Positions 1-64,000 of a stretch of 64,000 bases of DNA are shown here, piece after piece; position 1 is the first letter of the stretch, and each line of letters begins with the position of its first letter. The DNA is from an uncultured Opitutia bacterium (GTDB lineage Bacteria; Verrucomicrobiota; Verrucomicrobiia; Opitutales; UBA953). The notes beneath the pieces were generated by a model that did no database searches, was not told the DNA's origin, and saw nothing but the letters and a program-made list of their open reading frames with translations. Position numbers and translations under genes: made by a program. The stretch is taken from contig CAIMFJ010000005.1 in assembly GCA_903840355.1 (NCBI GenBank), positions 124,001-188,000 on the forward strand, written 5' to 3'.

Positions 1-1624
1 ATAACGCGCTGAACTGCGACCAGGTTTTTACTTTGGTATGGGACACTTGATGGGCGGCGCAGAGTTTGCCGAGGTCGGTGACTTGCGGCGTGCCCCAGAG
101 TTTTTCAAAGAGGTCGGTTTCGGCACGAACTGGTAGGTGATTAAAAATTCCACCGCCTTGATTGTTGATCACGATAATCGTCAAAGGTGTTGTTCCTTGG
201 GCACTCAATAGGGCGTTGCTATCGTGGAGGAAAGCCAAGTCGCCGCAGAGCAAGTAGGTGGGGCGTCCTTGCTGGGCTACCCCGAGAGCTGTCGAAACCG
301 TGCCGTCGATGCCATTGGCACCGCGGTTGGTGATGACTATAGGGCCTGCTTCGGTGGGCTGGTAAAACCATTCGAGGTCGCGAATGGGCATGCTATTGCC
401 GACGACCAGGAAATCTTGGGGCGAAAGGTGACGTGCGAGTTCGACGACCGTGCGTCCTTCAAAGGCCCAAGCGGTTTGCGAAATTTTATTTAAGTTCTTT
501 TGCGCTTTAAGTTGCAGCGATTGCCAAGTCTTGAGCTGAGGGCTCGTTTTTACCTGCACGGGCTTACTTTGGGCTGAAGGCACTAAGTCCGCATCCACGC
601 GACGCCACTTGCCATGCGTGGGATCAAGGTTCTCGCCTGGGCGACCGAGTTGTAGTCCCTCGGGCTCGTTCGCTGTTAACCAAGAACGCAAAACCTTGCT
701 GGTAGGTAAGGGACCAATTTGTACGACCACTTTAGGCGCCAAAACGCGGGCGAATTTTTTCTGCCGTAAGATGAGGTCGTAGGTCGTCACTAAATTCGGA
801 TGTGTTGCTAAGTCGCCGCGCAACGTTCCAGCACCATCTGCTAAAATCGGCCAACCGGTGACAGCGGATAATTCCGCAATCGCGTCGGCGGCATAAGTGC
901 GTTGGCCGAAGTGATGAGGCCCCACGATGATTACGCCAGCGGACCTGAAGGGCAGGAGAGCCGCCACTTGGTTGACCGGGATGCCCGGTTGGAAGTGGGG
1001 AACTCGCAGGGCAGAGAAGAAACCCTCCTTCTGGACCTCTGGAGGCGTTTTAAAGCCCTTTTCTGGGGTGGACGGGGTAAGTGGGTCCCTGAAGGGCAAA
1101 TTGAGGTGCACGGGGCCAATCTGAGGCCCTAAGGAGCGTTGGAAGGCGTCGACCCAGAGCTGACGCCAGTGGCGGAGTAGTCCAACCTCTTGGCTGGGTA
1201 CCCCAGCTTCGACCGACCAGACAGGATAAGCACCAAAAAGACCGTTTTGTTCGATGGTTTGGCCCGAGTGGCAGTGGCGCAGTTCGGGTGGGCGGTCGGC
1301 AGTGAGCACCAGCAGGGGCGTTTGGCTAAGGCGGGCTTCGATGAGGGCGGGGAGGTAATTAGCACCCGCGGTGCCAGAGGTGCAGAGTAAGATCGAAGGA
1401 AAGCCTTGGGCCTTGGATTGTCCGAGGGCGATGAAACCGGCGGAACGTTCATCGAGGGCTACGGTGGCGGTGAAAGCGGGGTTGCTCGCGAAGGCACAGG
1501 CCAAGGGTGTGGAGCGCGAGCCCGGGGAAATGACCACCTGTTTCACGCCGAGTTTTTGGAGCGTCTGCGTCGCCACGGCAGCCCAGAGGGCGTTGGTGTT
1601 CGCAAATTTCGGCAGAGCGGCCAT
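1..1624 (-). CDS. menD: MenD, SEPHCHC synthase (3' end beyond the window)
   Basis: Thiamine-diphosphate enzyme that joins isochorismate and 2-oxoglutarate to give 2-succinyl-5-enolpyruvyl-6-hydroxy-3-cyclohexene-1-carboxylate, an early committed step of menaquinone synthesis; cytosolic. Reading the minus strand from the ATG at 1622-1624 gives 541 codons with no stop to the window edge. The N-terminus (NTNALWAAVATQTL, then SPGSRSTPL near residues 33-41, then LDERSAGFIALG) is the MenD pyrimidine domain. The C-terminal domain has the ThDP/Mg site starting GDLAFLHDSNALL near residue 461, followed by NQGGGIFNHLP. The family is about 550-600 residues, so only a short tail is missing. The polyprenyl diphosphate synthase at 60.6-61.6 kb could supply the quinone side chain. 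Identification is firm; whether it lies in a men operon cannot be seen. Confidence 0.95.
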   Translation of the reverse strand, partial: MAALPKFANTNALWAAVATQTLQKLGVKQVVISPGSRSTPLACAFASNPAFTATVALDERSAGFIALGQSKAQGFPSILLCTSGTAGANYLPALIEARLSQTPLLVLTADRPPELRHCHSGQTIEQNGLFGAYPVWSVEAGVPSQEVGLLRHWRQLWVDAFQRSLGPQIGPVHLNLPFRDPLTPSTPEKGFKTPPEVQKEGFFSALRVPHFQPGIPVNQVAALLPFRSAGVIIVGPHHFGQRTYAADAIAELSAVTGWPILADGAGTLRGDLATHPNLVTTYDLILRQKKFARVLAPKVVVQIGPLPTSKVLRSWLTANEPEGLQLGRPGENLDPTHGKWRRVDADLVPSAQSKPVQVKTSPQLKTWQSLQLKAQKNLNKISQTAWAFEGRTVVELARHLSPQDFLVVGNSMPIRDLEWFYQPTEAGPIVITNRGANGIDGTVSTALGVAQQGRPTYLLCGDLAFLHDSNALLSAQGTTPLTIIVINNQGGGIFNHLPVRAETDLFEKLWGTPQVTDLGKLCAAHQVSHTKVKTWSQFSAL

Positions 1625-1743
1625 GCGGTACTTAAATTAGATTACGGCCGGGGGACAACAGGGTTTAATTGTAAAATGCCTAAAAAAGTGGGGTTGAAGT
1701 TGAAAGTGACTGGGGAGGCTCTAGCAAAATAGCTCTACGCCCT

Positions 1744-2094
1744 ATGACCTTAGCAAATTGGCACCGTTTGTGGCCGTTTCTTTTTACCGTCGGAATCTTA
1801 ATCGTTTTGGTCTTCACCATCTTCTTTGCGATGACCTTTACGGTGGATGACGTTTATGTGCGCGTCCGGGTTTACGGGTGGACGGTGCGTAAGGTGGCTT
1901 TGGCTGACATTGCTTGGGCGGATCAAAAGGTGGTGTTCTGGAATGAGCATTACACCAGTTCGCTCAGTCCGCGTCGCGTGGTGCGCCTCCGCCGGCGCAC
2001 GGGTTTAATTCCTAATTTTATTATTACGCCCGAGGATCCCCGAGATTTCCTTTGCAGTTTGGAAATTCGCGGCATCGAAGTGCGCGCTTCCTAA
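1744..2094 (+). CDS. Small membrane protein, possible PH-like domain
   Basis: 116 residues. One strong hydrophobic segment (about residues 10-31) is followed by a basic, beta-rich cytoplasmic or periplasmic part with repeated VRVRVYGWTVRKV and RRVVRLRRRTG stretches ending in IITPEDPRDFL. A membrane anchor followed by a compact beta domain with a terminal 'PEDPxxF' resembles small bacterial PH-domain membrane proteins, but I do not recognise a specific family. It is divergent from menD (119 bp between start codons) and convergent with the DUF3500 gene. The start at 1744 is the first ATG in frame before the membrane segment. No function is assigned. Confidence 0.6.
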   Translation: MTLANWHRLWPFLFTVGILIVLVFTIFFAMTFTVDDVYVRVRVYGWTVRKVALADIAWADQKVVFWNEHYTSSLSPRRVVRLRRRTGLIPNFIITPEDPRDFLCSLEIRGIEVRAS

Positions 2095-2102
2095 GCATAA
2101 AA

Positions 2103-2123
2103 AAGCCCCGACGTGCGGGGCTT
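2103..2123 (-). terminator. Rho-independent terminator for the DUF3500 gene
   Basis: On the minus strand an 8-bp perfect stem (AAGCCCCG / CGGGGCTT) with a 5-nt loop is followed directly by a run of six T (complement of 2099-2104). It lies about 19 bp past the stop of the minus-strand gene at 2142. The other strand has no T-run, so it works for minus-strand transcripts. Confidence 0.85.
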
Positions 2124-2141
2124 GAAAAGTTGCCGGGCGGT

Positions 2142-3173
2142 TTACTTAACCCCGTGCTCGTTCTTCAGGTGTTCCGCGAGAGGGTCGTACGCAAAGTCTT
2201 TCTTGAGGTCGCGCCAGGTGGCGTGCACGTGGTTGGCGTTGTTTTGCGTGTTGTCGAGTTCGAGGATGAAGGTCGGGCCTTGTACACTGTAGTAGTGGCC
2301 TTGACCTACTTCGAGGCCGCCTGCCCAAGCGAAGAAGATTTTGTCTTCAGGCATCTTGGAAATCGCAGCCATTTCGGGGACGGCGAAGTCGCTACGAGCG
2401 CGGCCCACGTATTCGGCGATGATGAGTCCGAGAATCTTCTTTTGTTCAGCGTTCAGTTCGGAGACGGGGATACCTTGGTGCTTGATGATGCCGTCAGCCT
2501 TGCGCTGATTGCCCGTGATCACGTCTTTAGGAACGTCGCCTGAGAGGAAGGCTACTTTACGTTGAGCTTCGGTGAGCGATTTAGCTAATTCACGGCCGAG
2601 ATTGTCTTCGGCTTCCAAGAGCGTCACGCCAGTCATCGAGCCAGCCTTAACGCTGTGGGGATTCGTACCCATGAACGAAGGGGTTTCGCTAACCAGTTCG
2701 CCGTCGACGATGGTGAAGTTTAAGGACAGGTGGTGACCTTCCCAGCGCCAGCCCCAGGTGCCTTTGACGTCGGGTTTGCCGAAGATCGACACGAAGTAGT
2801 TTTCGGCGTCACGGAGGGGGCCCGAACCTTTTTCCATTTCGAGCAAGAGTTGTTCCATCGCCATGATGGTTTCAGCTTTGAGGTGACCGCGGGTGCTCAA
2901 GGCCGAGGAGAGTAGGGCTTGGGCGAGGTGGCGTTGGCCAGGATTCATTTCCTTAATCGGCAAACCCTTGCGGACGCTGGGGACGAAGATCCAATGCGTG
3001 CGTTCGTCGCTCGTGAATTCAAACGTCGCTTTGCTGGTTTGCTCGGGTTTAAGCGAAACGAGGAAGACTTGGGCCGCTTTGGCCATTTCTTCTCCAGCAC
3101 CATGGGCCCAGGCCGAAGGCAGGGCGAAAACAAGGGCTAGGGTCGCAAGGAGGAGGCGAGGGAGGGGACGCAT
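2142..3173 (-). CDS. Secreted DUF3500 family protein
   Basis: 343 residues from the ATG at 3173. A longer ORF begins at 3221, but only the internal start (MRPLPRLLLATLAL...) gives a clean signal peptide with cleavage after SAWA. The mature part has the DUF3500 pattern: an early WIFVPS..RKGLP segment, a long helical middle, FGKPDVKGTWGWRWEGHHLSLNF, a LSLNFTIVDG strand, and a C-terminal GQGHYYSVQGPTF..ELDNTQNNANHVHATWRD block with several His. The function of this family is not established. The conserved histidines and Asn-rich end suggest metal binding or hydrolysis, which is inference. It is the last gene of a minus-strand run (upstream ABC-F gene 57 bp away) and ends at a strong terminator. 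Confidence 0.85.
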   Translation of the reverse strand: MRPLPRLLLATLALVFALPSAWAHGAGEEMAKAAQVFLVSLKPEQTSKATFEFTSDERTHWIFVPSVRKGLPIKEMNPGQRHLAQALLSSALSTRGHLKAETIMAMEQLLLEMEKGSGPLRDAENYFVSIFGKPDVKGTWGWRWEGHHLSLNFTIVDGELVSETPSFMGTNPHSVKAGSMTGVTLLEAEDNLGRELAKSLTEAQRKVAFLSGDVPKDVITGNQRKADGIIKHQGIPVSELNAEQKKILGLIIAEYVGRARSDFAVPEMAAISKMPEDKIFFAWAGGLEVGQGHYYSVQGPTFILELDNTQNNANHVHATWRDLKKDFAYDPLAEHLKNEHGVK

Positions 3174-3230
3174 GGGGTGATGACACCGAAATAGGTGGGC
3201 GGTTCCCCCGGGGCGAGTCAAAACCTTGAC

Positions 3231-5120
3231 CTAGGAGCGCGAGTTGTTCTCGGCTTCGCTCAAGGTTTGGGCTGCTTGCTCCCACTCGTGCGTGGCGGTT
3301 TGGAGTGCAGCTACCGTGGCTTGAAGTTGGGCGTTTAATTCCTGAGCCCGACCGGGCTGGCTGTACGTGGCGGGGTCGGCAATCGCCGTCGTCAGTTCGG
3401 TCTGCTTGGTTTCCAATTCATGGATCCGTTGTTCCAACTGGGTGACATTCTGTTGGAGCTTCTTTAACTGACTCGTGCTGAGTTTCGGGCTTGCGGCACG
3501 AGCGGCCGGAGCAGGGGTTTCTTTTTTGACCGCCGCGGGTTCGGCTTGCGTCGGGCGCGCATCGGTAAAGCCCGCAGTTAAAGCCGCTCGGGCGTTGGTG
3601 GCTCGAGATTTTTCGAGGTAATAATCGTAGTTGCCCGCGTAGGGTGTGAGACGGCCCGAGTGGACGTGTAAGACTGTGCCCGCAATTTGGCGGATGAAGT
3701 GCACGTCGTGGCTAATGAAAACTAAAGTACCTTCGTAATTCTTTAAGGCCGCAATCAACGCATCAATCGACATGATATCGAGGTGCGTGGTTGGCTCATC
3801 CATCAACAAGAAGTTGGGCGGATTGATGAGGAGCTTAACGAGGGCGAGACGGGATTTTTCGCCCCCCGAAAGCACGCCCACCTTTTTATGGACATCGTCT
3901 TTGCGGAAAAGGAACGTGCCCAGCATCCCACGAGCTTGCTGTTCCGTGAGTTGGTTTTCGCTGGTGCGCAACTCCATCACATTTTCCAAGACCGTCAGTT
4001 TGGGATTGAGGTTATCAACCCGATTTTGGGCGAAGTAACCCGTGATAACATTGCCACCGAGTTCACGGACCCCGCCGTTAATCGGAATCACGTCAGCCAA
4101 GATTTTGAGTAAAGTGGATTTACCGGCGCCGTTGGGGCCGACGAGGACCGTGCGTTGGCCGCGTTCGGCGGTGAAGTTTAAGTCTTGGTAGACGACGTGT
4201 TGTCCGTAGGCCTGCTGCACGTGCTCAAGCTTGATAACTTTGAGGCCCGAGCGCGGTGGTTGCGGGAAGTTGAACTGAATCTTCTTTAAATCATCCTCGG
4301 GTTCCTCGAGAGCATTTTCTTCCAAGCGGGCAATTTGCTTTTCTTTAGACTTTGCGCGTGAGGCCATCGAGGCCTTGGCCCCAAAGCGATCTACGAAAGT
4401 CTGTAAGTGGGCGATTTCGCGCTGTTGGTTTTTAAAGGCCGCAACTTGTTGGGACTTCCGGGCCTCGCGCTCGACTAAGAAATCATCGTAATTGCCTTGG
4501 TACTCGTGCAGGCGTTGCCCGCGTAATTCAATCATCCCTGTACAGAGCGCATTTAAAAAGGCTCGGTCGTGCGAAATGACTACTAAGCCACCTGGGTAGC
4601 GGGTTAAGTAATCTTGAAACCAAAGGAGGGCTTCAAGATCGAGGTGATTGGTTGGCTCGTCGAGGAGCAGGAGGGTGGGTTCGCTGACTAACAGGCGAGC
4701 CAAGTGAGCGCGCATGATCCAACCGCCTGAAAAAGTCTTGGCTAATTTATCTGCATCCCCTTCACGGAAGCCCAGGCCCGCGAGGATTTTTTTCGCCCGC
4801 GGTTCGAGGGTATAGTCGATATCCCAATCATCTTCATCAGCGGGTTCGAGTTTGGCACCGCTGGTCGCGATTTGGAGAATCGTTTCATCTCCGACTGGCG
4901 CACTCTCTTGTGGCAAGTAGCCGAAATCCGCACCCCGTTCCCATTCGATCAACCCTTCGTCGGGTTGGTCTTTGCCGAGGATGAGATTGAAGAGGGTAGA
5001 TTTCCCAGCGCCGTTGGCACCGACGAGTCCCAGCCGATCGGCCCGGTCAATCGTGAGCGAGACTTCGGAGAACAGAACCCGAGGTCCGAACGATTTGGTG
5101 ACATTGGCGATGGTGAGCAT
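3231..5120 (-). CDS. ABC-F family ATPase (Uup/YheS-like)
   Basis: 629 residues from the ATG at 5120; the upstream ATG at 5135 would add only five residues before the usual family start (MLTIANVTKSFG). Two ABC domains lie in one chain without membrane segments. The first has Walker A GANGAGKST at residues 34-42, signature TFSGG and Walker B LLLLDEPTNHLD. The second has GPNGAGKST, signature LSGGEKSR and LLMDEPTTHLD. Between them is the charged ABC-F linker (KSKEKQIARLEEN region), and the C-terminus has an Ala-rich spacer then a heptad-like coiled coil rich in Gln and Leu (about residues 560-625), as in Uup. ABC-F proteins act on the ribosome; the exact subfamily cannot be fixed by eye. It sits between nadK and the DUF3500 gene, all on the minus strand. 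Confidence 0.93.
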   Translation of the reverse strand: MLTIANVTKSFGPRVLFSEVSLTIDRADRLGLVGANGAGKSTLFNLILGKDQPDEGLIEWERGADFGYLPQESAPVGDETILQIATSGAKLEPADEDDWDIDYTLEPRAKKILAGLGFREGDADKLAKTFSGGWIMRAHLARLLVSEPTLLLLDEPTNHLDLEALLWFQDYLTRYPGGLVVISHDRAFLNALCTGMIELRGQRLHEYQGNYDDFLVEREARKSQQVAAFKNQQREIAHLQTFVDRFGAKASMASRAKSKEKQIARLEENALEEPEDDLKKIQFNFPQPPRSGLKVIKLEHVQQAYGQHVVYQDLNFTAERGQRTVLVGPNGAGKSTLLKILADVIPINGGVRELGGNVITGYFAQNRVDNLNPKLTVLENVMELRTSENQLTEQQARGMLGTFLFRKDDVHKKVGVLSGGEKSRLALVKLLINPPNFLLMDEPTTHLDIMSIDALIAALKNYEGTLVFISHDVHFIRQIAGTVLHVHSGRLTPYAGNYDYYLEKSRATNARAALTAGFTDARPTQAEPAAVKKETPAPAARAASPKLSTSQLKKLQQNVTQLEQRIHELETKQTELTTAIADPATYSQPGRAQELNAQLQATVAALQTATHEWEQAAQTLSEAENNSRS

Positions 5121-5185
5121 GAACGTGAGCAACAAAGCCAGACCTTATTGGTCCGTCAATGGTTCGCTGTAATTTCCTTTTAGAC

Positions 5186-5998
5186 CTAGGCCCACTTCAG
5201 CTTGCTGCGCAACACTTCGAAGTGGGTGAGCGACTTAGGACGTAAGACCGATAACTGCACCTTGGCCGTGCGAATGAGCACGGGCAGGCGGCCCTGGGCT
5301 TCTTGCGTTGGGCGACCATCGACGGATAAGCCGAGTAGCGGGGCGTCTTCGCTGCGCACTTCGAGTTCGGTTTCACCGTCGAAAATCACGGAGCGATTCG
5401 ACAAGGTGTGGGCGCAGATGGGCGTTAAAGCGATGACCGACGCGGCGGGGTCGACGAGGGGGCCGCCCGCTGCGAGGTTGTAGGCCGAGGTGCCAGTAGG
5501 GGTAGCGAGGATGATGCCGTCGGCTCGGAACTCATTGACTTTCGCCCCATCGGCCAAAACCAGAAAGCGACCCATGCGAAACACATCGCGGGTTTTAATC
5601 ACAATGTCGTTAAGTGCCAGGGCGAAGCTACCATCCTGGAAACGGATTTCTAGCAGGGCCCGCGTTTCGCGGCGGAAGTCGCCCGCAAAAATTGAGCGCA
5701 AGGAAGCACCAATATCTTCGCTGGGGTAGGCGGCGAGGAAGCCGAGCTTACCGCGATTGATGCCGAAGAGCGGCACCCCTTCGAGGGCGGCGGCTTCCGC
5801 TACTCCAAGGAACGTTCCATCTCCGCCCACGACCCCACAGGCATCGGCCCCTTGGAGGGCGGCCCGTGAAACTGGCCAAGCATCTGCCATGGTTAACGTG
5901 ACGCCGGCTTTTTGGCACTCCTCTTGGACGCTGCGCACCATAGCCTCCACATCCGGCTTGGTGCGGTTAACAACGAGAGTGAGGCGACGAATGGCCAT
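5186..5998 (-). CDS. nadK: NAD kinase
   Basis: 270 residues, normal for the family. Phosphorylates NAD to NADP in the cytosol. The diagnostic GGDGT motif is at residues 58-62, followed by GINRGKLGFLA, the NE/D region (ALNDIVIKT), then DGIILATPTGTSAYNLAAGGP and a SNRSVIFDG segment, all typical. The start MAIRRLTLVVNRTKPD is the usual family beginning. It is 65 bp downstream of a secreted unknown protein and 65 bp upstream of the ABC-F gene. A short 5-bp GC hairpin at 6015-6030 lies just before its start and may be a weak terminator for the upstream gene. Confidence 0.95.
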   Translation of the reverse strand: MAIRRLTLVVNRTKPDVEAMVRSVQEECQKAGVTLTMADAWPVSRAALQGADACGVVGGDGTFLGVAEAAALEGVPLFGINRGKLGFLAAYPSEDIGASLRSIFAGDFRRETRALLEIRFQDGSFALALNDIVIKTRDVFRMGRFLVLADGAKVNEFRADGIILATPTGTSAYNLAAGGPLVDPAASVIALTPICAHTLSNRSVIFDGETELEVRSEDAPLLGLSVDGRPTQEAQGRLPVLIRTAKVQLSVLRPKSLTHFEVLRSKLKWA

Positions 5999-6062
5999 GG
6001 AAGAGGACTAAGAAGCCCTCACTAAAGGGCAAGGACAAGCCAGCAAAGGCCTTAAGCAGTGC

Positions 6063-6803
6063 TTATTTTTGGACCTTTTCGGGCTTCGGCGTGATATAAA
6101 CAATACGATAAGGGAGCCAAACCCAGTAAACTTTTCCGCTGCGGTGCGTGACTTCAATGGCCTGGTTAAGCGTGGGTAATTCTAAAGTATACTGACCTTC
6201 GGGGAGGTACTTTTTGATTTCCTCGAAGTCTCCCTTAATTTGATCGAGCAGATCATTCCGGTAATCTTCGGGGTTGTTGAAGGTATACTCCGGTTGGCCG
6301 AGCGATTCTTTTTCATCTTCGCTCTTAGGCTTTATCAGTTCCGTGCCCTTGGCTCGGAGGATTTCTAAACCTTTCGCACCTTTGTCAGAGTTGGTGCGTA
6401 AAGACCACGTTGCGGTGGCAACGAAATTGGTTTCAGCTTTATCATCATCGCTGTCACCTAAGAGCACGCTGTTTGATACGTTGCGACCAGAACTCACTTT
6501 GCTGTTGCGATAATCGGGGTGGGCGAATTCGCGGGACACTTCATGGAATTCCCAGCCGTCTTGATTCTCAAAGCGCTTCTCGAGGGTCTTCTGGATTTCT
6601 TCGAGGCGCAGGTCGATGGCCGTGCGGTTTTTACCTTTAATCGTAATCGTGAGAGGGAGGGAAATCGTGTCGGCCTCGACCTCCATTTTGACCCGCACGG
6701 GCGGTGTGGCGTGGCTACTGTAGGGCTGATTAGGGCTGCCGGATTGGGCCGAAAGGGTGAGGCTGGCACTGAGGCAGCTTAGGCAAAGGAAGGTAAAACG
6801 CAT
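6063..6803 (-). CDS. Exported protein of unknown function, SIMPL-like features
   Basis: 246 residues with a signal peptide (MRFTFLCLSCLSASLTLSAQ). The mature part begins VRVKMEVEADTISLPLTITIKGKN, then a predicted long helix with Glu/Arg (LRLEEIQKTLEKRFEN), then alternating strands and a second helix. An early beta strand, a helix with 'A..ID.RLEEIQKTL', and a later VATATWSLRT strand recall SIMPL (DUF541) periplasmic proteins, but the resemblance is weak and I would not name it. No transmembrane segment follows the signal peptide. It is divergent from the GspG-like gene with 84 bp between the starts. Confidence 0.6.
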   Translation of the reverse strand: MRFTFLCLSCLSASLTLSAQSGSPNQPYSSHATPPVRVKMEVEADTISLPLTITIKGKNRTAIDLRLEEIQKTLEKRFENQDGWEFHEVSREFAHPDYRNSKVSSGRNVSNSVLLGDSDDDKAETNFVATATWSLRTNSDKGAKGLEILRAKGTELIKPKSEDEKESLGQPEYTFNNPEDYRNDLLDQIKGDFEEIKKYLPEGQYTLELPTLNQAIEVTHRSGKVYWVWLPYRIVYITPKPEKVQK

Positions 6804-6887
6804 GAGATGGTTTTAGGAAGTGAGACATGGGGTTCAAGGTTAAGATGGCTTGAGTTGGCGCTTTAACTCGATAGTTTAAGGGAAAAT

Positions 6888-7307
6888 ATGAACTTTAAGC
6901 GCCATTTACTGATTTTTGTCCTAGGCGTGGGGGGCATTATTTTTTCATGGGTAATCGTTTGGGTGATCCAAGGTTCGAGTGCCATGAATGGTGTGATGAA
7001 AACGGCGCGGACTAATGCGGTGCTCCGTCGTGTGGCGGAGGAAATTCCCAAACAAACGATTCAGCCTGGTCGTCCTATTTTGCCACAAATCTCGCCACGC
7101 TGTGCGACTTTATTTACAGGTGACGATTATCCCGCTTTTCAAAATGGCCGGTTGTATGACGCCTGGAATCACCCGCTGCGCGTGGAGTGGTCGACGCTTG
7201 AAAAAGGCAAAATTGAATTACGTTCGGCTGGATCCGATGGCGAGATGGACACGGAGGATGATCTCGTGTTGACCGTACTCCCAGCTTCAACGGGGGTGCG
7301 AAAGTAA
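6888..7307 (+). CDS. Membrane-anchored protein with GspG-like C-terminus
   Basis: 139 residues. An N-terminal membrane anchor (about residues 7-28, LLIFVLGVGGIIFSWVIVWVI) is followed by a helix. The C-terminal part reads DAWNHPLRVEW ... IELRSAGSDGEMDTEDDL, matching the 'DPWGNPY ... YSxGxDG..GTxxDI' calcium-loop pattern of type II secretion major pseudopilin GspG. Unlike true pseudopilins there is no short basic leader with G-FxxxE cleavage site, so it is probably not assembled as a pilin. It ends 3 bp from the convergent alaS stop. No other secretion genes are nearby. The start is the first ATG before the anchor. Confidence 0.65.
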   Translation: MNFKRHLLIFVLGVGGIIFSWVIVWVIQGSSAMNGVMKTARTNAVLRRVAEEIPKQTIQPGRPILPQISPRCATLFTGDDYPAFQNGRLYDAWNHPLRVEWSTLEKGKIELRSAGSDGEMDTEDDLVLTVLPASTGVRK

Positions 7308-7310
7308 AAC

Positions 7311-9998
7311 TTAGAGGCTGGCTAACGTCTCGGTGAGTTTCGAGGCATCGGAGCCACCACCCATGGCGGCGTCGGGTTTGCCACCGCCCTTGCCGCCTAA
7401 GCGACCACAAGCATCGGCCACAATCTTGCCCGCCGCCTTGCCGGCTTTAATCGCATCCGCGCCGCAGTTGGCGACGAGCGAAACTTTACCGGCTAAAACG
7501 GTGGCGAGGACGACGACCGCTTGGGGGCCGATTTTGCCAGCCACCTTGGCACCGAGTTCGCGTAAATCATTAGGGCTTTCGGCGGCGACTTGGGCCACTA
7601 GGTATTGGAGGCCGTCTTTAGTAATCGCTTTAGAAGCTAAGGTGTCAGCTGAGGCGGCCGCTTCGCGGTCGCGGTAGGACTTGAGTTTCTTTTCGAGGGC
7701 GTTGGCTTGCTCGAGTAAACTTTCAAAACGCTTTTCCAGATCGCCAATCGGGGTGTTGCTGTTTTGGGCTAATTTCTTGAGCAATTCGCTTTCAAATTTG
7801 GCCCGCTCGTAAGCCGCTAAACCCGCGAGGGCTTCAATGCGGCGGACACCTGCGGCAATGGCGTTTTCGCCGGTGATGCGGAAGAGGCCGATTTCACCGG
7901 TGCGACGGACGTGCGTGCCGGCACAAAGTTCCATGGACCAGCCGTTGAGGCTGCCGGAAGTGCCACCGACTTGGACGACGCGAACTTGTTCGCCATACTT
8001 GTCGCCGAAGAACTGCATGATGTCAGGGCGGCCTTTGACCGAAGCGTATTTCACTTCCTGCCAAGTGACGGGCTCATTCGCTAAGATGCGTTCATTGACT
8101 AAACGTTCGATGTCCGCCAGCTGACCAGGCGAGAGCGCTTGGCCATTGAAGTCGAAGGTGAGTTTGTCAGGAGCCACCGCCGACCCCTTTTGGGAGGCGT
8201 CTTTAGCGACCACTTCATGCAAAGCCCAGTGGACAATGTGAGTGGCCGTGTGGTGGCGTTGAATCGCGTCGCGGCGGGCCTGATCAAGGCTTAGGCTGAC
8301 TTGGCTGCCGACTTCGGGGGCGTCGTCGCCATCGACGAAGTGTAAATAGGTTTGGCCGCTCTTTTGCGTATCCGTCACGCGCCATTGGCGACCACCTTGA
8401 ATCAAGGTCGCGGTGTCACCGATTTGGCCACCCATTTCGGCGTAACAAGGTGACGTCTCCACAATCACGGCGGTGCGATCCTTGACCTTGGCCACTTGCA
8501 GGACCGAGGACTCAACTTGGCTTTGTTCGTAGCCAACGAAAGTCGTGGGATGGTTTGAGCCGATTTCGGAGAGGGTGATGACTTCTTTCTTTTGAGCGGC
8601 CCGAGCGCGGGCACGCTGTTCTTCCATCAGTTTATCAAAGCCTGCTTGATCAACTTGCAGACCGCGTTCGCGGGCCATCAGTTGCGTTAAGTCGAAGGGG
8701 AAACCCTGTTCGTCGTAGAGACGGAAAGCTAAGCTACCTGGAACCGTGCCCCCGGCAGGTAACTTGTTGGCGGTTTCTTCAAAAAGCATGATGCCTTTAT
8801 CCAACGTGCGGTTGAAGGATTCTTCTTCGGCACGGATGACCTCCACGACCACTGCTCGGCGCGTGCGAATTTCTGGGAAGACGTCGCCCATGGTGTCGGC
8901 CAAAACATCGACCAGTTTATGGAAGAAGCCACCGCGGAGACCGAGCGTGCGGCCGTAGCGCACGGCGCGGCGCAAGATACGACGCAGCACGTAATTGCGG
9001 TCCGTATTGCCAGGCTGAATGCCATCAGCGATAGCAAAGGACAACGTGCGGATGTGGTCGGCAATGACGCGGAAAGCCACGTCGATTTTTTCTTGTTCCG
9101 TCGCCCCATTCGTGCCTGGTGAGGGGAGAGTCGAAGTGTATTTTTTGCCCGAAAGCTCTTCCAGACGGCGGAAAATGGGCGTGAAGACGTCGCTTTCGTA
9201 ATTTGAAATCGTGCGGCTAAAGGTTTTAAAGTTGTCGGTGCATTGCAGGATGCCGCTGACGCGTTCGAAGCCCATGCCCGTGTCGACGTGACGGGCGGGG
9301 AGAGGCGAGAAAGTACCATCGGGGTTGGCGTTGAATTGAATGAATACCAAGTTCCAAATTTCCATGCAGCTCGCATCGCTCGCATTCACCAAGCGACCTT
9401 GAGTTTGACCGTCGGGCGTGAGGTCGACGTGCAATTCCGTGCAAGGGCCGCAGGGACCCGTTTCGCCCATCATCCAGAAATTATCTTTCTTATTACCATT
9501 CACGATGTGGATGGCAGGGTCGAGTCCGACCGAGCGGAATTTTTCCGCCCAAACATCCCAAGCCTCTTGGTCGAAGTCCGCGGGGTCGCCCTTGGTTTTG
9601 TCGGGCTTGTAAACCGTGGCGTAGAGACGGCTGGGGGGGAATTTCCAGACTTGCGTGATGAGTTCCCAGGCGAAGTCGATCGCCTCGCGTTTGAAGTAAT
9701 CGCCGAAGGACCAATTCCCGAGCATCTCGAAGAACGTGTGGTGGTAGGTGTCGAGACCGACGTCTTCGAGGTCATTGTGCTTACCGCCAGCGCGGATACA
9801 CTTCTGGGTGTCCGCGGCCCGACCGGGGGTATAGGGGCACTTGGTTTGGCCGAGGAAGATGGGCACAAACTGGTTCATGCCTGCGTTGGTGAAGAGCAGG
9901 TTAGGCGAGTCCGGCATGAGCGACGAGGACTTCACCACCGTGTGTTGCTTGGAGGCGAAGAAATCGAGGAAGGACTGGCGTACTTGGGCGGAGGTCAT
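7311..9998 (-). CDS. alaS: Alanyl-tRNA synthetase
   Basis: 895 residues, within the normal 850-900. Charges tRNA(Ala) in the cytosol and edits Ser/Gly mischarging. The class II catalytic core begins at MTSAQVRQSFLDFFASKQH with the family motifs FTNAGMNQF, HHTFFEMLGNWSFGDYFK and MMGETGPCGPC. The editing domain has the zinc ligands H583/H587 (HHTATH) and C692 (CAGTHV). The C-terminal DHHA1-type Gly/Ala-rich domain ends GGKGGGKPDAAMGGG. No frameshift is seen. It appears monocistronic: the downstream gene is convergent, and upstream 10.0-10.1 kb contains only leader sequence. Confidence 0.97.
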   Translation of the reverse strand: MTSAQVRQSFLDFFASKQHTVVKSSSLMPDSPNLLFTNAGMNQFVPIFLGQTKCPYTPGRAADTQKCIRAGGKHNDLEDVGLDTYHHTFFEMLGNWSFGDYFKREAIDFAWELITQVWKFPPSRLYATVYKPDKTKGDPADFDQEAWDVWAEKFRSVGLDPAIHIVNGNKKDNFWMMGETGPCGPCTELHVDLTPDGQTQGRLVNASDASCMEIWNLVFIQFNANPDGTFSPLPARHVDTGMGFERVSGILQCTDNFKTFSRTISNYESDVFTPIFRRLEELSGKKYTSTLPSPGTNGATEQEKIDVAFRVIADHIRTLSFAIADGIQPGNTDRNYVLRRILRRAVRYGRTLGLRGGFFHKLVDVLADTMGDVFPEIRTRRAVVVEVIRAEEESFNRTLDKGIMLFEETANKLPAGGTVPGSLAFRLYDEQGFPFDLTQLMARERGLQVDQAGFDKLMEEQRARARAAQKKEVITLSEIGSNHPTTFVGYEQSQVESSVLQVAKVKDRTAVIVETSPCYAEMGGQIGDTATLIQGGRQWRVTDTQKSGQTYLHFVDGDDAPEVGSQVSLSLDQARRDAIQRHHTATHIVHWALHEVVAKDASQKGSAVAPDKLTFDFNGQALSPGQLADIERLVNERILANEPVTWQEVKYASVKGRPDIMQFFGDKYGEQVRVVQVGGTSGSLNGWSMELCAGTHVRRTGEIGLFRITGENAIAAGVRRIEALAGLAAYERAKFESELLKKLAQNSNTPIGDLEKRFESLLEQANALEKKLKSYRDREAAASADTLASKAITKDGLQYLVAQVAAESPNDLRELGAKVAGKIGPQAVVVLATVLAGKVSLVANCGADAIKAGKAAGKIVADACGRLGGKGGGKPDAAMGGGSDASKLTETLASL

Positions 9999-10112
9999 GG
10001 GTCGGTAAACCGTTGGAGGAAGGGTGTTTTTAACCTTCTTTTGGAGAGAAAGGAAAGGAAAGATTAGTCCTGAGGGGTCGGTTCAGGGCTTTTCAGGGCA
10101 AATATCAAACAA

Positions 10113-10137
10113 AAGGCTCAGGGGGAACCTGAGCCTT
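10113..10137 (-). terminator. Rho-independent terminator for the esterase gene
   Basis: Minus strand: stem AAGGCTCAGG with partner CCTGAGCCTT around a short purine-rich loop, then TTTTGTTT. It lies about 40 bp past the esterase stop at 10178, so it ends that transcript before the alaS leader. Confidence 0.8.
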
Positions 10138-10177
10138 GAGGTGTCGGCGTGGGCCGACCTTGGAAGGGTGGCTGGAA

Positions 10178-10945
10178 TTACTTTTTCTGGGCGAGAATCC
10201 AGCTATCGAGCTCGGGTTCGTTGTAGGCCTTCGTCCAACTGTTATGACCTACGCCAGGGTAGATGGTGAATTTAACATCCGCGCCTGTAGCCTTAGCGGC
10301 GTCGACCATCGCTTGATCGCCGGCGATTTTGACATTGGGGTCAGCATCCCCGTGAAAGGCCCAGATGGGCATGCCTTTGAGGGAGGTGGTCTTGCTGGGC
10401 GTGCCGGAGCCGCAAATCGGGATCAAAGCCGCAAAACGTTCGGGGTGTTCGCAACCCCAATTCCAAGTGCCAAAGCCGCCCATACTTAAACCCGTTAAGA
10501 TGACGCGGTTTTTATCGACGCGAAAATCTTGGAGTGCTTGGTCGAGGAATTTATTGAGCACTGCCGTGTTCCAACCGCGGCCTTCAGGCGGACATTGCGG
10601 AGCAAGGCACACGTAGGACGTCGCGCCGCGCGTTTCGAGGGTTTCGGTTAGACCTGTTTTGCGAACCACTTGGACATTCTTACCGCGCTCGCCGGAGCCG
10701 TGGAGGAAGATGACGAGCGGCCAGAGTTTGGTTTTATCTTCGTCGTAGGACGCAGGAAGGTAGGCTAAGTAGTCCAAGCCATCTTTGGCGTCGGGAGCTC
10801 CGAAGCGTTTGACCTGAGGCGGTAATTTGGAATGAGCGGGTGGGGTCCAAGCACCCGGAGCGGCTTTGGGCGTAGCGGGGGTCTCAGCCCAAGTCAGCGC
10901 GGTCAAACTGAGTAAGCCTAATAAACTCAAGAGGGGTTTTTTCAT
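10178..10945 (-). CDS. Secreted alpha/beta-hydrolase (esterase/dienelactone-hydrolase type)
   Basis: 255 residues with a signal peptide (MKKPLLSLLGLLSLTALTWA). The alpha/beta-hydrolase fold is shown by the oxyanion-side LHGSGERG, the nucleophile elbow GLSMGG (Ser154), a later FHGDADPNV acid strand and YPGVGHNSW with the catalytic His. The order and spacing fit the phospholipase/carboxylesterase and prolyl-oligopeptidase-like 'PHB depolymerase/esterase' group often used by PVC bacteria on acetylated or feruloylated polysaccharides; the substrate itself is inferred. Monocistronic, with its own terminator. The start fits the signal peptide. Confidence 0.88.
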   Translation of the reverse strand: MKKPLLSLLGLLSLTALTWAETPATPKAAPGAWTPPAHSKLPPQVKRFGAPDAKDGLDYLAYLPASYDEDKTKLWPLVIFLHGSGERGKNVQVVRKTGLTETLETRGATSYVCLAPQCPPEGRGWNTAVLNKFLDQALQDFRVDKNRVILTGLSMGGFGTWNWGCEHPERFAALIPICGSGTPSKTTSLKGMPIWAFHGDADPNVKIAGDQAMVDAAKATGADVKFTIYPGVGHNSWTKAYNEPELDSWILAQKK

Positions 10946-11029
10946 GGGGGTTATATTTAGTCAAAAATCACTAAGGGAGGTTCCCTAGGACTTAGTCTAG
11001 GTAAAAGGTGAAAATCCCTAGGCACAAAA

Positions 11030-11053
11030 AAGGCGTGCCTTGCGGCACGCCTT
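11030..11053 (-). terminator. Rho-independent terminator for the SGNH-propeller-cytochrome gene
   Basis: Minus strand: 10-bp perfect stem AAGGCGTGCC / GGCACGCCTT with a 4-nt loop, followed by TTTTTTGTG. It begins about 22 bp after the stop of the 1075-residue gene at 11075. Confidence 0.88.
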
Positions 11054-11074
11054 CCTCAAGCCAGCGCGAAGGGC

Positions 11075-14000
11075 TTACTTCAAGGGGTGTTCCTTGAGGA
11101 CTTCTTCAGGCGTGTAGATGCTGGGCTGCTTGCTCTTGATCTCGTTGCGCACGCGCTTCACATCGGCGGCGGTGACCATGGGTAGGTCATTGCCCCAAGA
11201 TTGGTGGACGAAACTGATGGCCGCGGCCACTTCTTCATCCTTCAGCATGCCGCCCAAGGGTGTCATGGCAGGTTGGCCAGTCGCGACGTCGCCGTACTCC
11301 TTACCATGGAAGGTCATCTTGCCATACATCCCGTTGAGGACGATCTTGATGACGCGGTCAGGCGAGCCTTCGAGCCAAGGGCTGGTTGTCTTGTTGATGG
11401 GCGCGAGGGCAGGGTAGGCGCCACGGAGTGGCTTGCCCTTTTCGGCAGGCATGTCGGCACCTTTACCGTCGGCTTGGTGGCAGGTCGCACAGAGGGCTTC
11501 GCGGAAGTAAACTTCCTTACCCAACTCGTAGATCTTCTTGTCCTGCTTGGAGAGTTTCTTGTTGGTAGGACCATACGAAACTTCCTTAGCAGGCGTGAGC
11601 ATCTTGGTGTCGACGAGGTTCTTGCCTTCAGCCAACGAGCTCAACTGCTTCATCGTTTCGCGGAAGCAATACGAGATGTAGATGTCCTTGGAATCTTTCA
11701 CCGTTAAGGCGGCGTTGATAGCTTTAGCAGTGTCGACTCCATTGAAGAAGCTGAGAGCGCGGACGGCCTCGAGTTGGACGCGAGGGTGGGGGTCCTTGAT
11801 GGCGGCTTCGACGAGACTGATAGCATCGGGGATGCGGTCGCGTTGGTAGCAGACTACGCGCACGGCTTGAGCACGAGCGTTGTACTCAGGCGACTTCAGT
11901 AAGGCCTTGATGAGGTCGATGTTGACGGCGTTGTGCCATTGGTGAACCCAGAGGGCTTCGAGCAGGTGGTGTGCGTCCGACGCCTTGGTGGGGTCGAATT
12001 GCTTCATCCACTTTTGCGTCGCCGCGATGACTTCGTCGGAGTTGTGCTTGTGTAATTCAATCTTCGCACGTTGGCGGACGTTGTCTTCGTGTTCCTTGAG
12101 GAGCTCCAAGAGGTTCTCGATGGGTTCGCCATCGATCTTCTTAGGCGTTAGGAAGGGACGGCTGGGGTAGGTGATGCGGTAGAGGCGACCGTGTTGGTGG
12201 TCGCGGTTCGGGTCGCGCAAGTGGTGTTGCAAGTGACCGATGAGCATTTGCGACCAGTCCATCACGTAGATAGAACCGTCAGGAGCGACGGCGCAACCGG
12301 AGGGGCGGAAGTTGGGGTTAGCGGCAATGTCCGTGCGGATTAAGCCAGGCTCTAAGGTTTCGCCGCGGATACCCGAGGCATCGTTGGTCTTTTCCGAGCC
12401 AGGGGTGAGCTTCGCCCGGAAGATTCCTTGGTAGGTAATCACGTTCGAGTTGAGGAACGTGCCTTGCCAATCTTCGGGGAAGTGATTGCTGCTCAAAATC
12501 GTCGTGCCTGGGCAGGGACGCGAGGGGCGTTGCCAGAATTGGTGGTAGCCAGGGTGGCTGCCGGAATCGAGGTGACCGCTGAAGCCAGGGCCGAAGTAGT
12601 TGGCATTACCCGTGGCGTCGGTGATCAAATCGTTACCCCAGTAGTCAAACACGCGGCCGTGGGGGTTGGCGAAACCATAGGGGACGTAGCGCTCGAACTT
12701 GCTGGTTTGCGGTTCGAAGCGGTAGATACCACCGTTGGTGTTGCGGATGACGCCGTTGAAGGTTTCAACCTGCGTGCGGTGGAATACACCGTCGGAGAAG
12801 TACAAGGCACCTCCTGGTTCATAGCAGATGGAGTTGGTCTCGTGGTGCGAGTCTGCGGCATCCATGCCCGTGAGGATTTTTTCTTTCCAGTTGGCGTGAC
12901 CGCTGCCGTTGGTGTCGCGCACGTACCAGATGTCAGGCGATTGGATTAAGATAATACCATCCTTGTAGAATTGGAAACCCGTGGGGCAGTTTAAGCCGTC
13001 GAGGAAGGTCGTATGCTTAAGCACCTTGCCCGTGTTGGGCTCGACGTCTAAGACGATAATCTTGTCGAAGTTCTTCGTGGTTGGGTTGGTTTCGGGGTAG
13101 TTGGGCCAGCAAGCAATCCAGAGGCGACCTTTGGTGTCGAAGTTCATTTGCACTGGATTAATGAGTTCAGGAATCGTGGTTTCGTCGGCGACGAATTCGA
13201 TCTTCGTGCCTTCGGGAGAACTCAGGGATTTAATCGCATCTGGGCCGTTGATGTAAGGAACGGGTTGTTTGCGATTAGGAGGAGGGGTTTGGACCGGGGC
13301 TAAGTTGTCGTCCTTCACCACGTAGTTCGTGTTGCCTTGAGCGACGGCCCAGATGGCCTTGTCGCGGTTGGCCGTCTTGATGTCGCGGTCGGCTAATTCT
13401 TCGCCGAGCACCGTGGCGTTATCCACGCCTTCATACTTAATGCGCGAGCGGCCACCATAGATGTTGTATTGGTCAACCGTGCGGTAGCGGTGGTGCCATT
13501 GCGTGCTCTTTTCGTTCACCGCTTCGAGAACCTTGGCATCAATTTTGCCCGCGTCCTTGCCGAAGACTTCTTTGAATTGGATCGGAGCTAAAGCTTGGTC
13601 GCCGGCTTCATTGAGGTGGATGCCGTTGATCGTTAGACGAGTAGCAGACTTAGCGAAAAGTTCGCTGGAGGCTTTGAAGAGATCGACGAACTGCACATTG
13701 TTGGCCTTGGCGACTTCGGCCATGGCGGCGGTGTAGAGTGCTAAGTTCTTATTATTGCGCACGGCGACGGCGGGGTCGAAGTGGCGCGACTTCATGTCTT
13801 CCGTGGCGATGGGCGAGAAGAGGACGATGCGAGGGTGGCCCTTGCCGTAATCTGCACTGAGTTGCTTCTTCAACCAAGCGTCGAGGTTAGCCTTATAGTC
13901 ATTTAAGCCTTCAGGACCATGGAAGGACTCGTTGAAGCCCCAGTAGGCGAAGAGTACGTTGGCGTGGAAGTGAGCACCCGCGTGGTAGGTGATGGCGGTG

Positions 14001-14302
14001 TTGCCGACCTTGGTGTTGAGCAGGCCGGGCTTCATGTCCAAGAAGTATTCCAGCGAAGGTACTTCGTCGGAGCGGTGACGGGTGTTCACTTCGTCGCCGG
14101 AGAAGCCGAGGTTGCGAATTACGAGCTCATGATTCGGGTAGGCCTGATGAATCAGGGCTTCAAAGTTACCGTAGTGTTGCTGACGGTCAGCGAGGCCGCC
14201 ACCGACAAAGGCGATGTTGTCGCCTTTCTGCAGTTGCAGCGATTGTGCCGACAGGAGCAGCGAGGTGCCCAGTGTCAGCAGGAGGAGTAATGTCTTACGC
14301 AT
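11075..14302 (-). CDS. PVC-type dehydrogenase: SGNH-like + beta-propeller + HEAT + cytochrome c
   Basis: 1075 residues with a signal peptide (to about residue 19). Domain 1 (about 25-250) is SGNH-like (NLGFSGDEV, FAYWGFNESF, NGIHLNEAGD), but the usual GDS serine block reads VGGGLADR and the DxxH block reads NGIH, so the nucleophile and the acid look lost. Domain 2 (about 340-720) is the PVC 'membrane-bound dehydrogenase' propeller (GRLWIACWPNYPE, DAADSHHETNSICYEPGG, NPHGRVFDYWGN). Domain 3 is HEAT-like (about 730-900). Domain 4 is cytochrome c with CATCH at 938-942 and a likely Met ligand near 1013. Expected role: periplasmic oxidation of a carbohydrate-derived substrate with electrons passed to the heme; the substrate is unknown. 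Alone on its transcript, ending at a strong terminator. Confidence 0.88.
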   Translation of the reverse strand: MRKTLLLLLTLGTSLLLSAQSLQLQKGDNIAFVGGGLADRQQHYGNFEALIHQAYPNHELVIRNLGFSGDEVNTRHRSDEVPSLEYFLDMKPGLLNTKVGNTAITYHAGAHFHANVLFAYWGFNESFHGPEGLNDYKANLDAWLKKQLSADYGKGHPRIVLFSPIATEDMKSRHFDPAVAVRNNKNLALYTAAMAEVAKANNVQFVDLFKASSELFAKSATRLTINGIHLNEAGDQALAPIQFKEVFGKDAGKIDAKVLEAVNEKSTQWHHRYRTVDQYNIYGGRSRIKYEGVDNATVLGEELADRDIKTANRDKAIWAVAQGNTNYVVKDDNLAPVQTPPPNRKQPVPYINGPDAIKSLSSPEGTKIEFVADETTIPELINPVQMNFDTKGRLWIACWPNYPETNPTTKNFDKIIVLDVEPNTGKVLKHTTFLDGLNCPTGFQFYKDGIILIQSPDIWYVRDTNGSGHANWKEKILTGMDAADSHHETNSICYEPGGALYFSDGVFHRTQVETFNGVIRNTNGGIYRFEPQTSKFERYVPYGFANPHGRVFDYWGNDLITDATGNANYFGPGFSGHLDSGSHPGYHQFWQRPSRPCPGTTILSSNHFPEDWQGTFLNSNVITYQGIFRAKLTPGSEKTNDASGIRGETLEPGLIRTDIAANPNFRPSGCAVAPDGSIYVMDWSQMLIGHLQHHLRDPNRDHQHGRLYRITYPSRPFLTPKKIDGEPIENLLELLKEHEDNVRQRAKIELHKHNSDEVIAATQKWMKQFDPTKASDAHHLLEALWVHQWHNAVNIDLIKALLKSPEYNARAQAVRVVCYQRDRIPDAISLVEAAIKDPHPRVQLEAVRALSFFNGVDTAKAINAALTVKDSKDIYISYCFRETMKQLSSLAEGKNLVDTKMLTPAKEVSYGPTNKKLSKQDKKIYELGKEVYFREALCATCHQADGKGADMPAEKGKPLRGAYPALAPINKTTSPWLEGSPDRVIKIVLNGMYGKMTFHGKEYGDVATGQPAMTPLGGMLKDEEVAAAISFVHQSWGNDLPMVTAADVKRVRNEIKSKQPSIYTPEEVLKEHPLK

Positions 14303-14489
14303 TTTTGATTAGGTAGAAAATAGAACGACCACTCTGGTAAGAGAATGGTTGAAGAATGGGGATGGGTAACGTGCGGAAATTTTGACCTGATGCCAAGGGG
14401 AATGTTCCGTCTAATCCAGCGCACAAACCCTTCATTTACGTGCATAAAACGTGACCAAAGGCCAGGTTTCCGCTGGTTATAGGACTTCT

Positions 14490-15194
14490 TTAGCGTGCGG
14501 GCAGTTGAGCCGCGATCGACTTGGCGACTTCTGCCGCCAGAAATTTATAGCCCTCGGGGGTGAAGTGCACGTTCAAGGGTATTTGGTATTCTTTGAGCTT
14601 AGGGGTAATCGCGGCGTTCAAGTCATCCACCACGACGCCGTTCTCTTGCATGACTTTTAGCGCCACTTGGTTGTAGAGTGTAACATCGGCAGGAATCCGG
14701 GTGGGGCTGATTTTACCTTCGGGTACGGGGGTGGTGTTGGCCCAAATCAGTTTGGCGCCAGTCGTTTTGAGCCGGCTGACTAGTTGGCGTAAGTTCTTCT
14801 CGTATTCCTCGGGGGTGACTTGGCGTTGGTCATTTTCCAGGTGCTTTAAGTCGTGCAGTCCGAAATTAAAATGGATCACATCCCAGTGCTCCGTGCCGAG
14901 CCACTTAGTCAGGTTAGGTTCGATGTTTTTCGTCGGACCGCCATTGGTCAAGATGCGGTGAACGTTGGCTTTGCCTTGTAAGAGTTGGCGGACGGGGAGG
15001 GTGTAGCCAATGGAGATGGAATCGCCGATGAGGAGCACGCGCGGTAGGTTGGGCGTGTCCGTGATTTCGACCATCGTGGGGTCGACGGGTTTGGCCTTCG
15101 GCTTGACGCTGACATTATCCGCCGTGGGTTTCGGAGTCTCCGGGGCGGCGGATAAGGTAAGGCCAAGAGCCAAGAAAAGCAGGAGCGATTTCAT
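14490..15194 (-). CDS. Secreted SGNH/GDSL hydrolase
   Basis: 234 residues from the ATG at 15194; the longer ORF from 15224 adds a basic stretch before the signal peptide (MKSLLLFLALGLTLSA) and is less likely. SGNH blocks are intact: IGDSISIGYT with Ser59, NGGPTKN, NFGLHDLK and the C-terminal VHFTPEGY with the catalytic His. Family members de-esterify acetylated or acylated glycans and related substrates. It is the last gene of a minus-strand run that starts at the DUF5362 gene (21.1 kb), 48 bp after the YHYH protein gene, and so probably works with a secreted carbohydrate set. The specific ester is not known. Confidence 0.87.
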   Translation of the reverse strand: MKSLLLFLALGLTLSAAPETPKPTADNVSVKPKAKPVDPTMVEITDTPNLPRVLLIGDSISIGYTLPVRQLLQGKANVHRILTNGGPTKNIEPNLTKWLGTEHWDVIHFNFGLHDLKHLENDQRQVTPEEYEKNLRQLVSRLKTTGAKLIWANTTPVPEGKISPTRIPADVTLYNQVALKVMQENGVVVDDLNAAITPKLKEYQIPLNVHFTPEGYKFLAAEVAKSIAAQLPAR

Positions 15195-15242
15195 GTTGGG
15201 GTGTCTACGCTTTAGACCCCTCAACCCAAATGCGCAACGGCT

Positions 15243-17153
15243 TTAGTGGACTTCGGTGACTTCCCGAATGTCGATTTCGGAGTGGGTCGTCCAGCGTTGC
15301 TTATAGCCGGGTGGGGCTTCGACTTTGGTTCTAAAAATAATTGTATTATCTAGGTCTAAATCATCTGACCAGATAAACTTGGCCCCCTTAAAGGCGTCGG
15401 CGTATTTGTAAAAGTGTTCTTTGGGGCCAACGCGTTCTTCCGTGAACTCGGTCGCATTGGGCCACTTGCTATCATCGAAATCCACGGCGTACCAATTCGG
15501 TGGAATCGGGTCATGTTGAACTTTAGGGTTAACGACGTCGCGATTGAGCGGACCTTTAAAAAAGTTTTTCGCTTTCCATTTGGCGTTCGTGACGGTGCCG
15601 TCGCCAAATTTAATAATCAGCCCGCCATCGCCGATATGGTTGCCGTATTCGAGTCCGGTCTTGGGGTCAGCGTTATCCATCGCTAAGACCGCAATGGTCA
15701 TGGGGTATTCTGGTAAAATATCAGCTACCACGACATTGTGTGGCATGTAGTCAATCGGGTCGACGACGCGCAGTTTGCCATTGATATACATGATGAACCA
15801 GTTGTCGGCGTAAACGTGCAGACTGATGGTATCGTTCATGGTTGGTTTGATCATGCCGGGCTTATCGCCCCGACCACCTTTGCCGCGTGGGCGATCCCCT
15901 GGGGGACGGTCGCCAGGAGGGCGATCGTTGGGAGGACGATTATTGTTGGGTGGCGGGCCATCGACGGCTTCGCCTGGTTTAGCTTGTTCGCCTTGAGAAC
16001 CTACCTCGCCTTTAGCCCCATCATTGGGGTCGCCTTTAGGATCTCCGCCGCGTGGACCTCCTTGGCGAGGAGGGCGCTTGCCACCATTGTCAGGCCTATC
16101 ACCCCCTGGGCCGCCTCCACCCCCGCGTCGCTCATTGGGTTTGTAGGTTTCAGTGACGTTGGTGCCATCGGGCCGAGAATAGATAAACGTCCAAGTATTG
16201 TCGTCGTTGTGGGTGTATTTCACGCTGAGCGCTTTGCCGTTGAGCGTGTATTCGAGGTCGAATTTCTTTTCGTCGGGCGATGCGGTGAAGGCTTTGATCA
16301 GTGCTCCGCGTAATGGGCTTTGGGAGAAAGCCGCTCCTTCCCGGCGAACATGTCCAGCGGAGGGTTGCGGGTCAACTTGGCCACCGATTTCCGTCACTTG
16401 GCCGTGGAAGCCGCCATTGATGTAAGGGTATTTTTTAGAAGCGTGATAGTGGTAGCCTAACGCAGGGGTTTCGTGTCCCCCAAACTCATCGAGCTTACCG
16501 ACGGAACTCCCATCGGGTTCGTTAAGCCCGAAGATGGGGTAGCCATCGAGGGCAATCGCGATGGGCTTTCCTTTGCCTACTAATTTTTCTAAATGCAAAG
16601 GAGCGATGTGGTAGTGGTAGTCATCAGCGCGACCGCAGTGTCCGCCGAATTCATCTAATTCCCCAAAGAGGTAGGCGTCATCTCCGCGATTATTCAAGGC
16701 GTTGAAAATTGGGATGCCGTTGGCGGCGAGGGCGACGGCGCCGCGCAAGAAATGGTTTTTAGCCGACATGGGTTCCTTGGCGGGCACGGGATGCAGCGGG
16801 ATTTTCCAAGCGTTCTCGCCCGTGTAGGTTTGGGGAATCGGCACTTGTTGCTGCCAAGATTTGATGCCGACCATGAGCGGATGATCGGGCAGACCTTTGG
16901 TTTCAACATAGAGCCATTTTTCATCCCAGTGGACGTTGACCTTGGTGTTAAACGCCGCGAAAGGCGTGGCGATAGCGGGAGCGGGCCCAGTCGAGGCGGC
17001 GATAAAAGTAGGCGTTGCCCAATAAAGTTTGGCCGACTCTGCCACGGCACTGGCTTCGGTTTTATACTTGGGATCAATGGGTGGCAAGTGGGCCACCACA
17101 CGTTGACTGATGCCTAAGCTTAAGCCTGTGAGGAGCAGGGGAAGTGCTTTCAT
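15243..17153 (-). CDS. Secreted YHYH-domain protein with Pro/Gly/Asp-Arg linker
   Basis: 636 residues with a signal peptide. Residues about 40-330 form the YHYH domain: two LDEFGGH motifs, each followed by DYHYH or GYHYH (DDYHYHIAPLH and LGYHYHASKKY), and ALDGYPIFGLN between them. Residues about 340-450 are a low-complexity linker rich in Gly, Pro, Asp and Arg with repeated PPGDRP units. Residues about 455-636 form a beta-sandwich-like end with WFIMYINGKLRV, GDGTVTNAKWKAKNF and DFDDSKWPNATEF, similar to the ligand-binding modules of secreted PVC enzymes. YHYH proteins are exported, probably metal-binding (His clusters), with no proven reaction. It lies 62 bp after the aldo/keto reductase gene. 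Confidence 0.85.
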   Translation of the reverse strand: MKALPLLLTGLSLGISQRVVAHLPPIDPKYKTEASAVAESAKLYWATPTFIAASTGPAPAIATPFAAFNTKVNVHWDEKWLYVETKGLPDHPLMVGIKSWQQQVPIPQTYTGENAWKIPLHPVPAKEPMSAKNHFLRGAVALAANGIPIFNALNNRGDDAYLFGELDEFGGHCGRADDYHYHIAPLHLEKLVGKGKPIAIALDGYPIFGLNEPDGSSVGKLDEFGGHETPALGYHYHASKKYPYINGGFHGQVTEIGGQVDPQPSAGHVRREGAAFSQSPLRGALIKAFTASPDEKKFDLEYTLNGKALSVKYTHNDDNTWTFIYSRPDGTNVTETYKPNERRGGGGGPGGDRPDNGGKRPPRQGGPRGGDPKGDPNDGAKGEVGSQGEQAKPGEAVDGPPPNNNRPPNDRPPGDRPPGDRPRGKGGRGDKPGMIKPTMNDTISLHVYADNWFIMYINGKLRVVDPIDYMPHNVVVADILPEYPMTIAVLAMDNADPKTGLEYGNHIGDGGLIIKFGDGTVTNAKWKAKNFFKGPLNRDVVNPKVQHDPIPPNWYAVDFDDSKWPNATEFTEERVGPKEHFYKYADAFKGAKFIWSDDLDLDNTIIFRTKVEAPPGYKQRWTTHSEIDIREVTEVH

Positions 17154-17215
17154 GGTAATAGTCTACCATGTGCACCCTTAAGCGGAGATTAAGTCGGAAG
17201 TCGGTCGGACAGAAA

Positions 17216-18178
17216 TTAACCGCGCTCCGCTAACAGACTGTCGATTTCTTTTAGGTCGGCAGGGCTTAAGTTTAACTGGCCCCCCATGATGGTTTCTTGC
17301 AACTGGCCTGGTTTGCGGGCCCCCACGATTGCGGAGGTGATTTGTTGCTGACGGAGCACCCAAGCAATTGCGACCGCGGCGGGCGTTTGATGGAGGCGAT
17401 TCGCAAGGTTTTGGAGCCCGGCGTTGAGTTTAATATTTTTGCTTAAAAGCGGCTCCGTGAATTGCACGTCTGCGTGGCGGTGATCGGACGGGGGGAGGCT
17501 CGCCACCCACTCGCGCGTGACTTTACCGCTCAGCAGGCCTTTCTGCATCGGGCTGTAACTGATAATACCAATATTATGCTGCACGCAGTAGGGCAGAATT
17601 TCCGCTTCCAGTCCTCGGGCGAGCATGCTGTACGGCGGTTGTAAAAAGGCCACCGGGTGGATGGCTTGTAAGCGCTTGATTTGAGCCACGCTAAAATTGC
17701 TCACGCCCGCCCAGCGGACTTTGCCTTCCCGAATCAGTTCTGCAATCGCACTCCAGCCCTCTTCGATGTCTTCGTCGGGTTGCGGCCAGTGAATTTGGTA
17801 CATGTCGATGGCCTCGACGCCGAGACGTTTTAAACTTTGTTCAATTTCAAGTCGGATGCTGGCGCGTTTTAAGCGTGGGACAATCTGCCGATTTTCATCC
17901 CAGCAACGTTCGCATTTGGTCGAGATGATGGGACGGCGGCTTTTGAGTTCGCGTAGCGCTTGGCCTACGACCGTTTCACAGTGACCCAGTCCGTAGACGG
18001 GTGCGGTGTCGAGCCAGTTGATGCCTAGGTCGACGGCTTCGTGGAGTGTTCGAATTGAGAGGGCATCGTCTTGTGGACCCCAGCCAAATTTCCAATCTCC
18101 ACCACCCATGGCCCAAGTACCGAGCCCAACTGTGGTTAAGTGAAGGTCCGTGTTACCGAGGCGACGTTGCGTTAACAT
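17216..18178 (-). CDS. Aldo/keto reductase
   Basis: 320 residues, cytosolic (no signal peptide). NAD(P)-dependent carbonyl reduction of a sugar or aldehyde. The catalytic tetrad is visible: Asp57 and Tyr62 in WLDTAPVYG, Lys88 in IISTKCE and His130 in MYQIHWP. The sequence also has GVSNFSVAQ, YSPMQKGLLSGK and the C-terminal SAIVGARKPGQL nucleotide-binding segment, all as in AKR proteins of the general 'Tas/YghZ-like' type. It follows the sulfatase by 20 bp and precedes the YHYH gene, so it is likely co-transcribed with them. The substrate is unknown. Confidence 0.92.
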   Translation of the reverse strand: MLTQRRLGNTDLHLTTVGLGTWAMGGGDWKFGWGPQDDALSIRTLHEAVDLGINWLDTAPVYGLGHCETVVGQALRELKSRRPIISTKCERCWDENRQIVPRLKRASIRLEIEQSLKRLGVEAIDMYQIHWPQPDEDIEEGWSAIAELIREGKVRWAGVSNFSVAQIKRLQAIHPVAFLQPPYSMLARGLEAEILPYCVQHNIGIISYSPMQKGLLSGKVTREWVASLPPSDHRHADVQFTEPLLSKNIKLNAGLQNLANRLHQTPAAVAIAWVLRQQQITSAIVGARKPGQLQETIMGGQLNLSPADLKEIDSLLAERG

Positions 18179-18198
18179 AAAGGAGGACGAGCGGTAGA

Positions 18199-19602
18199 TT
18201 ATTTAGCTTTGGCTTTTTCCGCGGCTTTTTTGCGGAGGTCATTTACTGTGAGCATGGGCCAATTAGGGTCATCGGTGTGAGCCTCTTTGAAGATTTCTAA
18301 AGCGCGCGTGACTAATTCAGGGTGTTGGGCCGCGAGGTTATTTTTTTCGGCGGGATCGGCGTCCATATCGTAAATCTCCATTTTAGCGGCGGGGCCATTA
18401 CGCACGGCTTTCCAGTGGCTCCAGCGGGTCGCTTGTAAGGTTTGGGCCTCGTGTAATTCCCAGTAAAAATAATCCCGTTGCGGAGCGGGACCACCGCGGA
18501 AGAAGCTGGCGAGCGAGAGCCCGTCGCAATGGAAATCTTGCGGGGGTTTAACGCCCGCAAGTTCCAAGGCGGTTGGCAGAAAATCCCAGAAAGCCCAAGG
18601 CTCATTGCGGACTTGCTGGGCGGGCACTTGGCCGGGCCAGCGCACGATAGCCGCTTGGCGTAAAGCCCCTTCATAAAGGTCACGCTTATAGCCACGGAGT
18701 CCGTTGCTGGCTTGTTCAAAGAGTTTACCTAATTCCGAAGTAGGGCTGAAGGAGGAGCCGTTATCACCGGTGATGATGATGAGCGTTTTTTCATCGAGTT
18801 TTAATTCTTTAAGAACTTTAACCAAGCGACCGATGTCGGAATCGAGACGCGTGACTTGGGCCGCGTAAGCCTTTTGGGTCGGCGTCCAAGGTTGGTCTTT
18901 GTATAAACCATAGTCATCAATCTCTTGGCGGGCGTGGGGCAGGGTGACGGCGTAGTAGAGGAAGAAGGGTTGGTCTTTCTTGCTGCGCACCCAGTGTTCG
19001 ACGTCTTGTTGAATCAGTTCTTGGGCGTAGGTTTTGCCGACGCCGAGTCCATCGTTGCCGGGTAGGCTGAAACGCTGGTTGTCATTGTAGAGGTAGGTTG
19101 GGAAGTAACTGTGGGCGTGGCGTTGGCAGTTGTAGCCGTAAAAGTGCTCAAAGCCGTTTTTCAGGGGATCACCCGTAGTGCCTGGGAGACCCAAGCCCCA
19201 TTTACCAATACAGGCCGTCGCATAGCCATCGCGCCGCAGGAGTTCGGCCACCGTGAGGGTACCCGCAGGCAAGGGCATTTGACCTTCAGGCTGCAATTCA
19301 CGATTGGCCCGAATCGGTGTATGCCCGCAGTGCATGCCGGTGAGCAGGGAGTTGCGACTGGGAGCACAAACGGAAGTGCCGCAAAAAGCCTGCAGGTAGC
19401 GCGTCCCTTCGGCGGCCAACTGGTCCATCACCGGTGTCTTAATGAGTTTTTGCCCGTAGCACCCGACGTCACCTTGGGCGAGGTCGTCACTTAGAATATA
19501 AATAATATTCGGACGGGCGACCTCCGCACTCCCTAAGCAGAGGCTGAGCAAACAGCCTAAGAGAGTGAGGCCGTACCTTATTGTGGTACGTCCTTGAGCC
19601 AT
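18199..19602 (-). CDS. Secreted formylglycine-type sulfatase
   Basis: 467 residues with a signal peptide (cleavage near GSAEVA). The sulfatase signature is complete: Asp39-Asp40 ([10 protein letters not shown]) for Ca binding, Cys79 in [13 protein letters not shown], the residue expected to become formylglycine, then ACIGKWGLG, and DNGSSFSPT near the C-terminal half of the active site. It hydrolyses sulfate esters, probably on polysaccharides, in the periplasm or outside. A formylglycine-generating enzyme or anSME must be encoded elsewhere. Its start overlaps the end of the upstream PmoA-like gene by 25 bp, indicating coupled translation. Downstream is the aldo/keto reductase, 20 bp away. Confidence 0.93.
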
Positions 19603-20618
19603 TGCTGGTACTGGGCTTCGGTTTGTTCGGCCGTCAACTTGCCGCTATGAATCATGATGCGGAAGCGGAAGGTTTCCGACTTACCTGCTGGGATGGTGAA
19701 GTTGAGCGTTGTCTTACCTTTGGTGAACTCTTTGGCCCCAAACGGATTGGCGGCGAAGAGACCGTAACCACGGTTATGCCAGTAGGTGGGGTAGGTGGCG
19801 TTCTTCGGGTGATCGAAGATCCCGATGCAAACATCTTCTCCGAGAACATTGCCCGAGAGGGTCATCCATTTGGCACGCGTGCTCCAACCTTCCTTCTCAC
19901 CAACTTTGCCTTCGCTGCTGAGGTAGATGCCATTCACGCCTTGATTGTCGAGTTTAGCCACCGTGGTAGGCTTGCCGCTACCATCGGTAAAGATTTCCGG
20001 TTTCTCCGAAGGTTCTTCTAAGGAGCGAGTCACGCGAATCGCGATGGCCCCCTCTTTGGAGTCATGGAACACGGCGGGCTTATCTTGGGCCGTGAGGGTG
20101 ATGAGGCGGTCGATGATACGCAGGTTGGGGGCGGCGCGGAAGACGATGGTTTCGTCTTGTTGGAGAACTTTCGAGCCATCGGCCATGATCCAGTCGGAAC
20201 TGACTTGGAGTTGGGCGGTGTCGCCACCGTTGCTCACGACTTTAACGCTGCGGCTCTTGATGGCACCGTAGGGAATTTTGCTGGCCCGATCAAAGCCTTC
20301 GGGAGGTGAATTCCAGAAATCCGTCCCGTTCACATTGCCGTAGTTAAACCAGGACGAAATGTGGTGCGGGTGGTCGGTGCGTTCACCGGCCACTTTTTCT
20401 AAGGGGAAGCCGCGCGTGAAAATATTGCCCTGGGGCGTGCGTAGGGGCGAGAGGAGTGGCTTCTTTTGATTCGACCAGTAAACGTAAGACGTAAACGGTT
20501 TCCCATCTACGACCACGTCGACCTGTTGCTGGTCGGTTTTTTCAATGAGCTCAACTTTGGCCGCCGAACCGGGGAGGCTGGCTAAGAGCAGAGTAACGGA
20601 GAGGAGGGAGGCTTTCAT
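19578..20618 (-). CDS. Secreted DUF6807 (PmoA-like) protein
   Basis: 346 residues from the ATG at 20618; the ORF extends to 20669 but only the internal start precedes the signal peptide ([20 protein letters not shown]). The family block [22 protein letters not shown] and the later [17 protein letters not shown] identify the DUF6807 or 'methane oxygenase PmoA' family, which is named after a database label and is not a methane enzyme. The fold is a galactose-mutarotase-like beta sandwich and members occur with sugar-catabolic genes in PVC bacteria. It overlaps the sulfatase gene by 25 bp and starts 19 bp after the DUF5362 gene ends. The mechanism is unknown. Confidence 0.85.
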
Positions 20619-20637
20619 GAGCGGAAGTGTTTGTGAA

Positions 20638-21114
20638 TTAATGGTGCGAGCCCTTTTGGATCGTGGCAATGGCGGGAAGTAAAATGGCGGCGACGATGGC
20701 TAGGGCGTAGAGTGCAAAAATAACAATCGTGAAGATACCCATGAATTTCCAAAGTTTACGTTGGTTGTCGAGCGCGGCCACGGCATCTTCTAAATTACCG
20801 TGTGCCGTTAATTGACGAATGTGTTTGGCGCTACGCAGCGTGAAGATGGCGGGGAAGATATAAAAACCGACAAGGAAGAGATAAAATACGCCTAGGCCAA
20901 TCAACATAGCACCGTCTTTGATTTTGTCGGGTTTAGCTAAGCCAACGATACCCATGACGATGAAGCCGACGCTGGCTAAAACCATCAGCACAATCCCGAT
21001 CCACATCATAATCCCCAGAAAGCGCAGCCAAGGTTGCGTACGTTCGAGTTGCTCGCGGATGGCAGGGGGGACGGCGGTAGGGGTTGGGGTAGAGTCTTCC
21101 ATGTCTAATGGCAT
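20638..21114 (-). CDS. DUF5362-type membrane protein
   Basis: 158 residues (154 if the ATG at 21102 is used; I cannot choose between them). Four hydrophobic segments: about 31-57, 69-91 and a closely spaced pair near 120-150. Between the second and third is LRSAKHIRQLTAHGNLEDAVAALDNQRKLWKF, the pattern of DUF5362 proteins. Function unknown. It is the first gene of the minus-strand run that continues with the PmoA-like protein and the sulfatase. It is divergent from the large plus-strand dehydrogenase at 21214. Confidence 0.8.
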   Translation of the reverse strand: MPLDMEDSTPTPTAVPPAIREQLERTQPWLRFLGIMMWIGIVLMVLASVGFIVMGIVGLAKPDKIKDGAMLIGLGVFYLFLVGFYIFPAIFTLRSAKHIRQLTAHGNLEDAVAALDNQRKLWKFMGIFTIVIFALYALAIVAAILLPAIATIQKGSHH

Positions 21115-21213
21115 AGGAGACGGCGTCTTGCTGCCAAGCCGAATGGCATGCGCCGGATAGGTTATTTTATTAAAAATAGCGGAACATCTTAAAGAAAGTA
21201 CTTTCAGTAAGGG

Positions 21214-24200
21214 ATGCGTCTACCCCCCTGGGCCTTACTCCTTGCAGGCAGTCTGACTTTATGGGGTCAGGCTTTGCCAACTGGGCCTCAGGAGCACGTG
21301 CCCTTGAAGGATTATCATCAAGGTTTGGCACCCGCCGCTGCAGTTCGGGCGATGTCTTTACCGCCCGGTTTTAAAGTAAGTTTAGTGGCTGCCGAGCCTC
21401 AAGTAGTTCAGCCCATTGCGATGTGCTTTGATGAGCGGGGGCGCTTGTGGGTGGTGGAGGGGATGTCGTACCCCAATAAGCGGCCGGCGGGGCAGGGCAC
21501 CGATCGAATTCTGATTTTGGAAGATGTTAAAGGCGATGGTTCTTATGCTAAGTCCACGGTGTTCATGGAGGGTTTTAATTTAGTAAGTGGCATTGAAGTC
21601 GGCTACGGAGGGGTATGGATTGGGGCGGCTCCGGAATTTGTTTTTATTCCTAAAGACGCTCAAGATCGTCCTGGTAAACCCCAAGTGCTGCTGGACGGTT
21701 GGGGCTATCAAGATACTCACGAAACGTTAAATAGTTTTACGTGGGGCCCAGATGGTTGGCTTTACGGCTGTCACGGGGTCTTCACGTCTTCCAAAGTCGG
21801 TGTGCCCGGGACGCCTGAAAACCAACGGGTTAAAATTAATGCTGGGGTTTTTCGTTATCACCCCACCCGGCACGTGTTTGAAGTTTTCGCCGAAGGAACG
21901 AGCAACCCGTGGGGCCTAGATTTTAATGACCATGGCGAAATGTTTATCACCGCCTGTGTGATTCCGCACCTTTATCACATTCTGCCTGGGGCCCGGTATC
22001 AGCGCCAAGCGGGACAGCACTTTGAGCCGTTTACGTTTGATGATATTAAAACGATTGCCGACCACGCTCACTTTACGGGAGCGATTGTGCATCGCCCTGC
22101 TGAGCGTGGGATTGTGCAACCAGATAGCACGGATGAAGCAGGCGGTGGACATGCCCACTGTGGGCTTTGCATTTACCAAGGGGATAATTTTCCCGCGGCG
22201 TACCAAGGGCTTTTGATGTTTGGTAATTTGCACGGACACCGCGTATTGTGCGATCAGGTCGAAGCGTTAGGGAGTGGTTACGTGGGGCACCACGCCGGCG
22301 ACTTTTTGCGGAGTAATGACGCCTATTTTATTCCGGTCTCCCAACGCTTAGGACCCGATGGCGCGCTCTACGTGAGCGATTGGACGGACAAGCAGACTTG
22401 TCATAATAACAATACGGAAATTTGGGATCGGACGAACGGACGCATTTATCGCGTGAGTTACGGCACTGCGGTTTCCCGTCAGCAAGACCTGACGCGTTTG
22501 ACGGATACCTCGCTGATCCAAGTTTTATTAGACGATGGGAATGATTACTTCCGCCGCCAGGCACGTAAAGTGCTCGCCGAGCGTGCGGCGTCGCAGGCGC
22601 CGATGCTCGCGAGTGATACGACTCTGTTAGTCTCCGCATTGCGCGATAAAAAATCTTCGGCCCCGCGTCGTTTGCGTGCGCTGTGGGCACTGCAAGTCAC
22701 CGGACAAGCTACACCTGCTTTACTCGAGGAGTGTTTGCAAGATGCCGATTTTGCGGTGCGCACTTGGGGGGTGCGTTTATTGGCTCAGCAATACCCGGAA
22801 TTAAAGGCTAAGTTATTGGCCATGGCGGTGGAAGAGCCTTCGCCCGTTGTTCGACGTGAATTGGCTTCGGCTTTGGCTTATTTACCGTTCCAGGATCGGG
22901 CGGCCTTGGCGATGGCGTTGGTCCGTTTTGGCGAGGATGCGGCTGACCATAATATCCCTTTATTGCTTTGGTATGGCATTGAACCGGTCGTTGGGGCGGA
23001 TCCCGAAGTGGGACTCACCTTGGCCCGTCAATCCCGCCTTCCTAAGGTCACGGATTATATTTATCGGCGTTTAGCTGTCGAAGCGAAGGGGCGGACACAG
23101 ATGTTAAGCCTAGCGGCAACGACGGAGGATAGTTTGGTGAAGCAGCGCTTGGTGGAAGGAGTCGTCACCGCGTTGCGCCAAGGGGGAAGTTTTGTTGTGC
23201 CGCCTCAGTGGGATGCAATCGTCTCGCAATTGAAAGTTGGTGCGAATTCAGACTTATTGAGCCAAGTGCAAGAATTGGATGCCTTGGCGGGGAATCCAAC
23301 GAGTTTAGCTTTATTCCGTCAGCAGTTACTTCAGGAAGCGCAAACTTTAGGCCACCGTCAGCGGGCTTTGGCGGTGTTGGTTCAGGCACGTGATGTCGCG
23401 TCTGCAGACATCCTTCATCAGGTTTTAGAACAAAAGGGTTTAGTCAGTCCCTTGCGTCGCGCCGTGTTGCAGGCCTTGGCCGTTTTGGGCAATGAGGCAT
23501 CGGCGGATTTGGTTATCCGTTCTTTCCAGAATTTTTCGGCGGAAGAGGCCTCGGATGCTTTAGGAGTTCTCTTGATAAATCCTAACTCCGGATGGAAATT
23601 CTTGCAGGCGATTAAAAACGGACAGTTGCCACGCAGCGTGCTGAGTCCGGTGGCTTTACGTCAATTAAAGACGATGCAGGACCCTCGTCTGGACCAACTG
23701 CTCAATGAATTAGTTGGGGTGGTGAATCCATCGAAGGCTGATTTGCCTAAGCTCAAGGCCAAGTATGTGGAACTTTTAAAACCTGACGCGTTGCGGAAGG
23801 CGGACGTCAAAGCCGGTAAAGCTCTGTTTCAAACTACTTGTGGGCTTTGTCACCAACTCTTTGGCGAGGGCCCCGTGGTCGGCCCAGTTTTAACCGGTTC
23901 GAATCGGGCTAATCTAGATTACTTGTTGGAAAATGTTTTAGACCCAAATGCGGTGATTGGAAAAGACTATCAACTCAATGTCTTTAAATTGCAGAACGGG
24001 AATACGGTGGGCGGCATTCTGCAGTTAGAAGATACTGACGTTTACCATGTCGTCATGCCTGCAGGGGTGAAGGTGGATGTAAAGAAAGCGGAAGTCGCCC
24101 AACGTCAGGTATTGGCGGTGTCACTCATGCCTGAAGGGCTGTTTGATGCTTTAACTCCGACGCAAGTCATCAACCTCGTCGGCTATTTACAATCTCCCGA

Positions 24201-24690
24201 TGGCATTAAGCCTCCCGCCTTGGCATCAGGTAAGTCGGCAGTGTGGCGGGTGGAGGGTGTGTTGGAGGGGGAAGCGATGCAGGTCTTGGCCCAGACGGGC
24301 GGTAAAGCGGGCCATCAAGGGATGGGCGGCTTTAAAGATAGTCGGTGGAGTGGGGATGATCAGTTGTGGTGGAGTGGTGCTAAGGTGGGCGACGTGCTGA
24401 CGTTGGCACTGCCGATTAAGGAAAATGGCATTTACCAGTTAACCTTCGTGTGTACCAAGGCCCATGATTATGGGCGCTTCGCCCTTTCGATTGATGGGAA
24501 AGTAATCACCGACCAAGGCTTAGACCTTTATCATGCTAAGGGAGTGGTGACGACGGGAGAGCTGGATGGCGGTCGACATCCATTAACCGCGGGTGACCAT
24601 CGGCTGGAAATCAAAGTTTTGGCACCCAATCCGGCGGCAACACCGCTCAATATGTTCGGCCTAGATTATATTAAGGTCGAAAAGAAATAA
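21214..24690 (+). CDS. PVC-type dehydrogenase: beta-propeller + HEAT + cytochrome c + jelly-roll
   Basis: 1158 residues with a signal peptide (MRLPPWALLLAGSLTLWGQA). Residues about 45-420 form the PVC 'heme-binding dehydrogenase' propeller (PPGFKVSLVAAEPQVVQP, DERGRLWVVEGMSYP, GCHGVFTSS, GPDGALYVSDWTDKQTCH). Residues about 420-830 are HEAT-like helical repeats (FAVRTWGVRLLAQ, VVRRELASALAYL). A cytochrome c domain has C876-x-x-C879-H880 (CGLCHQLFGEG). The final 130 residues form a sugar-binding-like jelly-roll ending FGLDYIKVEKK, similar to the C-terminus of DUF2961 proteins. Likely a periplasmic sugar oxidase passing electrons to its heme. Nineteen bp upstream of a lactonase, which would hydrolyse the lactone product. 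Confidence 0.9.
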   Translation: MRLPPWALLLAGSLTLWGQALPTGPQEHVPLKDYHQGLAPAAAVRAMSLPPGFKVSLVAAEPQVVQPIAMCFDERGRLWVVEGMSYPNKRPAGQGTDRILILEDVKGDGSYAKSTVFMEGFNLVSGIEVGYGGVWIGAAPEFVFIPKDAQDRPGKPQVLLDGWGYQDTHETLNSFTWGPDGWLYGCHGVFTSSKVGVPGTPENQRVKINAGVFRYHPTRHVFEVFAEGTSNPWGLDFNDHGEMFITACVIPHLYHILPGARYQRQAGQHFEPFTFDDIKTIADHAHFTGAIVHRPAERGIVQPDSTDEAGGGHAHCGLCIYQGDNFPAAYQGLLMFGNLHGHRVLCDQVEALGSGYVGHHAGDFLRSNDAYFIPVSQRLGPDGALYVSDWTDKQTCHNNNTEIWDRTNGRIYRVSYGTAVSRQQDLTRLTDTSLIQVLLDDGNDYFRRQARKVLAERAASQAPMLASDTTLLVSALRDKKSSAPRRLRALWALQVTGQATPALLEECLQDADFAVRTWGVRLLAQQYPELKAKLLAMAVEEPSPVVRRELASALAYLPFQDRAALAMALVRFGEDAADHNIPLLLWYGIEPVVGADPEVGLTLARQSRLPKVTDYIYRRLAVEAKGRTQMLSLAATTEDSLVKQRLVEGVVTALRQGGSFVVPPQWDAIVSQLKVGANSDLLSQVQELDALAGNPTSLALFRQQLLQEAQTLGHRQRALAVLVQARDVASADILHQVLEQKGLVSPLRRAVLQALAVLGNEASADLVIRSFQNFSAEEASDALGVLLINPNSGWKFLQAIKNGQLPRSVLSPVALRQLKTMQDPRLDQLLNELVGVVNPSKADLPKLKAKYVELLKPDALRKADVKAGKALFQTTCGLCHQLFGEGPVVGPVLTGSNRANLDYLLENVLDPNAVIGKDYQLNVFKLQNGNTVGGILQLEDTDVYHVVMPAGVKVDVKKAEVAQRQVLAVSLMPEGLFDALTPTQVINLVGYLQSPDGIKPPALASGKSAVWRVEGVLEGEAMQVLAQTGGKAGHQGMGGFKDSRWSGDDQLWWSGAKVGDVLTLALPIKENGIYQLTFVCTKAHDYGRFALSIDGKVITDQGLDLYHAKGVVTTGELDGGRHPLTAGDHRLEIKVLAPNPAATPLNMFGLDYIKVEKK

Positions 24691-24709
24691 TCCGCTTACG
24701 GTTCTATTT

Positions 24710-25669
24710 ATGAAATTCCTCCCCATATTATTGACATCCTGGGCTCTGGTGGCAGGCGCTGCTCCGGTCGCTCCGCCAGCGATTGAAATTCAAGATCGAG
24801 CGCTTAAGTCACTCTTAGCTGAAGATGCTAAGGTTGAAAAAATTGCCACGGGTTTTGGGTGGGCCGAAGGACCCGTTTGGTGGCAAGGTCGATTGGTGTT
24901 TTCAGATGTGCCTAATAATACGGCGTATACTTGGAAGGAAGGGGATGCGAATGCCCAAGTCTTTCTCAAGCCCAGTGGTACTGATGAGCCTTCAGCGTTG
25001 CAAGGCTCAAATGGTTTAGCGGTGGATCGTGAAGGTCACTTAATACTATGTCAGCATGGGGCTCGACGGATTGCTCAGTTGCAAGCCGACGGTAAGTTTC
25101 GTCCGCTGGCTACGACCTATAACGGGCAGCGTTTTAGTAGTCCCAATGACCTTTGCATCGCCAAAGATGGTACGGTTTATTTTACCGACCCGCCTTATGG
25201 CTTGCCTCAAGGAGTGCAGCCCGAAACCCCATTTCACGGGGTGTATAAGCGCTCGTCGCAAGGCGAAGTCACCTTGGTGACGAAAGCTGTTAGGTGGCCT
25301 AATGGCATCGCGTTAAGTTTGGACGAGAAGTTTCTCTATCTAGCCGTGTCGGATAATGATAATCCCCGCATCGCTGCTTGTAATTTAGACGGTGCTAACC
25401 TGCACGATGTTTTCTTGATGGCGCCGCTTAAAAAGCCCGATCACCCTGGAGGTCCAGATGGGATGAAGTTAGATGCTCTAGGAAATATTTGGGCCACGGG
25501 TCCTGGTGGCGTGGTGATTTTAACTCCGGAGGGGAAGTATTTGGGGACCATCTTACTGCATCAACCAACGGCCAACTTGGCGTGGGGGGATGACGGTCAT
25601 ACGCTTTATATTACTTCGAACCACGATTTATTTAGAGTGAAAACGTTGGTGAAGGGGGCGGGTTTTTAG
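24710..25669 (+). CDS. Secreted SMP-30/gluconolactonase family protein
   Basis: 319 residues with a signal peptide (MKFLPILLTSWALVAGAAP). Six-bladed propeller lactonase: GWAEGPVWW with the metal-binding Glu, FSSPNDLCIAKDG with Asn, VSDNDN with the metal Asp, and GGPDGMKLDALGNIWATGPGG. It hydrolyses aldonolactones to aldonic acids; exported here, so it acts in the periplasm. The context supports this: directly after a propeller-cytochrome dehydrogenase (19 bp) and before a polyol-type dehydrogenase, an SDR and a GntP permease. The exact sugar is not known. Confidence 0.92.
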   Translation: MKFLPILLTSWALVAGAAPVAPPAIEIQDRALKSLLAEDAKVEKIATGFGWAEGPVWWQGRLVFSDVPNNTAYTWKEGDANAQVFLKPSGTDEPSALQGSNGLAVDREGHLILCQHGARRIAQLQADGKFRPLATTYNGQRFSSPNDLCIAKDGTVYFTDPPYGLPQGVQPETPFHGVYKRSSQGEVTLVTKAVRWPNGIALSLDEKFLYLAVSDNDNPRIAACNLDGANLHDVFLMAPLKKPDHPGGPDGMKLDALGNIWATGPGGVVILTPEGKYLGTILLHQPTANLAWGDDGHTLYITSNHDLFRVKTLVKGAGF

Positions 25670-25742
25670 GTCGATTTGCCCACGAGTAGGCTGCACGTAA
25701 GTTGGCTTGCTCGCGCCTGTTCCCTTTATCATACCTACTGCT

Positions 25743-26780
25743 GTGAAAGCTCTTCTGCTGACTGAATATAAAAAAATGTCTTTCGTCGAGATGCCCAGCC
25801 CTGTCTGTGGTCCCGCGGAAGTCTTGGTCCAGGTCAAGGCCTGTGGCATTTGCGGCTCTGATATCCATGGTTACGATGGATCCACGGGTCGGCGGATTCC
25901 GCCCTTGGTGATGGGCCATGAGGCCTCGGGTTTGATTGTCGGCGTAGGGGCTGACGTGAAGCGTTTTAAAGTGGGCGAACGGGTGACTTTTGACTCGACC
26001 GTTTTTTGCGGGGAGTGCGTGCATTGCCGTCGGGGCGATGTGAATCTCTGTGACCACCGTCAAGTGCTGGGCGTTTCCTGTGGCGACTACCGTCGTCACG
26101 GCGCTTTTGCCGAATTCGTCACTGTTCCTGAACGAATCTTACACCGTTTGCCGGATCATTTAGGTTATAACGAAGCTGCCATGATTGAGGCGGTATCGAT
26201 TGGCGTGCATGCGGTTCGCCTCACCCCTTGTCAGCCAGGCGACACCGCAGTGATTGTCGGCACGGGGATGATTGGCTTGTTAACGTTGCAGGCCGCCAAG
26301 ATTGCGGGGTTCCGCCAAATCATCGGCGTGGATACCGAAGATTCACGTTTGGAAGTCGCTCGCGAATTAGGGGCGACGCATGTCGTGAATCCTAAACAGC
26401 AAGACGTCACGGCGTTTGTCCAAGGGCTAACGCAAGGGCAGGGTGCGGATGCGGCTTTTGAATGTGTGGGTCTGAATGCGACGGTCCTCTCTGCGATTCA
26501 TGCAGTGCGTAAAGGTGGCACGGTGACTTTGGTGGGTAACCTTTCGCCCAAAACCGAATTGCCCTTGCAAGTGGTTGTGACGCGTCAGTTGCGGCTGCAA
26601 GGTTCGTGTGCCTCCGCGGGTGAAATCCCCCGTTGCATTGAACTACTCGCGAATGGCCAAATTAAGGTGGATAAGATCATCTCGGCCGTTTCGCCGCTGG
26701 AACAGGGGGCCGAATGGTTTGCTAAACTGTATGCGGGTGCTCCAGGGATGATGAAAGTCATTCTCAATCCTACGGTATAA
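25743..26780 (+). CDS. Zn-dependent medium-chain alcohol/polyol dehydrogenase
   Basis: 345 residues from the GTG at 25743; an ATG at 25707 gives 12 extra residues unlike the family start (VKALLLTEYKKMSF), so GTG is preferred. Catalytic zinc ligands: Cys37, His59 and Glu60 (CGSDIHGY, MGHEASG). Structural zinc cysteines: Cys89, 92, 95 and 103. A Rossmann segment (IVGTGMIGLLTLQAAK) binds NAD. It resembles L-iditol, galactitol and L-gulonate-type dehydrogenases, so it probably oxidises a sugar alcohol or sugar acid imported by the neighbouring GntP transporter. Cytosolic. The specific substrate is not determined. Confidence 0.9.
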   Translation: MKALLLTEYKKMSFVEMPSPVCGPAEVLVQVKACGICGSDIHGYDGSTGRRIPPLVMGHEASGLIVGVGADVKRFKVGERVTFDSTVFCGECVHCRRGDVNLCDHRQVLGVSCGDYRRHGAFAEFVTVPERILHRLPDHLGYNEAAMIEAVSIGVHAVRLTPCQPGDTAVIVGTGMIGLLTLQAAKIAGFRQIIGVDTEDSRLEVARELGATHVVNPKQQDVTAFVQGLTQGQGADAAFECVGLNATVLSAIHAVRKGGTVTLVGNLSPKTELPLQVVVTRQLRLQGSCASAGEIPRCIELLANGQIKVDKIISAVSPLEQGAEWFAKLYAGAPGMMKVILNPTV

Positions 26781-26784
26781 TCCT

Positions 26785-27579
26785 ATGGCCTTTTTTAACC
26801 TCCAAGGAAAAGTGGCCCTCGTGACCGGCACGAGCCGGGGCCTCGGTCAATACTTCGCCCGAGCGTTAGCACAAGCAGGGGCTGATATTGCGATGACCAG
26901 TCGCGACGTCGCCAAGCTGGCTCCGTTTCGCCAAGAGATTGAAGCCCTAGGTCGCAAGACCTGTGCGGTCGCCTTAGATGTCAGTAATCAGGAGAGTATT
27001 CGGCAGGCGATTGCGGCGGTCGAAGCCCAGATGGGTTCCATTGATATTTTAGTTAATAACGCCGGTTGTAATATCCGGAAGCCCGCCCTCGAGGTTTCGT
27101 GGGAAGATTGGAATACGATTTTAGATACTAATTTACGCGGCACCTTTTTCACTTCGCAGGCGGTGGCGCCTGGGATGATTAAGCGCGGCTATGGCCGGAT
27201 TATTAATGTCGGCTCGGTAACCTGTGTCGCTGGTTATGCCGGCCTCGCTCCTTATGGGGCAAGTCGTGGTGGGGTGAAGCAGTTGACGATGAGTTTAGCC
27301 GATGATTGGGGTCGCCATGGAGTGACCGTCAATTGTCTGGCCCCAGGTTGGTTTAAGACCGCCCAAAATGCGGTGCTCTATGAAAGTCGGGAGTGGGTGG
27401 AGTATCTTTGCGATCGCATTCCTTTAAAGCGTCCTGGTTCGCCTGACGACCTTGCGGGTCCGGTCGTCTTCTTGGCTTCAGAGGAAAGTCGCTATGTCAC
27501 CGGCCAAACTTTGTTAGTCGATGGTGGCATCAGCACAGGTGCTACGCGAGCCACGGTGACGCCGCCTAAACCTCGCTGA
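26785..27579 (+). CDS. Short-chain dehydrogenase, gluconate-5-dehydrogenase-like, Lys replaced by Arg
   Basis: 264 residues, cytosolic. Cofactor site TGTSRGLG (Gly15, Gly19, Gly21), NNAG, Ser144 and Tyr157. The usual YxxxK reads YGASR, so the catalytic Lys is Arg161. A nearby GGVKQLTMSLADDWGRHGVTVNCLAPGWFKT is otherwise typical of gluconate 5-dehydrogenase-like SDRs. Start 4 bp after the Zn-dehydrogenase and stop 2 bp before the GntP gene, so translation is tightly linked. Probably an oxidoreductase in the same sugar-acid path; activity with Arg is uncertain. Confidence 0.9.
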   Translation: MAFFNLQGKVALVTGTSRGLGQYFARALAQAGADIAMTSRDVAKLAPFRQEIEALGRKTCAVALDVSNQESIRQAIAAVEAQMGSIDILVNNAGCNIRKPALEVSWEDWNTILDTNLRGTFFTSQAVAPGMIKRGYGRIINVGSVTCVAGYAGLAPYGASRGGVKQLTMSLADDWGRHGVTVNCLAPGWFKTAQNAVLYESREWVEYLCDRIPLKRPGSPDDLAGPVVFLASEESRYVTGQTLLVDGGISTGATRATVTPPKPR

Positions 27580-27581
27580 GT

Positions 27582-28919
27582 ATGTTATCAGCGCTACTCG
27601 CGATTGGGATTTTGGTACTTTTAGTCACTTGGCTGAAACTAAATCCTTTCGTCGCCTTGTTGATCAGTTCCTTAGCGCTCGGTGGGTTGGTGATGTTTTC
27701 GACGACTTCAATCACGATGTCGGTGGTGTTGAAGTCGTTTCAAACGGGCTTTGGGGCGACGTTAGGAAGCACGGGCCCGATTATTATTCTCGGAGTAATT
27801 TTCGGAAAGTTTTTAGCGGAGTCAGGGGGAGCGGCCGTGTTAGCCCGAAAATTTATTCATACCCTCGGACCCAGTCGCATTGGCCTGTGTATTATTCTGC
27901 TGGCTTTATGCGTTGGGATGACGACGTGGTTTGCGGTAGGTCTGTTGCTCATTCTGCCCATCGTCATCACCTTGGCTAAGGAGACTGGGCAGCCTTTTCT
28001 TCGTCTGGTGTTACCGATGTTATCTTTCTTATCGGTTATGCACGGGCTTATGCCTCCCCATCCTGGCCCCGTGACGGCGATTGAGGCCCTGCATGCGGAT
28101 ATGGGTAAAGTGATTCTGTGGGCTTTGGTTTTAGGGATTCCTGTCGCCGCGATTGCCGGACCATTCTTTGCCCGGATGGCCGTTAAGCGTGTCCAAGTTG
28201 CCACGCCCGCCTATGAGCCTTCCGTTGCAACGGGGCAGGTGATGCCGTCGTTTGGCCTTACTTTATTTACGGTGCTATTACCCGTGGCTTTGTTGCTCAT
28301 GGGGACGGTGGTAGAATTTTTGAATGCCAGCGCGACTTCCTGGGGGCAGGTTTTAGCGTTTATTGGTCAACCCATTATGGCGCTGTTAATTTCGGTCTTG
28401 TTTGCGCTTTGGGCTTTTGGTCGACGTTGTGGACGCACGGCGCAAGAGATGTTGAAGTTCTCAGAGGCCAGTGTGGCGGGCGTGGGCATGACACTCGTCT
28501 TAGTGGGAGCGGGCGGCGGCTTTGCTTTAGTGATGAAGAATGTAGGGGTGGCGAGTGATTTGGCCAAAGTGGCGGCCAGTTTGGGCTTGCCGATGTTGCT
28601 TTACGGTTGGTTGGTGTCGGCGTTTGTTCGCGTTGCTACGGGATCCGCGACGGTGGCCATTACGGTGGCGGCTGGCTTTATCGCACCTGTTTTAGAACTC
28701 CATCCCGAGACCTCGCGTGAACTGATGGTGATTTCGATTGGATGCGGTTCACTCTTCTTGTCGCACCTCAACGATAGCGGCTTTTGGATGGTAAAAGAAT
28801 GTTTAGGATTATCCGTAGGGCAGACTTTACGGACCTGGACGATTACGGAGACGTTGATTGGTCTCTCGGGACTATCGATGGCTCTTTTAGCAGAGCGCGT
28901 TCTAATCTTATTACGCTGA
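27582..28919 (+). CDS. GntP-family sugar-acid permease
   Basis: 445 residues, many hydrophobic segments (about 12-14), consistent with inner-membrane proton symport of gluconate or other sugar acids. GntP landmarks: LSVMHGLMPPHPGP, LSHLNDSGFWMVKE near the C-terminus, and GSATVAITVAAGF. It is the last gene of the 21.2-28.9 kb run; with the lactonase and dehydrogenases upstream, this is a coherent oxidise-outside, import, oxidise-inside route. It ends 3 bp from the convergent NosR-ApbE gene. Identification is firm; the substrate is inferred. Confidence 0.92.
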   Translation: MLSALLAIGILVLLVTWLKLNPFVALLISSLALGGLVMFSTTSITMSVVLKSFQTGFGATLGSTGPIIILGVIFGKFLAESGGAAVLARKFIHTLGPSRIGLCIILLALCVGMTTWFAVGLLLILPIVITLAKETGQPFLRLVLPMLSFLSVMHGLMPPHPGPVTAIEALHADMGKVILWALVLGIPVAAIAGPFFARMAVKRVQVATPAYEPSVATGQVMPSFGLTLFTVLLPVALLLMGTVVEFLNASATSWGQVLAFIGQPIMALLISVLFALWAFGRRCGRTAQEMLKFSEASVAGVGMTLVLVGAGGGFALVMKNVGVASDLAKVAASLGLPMLLYGWLVSAFVRVATGSATVAITVAAGFIAPVLELHPETSRELMVISIGCGSLFLSHLNDSGFWMVKECLGLSVGQTLRTWTITETLIGLSGLSMALLAERVLILLR

Positions 28920-28922
28920 GCC

Positions 28923-31535
28923 CTATTGCGGGGCTTTGCTTGATTTCCAAATCTCGCCTTTAGCATTAATCAACCACACGGCTAAGCCTTCGCGTTCAGC
29001 GATGATTTTAGCATCGTCCCATCCCGCCGTCATGCAGGCCGTCGCCCAACCCGTGGCGATGAAGCAATGACGGTCAAAGGCACAGCACATTTCTAGCGAG
29101 GAAGTCACCGGCCACCCTGTTTGGGGTGAAATGATGTGCGACACGGGTTTACCGGCGGCGATACGTTTCTCTCGGTATAAACCCGAAGGCGAGATAGACT
29201 GGTCCTTGAGCATGACCGTAGCAATCATGCGATGAGTGTTGAACGGGTCTTCAATCCCCACGGGCCAAGTGCCGGAAGCTAGGAGCTCGCCGCCGACTTC
29301 AATTAAGTAGTCGTGGTAGTTATGCTTTAATAAAATAGCTTCGATGTGATCTTCGGCATAACCTTGGAGCACGGAACCGAGATCGAGGGAAAGTTTGGGG
29401 TGCGCTTTGCGCAGGGTGAGGTTGGTCGTATCGAGGGTGACTTTATCCCAGCCGACTTGAGGGAGGATTTTATCTAAGTCCGCTTGCGTCGGGTCGGGTA
29501 AATTTTGTCCAGCCGGGCCGTAACTCCAAGCCGACACCAATGGTGCCACCGAAACATCGTAGGTGCCGTGGGTGGCTTGCGTGAGTTTTTGGGTGAAGCT
29601 GAGCACCTCGGCTAATTCAGCGGTAATCTTGAAAGGTGCGGTGGATTCAAAGGCATTAAACTGACTCGTGACCGAATTTTTCCGCCAGTGCGACAGGGTG
29701 TATTCGATGCGGTTAACCTCGGTGGCGATTTCCCGATGGAGGGCTTCTTGGTCGGACACTTTCCCGCGAATTTTTACCGTCCAACTTGTTCCAAAACCCA
29801 CTCCGTGCATTTCAGCAATAGGCTGTTCGGTCCCAGTGGCTTGGGCCGTCACTAGGTTGACGTTTTCAGCCGGGTGTAATTTTAGAATCACGAAGCCCGC
29901 CATTAAAACCCCCGCGACAAAGTTATCTTTGAGCGCCCACGTTTCGTGTTTATTATTTGTACGAACGAGGTGAAAAAGAGATCCGGTTGGGCAGCCGTAT
30001 TTACAATAGGCTTGGGGGATGAAGAGCGAGAAACCCAAGCCAACCAGCGCTAAAAGGGCTGGAATCGTCCAAATTTTTGGGAGCGACCAAGCGTCGAAGG
30101 GTTCAAAATGGTTGAGCGTAATCGTGGGCCAAAGGAGGGTGGTTAGAAAAGCGACGGCTAAGGTGAGCCCAGGGATAAAACGGAGGATTTGATGCCAGCG
30201 TGGGCCGACGCGAATTTTCCAAGGGGAGAGTTTGCCCAAAATTTCTTGGGCTGCTCCGTGGGGGCAAGCGTGGTGACAGTAGGTTTGCCGGCGGGCGCTC
30301 CACGGGATGACTAAGGCGATGACCCCTAATGCTACGAGGGCTAAACTTTGGGTCCAGGGTAGGCCATGTCGGGTCCAGCCAGCGAAAAGGGAGAGCGATA
30401 ATAGTTGTCCTAACCACAGACCTAATCCGCCGATGAGCAAAACCTGCCAAGCGAGCCGCACCCGACGATCGCCGTGCAAGGGCGTGAAGGTCATGATTAA
30501 AGCTCCAAGGATAAAAAGCCAAAGCCCGATGGCTTTGTAGGTGGCCATTTGCTGTTCCTGGGCGGCGATTTGGTGGGTCTGGTCGTCGGCAAAGCGACGC
30601 TTGATGCCTTCCGCCACCGCATAACTCGTGAAGGTCGCCCCGGCGACCCCTTCGAGTCGTTCTTTTTCAAAATTCAACGTGGACCACTCGAGTGCATTCC
30701 AATGCGTGAGCGATTGGAGGTAAGTGTCATCCACGATGACCCGGTTGACATAGTCGGGGGTGTCGTAGGATTGACGGAGGGTGATTTTTTTAAGTTTAAT
30801 ACCATCAGGCTCCATGGCGATGAGCGACTCGGTGGGGCCGGCATAACCATTGATTTCATCGGCCGAGGGCGAGGTGCGTACGAGGTAGCCGAGCAGGGTG
30901 CCGTTGGCGGAGCGCACCAGGTTCCACCCGAGGCGCGGCGTGTTGGGTTCAAAGCCATGCGCGTCGGGAAAGCCCGCTTCTTGAATCTCCTTGAGGGTGA
31001 GCGGACTCGGAAAGCGTAAGGAGGCATAATGCCCAGAAAGTCGTTTCTGAATTGATTCGGCGATGGAGTAGGCTGTCAGCGTGGAGCCTGCATAGCCTTG
31101 GAGTTTAGGCGTAGGTTCGGATGCCGGGCGCCACTGCTTGAGGCTGCGTTCGAAGTCGCCATTATTACGCAGCGTGTCGACGTGGTCGGGTGTGTCTTCG
31201 CTCGAGATGATACGCGTGCCGACGATGCGATCATGGGTGTCGAGCGCTACGAGTACATTGCTAGGTCCAGAGTAGCCGATGATTTTGTCGGCATCGGGGG
31301 AGGTGGTCACGAAGTGCCCCATCGGATTCCCGAACTGATCTTCGACTAATAATTCTTGCTTGGTGCCTAAGTGGATTTTCGCGGCCTCGGGAAAAAAGCC
31401 CCGAACTTCTTCCAGCGAGAGTTCCCGTAAAGGGGTATCGGCAGGGGGGGTGGCGTGTTGCAGTAAATAGGCTGCCAAGCCTAGGGCCAGTAACCGCCAT
31501 CCGCGTATGAACCATCCTTGGAGGGCGGGGGGCAT
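28923..31535 (-). CDS. NosR-like polytopic flavoprotein fused to ApbE flavin transferase
   Basis: 870 residues in one frame. Two FMN-bind domains (about 60-165 and 190-310) each carry a flavinylation motif: AGSTLT (Thr154) and AGATFT (Thr303). A block of membrane helices (about 330-555) holds two NosR-type Cys motifs, CHHACP (C420, C424) and CKYGCP (C511, C515). Residues 571-868 are an ApbE domain: FGTSWTV, LSHWRKNS, DLGSVLQGYA, VGGELLASGTWPVGIEDP and ATGWATACMTAG. ApbE covalently attaches FMN from FAD to Thr of FMN-bind domains, so the protein may flavinylate itself. Likely a membrane electron-transfer protein; partner unknown. No nos genes nearby. Alone between GntP and an FAD oxidoreductase. 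Confidence 0.9.
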   Translation of the reverse strand: MPPALQGWFIRGWRLLALGLAAYLLQHATPPADTPLRELSLEEVRGFFPEAAKIHLGTKQELLVEDQFGNPMGHFVTTSPDADKIIGYSGPSNVLVALDTHDRIVGTRIISSEDTPDHVDTLRNNGDFERSLKQWRPASEPTPKLQGYAGSTLTAYSIAESIQKRLSGHYASLRFPSPLTLKEIQEAGFPDAHGFEPNTPRLGWNLVRSANGTLLGYLVRTSPSADEINGYAGPTESLIAMEPDGIKLKKITLRQSYDTPDYVNRVIVDDTYLQSLTHWNALEWSTLNFEKERLEGVAGATFTSYAVAEGIKRRFADDQTHQIAAQEQQMATYKAIGLWLFILGALIMTFTPLHGDRRVRLAWQVLLIGGLGLWLGQLLSLSLFAGWTRHGLPWTQSLALVALGVIALVIPWSARRQTYCHHACPHGAAQEILGKLSPWKIRVGPRWHQILRFIPGLTLAVAFLTTLLWPTITLNHFEPFDAWSLPKIWTIPALLALVGLGFSLFIPQAYCKYGCPTGSLFHLVRTNNKHETWALKDNFVAGVLMAGFVILKLHPAENVNLVTAQATGTEQPIAEMHGVGFGTSWTVKIRGKVSDQEALHREIATEVNRIEYTLSHWRKNSVTSQFNAFESTAPFKITAELAEVLSFTQKLTQATHGTYDVSVAPLVSAWSYGPAGQNLPDPTQADLDKILPQVGWDKVTLDTTNLTLRKAHPKLSLDLGSVLQGYAEDHIEAILLKHNYHDYLIEVGGELLASGTWPVGIEDPFNTHRMIATVMLKDQSISPSGLYREKRIAAGKPVSHIISPQTGWPVTSSLEMCCAFDRHCFIATGWATACMTAGWDDAKIIAEREGLAVWLINAKGEIWKSSKAPQ

Positions 31536-31538
31536 GCG

Positions 31539-33866
31539 TTACTTAATCGGCAAGAGTTGTACGGCGTCGATGTGGACTAAGCCATTCGCTCCTTCAGCTT
31601 TGAAGAGGATGCTACTCTTGCCTGCAGGAAAATCAAAGATGCCTAACGCATGACTCCCGTTTTCGGTGCTCTCCTTTTGATTTAAGGTGAAGTGGATGAC
31701 TTCAGCTTTAGGGCGCAGGAGGTCCAATTGCGTATTGCTGGCACGGTTGGCGTGGCCGGTCCAATAGACGATCAACTGATACTTTTGTGCTTCGGGAATA
31801 CTAAAAATATATTCGGCATGGTTGGCTCCAGGTTGGGCGTAGTGGTAGCCATCGCCGAGGTGGGCGAGGGATTCGCCTGCCGTCCATTTGCCAGTTAAAA
31901 CGGCTTGGGTATCATCTAGGACGAGTCCAGGTAATTTGGCTAAGCTAGAGGCTCCTTCGGGGCTCAGGGCGTGTTTTTCTTTGAGCACATCGAGGTTCAT
32001 GCGTCCCACGGGAAGCTTTTTGAAATCATCGATCTTTTCATCGAGGAAGAGGTCACTGGTTAGTGACGTCCGACGCATTCGGCCGGGTTGTTCCATTAAG
32101 TTAATGAGTGCGGGCAGGTGGTGTTCGTAGACGCCACGTGGCGTGGTTTGGCCTTTAACGGCTAAGTAGGCGGCACGGCCCACCACTTCACCCATCATGC
32201 CGATGGTGCGCATGACACGGACGGTGCCGAGGGCTTCATGGGAGACGCTGATGTCGCGACCTGCCATGAAGAGGTTCTCAATATTCTTAGAGTAAAAGCA
32301 ACGGTAGGGCAAAGGGTAGCCATTGAGGCGGTCCACATGTTTGCCGAACTGAGCCCGCGAGATGAAAGGGTTATCCGGGAATTTTTGGGCGTATTGTTCG
32401 CGGGCGTAGTGCAAGTCGATATCCCAAGTCGTGGGCACAAAACCATCGGGGAAATCTTTGCGTGCGATGATATCCGCTTGGGTGAGTACAATGTCACCCG
32501 TGAGCAGGCGGGATTCCCGAGGGCCACCGACGAAGGAGACCCATTTCAGGGTAGCGTTCTGATACTTCGCTTGGTCTTTGCCGAGCTTGAGGGCCGAAAA
32601 GGCACCATAGACTGCACGTAAATTCCAATCGCGAATGAGTTCTAAATCGTTGATCGGATCTTTATTAAAACCCGATTCCCAGAACCATTCTCCCTTCATG
32701 AAAGGCTTTTCATCAATGGTGGACTTAGATTTTACTAAGGTAGGGAAGTCGCCGACTTCGAGTGGTAGCGCCCATGGCGTGGGGTTCCAAGGTTGGGCTT
32801 CCGCCTCGTTTTGGTAATACCACATATTGGACATGCCCATGCGGTTATTTTTTTCGACCGTGTAGTCGGCACCCGCGTAAGCCCCGAGGTGGCCATGGCC
32901 CGTGCAGTCCGCAAAAAGTTTGCCCCGAATCACTTTTTGTTTCCCCGTGCGGACTTCCAAGACGATGACTTTGCTGATGCGATGTCCGTTCATTTCGACA
33001 CCCGTGGCGTAGTGTTGGAGAAAGAGGCTAAGCGTCGGTTCAGCACGACAGACTTTTTCTTTTAAATCATCGGCAAAACTTTCAGGTTTGCCCGGACTAT
33101 CAGGGGCACGATCGGCAATTTCTTCAATAATTTCGCCGAGGTGAGGGTATTTGCCACGCAACGTGCCACCCATGGCCCAGACGCCGATTTCGGAACTCCC
33201 ATTGCCGCCGAGGACGGGGCGATCTTGGATGAGGGCTACTTTGAGCGATTGGCGGGCGGCGGACAGGGCCGCGCCGAGACCACCGTAACCACCACCCACG
33301 ACAACTAGATCAAACTCGCCGAGATCCTCCGGGCCTTCGGGGTTATGGAGTTGTTGACGAAGTTTGCTGAGAGCGGGGCCTTCCGGGGGTGTGAAGTTCG
33401 GGTCGTTGCTTAAAAGGATGGCGTCCACGCGACCATCAAACCCCGTTTGATCTTCGAGGGAGATTTTATGGCTGCCAGCGGAGAGGTTGAGCTTACCGCC
33501 GCTTTGCCAATGCCAGGTTGCACCCTCGGTCCCAAATTCGGTTTCAAGCGCTTGGTCTTCAATGCGGACATGAAAACGTCCTGGCTTACCAGGTACATTC
33601 CAAGGAGCCACCCAGTCTTTAGTGCGTACCCACACTTGATAGGTGCCAGCGTCGGAGATGGCGAAAGTACTTTGGGCGGATTCTACTGGATGTCCGAGAC
33701 CATGGGCAATCAGGTAGGGTGAGCCGACCAGATTGGTGAAGGCCGTATCCACTTTCCAGCCTCCGAGTTTTTCGAACGATTCGGCTTCGATGAGAATCGG
33801 ATTGCTCGCCGCGTAACCCGTGAGGCTCAGGAGGGTGAAAGTCAGGGGCAGAAGGGCGCGGAACAT
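31539..33866 (-). CDS. Secreted FAD-dependent oxidoreductase with N-terminal golvesin/CBM-like domain
   Basis: 775 residues with a signal peptide. Residues about 23-155 are a beta-sandwich module (ILIEAESFEKLGG, TYQVWVRTKDW, LSAGSHKISLEDQ, VDAILLS), as in carbohydrate-binding or golvesin-like domains. FAD_oxidored domain from about residue 184: VVVGGGYGGLGAAL (GGGYGG at 191-196) and GNGSSEIGVWAMGG. A final module (about 675-775, GESLAHLGDGYHYAQPGANHAEYIF) ends the chain. These enzymes are common in PVC polysaccharide or polyol loci; the substrate is unknown. Export with bound FAD suggests Tat transport, but no twin-Arg is visible in this leader. Confidence 0.87.
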   Translation of the reverse strand: MFRALLPLTFTLLSLTGYAASNPILIEAESFEKLGGWKVDTAFTNLVGSPYLIAHGLGHPVESAQSTFAISDAGTYQVWVRTKDWVAPWNVPGKPGRFHVRIEDQALETEFGTEGATWHWQSGGKLNLSAGSHKISLEDQTGFDGRVDAILLSNDPNFTPPEGPALSKLRQQLHNPEGPEDLGEFDLVVVGGGYGGLGAALSAARQSLKVALIQDRPVLGGNGSSEIGVWAMGGTLRGKYPHLGEIIEEIADRAPDSPGKPESFADDLKEKVCRAEPTLSLFLQHYATGVEMNGHRISKVIVLEVRTGKQKVIRGKLFADCTGHGHLGAYAGADYTVEKNNRMGMSNMWYYQNEAEAQPWNPTPWALPLEVGDFPTLVKSKSTIDEKPFMKGEWFWESGFNKDPINDLELIRDWNLRAVYGAFSALKLGKDQAKYQNATLKWVSFVGGPRESRLLTGDIVLTQADIIARKDFPDGFVPTTWDIDLHYAREQYAQKFPDNPFISRAQFGKHVDRLNGYPLPYRCFYSKNIENLFMAGRDISVSHEALGTVRVMRTIGMMGEVVGRAAYLAVKGQTTPRGVYEHHLPALINLMEQPGRMRRTSLTSDLFLDEKIDDFKKLPVGRMNLDVLKEKHALSPEGASSLAKLPGLVLDDTQAVLTGKWTAGESLAHLGDGYHYAQPGANHAEYIFSIPEAQKYQLIVYWTGHANRASNTQLDLLRPKAEVIHFTLNQKESTENGSHALGIFDFPAGKSSILFKAEGANGLVHIDAVQLLPIK

Positions 33867-33977
33867 AATAGAATGGGATAGATTTTTGTAGCTTAAGTTC
33901 CAGATAAAAGCACCAGTTTAAGGCGGTTTAGGTGTTAAAGTGGTTTACGAAAGGGTAAGGATTTGTAAAAGAAGTTT

Positions 33978-34802
33978 ATGCGGATTTTCTTATCTTTTCT
34001 GGCGACTATTTGTGGGGTCTTGGCTGCTGAAGTTCCGAAGGAGGGCCTCTTGGTTGATTTGGATGCGCGCCAAGGCGTTACAGCCGATGCTCAGCACCGC
34101 GTGACCAAGTGGGAGAATCAAGTAACGACCGTTCCGGTGCGTGAATTCTCGGGGCAGGATAAAGGGCGTAAGGTTCCGGGCTCTGGTTTGCCGACGCTCG
34201 TCACGGATGGTGGTTTTGCTTCGGTCGCTTTTCGCCACCAAGAACTCCTCTGCCGGGATGAAAAAACTTTTGACGGATTGATTCAGGGCTCTGGCTGCAC
34301 GTGGGTGACGCTTTTGAAGGTTTATCCGCAGGAACCAGGTTTAAAAGATGTTCATTCCTTTTTTGGCAACTTGCGTAATGGGTCTAAGTTCGAAGGTCTT
34401 TGGGGGTGCGTGGATGATGAGAATCGAATTTGGTGGGGCGCCCGCAACGGCCTTACCTTTGGGCGCTTTGACGTTAATAATCCCAAGGTAGCTGGTCCAA
34501 AGTTAGAGCCAGATCGTTTTTACGTCGTGGGGGGACGGTTGGCTGCGGGTAAAGGCAACGTGGCGATAGAATTATTTGTTGATGACCCTAAAGCGGTGGC
34601 AACGGGGGGATTCCCAGTGAATCCTGCTGCCGATGCTTCGATGTTAGCCGTGGGGCAAGAGCGCGACGCCATTCAGCATCCTGGTTACGAATCTTTTGAC
34701 GGCGAGATTGCCCGTTTCTTGCTGTGGCAACGTCCGCTTTCCGATACGGAGTTATCGACGGTGATGACGACGTTACGGGCAACGCTACCGAGCAAAAAGT
34801 AG
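33978..34802 (+). CDS. Secreted LamG/concanavalin-like protein
   Basis: 274 residues with a signal peptide (MRIFLSFLATICGVLA). The mature protein is a single laminin-G/concanavalin-like beta domain: LLVDLDARQGVTAD..VTKWENQ near the start, FDVNNPKVAGP in the middle, and FDGEIARFLLWQRPLSDTEL at the end, typical of LamG-like jelly-rolls. It may bind a glycan or be a stand-alone lectin; no catalytic residues are recognised. Convergent with the ribB gene, 7 bp between stops. The start ATG has no clear competing upstream start. Confidence 0.82.
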   Translation: MRIFLSFLATICGVLAAEVPKEGLLVDLDARQGVTADAQHRVTKWENQVTTVPVREFSGQDKGRKVPGSGLPTLVTDGGFASVAFRHQELLCRDEKTFDGLIQGSGCTWVTLLKVYPQEPGLKDVHSFFGNLRNGSKFEGLWGCVDDENRIWWGARNGLTFGRFDVNNPKVAGPKLEPDRFYVVGGRLAAGKGNVAIELFVDDPKAVATGGFPVNPAADASMLAVGQERDAIQHPGYESFDGEIARFLLWQRPLSDTELSTVMTTLRATLPSKK

Positions 34803-34809
34803 CTTAATT

Positions 34810-35892
34810 TTACAGGCTTACTAACTCGATGATTTCGAGTTGGTGACCTTGGAGACCTACGACTTTAGGCGTGCTGTTGGTCAACAAGCGTAACTTCGTA
34901 ATGCCTAAATCAGAAAGGATTTGGGCACCCATGCCGTAATCACGGAGGCCTTTGGATGGATGCTGAGTCGACGTAATTCCTAAAACGCTATTCAGCCCAC
35001 TATCTGGCAAACGCAGGTAAACTAGGACACCACAAGTGGCTTGGGAGATGTGCTGCAGGGCTAGATTGAGCGAGTTTTCACCGCCCTTAAAGGTGTCATC
35101 AATAAGGTTTTCAACGTGTACGCGGGTGAGTACTGGTTGGCCGCTTTTGACGTTGCCGCGCACTAAGGCCAAGTGACGAGTCTCGTCTAACTTGGAACGA
35201 TAGAGGTGAAGTTGAAATTCACCGTAGGCAGTCGAGACGGTCGAAACTTTTTCTAATTCTACTAAACGTTCCCGTTCGCGGCGGTATTCAATGAGCGAAG
35301 CGATGCTGCAGATCTTGAGTTGGTGCGTTTGGGCAAACTGAAGTAGTTCAGGCAGGCGGGCCATCGTGCCGTCTGAGCTCATGATTTCGCAGATAACGCC
35401 CGCGGGTTGAAGTCCGGCAAGGTTTGTGAGGTCGATAGCCGCTTCGGTGTGGCCGGCGCGACGGAGGACCCCGCCTCGTTTGGCGATTAGGGGGAAGACG
35501 TGGCCAGGTTGGACTAGGTCAGTGGGGCGGGCACGTGGGTCGGCGAGGATGTTCAGGGTGCGAGCTCGATCGGCGGCACTGATGCCGGTGGTGATGCCTT
35601 GGGCAGCATCGACGCTAACGGTGAAATTAGTCGTGAGGGCCTCGCGATTGCGTTGCACCATGACATCGAGCGAAAGCTGTTGCGCACGTTCTTCGGACAG
35701 CGGTGCACAAATTAGCCCCCGACCATGGGTGGCCATGAAGTTAACTTGGGCGGCGGTGATGCATTCCGCGGCACAGACCAAGTCGCCTTCATTTTCCCGA
35801 TCCGCGTCATCGGTGACTAAAACTATTTTTCCGGCTCGAATATCCGCCACTACGGATTCAATGGAATCAAAAGGGTAGTGCGAAGATGACAT
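34810..35892 (-). CDS. ribB: 3,4-dihydroxy-2-butanone-4-phosphate synthase fused to degenerate GTP cyclohydrolase II-like domain
   Basis: 360 residues from the ATG at 35892; the 35952 start adds a non-family stretch. The N-terminal half is an intact DHBP synthase: DDADRENEGDL (28-38), MATHGRGLICAPL and RRAGHTEAAIDL (144-155). It makes the four-carbon precursor of riboflavin. The C-terminal half (about 215-360) keeps the GCHII fold markers (TRVHVEN.., LRDYGMGAQIL) but lacks the zinc cysteines of active RibA: the region around 255-278 has no Cys and the first expected Cys aligns with Asn262. This fits the RibBX arrangement described for RibB with a non-catalytic partner domain. A separate RibA would be expected elsewhere. 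Confidence 0.9.
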   Translation of the reverse strand: MSSSHYPFDSIESVVADIRAGKIVLVTDDADRENEGDLVCAAECITAAQVNFMATHGRGLICAPLSEERAQQLSLDVMVQRNREALTTNFTVSVDAAQGITTGISAADRARTLNILADPRARPTDLVQPGHVFPLIAKRGGVLRRAGHTEAAIDLTNLAGLQPAGVICEIMSSDGTMARLPELLQFAQTHQLKICSIASLIEYRRERERLVELEKVSTVSTAYGEFQLHLYRSKLDETRHLALVRGNVKSGQPVLTRVHVENLIDDTFKGGENSLNLALQHISQATCGVLVYLRLPDSGLNSVLGITSTQHPSKGLRDYGMGAQILSDLGITKLRLLTNSTPKVVGLQGHQLEIIELVSL

Positions 35893-35976
35893 AGCGAATG
35901 GAGGCAGAGATAAAAGGACCGAGGCGTTTAGATAGCCCAAGCCCTTCCGCACTGTCGAGCCTCGTCTTGCTAGGCT

Positions 35977-36498
35977 TTATTTGGTGTCCGTCGCGGCGGG
36001 CGTTTTGGGGTCGTCGGTCTTAGTCTTATCCCCGAAAGGAAAAGGCTTGGTAGGCATTTTTGCTGCTGCTTTAGGAGCGTTATCTTTCGCTTTGGCTTTC
36101 AAGTTATCTTCGATGGCGTCGGCGATTTTATCGATGGTATCCTTCTTGAGGGTGGAATCATTTTTAGCAATCGCCGCACGTAAAGCTTTACGTAATTCTT
36201 CGGCGAGACCTTGGCCTTCGGTGCGCAGGTCTTTCTTTTCATCGGCTGAGGCGTATTGCAGGCGACTCCGGAAATCTAGGAGTTTGGCACGGGCGGCTTT
36301 GACGTTTTCGTCGGTATTGGATTTCAGGTAAGCCGCCTTAAATTTCTCGATTTCTTCTTTAGTCACGCCGTCTACTTCGGGAATCTGCGGCACGGCGTTT
36401 AGCCCCGGACGCTTTTTAGCCGGAGCATCAGAAGTATCGGCGGCGTGGGCACTGACAATGAGGCCAAGGAAGGAGAGGGTGAGGAGGAACTTTTTCAT
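35977..36498 (-). CDS. Exported helical protein, paralogous cluster member 1
   Basis: 173 residues with a signal peptide (MKKFLLTLSFLGLIVSAHAA). The mature part is one helical unit: VDGVTKEEIEKFKAAYL, ASADEKKDL, then LRAAIAKNDSTLKKDTIDKIADAIE, with a Lys/Pro-rich tail. The same unit is present twice in the neighbour at 36516-37367 and once in 37462-37938. It follows the 36516 gene by 17 bp, so the two are likely co-transcribed. No known domain or function; charged, low-complexity, no Cys. It precedes the convergent-free end of the cluster at ribB. Confidence 0.75.
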   Translation of the reverse strand: MKKFLLTLSFLGLIVSAHAADTSDAPAKKRPGLNAVPQIPEVDGVTKEEIEKFKAAYLKSNTDENVKAARAKLLDFRSRLQYASADEKKDLRTEGQGLAEELRKALRAAIAKNDSTLKKDTIDKIADAIEDNLKAKAKDNAPKAAAKMPTKPFPFGDKTKTDDPKTPAATDTK

Positions 36499-36515
36499 AT
36501 TATAAATGATGAGGG

Positions 36516-37367
36516 TTATTTGCGGGTTCGCATCTTGGCTTCAATCGCTTCGCCAATCTTCGTGATGACTTCGGGGGCTAGCGTGGGGTCGTTTTTGGCG
36601 ATCGCACTTTTAGTTTTTTGGCGCACGGCGTCGATGGCGGCTTCGAACTCGCCCCGCATGTCATTGCGTTCTTGCGGGGTGTAAAATTGGGTACGTTGAG
36701 TCAGTTCTTGCATATGTTGACGTGCCGCTTGCAATTCAGGGTCGCGAAAAGATTTCAGTAAAGCGGTGCGATATTTCGCGAGATCTTCGGCACTAACGCC
36801 CTCGACGCTTTCGGGCAGGGCAAACCCTCCACGGTTGATGGTAGGAGCCTGTTTAGTGGCACTGGGGTCGCGCGGTTTAACAGGCGTATCGGTGGTGCTG
36901 GCCGTCTTTTCGCTCTCGGTTTTGAGCTTCGAGTTCGCCGTTGTCGCGGTCGCTTTTGCGCGGTTACGGATTTTATCCTCAAGGGCGTCGGCAAACTTAT
37001 CGGCCTGTTCCTTGGTAATACTAGTATCTGCTTTAACTAAAGAAGCGACGAGGGCCTGGTGCATTTTTTCAAAAGCACTTTCGAAGTCATTTTTCATGCC
37101 CTTCTTGTCGTCGGCACTCGCGAACTCAAACTGACTGCGTAGCTCTTGCAGGTGTTGCCGGGCGGCGACGAAGGTATCGTCTTGAACGGCTTTAACGGCG
37201 GCGCGCCGGATTTTGGTAAGGTCTTCGGTGCTGAGCCCCTCGACTTTATTCGGCAGGTAATTCCCTGAACGATTGGCGGGGGTGGCAGGCGCTTCCGCGG
37301 AGTCCGCACCTTGGGAGAGGGGGCTGAAGGCAAGAAGCACCCAGAGGCAGGGGTAGGTAAGGCGCAT
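36516..37367 (-). CDS. Exported helical protein with internal duplication, cluster member 2
   Basis: 283 residues with a signal peptide. Two related units, about 42-137 and 188-281, each read V.G.S.EDL.K.R, then a D...AARQH.QEL segment, A/TP-DDK/QER, and a final [ASV]xxKxDxTxxxxxxxKxxxAxE..x pattern. A Lys/Thr/Pro-rich linker lies between (about 138-187). This pattern shows an internal duplication and kinship with the genes at 35977 and 37462. No enzyme motif is seen. Possible structural or chaperone-like (Spy/CpxP-like) envelope role is speculation. It lies just below a terminator at 37419-37442, so it needs its own promoter. Confidence 0.75.
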   Translation of the reverse strand: MRLTYPCLWVLLAFSPLSQGADSAEAPATPANRSGNYLPNKVEGLSTEDLTKIRRAAVKAVQDDTFVAARQHLQELRSQFEFASADDKKGMKNDFESAFEKMHQALVASLVKADTSITKEQADKFADALEDKIRNRAKATATTANSKLKTESEKTASTTDTPVKPRDPSATKQAPTINRGGFALPESVEGVSAEDLAKYRTALLKSFRDPELQAARQHMQELTQRTQFYTPQERNDMRGEFEAAIDAVRQKTKSAIAKNDPTLAPEVITKIGEAIEAKMRTRK

Positions 37368-37418
37368 GAGAGTATTACAGGAGAAACAGCCGAAAGTTCG
37401 AGTGCTTTAGTAAAAAAA

Positions 37419-37442
37419 AAGACCCCCGAGGTCGGGGGTCTT
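37419..37442 (-). terminator. Rho-independent terminator for cluster gene 37462
   Basis: Minus strand: stem AAGACCCCCGA with its partner TCGGGGGTCTT, followed by nine T (complement of the A-run at 37412-37420). It starts about 20 bp past the stop of the gene at 37462, separating it from the 36516 gene. Confidence 0.9.
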
Positions 37443-37461
37443 GGTTGGCTAAGTGAATAGC

Positions 37462-37938
37462 TTATTTAGCTGCAGGAGCAGGAGCGTCGGCAGGAGGAGC
37501 GTCCTTGCCTTTGCCACCCTTGCCGCCCTTACCACCACGATTCTTCATCGCTTCGTCGATCTTCTTCACGACGTCAGCGAGGGTGGGGTCTTTCTTGATG
37601 ATGGCAGCGTTCGTGGCTTCACGGACAGCAGCACGGGCTTTGCCAGCTTCTTCGGTGGCAGCCTTCTTGGCGTCGTCATCTTTAGCTTCTTTGACCTTAG
37701 CTTGAGCTTCTTGAGCTTTTTCAACGGCTGCTTTAACAGCAGGGTCGTTTTGGGCTTCCTTGCGTGCGTCGTTGAACTTCTTGAACTCTTCTTCGGTTAC
37801 ACCGGGAGGAGCGCGGAAGCCGCCTTTGCGACCTTCGCCCTTAGGAGCGTCGGGAGCAGGGGCACCAGGAGCAGGAGCGTCAGCTGCAAACAGGCCAGCG
37901 GAGAGCAAGACTGCGAGGAGGGATAATTTGAGTTTCAT
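37462..37938 (-). CDS. Exported Ala/Lys-rich helical protein, cluster member 3
   Basis: 158 residues with a signal peptide (MKLKLSLLAVLLSAGLFAA). A Pro/Ala/Gly linker precedes GVTEEEFKKFNDARKEAQNDPAVKAA, a long Ala/Lys/Glu helix, and ATNAAIIKKDPTLADVVKKIDEAMKN, the same unit as its neighbours, followed by a Gly-Lys tail (GGKGGKGGKGK). It has its own terminator and a plausible -10 box upstream. Composition (Lys/Ala/Glu) resembles abundant small periplasmic proteins. Function unknown. Confidence 0.75.
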   Translation of the reverse strand: MKLKLSLLAVLLSAGLFAADAPAPGAPAPDAPKGEGRKGGFRAPPGVTEEEFKKFNDARKEAQNDPAVKAAVEKAQEAQAKVKEAKDDDAKKAATEEAGKARAAVREATNAAIIKKDPTLADVVKKIDEAMKNRGGKGGKGGKGKDAPPADAPAPAAK

Positions 37939-37960
37939 AGGTTGTGTGTGGGGAACATTG

Positions 37961-37966
37961 AGTATA
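37961..37966 (-). promoter_or_regulatory. Possible -10 box for cluster gene 37462
   Basis: TATACT on the minus strand, 23 bp above the ATG at 37938, within an AT-rich 128-bp intergenic stretch (37939-38066). No good -35 hexamer at 17 bp is seen, so this is a tentative promoter call. Confidence 0.35.
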
Positions 37967-38066
37967 ACACTTATATTAGCTTATAGTTGCACTTTTTAAA
38001 CGAATTAAATCATTATCTATCAATTACTTAGGGAATATATGATTAAAAATACGTTTAAAATCCTGC

Positions 38067-38621
38067 CTATTTTGCCTTAGGAATTGCCTTCGAGTCGGTG
38101 GAATCAGGCTTTAATTCTGCAAGCGCATCGCGGACGGCGGCGGTCCCGAAGTTTAGAATTTCTGTGATATCAGAAAGTTTTTCGGTCCGGGTAGCATCAT
38201 CCATTTTTCCCCACTGCGAAGCGATGGAGATGAAGGTGTCTTCACGAGTTTTCCATTCCTGACGCGTTCGGCAATACTCGATGGCTCGCTTGACTAAATC
38301 TTCGGAGTATGCCGATCGCATTTGATCCATGTTTTCACCGAAGTTTTTCAGTAAGTCATGATAGATTTCCGTGGGCGCAGGTTCGTCGGGGTAAACGTTC
38401 TTATCGGGGTCAAGGTTGAGTTTGGAGGAAGAGCGAATCGGGCCTGCTCCGATAGACTTACGCCAAGAAACTTTCACGAGTTTGTTTTTGGCAGCGTTTA
38501 CGGGTGTCGTGCTAGGGGCGGTGTGGCGTGCCCACCAAATAAAACCGAAACCGAGGCTGAAAAATAAAAACAGCCACGCCAAGAAGGGTGGCCGGAGTTT
38601 GGAATCGGAATCGGATGGCAT
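38067..38621 (-). CDS. Membrane-anchored helical protein, cluster member 4
   Basis: 184 residues from the ATG at 38621; the 38651 start overlaps the stop of the upstream gene and adds a Gly/Ser leader, so the internal start is preferred. One transmembrane segment (about 15-31, WLFLFFSLGFGFIWWA), then a charged helical domain with YHDLLKNFGENMDQMRSAYSEDL and DATRTEKLSDITEILNF, weakly like its neighbours' helix pairs. No catalytic motif. It lies 32 bp below the 38654 gene. Confidence 0.7.
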   Translation of the reverse strand: MPSDSDSKLRPPFLAWLFLFFSLGFGFIWWARHTAPSTTPVNAAKNKLVKVSWRKSIGAGPIRSSSKLNLDPDKNVYPDEPAPTEIYHDLLKNFGENMDQMRSAYSEDLVKRAIEYCRTRQEWKTREDTFISIASQWGKMDDATRTEKLSDITEILNFGTAAVRDALAELKPDSTDSKAIPKAK

Positions 38622-38653
38622 ACTGGAAAGGCTGCCACCGGAGTGGCCCAAGC

Positions 38654-39226
38654 TTACATAATCACCGTGGGCGCAGGTGCTGGGGCGGCGGGGGCCCCAG
38701 GAGCGGCAGGAGTGTTCGTCGGGGCTGGTGTGGTATCGAGCTTATCGAGTTCCGTCTTGAAGAGGGCAACGCCCTTGGTACGCAGCGACTGCAGCTCGTC
38801 CATGATGGCGGGCTTATCATCGTTCGAGGCCGAGTTCCATTGGTTTTCTAATTCACGCGAACGTTGAAAGACTTGGCGGAATTCTTCGTTTTGAAAAGCG
38901 CTGCGGAAGGCTTGGCCCATTTTTTCGCGATCGCCGTTCTTCACCATGTCTTGAATCATCTTCCGACCTTCTTCGCGGTAGTTTTTAAAACGCTCTTCAA
39001 GGGCGGCCTTCGTGGCTTCTGCTTCGGTGCTGGCGTCGGGGGCGGTTTCGATTGGTTTGGCCGGGCGATTGTCAAAGACGGAAGGGGGACGGTTAGGTTT
39101 GGCTGCTACTTTCGGCGCTTCGGTAACGGTTGGCATGACCACGGCTGGGGGCGTCGTGAAGCGGGCGATGAGTAAGCCCACGCCAATGCCGAGGGCGAGG
39201 GTCAGGATGAGGGTGATTTTATTCAT
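38654..39226 (-). CDS. Membrane-anchored helical protein, cluster member 5
   Basis: 190 residues. N-terminal membrane anchor (about 4-22), Pro/Ala/Thr-rich spacer, then EERFKNYREEGRKMIQ, AFRSAFQNEEFRQVFQRSRELENQW and ELQSLRTKGVALFKTEL, and an Ala/Pro tail ending VIM. These segments align closely with the 39257 protein (RDEGRKAVLD, AIRNAMQNEEFRKTYEQRRALEGQW, EKLRQTTFTMLREGM, ending VVIM), so the two are paralogues. No known function. It lies 30 bp below the 39257 gene, probably in one transcript. Confidence 0.75.
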   Translation of the reverse strand: MNKITLILTLALGIGVGLLIARFTTPPAVVMPTVTEAPKVAAKPNRPPSVFDNRPAKPIETAPDASTEAEATKAALEERFKNYREEGRKMIQDMVKNGDREKMGQAFRSAFQNEEFRQVFQRSRELENQWNSASNDDKPAIMDELQSLRTKGVALFKTELDKLDTTPAPTNTPAAPGAPAAPAPAPTVIM

Positions 39227-39256
39227 ATGAATTATAAAAATGTGAATGTCTGAGCC

Positions 39257-39892
39257 TTACATGATGACAACTGGAGGAGCGGCTTCGGCGGGGGCATTTC
39301 CGCCACCATTATTGTTGCTGCCTGATTGAAAGGTCGAGGTGCCAGTCGTAATTACGACGTTGCCGTTAGTGGGGGCCTGCATGCCTTCTCGGAGCATGGT
39401 AAACGTTGTTTGGCGCAACTTTTCGATTTCCTTAACTAAGCCTTCCTTTTGTTGGTCATTGGCCGTTTGCCATTGGCCTTCGAGCGCGCGACGTTGTTCA
39501 TAGGTTTTACGAAACTCCTCATTCTGCATCGCGTTCCGAATGGCATTATGCATTTTGTCGGCGTCGCCGCCAAAAAGATCGAGCACTGCTTTGCGACCTT
39601 CATCCCGGACGGTCGTAAACTTTTTCTCAATCGCTTGCTTGGGGCTTAAATCTTGGACGAGGTCGGCATCATCGACTTCAAGTTCCACGTTTTCTTTAGG
39701 GTCGAGGTGTAGCGTTTTGGCCGAGCGGGCAACGGGGCGTTCGGCGTTAGGGCGCGAAGCGAAGACGCTTTCTTTCTTAACTGGGGCGGTGACGATTCCT
39801 ACTGGTTTGCTGTTGTACCAACGGGCGACGAGGGCACCGACGCCTCCGATGACGAGGAGGGCGAGGACGATGGTGGTTTTGTTCGAGCGCAT
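39257..39892 (-). CDS. Membrane-anchored helical protein, cluster member 6
   Basis: 211 residues. Anchor about 7-24, low-complexity spacer, then the same helical block as the 38654 protein (QNEEFRKTYEQRRALEGQW and neighbours) and a tail with Asn/Gly repeat ending VVIM. It is the first gene of the minus-strand cluster; a TATAAT box lies 20 bp upstream. Divergent from the hydroxyproline operon with 112 bp between starts. Confidence 0.75.
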   Translation of the reverse strand: MRSNKTTIVLALLVIGGVGALVARWYNSKPVGIVTAPVKKESVFASRPNAERPVARSAKTLHLDPKENVELEVDDADLVQDLSPKQAIEKKFTTVRDEGRKAVLDLFGGDADKMHNAIRNAMQNEEFRKTYEQRRALEGQWQTANDQQKEGLVKEIEKLRQTTFTMLREGMQAPTNGNVVITTGTSTFQSGSNNNGGGNAPAEAAPPVVIM

Positions 39893-39911
39893 AGAGAAGA
39901 TGTTTGTTGAA

Positions 39912-39917
39912 ATTATA
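39912..39917 (-). promoter_or_regulatory. Possible -10 box for the helical-protein cluster
   Basis: Perfect TATAAT on the minus strand, 20 bp above the ATG at 39892, giving a very short leader. The -35 region is not convincing. It lies between the cluster and the divergent hydroxyproline operon. Confidence 0.4.
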
Positions 39918-40004
39918 CCTAAGGCAAATGGGGAAGTTCCCGAAGATGTGAGGAGAAGGTGGGTTTCCCTCGACTTTTAGGGGGTTGCTAAGCCAATTTA
40001 GGGT

Positions 40005-40964
40005 ATGACTTGGTTAAACCGTATCCCAAACCCTGTCGAGGTTATCGATTCGCATACCGGGGGTGAGCCGACTCGTCTGGTGATTCAAGGTGGTCCTGAC
40101 TTAGGCAAGGGGACTATGGCAGAGAAATTGGAGCGTTTTCGCCGTGATTTTGGTGCTTTTCGTGCTGCCGTTGTGCAGGAGCCTCGCGGTTCCGATGTAT
40201 TAGTGGGGGCGATTTTGGTTCCACCTTCCGACCCAAGTTGTCAGTGGGGAGTGATTTTCTTTAATAATGTCGGAACGCTTTGGATGTGTGGGCACGGAAT
40301 GATCGGGGTCGTGGCTTCCTTAGCCTATTTAGGAAAAGTCCAACCAGGACTCGTGCGCATCGATACCGCGGTCGGCCCCGTCGAAGCCCAACTCCATCAG
40401 GATGGCCAAGTCACTTTAACAAACGTCCCCTCGTATCGCCACGCTGCCCAAATTAACGTTGCGGTTCCTGGCTATGGAGTCGTGACGGGTGATATCGCTT
40501 GGGGTGGCAATTGGTTTTTCTTAATCGAGCAACATGGGCTCACCCTTGCGTTGGCTCATTTAGAAGCGCTCACTGCTTACGCCTGGGCCGTACGTCAAGC
40601 CTTAGGGCAACAAGGTATCACCGGTGCCCAGCAAGGTGAGATTGATCACGTAGAGTTGTTTGGTCCTTCGCAAATGGCCGACAGCAAAAATTTTGTCCTC
40701 TGTCCCGGTAAAGCTTACGACCGTTCGCCGTGCGGCACGGGCACGAGTGCGAAGTTAGCTTGTTTGGCGGCGGCAGGGAAGTTGGCGGAGGGGCAAGTCT
40801 GGCAACAAGAGAGTATTATCGGGAGTGTGTTTAAAGGCAGTTACCGCCGACTCGCGGACGGCAAGATTGAGCCGCAAATTACGGGCCAAGCCTTTGTCAT
40901 GGCTAAGAGTCAGTTGCTTTTTCAGGAAGGAGACCCTTTCTTGTATGGCATTCCAAACTCATGA
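40005..40964 (+). CDS. 4-hydroxyproline 2-epimerase (proline-racemase family)
   Basis: 319 residues, cytosolic. Converts trans-4-hydroxy-L-proline to cis-4-hydroxy-D-proline by a two-base mechanism. Both catalytic cysteines are present: Cys95 in WMCGHGMIG and Cys243 in SPCGTGTSA; this separates it from the dehydratase members in which the second-half or first-half Cys is Thr/Ser. [12 protein letters not shown] at the start and GSVFKGSY near the end are family signatures. It is the first gene of a four-gene operon; its stop overlaps the next start (ATGA). Confidence 0.93.
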
Positions 40965-42214
40965 GTAAAGGCGTTGTGATTGTGGGCGGAGGCATTGTCG
41001 GCCTGAGTTGTGCCTATGAACTTTTGCGTCGCGGGCAGTCGGTGACGTTACTCGAAAAAGGTAAACCGAATCATGATTCCTGTTCGTTGGGTAATGCAGG
41101 TATGATTGTGCCAAGTCACTTTGTCCCGTTAGCTGCGCCTGGAATGGTTGCCATGGGGCTGAAGTGGATGTTTAATCCTGAGAGTCCTTTTTGGATTCGG
41201 CCTCGCTTGGATGCCGCTCTGTGGTCGTGGGGTTGGAAGTTTTGGCAAGCCGCTCAAGCTAAGCACGTGGCTGCGTGTACGCCCGTTTTGCGGGATTTGA
41301 ATTTACGTAGTCGGGAGATTTTTTTGCGTCACCAGCGGGAGTTGCCCGGTGGCTTTGATTTAAGCACGGTGGGACTCTTGGCCCTTTGTCGCACAGCGCA
41401 GGCTTTGGAGCATGAAGCGGCCTTTGCTGCCAAGGCCAATGCCGTTGGCGTGCCGACAGAAGTCTTGTCGGCGGCGGAGGTTCGGCGACGAGATCCAGGC
41501 GTTGATTACGCCATTGAGGGGGCAATTCTATTTACGAAAGATGCCCACTTAGACCCGCGTAAATTAGTCGCTCTTTTAACCGCGGAAGTTACCCGCCTAG
41601 GCGGTCGCATCCTTTATGATGCCGAAGTTAAACACTGGCGTCAAAACGGTGGTGCCATTGCCGCTGCGGTGACGACACAGGGTGAAGTGGAAGGCGATCA
41701 ATTCGTGCTCGCTGCCGGTGCCTGGTCGCCCGAGGTGGTTTCGGAGTTAGGGCTGCGTATTCCCATGCAAGCAGGGAAGGGCTACAGTCAGCGTTTAACG
41801 CAACCGCGCCAATTACCCAAATTTTGCTCCCTTTTGATGGAAGCCCGGGTGGCGGTGACGCCGATGGGATCCTCTTTAACGGTGGGTGGCACGATGGAAA
41901 TCACCGGGAATGATTTACGGGTGAATCCTGCCCGAGTGCGCGGCATTCAAAAGGCCTTCGTGCAATATTATCCTGCCTTTAAAACGACTGATTTTACCGA
42001 GGTACCAGTATGGTCCGGGCTGCGCCCCTGTCCGCCTGATGGTATGCCTTATTTAGGTCGCACCCGTGCACAACGTAATCTCTGGTTGGCCACGGGTCAC
42101 TCGATGATGGGCTTGAGTTTAGGTCCAGTTACGGGTGAGATAGTCGCTCAAATGATTTGTGGGGAAGCGACCTCGGTGGAACTCCGCGGCGTCGACCCCG
42201 ATCGTCATGCCTAA
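40961..42214 (+). CDS. FAD-dependent D-hydroxyproline dehydrogenase (DadA-like)
   Basis: 417 residues, no signal peptide. Oxidises cis-4-hydroxy-D-proline to 1-pyrroline-4-hydroxy-2-carboxylate. The FAD motif [11 protein letters not shown] is at the N-terminus (Gly9-11, Gly14), followed by LLEKG and [12 protein letters not shown]; the C-terminal [18 protein letters not shown] and [15 protein letters not shown] complete the DAO fold. The single-chain DadA/DAAO type, not the heteromeric LhpBEF type. ATGA overlap with the epimerase and 8 bp to the deaminase gene strongly support its role in this pathway. Confidence 0.9.
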
Positions 42215-42222
42215 TTTTTTAT

Positions 42223-43152
42223 ATGAAGAAAAAATCCCTCTCAAATCCTCGCCCCACCGTTAATTGGCAAGGAGTGATTCCCGCCATCACGACGCTCTTT
42301 CGTCGCGACGGAAAACTGGATACCGCCGCCATCGCTCGCCATTGTCAGTGGATGGTGGAGGCAGGTTGTATCGGCATTGTTCCCTGTGGCTCCTTGGGTG
42401 AAAGTGCCACGTTGAGTTTTGAAGAAAAGGTCGAGTTGATGGCTACCTGTGTGCAGGCCGTGCCTGGGACGCCGATTATTCCGGGGATTGCTTCGCTCTC
42501 GACTGAAGAGGCCGTGGCTTTGGCTTGGGCCGCGGAGCGCGTGGGCTGCGCGGGTTTGATGGTTTTGCCGCCTTACGTTTACAGCACGGATTGGCATGAG
42601 ATGGGAGCCCATGTGTCGGCGGTGATTGGGGCGACGAAGTTGCCCTGCATGTTATATAATAACCCGCCGGCTTATAAGACAGATTTCTTGCCCGCTCAGG
42701 TACAAGAATTGGCGCAGCGCCATCCTAACCTGCAAGCCATCAAGGAGTCTTCGGGCGATGCCCGTCGCGTCACGGCTTTGCGTCAATTATTAGGGCCCCG
42801 TCTGACGATTTTAGTTGGGATGGATGATTGCATTGTCGAGGGCGTGGCCGCTGGGGCTCAAGGTTGGATTGCGGGTTTGGTGAACGCTTTTCCGGAAGAA
42901 TCGGTGGCCCTTTACGAGGCTGCCATGGCAGGAGACCAGAAGCGTGCCGACGAGATTTATCGCTGGTTCTTGCCCTTACTGCGTTTGGACACGGTGCCGA
43001 AGTTCGTGCAATACATTAAATGGGTGCAAGCCCAGGTGCGAAAGACGAATGCGTCCGTGCGTGGTCCGCGTTTGGCCCTCACGAAGGAAGAAACTAAGCA
43101 GGCCCAAAAGGTTTTAGCCACGGCTCTGAAAGCTCACGCCAAACTTTTCTAA
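42223..43152 (+). CDS. DapA-family 1-pyrroline-4-hydroxy-2-carboxylate deaminase
   Basis: 309 residues from the ATG at 42223; an ATG at 42157 lies inside the upstream gene and is rejected. Class I aldolase-type barrel: Schiff-base Lys174 in QAIKESSGD and Tyr145 in CMLYNNPP. In this operon it should deaminate and dehydrate the pyrroline to 2-oxoglutarate semialdehyde (2,5-dioxopentanoate) instead of making dihydrodipicolinate. Family resemblance alone would leave DHDPS open; the operon decides. 3 bp before the ALDH gene. Confidence 0.9.
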   Translation: MKKKSLSNPRPTVNWQGVIPAITTLFRRDGKLDTAAIARHCQWMVEAGCIGIVPCGSLGESATLSFEEKVELMATCVQAVPGTPIIPGIASLSTEEAVALAWAAERVGCAGLMVLPPYVYSTDWHEMGAHVSAVIGATKLPCMLYNNPPAYKTDFLPAQVQELAQRHPNLQAIKESSGDARRVTALRQLLGPRLTILVGMDDCIVEGVAAGAQGWIAGLVNAFPEESVALYEAAMAGDQKRADEIYRWFLPLLRLDTVPKFVQYIKWVQAQVRKTNASVRGPRLALTKEETKQAQKVLATALKAHAKLF

Positions 43153-43155
43153 ACG

Positions 43156-44754
43156 ATGTCGACACCTATTTTATCTGGCTTAGCTTTTATCGGATCACGC
43201 CGCGGTGCGAAAGGTGGAGCTGCCTTTCAAGCGATGAATCCTGCTTTGGCTCAACCTTTAGAGCCGATTTTTCATACGAGCTCTCTCGCAGAAGTAGATA
43301 CGGCGGCGCATTTAGCCGCCCAAGCTGCACCCTTGCTGGCAAGCTTTAGTGGTCAGAAGAAAGCCCAACTCCTTCGCAAGGTAGCACAGAACATTGAGGC
43401 TACCACGGCGGCTTTGGCGGCTCGTGCCCAATTAGAAACCGCCTTACCAGAAGCCCGTTGCTTGGGTGAAATTGGGCGGACGATGGGTCAGTTGAAATTA
43501 TTCGCAGATCTTTTAGAAAAAGGGGAGTGGGTGGATGCGCGGATTGAGACCGCGCAACCTGAGCGGAAGCCCGCTCCGAAGCCCGATCACCGTTCCATGT
43601 GTCGCCCCTTAGGTCCGGTGGCCGTCTTTTGTGCCAGCAACTTTCCCTTTGCTTATTCTGTAGCGGGTGGGGATACCGCGGCGGCTTTGGCGGCGGGTTG
43701 TCCGGTTGTCGTGGTGGCTCACACTGCACACGCGGGTACGGCCGAGTTGATGGCTAGCCTCGTGGTCGCCGCAGTCCAAGAGTTAGGCTTTCCAGAGGGG
43801 ACTTTCTCGATGGTGATGGGTGATGGGCGCGTCGTCGGACAGCATTTAGCCAAGCATCCTGCATTGCGGGCCATTGGTTTTACGGGTTCTCGGGCGGGCG
43901 GTAAGGCCTTGATGGATACGGCGGCGGCCCGTCCGGTGCCGATTCCGGTCTATGCGGAAATGAGCAGTGTCAACCCAGTCATCTTGCTTGAAGAGGCCTT
44001 GCAAAGTCGCGGCGAAGCGATGGTGGCTGGCCTCTTCGCCTCCTGTACTTTAGGCGTAGGCCAATTCTGCACTCAGCCAGGAATTATCTTATTGGTTCGT
44101 TCGCAGGCTGCCCAAGATTTCGTGGAGAAACTGGCAGCATCTTTCCGGAGTGCGTCCGAAGGAGTCATGTTGACCGCTGGTATTTACCAAAATTATCAAC
44201 GAGAATTAGCGGCCCGGCGTCAGCAAGCGGGTGTGACCGTGGTGCAGTCTGCACAAGCTTCAGGCTCCGCGGGTCGCGTCTTGCCAGCTTTATTAACGGT
44301 CGCCGCACCCACTTTTTTAGCGCAGCCAGCTTTACAGGCGGAATTATTTGGCCCCGCCTCGTTGGTCGTGTGGTGTGAGGATCTTGCTCAATTAAAACAA
44401 GTAGTCCGTTCGCTCGAAGGCAGTCTCACGGCGACGTTGCATGGTACGGCCGAAGAAATCGCCCAACATTCAGAACTCTTGGCGCAACTGGAAACCTTAG
44501 CCGGACGCGTGATTCTGAACGGCTACCCCACGGGTGTGGAAGTCTCTCATGCGATCGTGCATGGTGGACCTTATCCCTCGTTATCAGATGGCCGTACCAC
44601 GTCCGTGGGCTCGAATGCGATTTATCGCTTCACCCGTCTCGTGTGCTATCAAAGCTTTGTGGATGCTGCTTTACCGGCCGAACTCCAGAATGCGAATCCC
44701 TTGAAGATCACGCGTCTGGTGAATGGGCAACGCTCTAGCGAGCCGGTGAGTTAG
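43156..44754 (+). CDS. 2-oxoglutarate semialdehyde dehydrogenase (ALDH)
   Basis: 532 residues. NAD(P)-dependent oxidation of 2-oxoglutarate semialdehyde to 2-oxoglutarate, the last step of hydroxyproline breakdown. Active-site Cys305 in GQFCTQPG and Glu268 in YAEMSSVNP, cofactor region IGFTGSRAGG. The FCTQPG site, YAEMSSVNP and GEIGRTMGQL are typical of the KGSADH subgroup, which also serves sugar-acid paths. It ends 20 bp inside the convergent gene at 44735. Confidence 0.92.
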   Translation: MSTPILSGLAFIGSRRGAKGGAAFQAMNPALAQPLEPIFHTSSLAEVDTAAHLAAQAAPLLASFSGQKKAQLLRKVAQNIEATTAALAARAQLETALPEARCLGEIGRTMGQLKLFADLLEKGEWVDARIETAQPERKPAPKPDHRSMCRPLGPVAVFCASNFPFAYSVAGGDTAAALAAGCPVVVVAHTAHAGTAELMASLVVAAVQELGFPEGTFSMVMGDGRVVGQHLAKHPALRAIGFTGSRAGGKALMDTAAARPVPIPVYAEMSSVNPVILLEEALQSRGEAMVAGLFASCTLGVGQFCTQPGIILLVRSQAAQDFVEKLAASFRSASEGVMLTAGIYQNYQRELAARRQQAGVTVVQSAQASGSAGRVLPALLTVAAPTFLAQPALQAELFGPASLVVWCEDLAQLKQVVRSLEGSLTATLHGTAEEIAQHSELLAQLETLAGRVILNGYPTGVEVSHAIVHGGPYPSLSDGRTTSVGSNAIYRFTRLVCYQSFVDAALPAELQNANPLKITRLVNGQRSSEPVS

Positions 44755-46063
44755 CTTTTTCGGCCTGCACCTTGATGTGTTCTAAGACACGTTGATGGAC
44801 GCTGTGGACGATGTAGGTAGTCCACAGGTTCCAGTAAGGGCTTGGTGCTAGGCTGAGTAGGTAGCGGCTATCTCCGACGAGTAAGGTCTGGTGGTTCGGT
44901 TGCGGAATCAGCAGGAAGCCGCCTTCCAGTCCTTTATAAGTATTATGCAAGTGGGCCGTATCGATACTTTGTCCGAAGAAGGCGGCCTCTTTCATCGTTG
45001 CAGGGGTTTCTAGCACATCAAAACGCAGGGCCTCATTAGGGCGCCAGACGTTGATAATTTCGGGCATATCGCCGGTACTGAGTCGACAGAGACGATGGGC
45101 ACCAATCCCGCCTTGGCCTTCGGTAATCGTCTCGAGTGGGTAAGCCACGCCGAGTTGAAAGAGTAGGTTGTTGGTGGTGGGGAGGTGATGAATGTTATGT
45201 AATTCGGCCCAGACTTTTTCGGGAGGTGCTTGAATCAGGATCGAAGTGCTCACTTCGCCGAGGTAAGGTTCAGGTGGGCTGATTTCTTCCGTGAAGGCGC
45301 AGAGCACGATACTGAGCCAACCCACGGCTTGTACATGGCGACTGGGCGTCCGCAGTTTTTTAGCAATCCAATAGCCCAGCGTGGCTCCGCAAAAACCAAT
45401 GATGAGACCAAAAGGCATCGCCATGATAATGCACACCAGGCCTTCCATCAGTGCCAAGCCGAGGATGCATAAAACGGCGGTTAGCGTTGTGATGGTGGCA
45501 CCGATGGCTGGCCCATATTTGAGGCCTGCTTCGGCGGCTAGGTGAGCCGCGATACCTGCGGTTACAAACGGCAAAAGGATGAAGGTCGTAATACTTAAGA
45601 ATCCTTGTAATTTAAAGACATGGTCGCCGAGGCTGCTTAAAAGCAAGAGGACCAACCAGCAGCCAGCAATCGGTGCGATTAATTTGCCAGCGAGCGAGTA
45701 GGTGTCGACCTGCGCGTCGGTGGCTTCGCGGTCATTGCTGACGCCAAGCCATAATCCTGAACCGATGCCGACGAAGGGTAGGGCACTCAGGAACACGAAG
45801 AGCCAGGGCTTATCCCAGCCTACGCGTCGCGCTCTTCCATAGGTTAAAAGGAACAGTAAGGCTAAGGTGGGTATCAGAAAGCTCCAGAGAACCACCGGGT
45901 CATAGCCGCTGTTCCAAAAAGTGCCCCACCAATCACCTAAGGTTTGTGCTAAAGCTTGGCCGAGCAGCCGAAAAAGAATGAGCGATTGCGAGAAGGCGAC
46001 TAACGGTAAACCTAAGAAATTATAAGTCAGCCGACTAGGCTGGGTTAAGCTACGGAAGAACAT
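44735..46063 (-). CDS. Polytopic membrane protein with C-terminal SRPBCC-like domain
   Basis: 442 residues from the ATG at 46063, 2 bp after the stop of the YugP-like gene; the 46093 start would overlap that gene. Several hydrophobic segments (about 25-270) in a Yip1-like bundle, then a soluble domain from about 285 (VSTSILIQAPPEKVWAELHNIHHLPTTNNLLF, RLSTGDMPEIINVWRPNEALRFDV) that looks like a START/SRPBCC lipid- or small-ligand-binding fold, with a C-terminal membrane-near helix (YWNLWTTYIVHSVHQRVLEHIK). Function unknown. It pairs with the YugP-like protein on one transcript. Its end overlaps the convergent ALDH gene by 20 bp. Confidence 0.78.
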   Translation of the reverse strand: MFFRSLTQPSRLTYNFLGLPLVAFSQSLILFRLLGQALAQTLGDWWGTFWNSGYDPVVLWSFLIPTLALLFLLTYGRARRVGWDKPWLFVFLSALPFVGIGSGLWLGVSNDREATDAQVDTYSLAGKLIAPIAGCWLVLLLLSSLGDHVFKLQGFLSITTFILLPFVTAGIAAHLAAEAGLKYGPAIGATITTLTAVLCILGLALMEGLVCIIMAMPFGLIIGFCGATLGYWIAKKLRTPSRHVQAVGWLSIVLCAFTEEISPPEPYLGEVSTSILIQAPPEKVWAELHNIHHLPTTNNLLFQLGVAYPLETITEGQGGIGAHRLCRLSTGDMPEIINVWRPNEALRFDVLETPATMKEAAFFGQSIDTAHLHNTYKGLEGGFLLIPQPNHQTLLVGDSRYLLSLAPSPYWNLWTTYIVHSVHQRVLEHIKVQAEKANSPAR

Positions 46064-46065
46064 GT

Positions 46066-46743
46066 TTAGCGAGAAAAGAGCAGACGCCACCAAGTGCGAC
46101 TGTAGGGGAGGGCGAGGTGTTCAAGTCGCGCACAGAGAAAAGCCGCTTCAATTTCTTTGGCGGGATGTCCCTCGAGTAATTGAGCGGCTTCGAGTTCTTG
46201 GCGACCACGTCGGGCGGCATCCGTGACGAGGTTATGTTTTAAACTATGGGCTAGTGTGAGCACACCTGAGAGGATGGAGAAGGCGATGAGGATGTACAGG
46301 AAGCTACGTCCTTTACTGGTAAGGCTGAGTACTAAAATCACGGGCCAAGCATTGCCCCATAAAATCATAAAAGAATCCCATGAGGCAAGGTTGCCTAATT
46401 TACGATCGCGGTGTTGTAGGGCGTGACCTGCTAAGCGGGCGGCACGGGCAACGTCGAACAAGCGCTTCCCATGGTAGACATCGGGCGAGAGTTTAATGGC
46501 AGGCTCAAAGGCCGAGTAATAGTCATTCAAAGCCACCGTTGTTTCATCCACGCCTACTTGGGGGATTTCGCCCCGCAGTAGGATGATGCGTGCCGCTTGG
46601 GCTCCGCTAATACCGCGGACCAAGAGGATGTTGCCATATTTTCGTTCTAAGCGACGTAAACGCATCCAAGCCAACCAAGGCAGGGCTAAGGCCAGTCCAG
46701 CTAAGAGACAGAGGACTATTACGGCCTTGGTTTCAGGTGCCAT
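46066..46743 (-). CDS. YugP-like zinc-peptidase homologue with degenerate active site
   Basis: 225 residues, N-terminal membrane anchor (about 7-27). The YugP (Zn_peptidase_2) pattern GxxxA..IL, LSPDVYHG and the helix AHEVGHALQH is present in altered form: residues 91-110 read HGKRLFDVARAARLAGHALQ, so the HExxH motif appears as RLAGH (His103 to Arg, Glu104 to Leu; His107 kept), and the expected DHY is DYY. Two more hydrophobic segments lie near 126-165. This argues for a non-catalytic homologue. Directly followed by the SRPBCC membrane gene (2 bp). Confidence 0.75.
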   Translation of the reverse strand: MAPETKAVIVLCLLAGLALALPWLAWMRLRRLERKYGNILLVRGISGAQAARIILLRGEIPQVGVDETTVALNDYYSAFEPAIKLSPDVYHGKRLFDVARAARLAGHALQHRDRKLGNLASWDSFMILWGNAWPVILVLSLTSKGRSFLYILIAFSILSGVLTLAHSLKHNLVTDAARRGRQELEAAQLLEGHPAKEIEAAFLCARLEHLALPYSRTWWRLLFSR

Positions 46744-46881
46744 TGGCTGACGATGGCCCTTTTTGCTGACTTCTTCAAGGACTACCTCTGCTAATTGTCT
46801 CGGTTAATTTCTATTTAATCGCTAAAGGAGAACGCACCTACGTTGACCGCGTGGGTCTACTGAATTATCACTAAGTACGCT

Positions 46882-47775
46882 ATGAACCCTGACATCGTTA
46901 AGAACTATCTGATGGGCCTGCAGGATCGCCTCTGTGCGCAAATGGAAGCCGTCGATGGTAAAGCTAAGTATCATGAAGATGCTTGGACGCGGGCAGAGGG
47001 GGGTGGCGGGCGGACTCGGGTGATTACGAACGGAATGGTTTTAGAAAAAGGTGGTGTGGCTTTTTCCGATGTACGGGGTTCGAAGCTTCCGTCTTCCGCC
47101 ACGCATGCACGTCCAGAGTTAACCGGTCGCGGTTTTCGGGCGATGGGTGTTTCGGTCGTGCATCATCCCTTGAATCCTTATGCCCCGACGTCGCATATGA
47201 ACGTGCGCTTTTTTTGCACGGATGGGCCTAATCCGGTTTGGTGGTTTGGGGGAGGTTTTGATTTAACGCCTTACTATGGATTTACAGAAGATGCGGTCAG
47301 TTGGCATCGTGCCGCCCAGGTTGCCGCTGGAGCTTATTACCCTAAATTTAAACAATGGTGTGATGAGTATTTCGTGCTCAAGCACCGTGGTGAGGCTCGG
47401 GGGGTCGGCGGTATTTTTTATGACGATTTTACTGAGGGTGGCTTTGAAAAAGGTTTCGCCTTGATGCAAAAGGTGGGGGATGCCTATGGCCCTGCTTATG
47501 CCGAGGTCTTGCGTCGTCGGGCAGGCACGCCCTATGGTGAGAAAGAGAAGCAATGGCAGGAGCTTCGTCGGGGTCGGTATGTTGAATTTAACCTCGTTTT
47601 CGATCGCGGTACGATTTTTGGCCTGCAGTCGGGCGGTCGCACGGAGTCGATTTTAATGTCTTTACCTCCCCGCGTGCAGTGGGCTTATGGTCATCAACCC
47701 GAACCTGGCACCCGTGAAGCAGAACTCCTCTCGCTTTATCTACAGCCCCAGGATTGGTTAGGTACCACGACATGA
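46882..47775 (+). CDS. hemF: Oxygen-dependent coproporphyrinogen III oxidase
   Basis: 297 residues, normal for HemF. Uses O2 to convert coproporphyrinogen III to protoporphyrinogen IX. Family blocks: [46 protein letters not shown], and [16 protein letters not shown] with [15 protein letters not shown]. First gene of the heme cluster; stop overlaps the hemE start (ATGA at 47772-47775). No upstream hem gene in the window. A 138-bp gap to the divergent YugP-like gene may hold the promoter. Confidence 0.96.
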
Positions 47776-48803
47776 CTTCCCGAGAACGCTTCTTAGCCGC
47801 GCTACATCGCCAGCCTCATGGCCGTCCGCCCGTTTGGGTGATGCGTCAGGCGGGGCGATATTTGCCGGAGTATCGCGCTTTAAAAGCGAAGTCAGATTTT
47901 CTGACGATGGTGCGCACGCCTGACTTAGCGGTCGAGGTGACCTTGCAGCCTTTACGTCGTTTTGCGCAGTTAGATGCCGCCATTTTATTTAGTGATATTT
48001 TAGTAATCCCTGAAGCGCTCGGCGTGGGGTATCAATTTCGCGAAGCGGGCGGGATTCAGATGCAGCGGGCTTTGAGTTCGGAAGCCGACTTGGCTACTTT
48101 GCAAATTACGGGGGCCGCAGGTCGGTTGCAGTATGTCTATGATGCCCTGAAACTTTTACGTCAGGAGTTAAAGTCCCAAAAGGCTTTGCTCGGTTTTGCG
48201 GGATCGCCTTGGACCTTGGCCTGTTACCTTTTAGAAGGTGGCGGCTCCGAAGATTTTCCGCGCACGAAGGCTTTGGTAAAATCTAACCCTCAGTTCCTGC
48301 ACGCTTTATTGAGAATCTTGACCGACGTGGTTGCGGACTACCTCACTCAGCAATTTAAAGCCGGGGCCGATGCCGTACAGATTTTTGATAGTTGGGCAGG
48401 GGTCTTATCGGGGACGGATTATGAAACCTTTTCGTTGCGTTACCTGCGGGATATTTTGGCGAAGTTGCCAGTCGGAGCGCCTGTGATTGTTTACGCCAAA
48501 GGTAAATCCGCTCAAGCCGGGGCCTTGGCTAGTACTGGTGCCGCCTGCTTGGGGGTTGATTGGACGATGCCTCTATCTCAAGTACGGGCCTTAGCCGGAC
48601 GGCCTATTTGTTTACAAGGCAACCTTGATCCAGAATTCATGGTGGGGGCTCCTGCTTTGGCCGCCCAAGCCACCCAAGCCATTTTGGCGGATAATGCGGG
48701 CGACCCTGGGCATATCTTCAACCTAGGTCATGGGATTACACCCGATGCCAAGATTGAAACGATGGAAGCGGTTTTGAACACGGTCTTAGCCGCTGGCGTT
48801 TGA
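47772..48803 (+). CDS. hemE: Uroporphyrinogen decarboxylase
   Basis: 343 residues from the ATG at 47772, which overlaps the hemF stop; the 47754 start adds MVRYHD and is less likely. Decarboxylates uroporphyrinogen III. The signature [16 protein letters not shown] lies near the start, with [12 protein letters not shown] and [18 protein letters not shown] further on. Cytosolic. Genes for the earlier steps are not here, so supply comes from elsewhere. Confidence 0.96.
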
Positions 48804-48833
48804 CAATTCCCCTGACTCCTTCCTTTTAGGGGT

Positions 48834-49865
48834 ATGTCGCGTAAAGGAATCCTGCTTTTAAACCTCGGCTCGCCCAAGAGCACTTCGGTTCCCGACGTTA
48901 GAAATTATTTAAGGGAGTTTTTGGGCGACGAACGCGTGATTGATTATCCCGCCCCGTTTCGTTTTGCCCTGTTGGAAGGCATTGTCTTGCGCACTCGCCC
49001 ACGTAAGTCCGCCGAGGCTTATAAAACCGTGTGGACGCCAGAAGGGGCCCCGTTGTTGGTGACGACGGAGAAATTACGTAAGAAGTTAGAAGTTGCGACC
49101 GGGATGCCGGTGGTGACGGGGATGCGTTACGGCACACCTTCTTGTGCCGAAGCGGTACAAAAAGTTTTAGAACTGGGGATTGATGATCTGTTTGTGATGC
49201 CGCAATACCCCCACTACGCGATGTCCTCGTATGAAACCGTCGTGGTTAAAATCCAAGAGGAGTTAGCCCGTTTAGCCCCCCAGTTAAAATATCAGGTCCT
49301 GCAGCCCTACTACAACGACCCCGCTTACATTGAGAGTTTAGTCGCCTCCGCCCAGCCTTGGTTACAGCAGCCTTTTGATAAGATTTTATTTTCTTACCAC
49401 GGAGTGCCGGAGCGTCATTTGCGTAAAGGCGATGCCTCGAAAGCGCATTGTACCAAGGTGAAGGATTGTTGTTTGCAGGCCAGCCCCTCACACGCGAATT
49501 GCTATAAGCACCAGTGCGTGCAGACGATGTTGTTGTTCGCCAAGAAGGCAGGACTTCGTCCCGATCAATACGAAATTTCCTTTCAGTCGCGTTTTGGGCC
49601 AGAGAAGTGGGTGCCGCCTTACACGGATGAGCGTTTAGAGGCTTTACCCCAAGAAGGGGTTAAAAAGCTGTTGGTCATGTGCCCCGCGTTTACGGCGGAT
49701 TGCCTCGAAACGATTGAGGAAATTAATGAAGAAGGTCGCGAAACCTTCATGCACGCTGGCGGCGAAAATTTTGAGCAAATTCCCTGCCTGAATGATCAAG
49801 ATGTTTACGTGCATTATTTAGCACAACGGGCTCAAGCTTGGCGTCCCAGTCATTACCCGGTCTAA
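48834..49865 (+). CDS. hemH: Ferrochelatase (protoporphyrin ferrochelatase)
   Basis: 343 residues. Inserts Fe2+ into protoporphyrin IX. Motifs: LLLNLGSPKS, YGTPSC, FVMPQYPHYAMSSYE, FSYHGVPERHLRKGD with the conserved His, and the C-terminal MCPAFTADCLETIEEI. After the catalytic His a Cys-rich stretch (HCTKVKDCC..NCYKHQC) might bind a [2Fe-2S] cluster, as some bacterial ferrochelatases do. 30 bp after hemE, 8 bp before maf. No protoporphyrinogen oxidase (hemG/J/Y) is in this window. Confidence 0.95.
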   Translation: MSRKGILLLNLGSPKSTSVPDVRNYLREFLGDERVIDYPAPFRFALLEGIVLRTRPRKSAEAYKTVWTPEGAPLLVTTEKLRKKLEVATGMPVVTGMRYGTPSCAEAVQKVLELGIDDLFVMPQYPHYAMSSYETVVVKIQEELARLAPQLKYQVLQPYYNDPAYIESLVASAQPWLQQPFDKILFSYHGVPERHLRKGDASKAHCTKVKDCCLQASPSHANCYKHQCVQTMLLFAKKAGLRPDQYEISFQSRFGPEKWVPPYTDERLEALPQEGVKKLLVMCPAFTADCLETIEEINEEGRETFMHAGGENFEQIPCLNDQDVYVHYLAQRAQAWRPSHYPV

Positions 49866-49873
49866 GTTGCCAC

Positions 49874-50482
49874 GTGTCTGACTCGATTCCGTTTGTCTTA
49901 GCTTCGGCGTCTCCACGTCGCACGGAGCTATTACAGTCTATGGGCGTGCCGCACCAAATCATCGTGGCCCAGGTGCAGGAATTTGAAGACCCTACGGCCT
50001 CGCCCTATGAGATGGTACTCCACAATGCGCGGTTAAAAGCCAAGGCCGTTGCGGAACTTTATCCTACCGCTTTGGTGCTCGGGGCAGATACCACGGTCGC
50101 CTTGGAACATAAAGTATTGAATAAACCGCGCGATTTAAAGGAGTCGGCCGAAATGTTGCGGGAACTCTCGGGGCGCGAACATACCGTGCACACGGGAGTC
50201 TGCTTTTATGGGCCAGCTTATGGGCTTGATGAGACGCATGATATCACCGCTTGGGTGCGGTTTAAGCCGCTGACCGAGGCAGTGATTCAACAGTACCAAC
50301 TTCTGGTTAATACCCTCGATAAAGCCGGAGCTTATGGCATTCAAGAGGGTCGCGATTTGATTATTGAAGATTACCAGCACCCCATTTCCACCATCATGGG
50401 TTTGCCGGTTGAATTCGTCGTGCAGCGTTTGGAACAATTAGGCCTGCGGCAGCGTCTTAGATCAGGAACTTTTAAAACCTAA
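49874..50482 (+). CDS. maf: Maf-family nucleotide pyrophosphatase
   Basis: 202 residues from the GTG at 49874, 8 bp after hemH; the ATG at 49838 would overlap hemH and add non-family residues. House-cleaning nucleoside triphosphate pyrophosphatase of the Maf/YhdE type. Motifs FVLASASPRRTELL, LGADTTVALE, KPRDLKESAEML and SGREHTVHTGVC are intact. It is a frequent neighbour in unrelated operons, so its place among heme genes need not mean a heme role. The next gene starts on its stop (TAATG). Confidence 0.92.
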   Translation: MSDSIPFVLASASPRRTELLQSMGVPHQIIVAQVQEFEDPTASPYEMVLHNARLKAKAVAELYPTALVLGADTTVALEHKVLNKPRDLKESAEMLRELSGREHTVHTGVCFYGPAYGLDETHDITAWVRFKPLTEAVIQQYQLLVNTLDKAGAYGIQEGRDLIIEDYQHPISTIMGLPVEFVVQRLEQLGLRQRLRSGTFKT

Positions 50483-51408
50483 TGTTAAAATCACTTTTCT
50501 TTAGTTTCATGTTGGGTGGCGCCTCACTGGCACTTTATGGGGCGGGTTTGAATGGGGATGCGGAGTTAGACGCCGTGGTGCTCGGGCAACCCTTGAAAAT
50601 TACAACCACGAATCGCTTGGCTGGAGCCATTGGTTCGTTCGTCTGGAAGGGGGTCGAGTTTATTGATCAAGCCGATCATGGTCGCGAGTTGCAGTCGGCG
50701 ATTAATGCGGATTGGCAGGGGCAATTGTTTGGAGAGTGTTATAATCCTACGGAGGCCGGTTCGGTGGCCGATGGAGCGGGCCCAAAGTCTTCGAGTGTCC
50801 TAGAGCAGTTAAGCGTGAAAGACGGCGTGTTGACGACGCGGAATCGGATGGCGTTCTGGCTGTCGCCCGGGATGAGTTCGCATGGTCACCAGGCTTTTAA
50901 TCAAACTATCGTCTCAAATCACTGCCTGACCAAGCGAGTCGCCGTTGGCCATCGAGGCATCGAGAATGTTTTGGATTATAAGATTATTTATACGGTGCCG
51001 GATGATTACCCACACCATAAGATTACCGTAGAAGCTTTAACCGGCTACATGCCGCCAAAGTTTTCGGAGGTTTATACTTACAGTATTAAAAATAAAGTAC
51101 TGGAGCCCTTCGTGAGTGGCGTGCCTGGCGAAATTCGCAAACCTGTCGTATTGGCTACACCGGATGGGACCAGTGCGATGGGCGTCTTTACGCCCGATCG
51201 GCCCGCTCCAGGGTGTCCGCCAGTCGGGTATGGTCATTTTGCTTTTCCCGCGTCCAAGGTTGTGAAGTGGAATTGCGTCTTCCGGATTTATCAAGCCGAG
51301 CCCATTAAGCCTGGGGATTACACTTACCAGCTCTACGTTGTTTTTGGTACGCTAGAAGATTGCCGCCGGGCGATGGTGGCTTTGCACCAAGAGTTTCTGC
51401 CTGAATAA
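50482..51408 (+). CDS. Exported mutarotase-like beta-sandwich protein
   Basis: 308 residues with a signal peptide (MLKSLFFSFMLGGASLALYG). The mature part is all-beta: ITTTNRLAGAIGSFVWKGVEFIDQADHGRELQSA recalls the N-terminal edge of galactose-mutarotase-like and glycoside hydrolase accessory domains. HHKITVEALTGYMPPKF and YGHFAFPASKVVKWNCVFRIY continue the fold. Probably binds or modifies a sugar; no catalytic residues can be named. Coupled to maf by TAATG. No link to heme synthesis beyond position. Confidence 0.72.
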   Translation: MLKSLFFSFMLGGASLALYGAGLNGDAELDAVVLGQPLKITTTNRLAGAIGSFVWKGVEFIDQADHGRELQSAINADWQGQLFGECYNPTEAGSVADGAGPKSSSVLEQLSVKDGVLTTRNRMAFWLSPGMSSHGHQAFNQTIVSNHCLTKRVAVGHRGIENVLDYKIIYTVPDDYPHHKITVEALTGYMPPKFSEVYTYSIKNKVLEPFVSGVPGEIRKPVVLATPDGTSAMGVFTPDRPAPGCPPVGYGHFAFPASKVVKWNCVFRIYQAEPIKPGDYTYQLYVVFGTLEDCRRAMVALHQEFLPE

Positions 51409-51453
51409 TAAGACGTCACTTGAAGTCTGAAAAACCGCTGATAGGGTGGGGTT

Positions 51454-52377
51454 GTGCAGGAGGAAGAACCTATCATCGATTATCGCTCGGCGCTGATGGC
51501 GGCCGTTCTCTCGTTGAGCCTGCACGTGTTGTTAGTCTGGCTTTTGCCGCCTACCTTTAAACAGGTCGTTTTGCTCATTCCCATGGCTCGTCCCGTGGAA
51601 GTCTTGGTGAAGCCGATTCCCATTCCTGAGCATCGTTTGCCGCCCAAGCTGCGCTATGCGGAAACGAGCAGTATCGCCAATAAGGCGGCTCCGCTGGAAA
51701 CCCCGTTGGTTTCTTCCCGCAATCAAACCGCGGCTCAGCCCGTCCCTGAAGTTACCCCGCAAATCTCGGTATTGCCCAAAATGACTGGGGAGTCGGACAA
51801 TATTCACTTGGTGCAAGCGATGCCACGCCCCGTGGATTTCTCCGAAGCAAACCCTTCGGCAGGTCAACCAGGGACCGCCTCAGCGAGCGTGGGCCCGTTG
51901 CCTGGCAAGATGGTGGAGCCAGTGGCTGCTCCTAAGCCTCAGCCTGAAGCCCCCAATCCCACGCCCGTTAATCCAGAACGCCCCAAAGCCACCGTGGTCA
52001 CGGGTACCACGGGTTTATTACTACGAAATGCCATAGGGGCTAATCGGGCTGGTAGTTTAGCCATTAGTGCCCGTTTTAGTAATTATGGGGATTACATGCA
52101 GCGTATGATGGAGGCGATCCAATCGAGCTGGTGGTCGATCATCGAACGTTCGCGTTTTGCGACGGTTTCGCGCGGGGTCGTGGTGGTTCGTTTTACCCTG
52201 CGCCGCGATGGTACCGTGGTGAATGCCGAGATTTTGGAAAGTGATGTTCCCGTCGTGATGGCCTTGGCCTGTAAGGACTCGGTCATGGCTCCAGCTCCTT
52301 ACGATCCTTGGCGTCCTGACATGGTCGCTTTATTTGGCGATTCCGACGAAGTCACCATTCGATTCCTTTATTACTAA
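51454..52377 (+). CDS. TonB-like energy transducer
   Basis: 307 residues from the GTG at 51454 (no ATG fits before the anchor). Anchor about 11-31 (LMAAVLSLSLHVLLVWLL), Pro-rich periplasmic stretch (about 40-190, many Pro/Lys/Val), and a C-terminal TonB domain (about 205-307: QSSWWSIIE, GVVVVRFTLRRDGTVVNAEILES). Would transmit proton-motive force to outer-membrane receptors, but no exbB, exbD or receptor is nearby. The next gene starts 1 bp after its stop. Confidence 0.85.
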   Translation: MQEEEPIIDYRSALMAAVLSLSLHVLLVWLLPPTFKQVVLLIPMARPVEVLVKPIPIPEHRLPPKLRYAETSSIANKAAPLETPLVSSRNQTAAQPVPEVTPQISVLPKMTGESDNIHLVQAMPRPVDFSEANPSAGQPGTASASVGPLPGKMVEPVAAPKPQPEAPNPTPVNPERPKATVVTGTTGLLLRNAIGANRAGSLAISARFSNYGDYMQRMMEAIQSSWWSIIERSRFATVSRGVVVVRFTLRRDGTVVNAEILESDVPVVMALACKDSVMAPAPYDPWRPDMVALFGDSDEVTIRFLYY

Positions 52378-52378
52378 G

Positions 52379-53242
52379 ATGCACCCTAACTCAGAATGGA
52401 TTCCTTGGGGTAAGGGCGTCCGCGTTTTGCAGTCACACCCTTCGGGTCTCATCGCCGTTGAAAAGCCCGATGAAGTATTATCACATCCGAACCCCAACGA
52501 AACGGCCGACGCAGATGGGGTTTTGGTGCGGGCTAATTATTCTTTTGATGAAGAAGCCTTTCACGTGCGCGATGGCCAAGGAGGCATTCGACGCGTTTAT
52601 TTGCTGAACCGTTTAGATTCACCTACCAGCGGCGTTTTGTTGCTTTCTACGGATGCGGAATTGGCGGAGGCGGTGAAAAAGCTTTTCGCCTTATCGATGG
52701 TGTCCAAGCGCTACGTGGCGATTATTCGAGGACGCGGTTTGCGAACGCCACGTGGCACGTGGCAAGATGTACTAACCAAGTCTCGGGGTCCCGGTGGCGG
52801 AGTGCGTTCGGCCGTCGCTCCACACGGCGTGCAAGGGAATCCTGCGGTCACTTTATACCATTGGGAGCGTGCTGGGGCCGGTAATTTACCCTTATCGTTG
52901 GTGACTTTAGAGCCGCGGACGGGTCGGACGCATCAACTCCGCGTTCAAACTTCGCACCATGGTCATCCCATTTTAGGAGATCGGACGTATGGCGATTTTG
53001 AGTTTAATCGACTCATGGGTACCAGCCGCGGATTTAGGCGTTTGTTTCTGCATGCCGTAAGCACCGAGCTCACTTTTGATTGGGCTGGGGAACGGGTGAA
53101 ATTTAGTGCGACCTCGCCAATCCCAGCTGAGTTTGAGGCGGTTTTAGGCGGTCCTATCTCAGGCCGGGATGGCAAAGACAACCCACCCAGTTCGGGCGAT
53201 GGCGGGACGCAGGTTTCTTCGCGTCTCCGGATTCGACTTTAA
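52379..53242 (+). CDS. RluA-family pseudouridine synthase
   Basis: 287 residues from the ATG at 52379. Isomerises uridine to pseudouridine in rRNA or tRNA. The RluA active-site motif NRLDSPTSGVLLL has catalytic Asp80, followed by KRYVAIIRGRG and RTGRTHQLRVQTSHHGHPILGDRTYG. It starts 1 bp after the TonB-like gene stop and its stop lies 1 bp from the convergent metallopeptidase gene. No S4 domain precedes it. The target base is not predictable by eye. Confidence 0.92.
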   Translation: MHPNSEWIPWGKGVRVLQSHPSGLIAVEKPDEVLSHPNPNETADADGVLVRANYSFDEEAFHVRDGQGGIRRVYLLNRLDSPTSGVLLLSTDAELAEAVKKLFALSMVSKRYVAIIRGRGLRTPRGTWQDVLTKSRGPGGGVRSAVAPHGVQGNPAVTLYHWERAGAGNLPLSLVTLEPRTGRTHQLRVQTSHHGHPILGDRTYGDFEFNRLMGTSRGFRRLFLHAVSTELTFDWAGERVKFSATSPIPAEFEAVLGGPISGRDGKDNPPSSGDGGTQVSSRLRIRL

Positions 53243-53243
53243 C

Positions 53244-53957
53244 TTATTCCGCGCCCCAAACCTTCTTTAAGATAGCGGTGATGGTCGGGTCGTGCTTTTC
53301 GAGTTCGGGACGCGTGAAAGGGAAGAAGTCGTTTTGACCGAAGAAGGCTTCGGTTGATTCGGCAAAATATTCCTGAGCGTTGGTCATGGCGTAAGCCTTT
53401 TCAGGCTTAGGTAAGACGCCTTTCCAATTGCGACGAGCCACGGAGTCATAGGTCCCGCTGCCCTTAGCTTTTTCGTAGGCGGCTTTAATTTCGGGATTAT
53501 TGAAACCGAGCACCTGATCATGGTAGCCGTGGGCGAGTTCGTGCAAGGTCAGCATTGGCATCCGGAGGACTTCTTTGTCGAGGTTTTCAAGGTCAGTGAA
53601 CTCAACTCCTTTGACCATATTAGGGTCGCGACCTTGGCTTTTGAGCCAATCCGCACCTGGGTGATATTCTGCGCGAGGTCGGGCGTTGGCGTAGGGAGGC
53701 GAGACCCAGATAGGAATTTTCTTTAAATGGACAAGGGCGGGGCCTGGGACGACTTTCTCAATGGTTTCCATTTGCTGTCCAATCAGGCTAAGGCCCTTTT
53801 CGGTGAGGTCTTTTTTGCTAGGCTCGAGCAGTTCTTGGCGAATGTGTACCGTCCAGCCGTGCAGGGTGCGCACTTCATAGGCGGGGGTGGTCTCGGCTGC
53901 TTTTAACGTCGTCCAGCTCGTCAAAAGTCCCAAAGAAAAGAGGGCGATGAATTTCAT
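53244..53957 (-). CDS. Exported zinc metallopeptidase-like protein (HExxH)
   Basis: 237 residues with a signal peptide (MKFIALFSLGLLTSWTTLKAA). Zincin motif HELAHGYHD with His139, Glu140 and His143; a third ligand is likely Glu196 or Glu200 in AQEYFAESTEAFFG, the EYFAE motif of the anthrax lethal-factor-like/DUF group. It may trim peptides in the periplasm or extracellularly. The family is not exactly placed. It is alone: the downstream gene is convergent (1 bp) and upstream is a divergent-free regulator. Confidence 0.82.
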   Translation of the reverse strand: MKFIALFSLGLLTSWTTLKAAETTPAYEVRTLHGWTVHIRQELLEPSKKDLTEKGLSLIGQQMETIEKVVPGPALVHLKKIPIWVSPPYANARPRAEYHPGADWLKSQGRDPNMVKGVEFTDLENLDKEVLRMPMLTLHELAHGYHDQVLGFNNPEIKAAYEKAKGSGTYDSVARRNWKGVLPKPEKAYAMTNAQEYFAESTEAFFGQNDFFPFTRPELEKHDPTITAILKKVWGAE

Positions 53958-54002
53958 GCCCCCTAGGATGCCGGTTGGCCCAACCGGTGCAAGGTTGGAC
54001 GT

Positions 54003-54716
54003 TTAGTTTTCGGCTGTCGGGTCGTATAAACCTTGACGAATCACGAAGCGGATGACGCCAGCGACGTCGTGTACGCCCAATTTACGCATTAAATTCGTGC
54101 GGTGATTTTCGGCGGTTTTGGTGCTGATGTTCAAGCGAGCAGCGACCTCTTTACTAGAGTGACTCTTGGCGAGGAGCACGGCAATTTCGCGTTCCCGATC
54201 GGTAAGGGCCATCCCTTGTTCATCCACTTCGAGTTCGGGTCCCTTCATCGTTTCAATCAGGGCTTTATTGTAAGCTTCGCTGAACCAGGTGTCGCCCGCA
54301 GCGAGTGCTTCCATGGCTTTGCGCAGTTCCGAGGGAGGGGCGGTTTTGTTGACGAAGCCGCGGACGCCTTCTTTGAGTAAGCCTCGGGCGAGGTGTTTTT
54401 CCGATTTCCCGGAGAAGACTAAAACCTTGAGACCCGGGACACCGTGGCGCAGGCGGTGGAGTACTTCGATGCCGCTGATACCTGGGAGGAGGATGTCGAG
54501 GATGAGAATCTCAGGTTTCAGGCGGAGGACGAGTTCGATGCCCTCAGTGCCATCAGCAGTGGAACCCACTACCTTGAATAGCCCCTTGGACTGCAACATC
54601 TCAGTCACCAACTCTCGCACGACTGTTTGATCCTCAATGATCACAACAGACTTGGCTTTGATAGGTGAAGGTTTCACTTCGTTTCGCATCATGGTTAGTG
54701 TCGTCATACACACCAA
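54003..54716 (-). CDS. NarL/FixJ-type response regulator 1
   Basis: 237 residues. REC domain with Glu28-Asp29 and phosphoacceptor Asp74 (LILDILLPGISG), followed by VFSGKSEKHL and VNKTAPPSELRKA with the conserved Lys. LuxR-type HTH at the C-terminus (ALTDREREIAVLLAKSHSSKEVAARLNISTKTAENHRTNLMRKLGV). Alternative starts at MTTLT or MMRN are possible. No histidine kinase is adjacent. Closely related to the next regulator, 81 bp away; the gap is AT-rich and repeats ATATGA. Confidence 0.93.
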   Translation of the reverse strand: MVCMTTLTMMRNEVKPSPIKAKSVVIIEDQTVVRELVTEMLQSKGLFKVVGSTADGTEGIELVLRLKPEILILDILLPGISGIEVLHRLRHGVPGLKVLVFSGKSEKHLARGLLKEGVRGFVNKTAPPSELRKAMEALAAGDTWFSEAYNKALIETMKGPELEVDEQGMALTDREREIAVLLAKSHSSKEVAARLNISTKTAENHRTNLMRKLGVHDVAGVIRFVIRQGLYDPTAEN

Positions 54717-54719
54717 CTG

Positions 54720-54797
54720 TTTATTTTTTATGAGAGATATGAAGATTTATATGATAGGGTGATTACCTTATATGATTATATGAGGATAAAAAATCAT
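54720..54797. promoter_or_regulatory. AT-rich control region upstream of response regulator 1
   Basis: Between the start of regulator 1 (54716) and the stop of regulator 2 (54798). The stretch is strongly AT-rich and contains ATATGA four times (54737-54742, 54749-54754, 54770-54775 and 54778-54783), the last three as TTATATGA. It probably includes the promoter of regulator 1; the repeats might bind a regulator, perhaps autoregulatory. Confidence 0.4.
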
Positions 54798-55556
54798 TTA
54801 CAAGGAGGGGTCTAGGAGTCCTTGGCGAATCACATAACGTGTTAAACCAGCGACATCGCGAACCCCTAGTTTACGCATTAAGTTGGCCCGGTGGTTCTCG
54901 GCGGTTTTAATGGAAATACTGAGTTTACTCGCCACCTCTTTGCTACTGTGGCTGCTGGCGATGAGGACGGCGATTTCGCGTTCGCGGGGAGTGAGGAGGT
55001 CAGCCATCGCGTCGCCGCCTTTGTAGGGGCTCGCCAGAGCTTCGCGCGCGGTTCGGCTGAAGTCCTCACTAAACCAAGTTCCCCCGCCGAGCAGACAGTT
55101 TACGGCTTGTCGCAGCTCGCTCAGGGGCGCGGATTTATTGACGAAGCCATGGATACCTCCTTGCACCAGTCCGCGGACAATTTGTGGATCTTGTTTGGCG
55201 GAAAAGATCAGGATGCGGGTTTCAGGCAAGGATTTGCCGAGGCGGCGGAGTACATCAATGCCACTTAATTTGGGAAGTAACACATCGAGGATGAGTAACT
55301 GTGGTCGATGATGGAGAAGCGCTTCCAGTCCGGCGATACCGTCGGCCGCTTCCGCTACGACGTGGTTTTGTTCCTGGGCTTCTAAAAGCTCGATCATCAG
55401 TTCGCGGATGGCCGTTTGATCCTCGATGATGACGATGCGCGATGGTTCGACCTTGTCTGCTTTGGCCACGCTCGGAGGTGGGGGTGGCGTGGGGGTTCTT
55501 GCAGCAGTCGGACGAGTTTTCTTGGCGTACGCATTCATGGGGGCAGGTTTATCCAT
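54798..55556 (-). CDS. NarL/FixJ-type response regulator 2
   Basis: 252 residues from the ATG at 55556; the ORF goes to 55781 but the extra part is unlike a REC domain and crosses the operator repeats. A Pro/Thr-rich leader (about 15-38) precedes REC (Glu45-Asp46, Asp91 in LILDVLLPKLSG) and LuxR HTH (LLTPREREIAVLIASSHSSKEVASKLSISIKTAENHRANLMRKLGV). The HTH is nearly identical to that of regulator 1, so the two are recent paralogues that may share targets. No kinase gene nearby. Another possible start is at 55538. Confidence 0.92.
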   Translation of the reverse strand: MDKPAPMNAYAKKTRPTAARTPTPPPPPSVAKADKVEPSRIVIIEDQTAIRELMIELLEAQEQNHVVAEAADGIAGLEALLHHRPQLLILDVLLPKLSGIDVLRRLGKSLPETRILIFSAKQDPQIVRGLVQGGIHGFVNKSAPLSELRQAVNCLLGGGTWFSEDFSRTAREALASPYKGGDAMADLLTPREREIAVLIASSHSSKEVASKLSISIKTAENHRANLMRKLGVRDVAGLTRYVIRQGLLDPSL

Positions 55557-55574
55557 CGTGAAGCACGACCCACT

Positions 55575-55670
55575 TCTCAATAGAAAGATAGTAGGGTTCT
55601 TTTCTAATAGATTTCCTCGGGGGGCTTTCTCTATTAGAAAATTAGGCGGGAAAAGTGATTTTCTATAAGA
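55575..55670. promoter_or_regulatory. Four repeated operator-like sites between regulator 2 and the BI-1 gene
   Basis: TTTCTAATAGA (55601-55611) and its exact reverse complement TCTATTAGAAA (55630-55640) form an 11-bp inverted repeat with an 18-bp spacer. Near copies flank it: TCTCAATAGAAA at 55575-55586 and TTTCTATAAGA at 55660-55670. Centre-to-centre distances are about 26, 29 and 30 bp, close to three helical turns. The region lies in the divergent promoter of regulator 2 (minus) and the BI-1 gene (plus). Probable binding sites for a dimeric regulator. Confidence 0.55.
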
Positions 55671-55733
55671 CAGGCATGCTAGGTGGATTTTACGCAGTCT
55701 TGACTGGGTCGTTAAAAGTCTAACATCAGGAGT

Positions 55734-56471
55734 ATGGAACCTTCTCCTTTTGTTGTCGCCCAAGCACCCGCCAGCGACCAAGCCACTTTCTACCGTCGAA
55801 CCTACGGTTTAGTCGCGATTTCGTTTACGGCCTTCGCCGCTTTGCTCGCGCTGAGCTTTGTAGGCTTTGATACGGACTCGGGCTTGGCCGCAGGGTTGAT
55901 GAAGGGTCTCCTTGGCATGGTTCATTCGATGGGGCGGTGGGCTATTTTACTGGTGATGTTAGCCTTCTGGCTCGCCACGACTTTGGCTCAAGGGATGGCT
56001 TTTAGTCGCGCTTCCCGCCAAGTCCAATACGCTGGCTTAGGTCTCTACGTGGCGCTCGAAGCCCTAATCTTTATTCCGCTGATTGCTTATGTCATTGCGT
56101 TCACGCACGGTCATGCGAGCCAGATTTTAGTGCCCGCGGGGATTGTCACCGGTGCGTTGATTGTTGGTCTGACGGCTGCGGTCTTTATGACCACGGTGGA
56201 TTTCTCCTTCCTCCGCGTCGCGATTGTCATCGGCTCGCTCTGCATGCTGGGCGTGATTTTAGTCGCGGCGATTGCCGGACTTTCGCTGGGGACTTGGTTC
56301 TCGATTGCGATGATCTTGTTGATGGCTTCGGTGATTCTATACCAAACGTATGTGATCAAGAATACGCTGGAACCGGATCAATACATCGCCGCTGCCTTCG
56401 TACTCTTTTCGTCCTTCGTCACCTTGCTCTTCTACGTGATTCGCTTCTTCCTCGGTCGTCGCGACGACTAA
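55734..56471 (+). CDS. Bax inhibitor-1/YccA family membrane protein
   Basis: 245 residues with about seven membrane segments, typical of BI-1 (TMBIM) proteins. YRRTYGLVAISFTAFAALLAL at the start, GMAFSRASRQVQYAGLGLYVALEALIFIPLI in the middle and DQYIAAAFVLFSSFVTLLFYVIRFFLGRRDD at the end match the family; the C-terminal Asp residues are common in the bacterial BsYetJ group, where they gate Ca2+ flux. The role in this organism is unknown. Divergent from regulator 2 across the operator-like region. Confidence 0.87.
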   Translation: MEPSPFVVAQAPASDQATFYRRTYGLVAISFTAFAALLALSFVGFDTDSGLAAGLMKGLLGMVHSMGRWAILLVMLAFWLATTLAQGMAFSRASRQVQYAGLGLYVALEALIFIPLIAYVIAFTHGHASQILVPAGIVTGALIVGLTAAVFMTTVDFSFLRVAIVIGSLCMLGVILVAAIAGLSLGTWFSIAMILLMASVILYQTYVIKNTLEPDQYIAAAFVLFSSFVTLLFYVIRFFLGRRDD

Positions 56472-56507
56472 GCTAAGCCGAATACTGGCCGGACGAACGA
56501 CCCGTTT

Positions 56508-59237
56508 TTATTGGGCAACGGTGTCGTTCGTGATGCTGACTTCATCCAAGTAGAAGTCGCTCTTTTCGGTCGCACTGCTTTCAAAGCTAACCCAGTCGAG
56601 GCTTTGGAATTCGCGATGACGGAAGGGGAGTTTTTTGAACTCTTGGGTGGGCTCGTTTTCTGGGGTGACCTGTAAGGACCATAGCCCCGAAGTCGTACTC
56701 CCGAGGTCGGCTTTAACGGTGAAATGAATCCATTTTTGCAGGGGGAGTTTAACGCTGACACCTGCAGGGCCTTGCAATTTACCATCGCGGATTTGGAAGA
56801 CGGGGCCGGTCCGATAGGGCGTGGCTTGATTGCGCCATTCGTGGGTGAACACGGATTTAGCTTCTAGGTATAAATCAAACTGGAGTGTGGTCGTGCCTTG
56901 CCGATGGTGCGGCATAAATGTCAACATCGGGAAATAAGCCGCGGGCAGATTCGGGGCATCGATAAAGTGGAGGCTGGAGCGGCCATGTGATTTTTGAGCG
57001 GTGCTGATTTCCAAGGCATCGCCGAGGCTGGGGACGATTTTGCCAGGTTCGCGTAAGGACGTGAGGGCAAGGTGGGCATTGGCGAAAGCAAAACGGGGAT
57101 CAGAAATTTTATCTTCAAAGCCTTGGTAAATATTGACGGCGGGGGCTTCGGGACGGGCAGGACGTTTGGCTTTAGGGCCGCGATCAAAGTTTGCTACTTG
57201 TGCCCGCCAAGCTGCACCGACAACTCCCATCGTCGAGACGTCTATGGACTTAATGCCTAACTTTAAAGCTGGGGAATTATCCCGTAGGCGGAAATCGTGT
57301 TCTTGTGGGTTGACGAAGAGCGGGTCGACGTTGCGCGAGCCGGCGTCTTGACCTAATTTCTGCCAGTCGCTGAGCGAAAGTTTTTTACTCGTGAAGGCGG
57401 GGGCCTGACCACGGTAATCCCAATAAACATTCTGCCGCAGTAGCAAGTGCTCGGGGCTATTGATTCCATTGCTATGCAGCAGTTCACCTTGGTTGTAGAC
57501 GATGATGTTTTGCTCAAAAGTGAACGAGCGATGGTCTTCATCGCGCGAGCGTTTGACCTGAAACTCCTCCGAGAAGGCAAACACGTTGTTCCGGATAACA
57601 TTATCTTTGCCGTAGTGTTGGTGGAAGCCGCCATCAGTGGTATTATAAGTGAGATTGCCTTCCATGGTAATACCCGAGCTACCTTCGTCGGTGTAAAGCC
57701 CCCAACCGCCATAACTTAAGCACATCACATCATGGATGAGGTTGTGGCTGACGGTGGTGCCTTCTGAGGGCCCTAGGGTGTAAACGCCGCCCATGTCGCT
57801 CAATAGCCCCTTGCCTAGGTGGTGGAGGTGATTCCATTCGATGTGGTTCCGTTTGGCGTAACTGGGCGCATAGCCCCAGCGCCAACCCACGGAAACGGCC
57901 GAATAAAAGAGGTCAGAGATTTCGTTATGGCTCACTTCGTTGTCGGCGGTGGAGCCGAGCCAGACGCCTACGGCACACGGGAAGAAGAGCCCGCCATCGC
58001 GAATGATATTATTATAAATCCGGTGGTGATGGACTTGGTTTTCGGGCTTCGCCTCGTCGTTCAACGTCCCCACTTTAATGCCACCCGCGCCCATGTCGGT
58101 AATCAGGCATTGTTCGACTGCGTTGTTTTGACAGCCTTGATTGAAGGCCAAGCCGTAACTTGCAAAGTGGGCAATCTCGTCTTGGAGGAATTTAATTTGG
58201 TGGGCATGCCGCAAGGTGATGATGGCATCGACCGTGTGCGCGGCGGCTTGATTGGGTTCGGCGGTGGCCAGGGTGCTTACGCCTTGGGCTTCACCGAGGT
58301 GTAGTCCTATGAAGTTTAGGTCATGGACGGGCTGGGTTGCTTCGCCTTGGAAGACTAAGAGTTTATCGGCGACGGGGTAGGTAGCGCGTGCCGTGGCTAA
58401 GTTGTCGTCGGGACGTGGGAAATACGTCAGTTCGCCATTTTTCTTGAGGAACCACTCGCCGGGTTCATCGAGTAATGTAGGTAAATTCTCAAAGACAAAC
58501 CCGGTTAAGTGATCGAAGCGGGTGTTACTTTTGAGTCGTTGTCCGCGGATGGTGAGCAAGCCGTGTTCAGGGTCGACCGCGTAGACGTGGCGGCGCGTGC
58601 TATCCCACTTATGGTAGAAGGTGACGACGGCCTCTTGGATTTCTGCTTCGCTCAGGTTTTTGAAGACGGCGAGCTCACTGGACGAGAATTGCAGCTTTTG
58701 TTCGTAGAGGTTCTTGGCATTGGGTAATGCCTGTTCATCGACCACGCTGCGCAGGAAATGCGTGCCAGGGTTCGACGTGCGGGCTCGTGTAGCCCGGCGG
58801 TGATTGACCCATAATTGTTCGAAGAGGGGCGTACCTGCGGGCGTTTTTAATACCCAGCGACCTTGTGCGTCGACCGTGAAGGGAGGCAGGGTTTGACTGC
58901 CCATAATCTGGACAACTGCTTGAGGGGCAGCCTCGAAGGAAATGGGGGCGTTAGGCTCACCCGAATCAGCGGCGGTGAAGACCACGGGTTGGCTTAGCGC
59001 GTAGGTTCCACTTTGAAAGATAACGTGAATAGGTTCTGCCAGCGGGCGGGGAAGTTTGCGCAATCCCAGATGGGCCCCTTCTAACGAAGCCCAAGGGCCA
59101 TCCGTGTGCGCGGCGTTGGGTTGAGCCAGTTGTCCCGACCATTGATCGTTGCCGTTAGGAGCGACGAAGTAATCGTGGGCAAAAAGTACAGGTGTTAGTG
59201 CCAAGCAGAGGATGGCACGTAGTGCAGAACTTAACAT
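56508..59237 (-). CDS. Secreted right-handed beta-helix protein with C-terminal sugar-binding-like domain
   Basis: 909 residues with a signal peptide ([20 protein letters not shown]). It begins [12 protein letters not shown], the usual start of DUF1565-type parallel beta-helix proteins. Residues about 340-640 show many His/Asn-rich coils ([52 protein letters not shown]). The C-terminal third (about 700-909) looks like a jelly-roll. The layout fits GH141-like or polysaccharide lyase-like proteins; the substrate is unknown. Probably Sec-exported. Monocistronic. Confidence 0.86.
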
Positions 59238-59258
59238 AAAGATGAAAGGAATTTCTTT

Positions 59259-59975
59259 TTAGATTATTTTGGAAGCGATGTAAAACCTCGTTACGCCCGC
59301 AAAATCTTTCATAAACTGATTTTCCACGGCGACGTCGGAACTTAAGGGACTAGTTAGCACTTTGAAGTCCGCTGCTTCGAGTTCGGCCCGCGTCTCGGCT
59401 TCCGTACTACTGTGCATAAAGACGGGAGAACTTGGCGTATCGTGCCAACTATCGCCCAGGACCTCATCTTTGGCGGGGTTTACGGCTGACCATTGGGTGG
59501 CAAAGGGACCCTGTTCGCGGTCGGCCGCACTGCAGAAGAAGACCCCGCCCGGTTTAAGTACTCGGTAGATTTCGCGCAGTGCTCGCGTGCGATGTGCCAG
59601 ATCAGGCAGGCACATTAAACCATTGAAGGCGTAGATGACGCCCTCGAAGGAGGCATCCGGAAACGAGAGCTGTGTGACATCCTCTTGTTGCACGAGGTTT
59701 GCCCAGGCAGGGTTAAGTTCGCCCAAAACTTCACGGGCAAAATTAACCATCACCGGGGAGAAGTCGGTGGCGAGCACTTGGGGGTATCCCAGTGCGAGGA
59801 GCCCGCGAGCCACGCGGCCTGCCCCGCAACCGACTTCGAGAATTTTAGTAGAAGGAGGGAAGTAGGCTTGCAGGAGCTTTTTTTCGCCTGCCCCGAGACC
59901 TACTTGCACGGCCGCCCGGGCGTAATGGACCGCGGTAGCGACTTCTTTCCAATGGCTCGTGCGGTCTCGCGACAT
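59259..59975 (-). CDS. SAM-dependent class I methyltransferase
   Basis: 238 residues. Motif I LEVGCGAGRVARGLL, then VLATDFSPVMVNFAREVLG, DASFEGVIYAFNGL and LKPGGVFFCSAADR are the Methyltransf_11/25 signs. The substrate is unknown; UbiE/MenG-like enzymes share this layout but family-specific residues are missing, so it is not called MenG. 21 bp downstream of the beta-helix gene start (same strand but upstream), so the two may be one transcript. Confidence 0.88.
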   Translation of the reverse strand: MSRDRTSHWKEVATAVHYARAAVQVGLGAGEKKLLQAYFPPSTKILEVGCGAGRVARGLLALGYPQVLATDFSPVMVNFAREVLGELNPAWANLVQQEDVTQLSFPDASFEGVIYAFNGLMCLPDLAHRTRALREIYRVLKPGGVFFCSAADREQGPFATQWSAVNPAKDEVLGDSWHDTPSSPVFMHSSTEAETRAELEAADFKVLTSPLSSDVAVENQFMKDFAGVTRFYIASKII

Positions 59976-60029
59976 GGGGGTAAACTAAGGTGAACTTGCT
60001 TTTGGCACAATCCTCTGAAAAGTAAAATT

Positions 60030-60548
60030 ATGTTTCGATTACTCAGCCTCAGTTTAATCGCCTGCTTAGTTGGTTGTGATGCCAAGTCGCCAGCGCCGAC
60101 GGTGGCGGCAGGGAGTGAAGCCGGTATCGAGGTGCTTTTCCCGGTGCACCAAGGCAAGCAACTGACGAAGTTGCGTTTAGCGGCCACGGAATTAGAGAAA
60201 GCTCGTGGTTTGATGGGCACCAAGGTGCTACCTCCTAATGAGGGCATGGCGTTCATGTATGAAGAAGACACCCAAATGCTTTTTTGGATGAAGGACACGC
60301 CGCTTTCCCTCGATATCGCCTTTGTCGGTGCCGACGGCAAAATTTTAGAAATCAAAACCATGCAGGCTTTTGATACGAATACCACGTCCTCCACTTCCGA
60401 TAAGGTCCGCTTTACCGTGGAAATGGCCGCGGGTTGGTTTGCGACTTCGGGGGTTAAGGTCGGAGATCAAGTTGATTTGACCGAATTAAAAGCTGGCCTG
60501 ACCGCGCGCGGTTTCACGGCCCGCCGTTACTTACCGTTGGGGAATTAG
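60030..60548 (+). CDS. DUF192 lipoprotein
   Basis: 172 residues with a lipobox (LVGC, Cys16). After a Pro/Ala spacer, DUF192 is complete: LAATELEKARGLMGTKVLPPNEGMAFMYEEDTQMLFWMKDTPLSLDIAFV, ILEIKTMQ, and VKVGDQVDL. DUF192 proteins are small, often exported; structure is known but function is not. Convergent with the 35-residue membrane ORF, whose stop overlaps this stop by 2-4 bp. Divergent from the methyltransferase with 54 bp between starts. Confidence 0.9.
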   Translation: MFRLLSLSLIACLVGCDAKSPAPTVAAGSEAGIEVLFPVHQGKQLTKLRLAATELEKARGLMGTKVLPPNEGMAFMYEEDTQMLFWMKDTPLSLDIAFVGADGKILEIKTMQAFDTNTTSSTSDKVRFTVEMAAGWFATSGVKVGDQVDLTELKAGLTARGFTARRYLPLGN

Positions 60549-60652
60549 TAAAGCGAACGCCAGAACCATAGCAGGCTACTGGCGAACAGGAACACTCCGA
60601 AGAGCCACCCCAGTGCATAACGTTCAGCACGGGTGGTGGCGAAGAGTTTCAT
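60545..60652 (-). CDS. 35-residue single-pass membrane protein, overlapping the prenyl synthase stop
   Basis: Minus strand, ATG at 60650-60652 and TAA at 60545-60547; 35 residues starting MKLFATTRAERYALGW, with one hydrophobic segment (about 15-31, GWLFGVFLFASSLLWFW). The start overlaps the stop of the polyprenyl synthase gene as ATGA, the usual mark of coupled translation, and a positive N-terminal side with a tryptophan-rich end fits a small membrane peptide. Its stop overlaps the convergent DUF192 gene. Too short for homology; function unknown. Confidence 0.55.
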   Translation of the reverse strand: MKLFATTRAERYALGWLFGVFLFASSLLWFWRSLY

Positions 60653-61602
60653 GCGTATTGCGGGGCTAGCTTCGCGGCCATTTCACGCAAGAAGGCCGTG
60701 AGTCGCAAGAGGAAGTAGGGTGAGGGTGAACCCTCAATAGGAGCTAGGGCGAGTTCGGCCGCGGCAATTTCGGCATCGAGGCGACGGAAGCATTCGCGCC
60801 AGGTTTCGGGACTGATGATTTCGCGAGGGTTCCCACCTTGGCGTAAGGCTTGGAGAATCTGTGGGCCGCGTCGGTCGCGTTCGAGGAGCATCGGCAGGGT
60901 TAATTTCCCCGAAGCCGCGTCGGTCCCCAAGGTCTTGCCCGCTTTGCTGTCTTCTTGGAGGAGGTCGACAAAGTCGTCGTAGAGTTGATACGCAATGCCG
61001 AGGTGGCGTCCGAATAAAGCACAGGCTTGGATGTGCTCAGGGGGGCGCTGGGCTAGGAGAGCCCCGGTATGACAAGCGGCTTCAAACAACTCCGCAGTTT
61101 TAAGTTTAATATGACGATAGTAGTCCTCGAGGGACATCTGGTCATGTCCGCGCGCAAAAGTTTGGCAGACTTCGCCTGAGCACACTTGTCGTGAAGCCCG
61201 GGCGACCAAGCGGCAAAGTTCAGGGCTGGTGTGTTCTGCCGCGAGGACCAAGGCGTGGGCAAAGAGGGTATCGCCGAAGAGCACGGCCGCATGCGCGCCA
61301 TGCGTCCGGTTGGGCGTTTGGGCACCATGTCGTTGATCGGCCCCATCTAGGACGTCGTCGTGGACTAAGGTGGCGAGGTGTACTAATTCGACGATGGCGG
61401 CCCCGCGCACGACTTCGAGGGAAGGTGGTCCACCTGCGGCGGAGCCAAAGGATAACAGCGGACGAAGTCTTTTCCCGGGGTGGGCGAGGACTTCATGCAC
61501 CATGGGCTGAAGCTCAGGTTCAAACGACTCCACCTGTTCTCGAAGGAAATTTTCGAGAGCGAGGAAGTGTTCCTCAAGGCCAGCGTGAAGCGGGGAGCGC
61601 AC
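60649..61602 (-). CDS. Polyprenyl diphosphate synthase
   Basis: 317 residues. Chain-elongating trans-prenyltransferase: first Asp-rich motif HDDVLDGADQRHG (Asp82, 83, 86), second YDDFVD (Asp209, 210, 213), GKRLRP near 43-48 and KTAELFEAAC. The long-chain type (about C35-C45) is likely because it gives the side chain of menaquinone, whose pathway is shown by menD, but product length cannot be read directly. Its stop overlaps the start of the 35-residue membrane ORF. Confidence 0.93.
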   Translation of the reverse strand: MRSPLHAGLEEHFLALENFLREQVESFEPELQPMVHEVLAHPGKRLRPLLSFGSAAGGPPSLEVVRGAAIVELVHLATLVHDDVLDGADQRHGAQTPNRTHGAHAAVLFGDTLFAHALVLAAEHTSPELCRLVARASRQVCSGEVCQTFARGHDQMSLEDYYRHIKLKTAELFEAACHTGALLAQRPPEHIQACALFGRHLGIAYQLYDDFVDLLQEDSKAGKTLGTDAASGKLTLPMLLERDRRGPQILQALRQGGNPREIISPETWRECFRRLDAEIAAAELALAPIEGSPSPYFLLRLTAFLREMAAKLAPQYA

Positions 61603-61664
61603 GCCCTAAGGTGGGTTGAACCTCCCGTGGGCGCAAGCGCAGGTTCACGTTTCCCTCCGGATTT

Positions 61665-62582
61665 TTAGGGGACAAACTTGGTTTCAATCGTCTTACTAAC
61701 CCGGCCGTTTTCACAGTCGGCACAGGGGACGCGCTTATCTTCGAGTTTCCCTTTTTGGGCTTCGTGGGTGAAGCCTAAGCCGTTGCAGGTTTTGCAAATC
61801 ACTTTTTCCGTGGTGACCACGCTAAGTTCGGCACCTTGATTGATGGCGTCGATAAATTGTTGGAGCGCGATGGGGGTTTCTTCAATCGGCTTGCACTGCA
61901 GGAAGGCCTCGCGGCGCAGGGTGATTTTCTTGTCTTTAATGGGCGGGAACTTTGCCGTGAAATTTAGGGCTACCGTTCCTACGTTTACGCCGAAGGTTTT
62001 CGCCGTGTCACCCAGGGTGGCGGGGTGGTCGAGTAGCAGAATGGCCCACGAGTCATTGCCCGCAGGCAAGACTTCATTGGAGCCGACTCCAGCCCAACTG
62101 CTCTTCACGACGTAACGATTGTCACCCAGATCTTGGAGCACCGTGTAATTGATTAAGGCAATGCAGCCAGGGGTTTTGGTGAATTGGTGGGCATCATTAT
62201 CCCAAAGGTTTTGGGTAATGAAAGTGCCGAACAGTTTGCGCAGTTCAACCGAGGTCTCGTAAGCCAACGGTTTGTTGAGCTTGGAGATTTGGAAGGTGCG
62301 CGTGTCTTTAGCCGTAGGAAGTTTAGGGACCCGGAAGGGGGTAATCGTGACCGTGTTATCTTCTTTTTCTTTCGTGGCGGTATCGTCCGGTTTGGCCTCC
62401 ATAGTCTTTTTCATTCCCGTATCGGCCATCTCCGCCATCGGCTTTTTATCACTCTCCATCGCTTCGGCCATCGGCTTCTTCGCCTCCGTCATCATGGTCT
62501 TATCCGTGCCAGTTTCAGCTGCTGAAACCAGGAGGAGACTCGAACTAAGCCAGATTAAACCGAGGGAGAAGGGTGTCTTCAT
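61665..62582 (-). CDS. Exported protein with Met/Lys repeats and DnaJ-type Cys motif
   Basis: 305 residues with a signal peptide (to about Ala21). Residues about 28-65 are Met/Lys/Ala-rich with KKPMAE repeated and MESD, MAD, MKKTM around it. The central part (about 78-255) is a beta-rich domain of unknown type with VVKSSWAGVGSNEVLPAGND. The C-terminal part has CxxC pairs (C263, C266; C287, C290) in the form CKTCNGLG...CADCENG, like a DnaJ zinc finger. Possibly metal binding or redox related; function unknown. It lies 5 bp after tatC, but an operon link to Tat is unproven. Confidence 0.7.
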   Translation of the reverse strand: MKTPFSLGLIWLSSSLLLVSAAETGTDKTMMTEAKKPMAEAMESDKKPMAEMADTGMKKTMEAKPDDTATKEKEDNTVTITPFRVPKLPTAKDTRTFQISKLNKPLAYETSVELRKLFGTFITQNLWDNDAHQFTKTPGCIALINYTVLQDLGDNRYVVKSSWAGVGSNEVLPAGNDSWAILLLDHPATLGDTAKTFGVNVGTVALNFTAKFPPIKDKKITLRREAFLQCKPIEETPIALQQFIDAINQGAELSVVTTEKVICKTCNGLGFTHEAQKGKLEDKRVPCADCENGRVSKTIETKFVP

Positions 62583-62587
62583 AGGTT

Positions 62588-63604
62588 TTAGTCAAGGGAG
62601 CTGAGGTCGCCATCCGCGGGAGGCGGAGTCGCCGAAGGCTTTTCAGCTTTAGGGGCGGCAATGGCTTGAGGAGAAGGGCTGATAGGCTTGGTCGGACGAG
62701 CTTCGCGGTAGCCGTCATCGTCACGATCATCCTCGTCGTCTTCATCCTCATCATCGATATCGTCGTCCTCGGGATTAGGACGATCGCCACGGGCCACGCG
62801 TTTACGCCGGACTAAGACCGAGCCAATCGAGACCGCGATGAGGTAGAAGCCAAATAGAATACCCGTCAGCACGCCGAGGGAGATGGGTTCGCCAATCGGG
62901 GTGATAATAGCGACCACGATGAGAATCCCGAACAACATCCCGCGCCACGATTTGAGCAAGGTCCGAGGGCGAACTAACTCGAGCCACATCAGTATGATTA
63001 GGGCGAGGGGGAATTGGAAGGTCAGCCCCGTTAAAAGCGACATCATGATGACGAAGCCATAGTAGTCGGAGGCTTGCCAAATGACTTCCATGTTAAGGCC
63101 GCTGGCGAAATGGTGCCAGATCTGCACCGACATGGGGGTGAGCCAGAAGAAGGCCAGCACGGCGCCACTGAGGAAGAGGACTAACGCTGAAAAGCAGAAT
63201 GGAATCAGGCCGCGCTTTTCGCGATCGGTGAGTGCGGGGCCGACGAAGCGGATGGTTTCGTATAAGAAAACTGGCGAAGCTAAAGCGATGCCAACGCCAA
63301 AGGCCGCGTACATGAGGACCGACCAGACTCCCATGAACGTGAATTCTTTAAGAGGGGGGAGGGCTGCAAGGCTAGGGTCGCTGCGTCCGAGGACGAAATA
63401 AATCGGTGACGTCTCGGGGTGCTTGGCCCACTCTAAGGGCATCGCCAAGAATCGTGGCACGTATTCGTAGAAAATCAGGGCGGCCACCATGCCCACGGCA
63501 AAGACTGCTAAAACCCGGATGAGGGAGACGCGGAGGTCGTCCAAGTGCTCCAAGAAGGACATCTCACTCCGGGGACGATTGCGTCGAATGAAAGCAGAGA
63601 GCAT
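62588..63604 (-). CDS. tatC: Twin-arginine translocase subunit TatC
   Basis: 338 residues. Inner-membrane Tat receptor that recognises twin-Arg signals. MSFLEHLDDLRVSLIR near the start (Glu19, His20), LTDREKRGLIPF and ITPIGEPISLG are the family motifs, and six hydrophobic segments end near 265. An unusual C-terminal tail of about 70 residues follows: a run of Asp/Glu (about 276-297, DDDIDDEDEDDEDDRDDD) then Pro/Ala/Lys. This tail is not part of the core fold. tatA is not in the window. 5 bp upstream of the Met/Lys-rich exported protein gene. Confidence 0.95.
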   Translation of the reverse strand: MLSAFIRRNRPRSEMSFLEHLDDLRVSLIRVLAVFAVGMVAALIFYEYVPRFLAMPLEWAKHPETSPIYFVLGRSDPSLAALPPLKEFTFMGVWSVLMYAAFGVGIALASPVFLYETIRFVGPALTDREKRGLIPFCFSALVLFLSGAVLAFFWLTPMSVQIWHHFASGLNMEVIWQASDYYGFVIMMSLLTGLTFQFPLALIILMWLELVRPRTLLKSWRGMLFGILIVVAIITPIGEPISLGVLTGILFGFYLIAVSIGSVLVRRKRVARGDRPNPEDDDIDDEDEDDEDDRDDDGYREARPTKPISPSPQAIAAPKAEKPSATPPPADGDLSSLD

Positions 63605-63610
63605 GGAGGG

Positions 63611-64000
63611 TTAGTCTTGGAGAAGGGCTTTCATGTCATCGAGGCTAATCGATGAGGAGACGGAGTCTGATTCGGTTAGCAATTTACGCAACATCTCAGA
63701 CTTGGTTTTTTGGAGGTCCATGACTCGTTCTTCAATCGTTCCTGCCGCAATCAATTTGATGCTGGTGACGGTACGGGTTTGGCCAATCCGGTGGGCCCGG
63801 TCCGTGGCTTGGGCTTCGGCGGCAGGGTTCCACCAGGGGTCGTAGTGGACGACGGTATCGGCCCCGGTGAGGTTCAGGCCGGTACCGCCCGCCTTGAGGG
63901 ACATGAGCATGACCGGGATGCTGGGGGTGGAGTTGAACTGATCGCAGACCGCTTGGCGGTTCTTGGTCGAGCCATCAAGGTAGCAATAGGGGATATTGCG
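63611..64000 (-). CDS. SNF2-family helicase, C-terminal part (5' end beyond the window)
   Basis: The frame stays open to the window edge: 129 residues are visible, with stop at 63611. Upstream of the first Met at 63910 the frame reads [19 protein letters not shown], the start of the second RecA domain. Then [47 protein letters not shown] and IEERVMDLQ, the SNF2 motifs V and VI with the arginine finger. Most of the protein lies outside. Bacterial SNF2/HepA-type ATPase; the exact role is unknown. 6 bp before the tatC start. Confidence 0.92.

Follow-up and report, generated by a model that had tools for sequence, protein, structure and literature searches.

Flavinylated electron carriers are widespread, and we know of no redox partner for most NapH-like systems.

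As described by Meheust et al. 2021 (PMC8238504), the gene clusters of NapH-like flavinylated systems encode a PF12801 core with an N-terminal FMN_bind domain, depend on ApbE and are linked to an extracytosolic oxidoreductase. PceC/RdhC, from reductive dehalogenase operons, combines an exocytoplasmic FMN_bind domain containing an acceptor threonine with a membrane module carrying two CX3CP motifs, and has no C-terminal ferredoxin domain (PMC5928378). In the kinetoplastid fumarate reductase, ApbE is fused to the protein that it flavinylates (PMC12052999), which therefore sets a precedent for flavinylation in cis.

The window analyzed here, a stretch of 64,000 nucleotides from an uncultured Opitutia bacterium of lake origin, encodes flavinylation targets, a membrane core and an ApbE domain in a single protein, next to a secreted FAD enzyme. 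The features are as follows.

28923..31535, minus strand: 870-aa fused protein with an N-terminal helix, FMN_bind 1 (T154), FMN_bind 2 (T303), a NosR/PceC/NapH-like membrane core with two CxxxCP motifs, and ApbE (about aa 573-870), delineated by Pfam, hydropathy and a structure model
31074..31088, minus strand: first flavinylation motif GSTLT (G150-T154, codons 150-154), acceptor Thr154
30627..30641, minus strand: second flavinylation motif GATFT (G299-T303, codons 299-303), acceptor Thr303
30261..30278, minus strand: first CxxxCP motif (codons 420-425, C420/C424), predicted cytoplasmic side
29988..30005, minus strand: second CxxxCP motif (codons 511-516, C511/C515), predicted cytoplasmic side
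29052..29054, minus strand: codon 828, ACG (Thr), at the site of the catalytic and Mg-binding Asp of ApbE (FmnB Asp301, V. cholerae ApbE Asp285)
31539..33866, minus strand: 775-aa secreted FAD_oxidored (PF12831) enzyme with a beta-rich N-terminal domain and a C-terminal Golvesin_C domain, the proposed redox partner (Pfam, locus comparison)

The fused gene runs from the ATG at 31535 to the stop at 28923 on the minus strand, with 870 codons and 0 internal stops. The original prediction, that one uninterrupted frame carries both the flavinylation targets and the flavin transferase, is borne out, and the strand, which it did not give, is now assigned. Pfam identifies two FMN_bind stretches (PF04205, E 5e-13), two Fer4_5 stretches (E 9e-10, 38.9 bits against a cut-off of 22) and an ApbE domain at aa 581-853 (PF02424, E 9e-60, 202.8 bits against a cut-off of 25.6). 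Both FMN_bind domains contain a motif of the [ST]GA[ST]x[ST] type with an acceptor threonine, GSTLT having a serine for the motif alanine; the GSTLT and GATFT motifs and the numbering of Thr154 and Thr303 had been predicted correctly. The FMN_bind domains share 30% sequence identity with each other, so that the pair is probably the product of a duplication. The protein has eight cysteines, only four of which (C420/C424 and C511/C515) lie outside the ApbE domain, and the ferredoxin motif CxxCxxCxxxC is absent from its 870 residues. An alignment of 45 proteins from Verrucomicrobiota and Planctomycetota shows no variation at T152, T154, T301 or any of these four cysteines. No other FMN_bind domain is encoded in the host genome; thus, the genome has no NqrC and no RnfG, and the protein is the sole target of this type.

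The fused protein had been described as NosR-like. This holds for the FMN_bind domain and the CxxxCP membrane core, but the C-terminal domain of NosR with its two [4Fe-4S] clusters is missing, the NCBIfam match to NosR is weak (22.8 bits against a family cut-off of 1000), and neither nosZ nor other nos genes occur among the neighbors scanned with Pfam. The layout is instead that of PceC/RdhC, an FMN_bind domain and a membrane core with two CX3CP motifs and no ferredoxin domain, extended by a second FMN_bind domain and a C-terminal ApbE. It also differs from PceC/RdhC in its constant neighbor, which is the FAD_oxidored enzyme and not the dehalogenase rdhA. With a Fer4_5 core of several transmembrane helices and FMN_bind in one protein, it resembles the NapH-like systems of the PF12801 type, except that ApbE is in the same chain. 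By its anatomy, it therefore falls within the broad NapH-like group as a PceC/RdhC-like protein with an additional FMN domain and a transferase in the same chain. The kinetoplastid fumarate reductase likewise has ApbE fused to its own target, but is a soluble eukaryotic protein with an N-terminal ApbE and no membrane core. PF12831 is absent as a partner family from the main text of Meheust et al. 2021 (PMC8238504). A literature search for the domain order or for the PF12831 pairing returned no description, which is weak evidence as supplements and most subscription papers lay outside the search.

Hydropathy indicates six membrane segments C-terminal to the FMN domains; with the N-terminal helix seen in the AlphaFold model of the fused protein (mean pLDDT 88.6), the total is seven. 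As this number is odd, the FMN domains and ApbE are predicted to share one side of the membrane. By analogy with PceC, for which the location of the FMN domain was determined by experiment (PMC5928378), this side is predicted to be the outside. The N-terminus would then be inside and both FMN_bind domains outside, followed by six more helices with the CxxxCP pairs facing the cytoplasm; after the last helix, a short flexible linker would lead to an external ApbE facing both target threonines. Residues 557-569, between the last helix and ApbE, are the least certain stretch of the model, which is consistent with a flexible tether. The ApbE part matches the ApbE structures of V. cholerae and E. 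coli (6nxi/4xgv) with a TM-score of 0.86 by target. Thus, a single polypeptide with targets, NosR-like core and ApbE is supported, as is the placement of ApbE and the FMN domains on the same side.

The partner of the carrier had been given as unknown; the gene at 31539-33866 now corrects this, as a conserved, co-occurring secreted FAD oxidoreductase. It lies upstream in the same direction, its stop ending 3 nt before the ATG of the fused gene, and its product has a signal-like N-terminus. Among named-genome loci with enough upstream DNA, the FAD gene is the immediate upstream neighbor, in the same orientation, in 37 of 45 loci with the fused form, 7 of 10 with the split form (membrane protein and ApbE as separate genes), and 6 of 13 without a nearby ApbE. 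Of the 19 genomes in which the two genes are not neighbors, or in which the contig ends too early to tell, 16 encode a clear orthologue (at least 50% identical) at another site. No clear orthologue was found in the remaining three, the fused Verrucomicrobiales genomes L130-L132, so the pairing is not absolute. Of 372 genomes in the order, 61 have the membrane protein, 58 the FAD orthologue and 57 both (57/61 and 57/58); in the four exceptions, the contig is broken at that place or the genome reaches a completeness of only about 60%. For the part of the order outside the genus, the corresponding numbers are 24, 21 and 21 (21/24 and 21/21). In 387 genomes of the phylum, the FAD gene accompanies all 17 membrane proteins against a background of 41/387 (hypergeometric p about 8e-19, shared ancestry ignored), and in several genomes of the distant family f29 the two genes are adjacent again. 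The dependence runs one way only: in 24 of the sampled genomes of the phylum, many of them from other classes, a relative of the FAD enzyme occurs and no membrane partner was detected. The secreted FAD enzyme is thus probably the electron partner of the membrane protein. FAD_oxidored relatives in the phylum for which no membrane carrier was detected (G397, G408 and others) mostly lack the C-terminal domain.

The center of the FAD enzyme is a common FAD-binding fold that matches Thi4, GGR, MnmG and E3 about equally well, and the flanking regions match xanthan lyase and carbohydrate-binding (CBM)-like modules. We therefore rejected any assignment of the substrate from the structure, as many unlike enzymes of the same fold match about equally. 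Insecticidal Cry proteins, which ranked high in Foldseek, were also rejected as relatives (rmsd 26-28, TM-score under 0.15 over the whole length); we attribute their ranking to the beta-sandwich modules and not to the enzyme.

An orthologous sulfatase (47-96% identity) is encoded upstream of the FAD gene, mostly directly, at 10 loci in three families (f2, f19 and f14). In most genus members tested, sulfatase orthologues lie at other genome sites, and a sulfatase as general partner was rejected, its genus orthologues not being adjacent and two of 12 genomes lacking one. In f2-type genomes (L062-L078), the genes for the FAD oxidoreductase, carrier and ApbE are flanked on both sides by sulfatases, which belong to two different orthologous groups (e.g. 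L070:2616-4157 and L070:9464-11521).

The reading to which we incline, with some confidence, is a dedicated relay that has a built-in flavin transferase acting in cis and connects the membrane quinone pool with the periplasmic FAD enzyme, although the evidence for the relay fits flavinylation in cis or in trans alike. With exported FAD as its substrate, ApbE would place FMN on Thr154 and Thr303. The FAD enzyme, held to carbohydrate by its sugar-binding-like flanks, would most likely oxidize a (formerly sulfated) sugar, and electrons would pass from FAD through the two FMNs and the membrane core to quinone and on to an oxidase. A cytochrome oxidase is encoded in the host genome, and because of this, the flank matches and the sulfatase neighbors taken together, we favor the oxidation of a glycan-derived sugar with entry of electrons into the quinone pool. 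Electrons could also flow the other way, from quinol outward via the core and the FMNs to the FAD enzyme, which would then reduce its substrate; flow of this kind has been proposed for NosR, PceC and flavinylated fumarate-reductase-like enzymes. Most of the known NapH-like flavinylated systems do serve reductases (PMC8238504), PceC is proposed to pass electrons from menaquinol to PceA (PMC5928378), and the FAD fold has similarities to reductases as well, flavocytochrome c3 and geranylgeranyl reductase among them. Nevertheless, the sugar-binding-like domains and sulfatase neighbors suit sugar oxidation, and the cytochrome oxidase points the same way; while none of this is decisive, outward flow appears unlikely, albeit a serious contender. 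With the inward, sugar-oxidizing relay as the preferred reading, a broader proposal can be put forward only tentatively: that sulfatase, secreted FAD_oxidored enzyme, twin-FMN carrier and ApbE form an undescribed periplasmic glycan-oxidizing respiratory module of Verrucomicrobiota and Planctomycetota, in which carrier and transferase are fused and self-flavinylating, the transferase of this species having a threonine for the catalytic aspartate. Genome evidence alone suffices to name a partner, which is a secreted and conserved FAD enzyme, and direct tests of its substrate and of the direction in which electrons flow thereby come within reach. A built-in transferase would also represent a compact system for producing covalently flavinylated domains.

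The ApbE domain, originally predicted to be complete, is so in sequence and fold but not in its active site. Counting from the catalytic histidine, residue 828 is equivalent to FmnB Asp301, which contacts both Mg ions at the FAD diphosphate; changing the Mg-binding residues of FmnB to alanine, Asp301 included, greatly reduced or abolished activity (PMC8906456). This aspartate is on the list of conserved ApbE residues (PMC12052999). The fused protein has a threonine here, whose ACG codon is more than one base away from any Asp codon, and the catalytic Asp-Ser-His set and the Mg ligands are to that extent incomplete; the other fused members keep the aspartate. It is therefore conceivable that the protein is a working carrier whose ApbE is decaying or inactive in this species, with FMN attached poorly, otherwise, or not at all. 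Such decay would fit the presence of Asp in all 31 other genus members aligned and the roughly 30 further window positions that depart from the consensus of at least 90% of the genus. It would also fit the only other ApbE of the genome (L002, G000:C4:510480-511208), which has no signal peptide at its N-terminus and carries Lys, Arg, Glu and Met in place of the active-site Ser, His, Asp and Thr. Against these points, Ser784, His800 and Thr832 of the active site are retained, and five split ApbEs from another family of the order (f14) have a serine at position 828. The ApbE and NosR parts have diverged similarly from a near relative (56% and 59%), no stop or frameshift interrupts the frame, and both acceptor threonines are conserved. 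On balance, a decaying or inactive ApbE in this species is the less likely reading, albeit a serious one. From the sequences, self-flavinylation is likely for the family and uncertain for this species, in which either Thr828 is tolerated or flavinylation is poor. With Thr828, the species offers a natural test case of which residues are essential to ApbE.

The domain order, initially thought uncommon, needs to be put to scale: the fusion is the rule in the genus and occurs in at least two phyla. It was found in about 37 genomes of the genus, as well as in Chthoniobacteraceae, Verrucomicrobiales and Planctomycetota, and the full-length fused homologues across the genus share 55-60% identity, far beyond chance. 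In the scan of named genomes, the relatives come from freshwater Opitutia, then from Spartobacteria/Chthoniobacteraceae, Verrucomicrobiales and Planctomycetota; no relative was found among viral contigs. Other families of the order have the split form as neighboring genes, the membrane protein first and ApbE immediately downstream, and both forms have the final helix of the membrane core. In families f2 and f19, the split ApbE starts in most cases with a lipoprotein-like signal (...LLGC or ...LFGC, with a lipobox-like cysteine), which the fused forms lack. An assembly or sequencing artefact, or a functionless chance loss of a stop codon, can be dismissed: five split genomes from another family do have both genes in the same frame with a single stop codon between them, so that a single base change could join the genes, but the lipobox-like signal has been removed in the fused forms and a length of about 860-875 aa is kept in dozens of independently assembled genomes from at least two phyla. 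The observed gene order and sequences suggest how the fusion would have come about: the starting point would be a gene for a lipoprotein ApbE directly following that of the membrane protein, and this ApbE would have lost its start and lipoprotein signal and become joined to the final core helix. In a tree of the membrane part, three changes between fused and split forms are required, two of them forced by strongly supported branches; these counts cannot tell gain from loss. The fused form accordingly comprises one large clade spanning two phyla and at least one separate case (L133, Planctomycetales). An apparent TGA within the ORF of three genus members proved to be the terminal stop, and one genome (L027) has a TAA where the first FMN domain ends.

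Convergent with the cassette, an operon on the plus strand (21214-28919) encodes a large DUF7133/HEAT/cytochrome c protein, a gluconolactonase-like protein, a zinc alcohol dehydrogenase, an SDR and a GntP permease, and looks like one for periplasmic sugar oxidation and aldonate uptake. This gluconate-type operon was rejected as part of the system, since it is conserved beside the cassette in only part of the genus. Two genes from the flavin system, a ribBA-like gene of riboflavin biosynthesis lies on the minus strand (34810-35952); no homologue was seen in the corresponding place in the relatives examined. A run of six small proteins of 158-283 aa is also encoded on the minus strand (35977-39892); at least some of them are mutually similar and have signal-like N-termini. 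One of them has a weak match to Metal_resist, below the cut-off. Small genes like these adjoin the cassette in many members of the genus.
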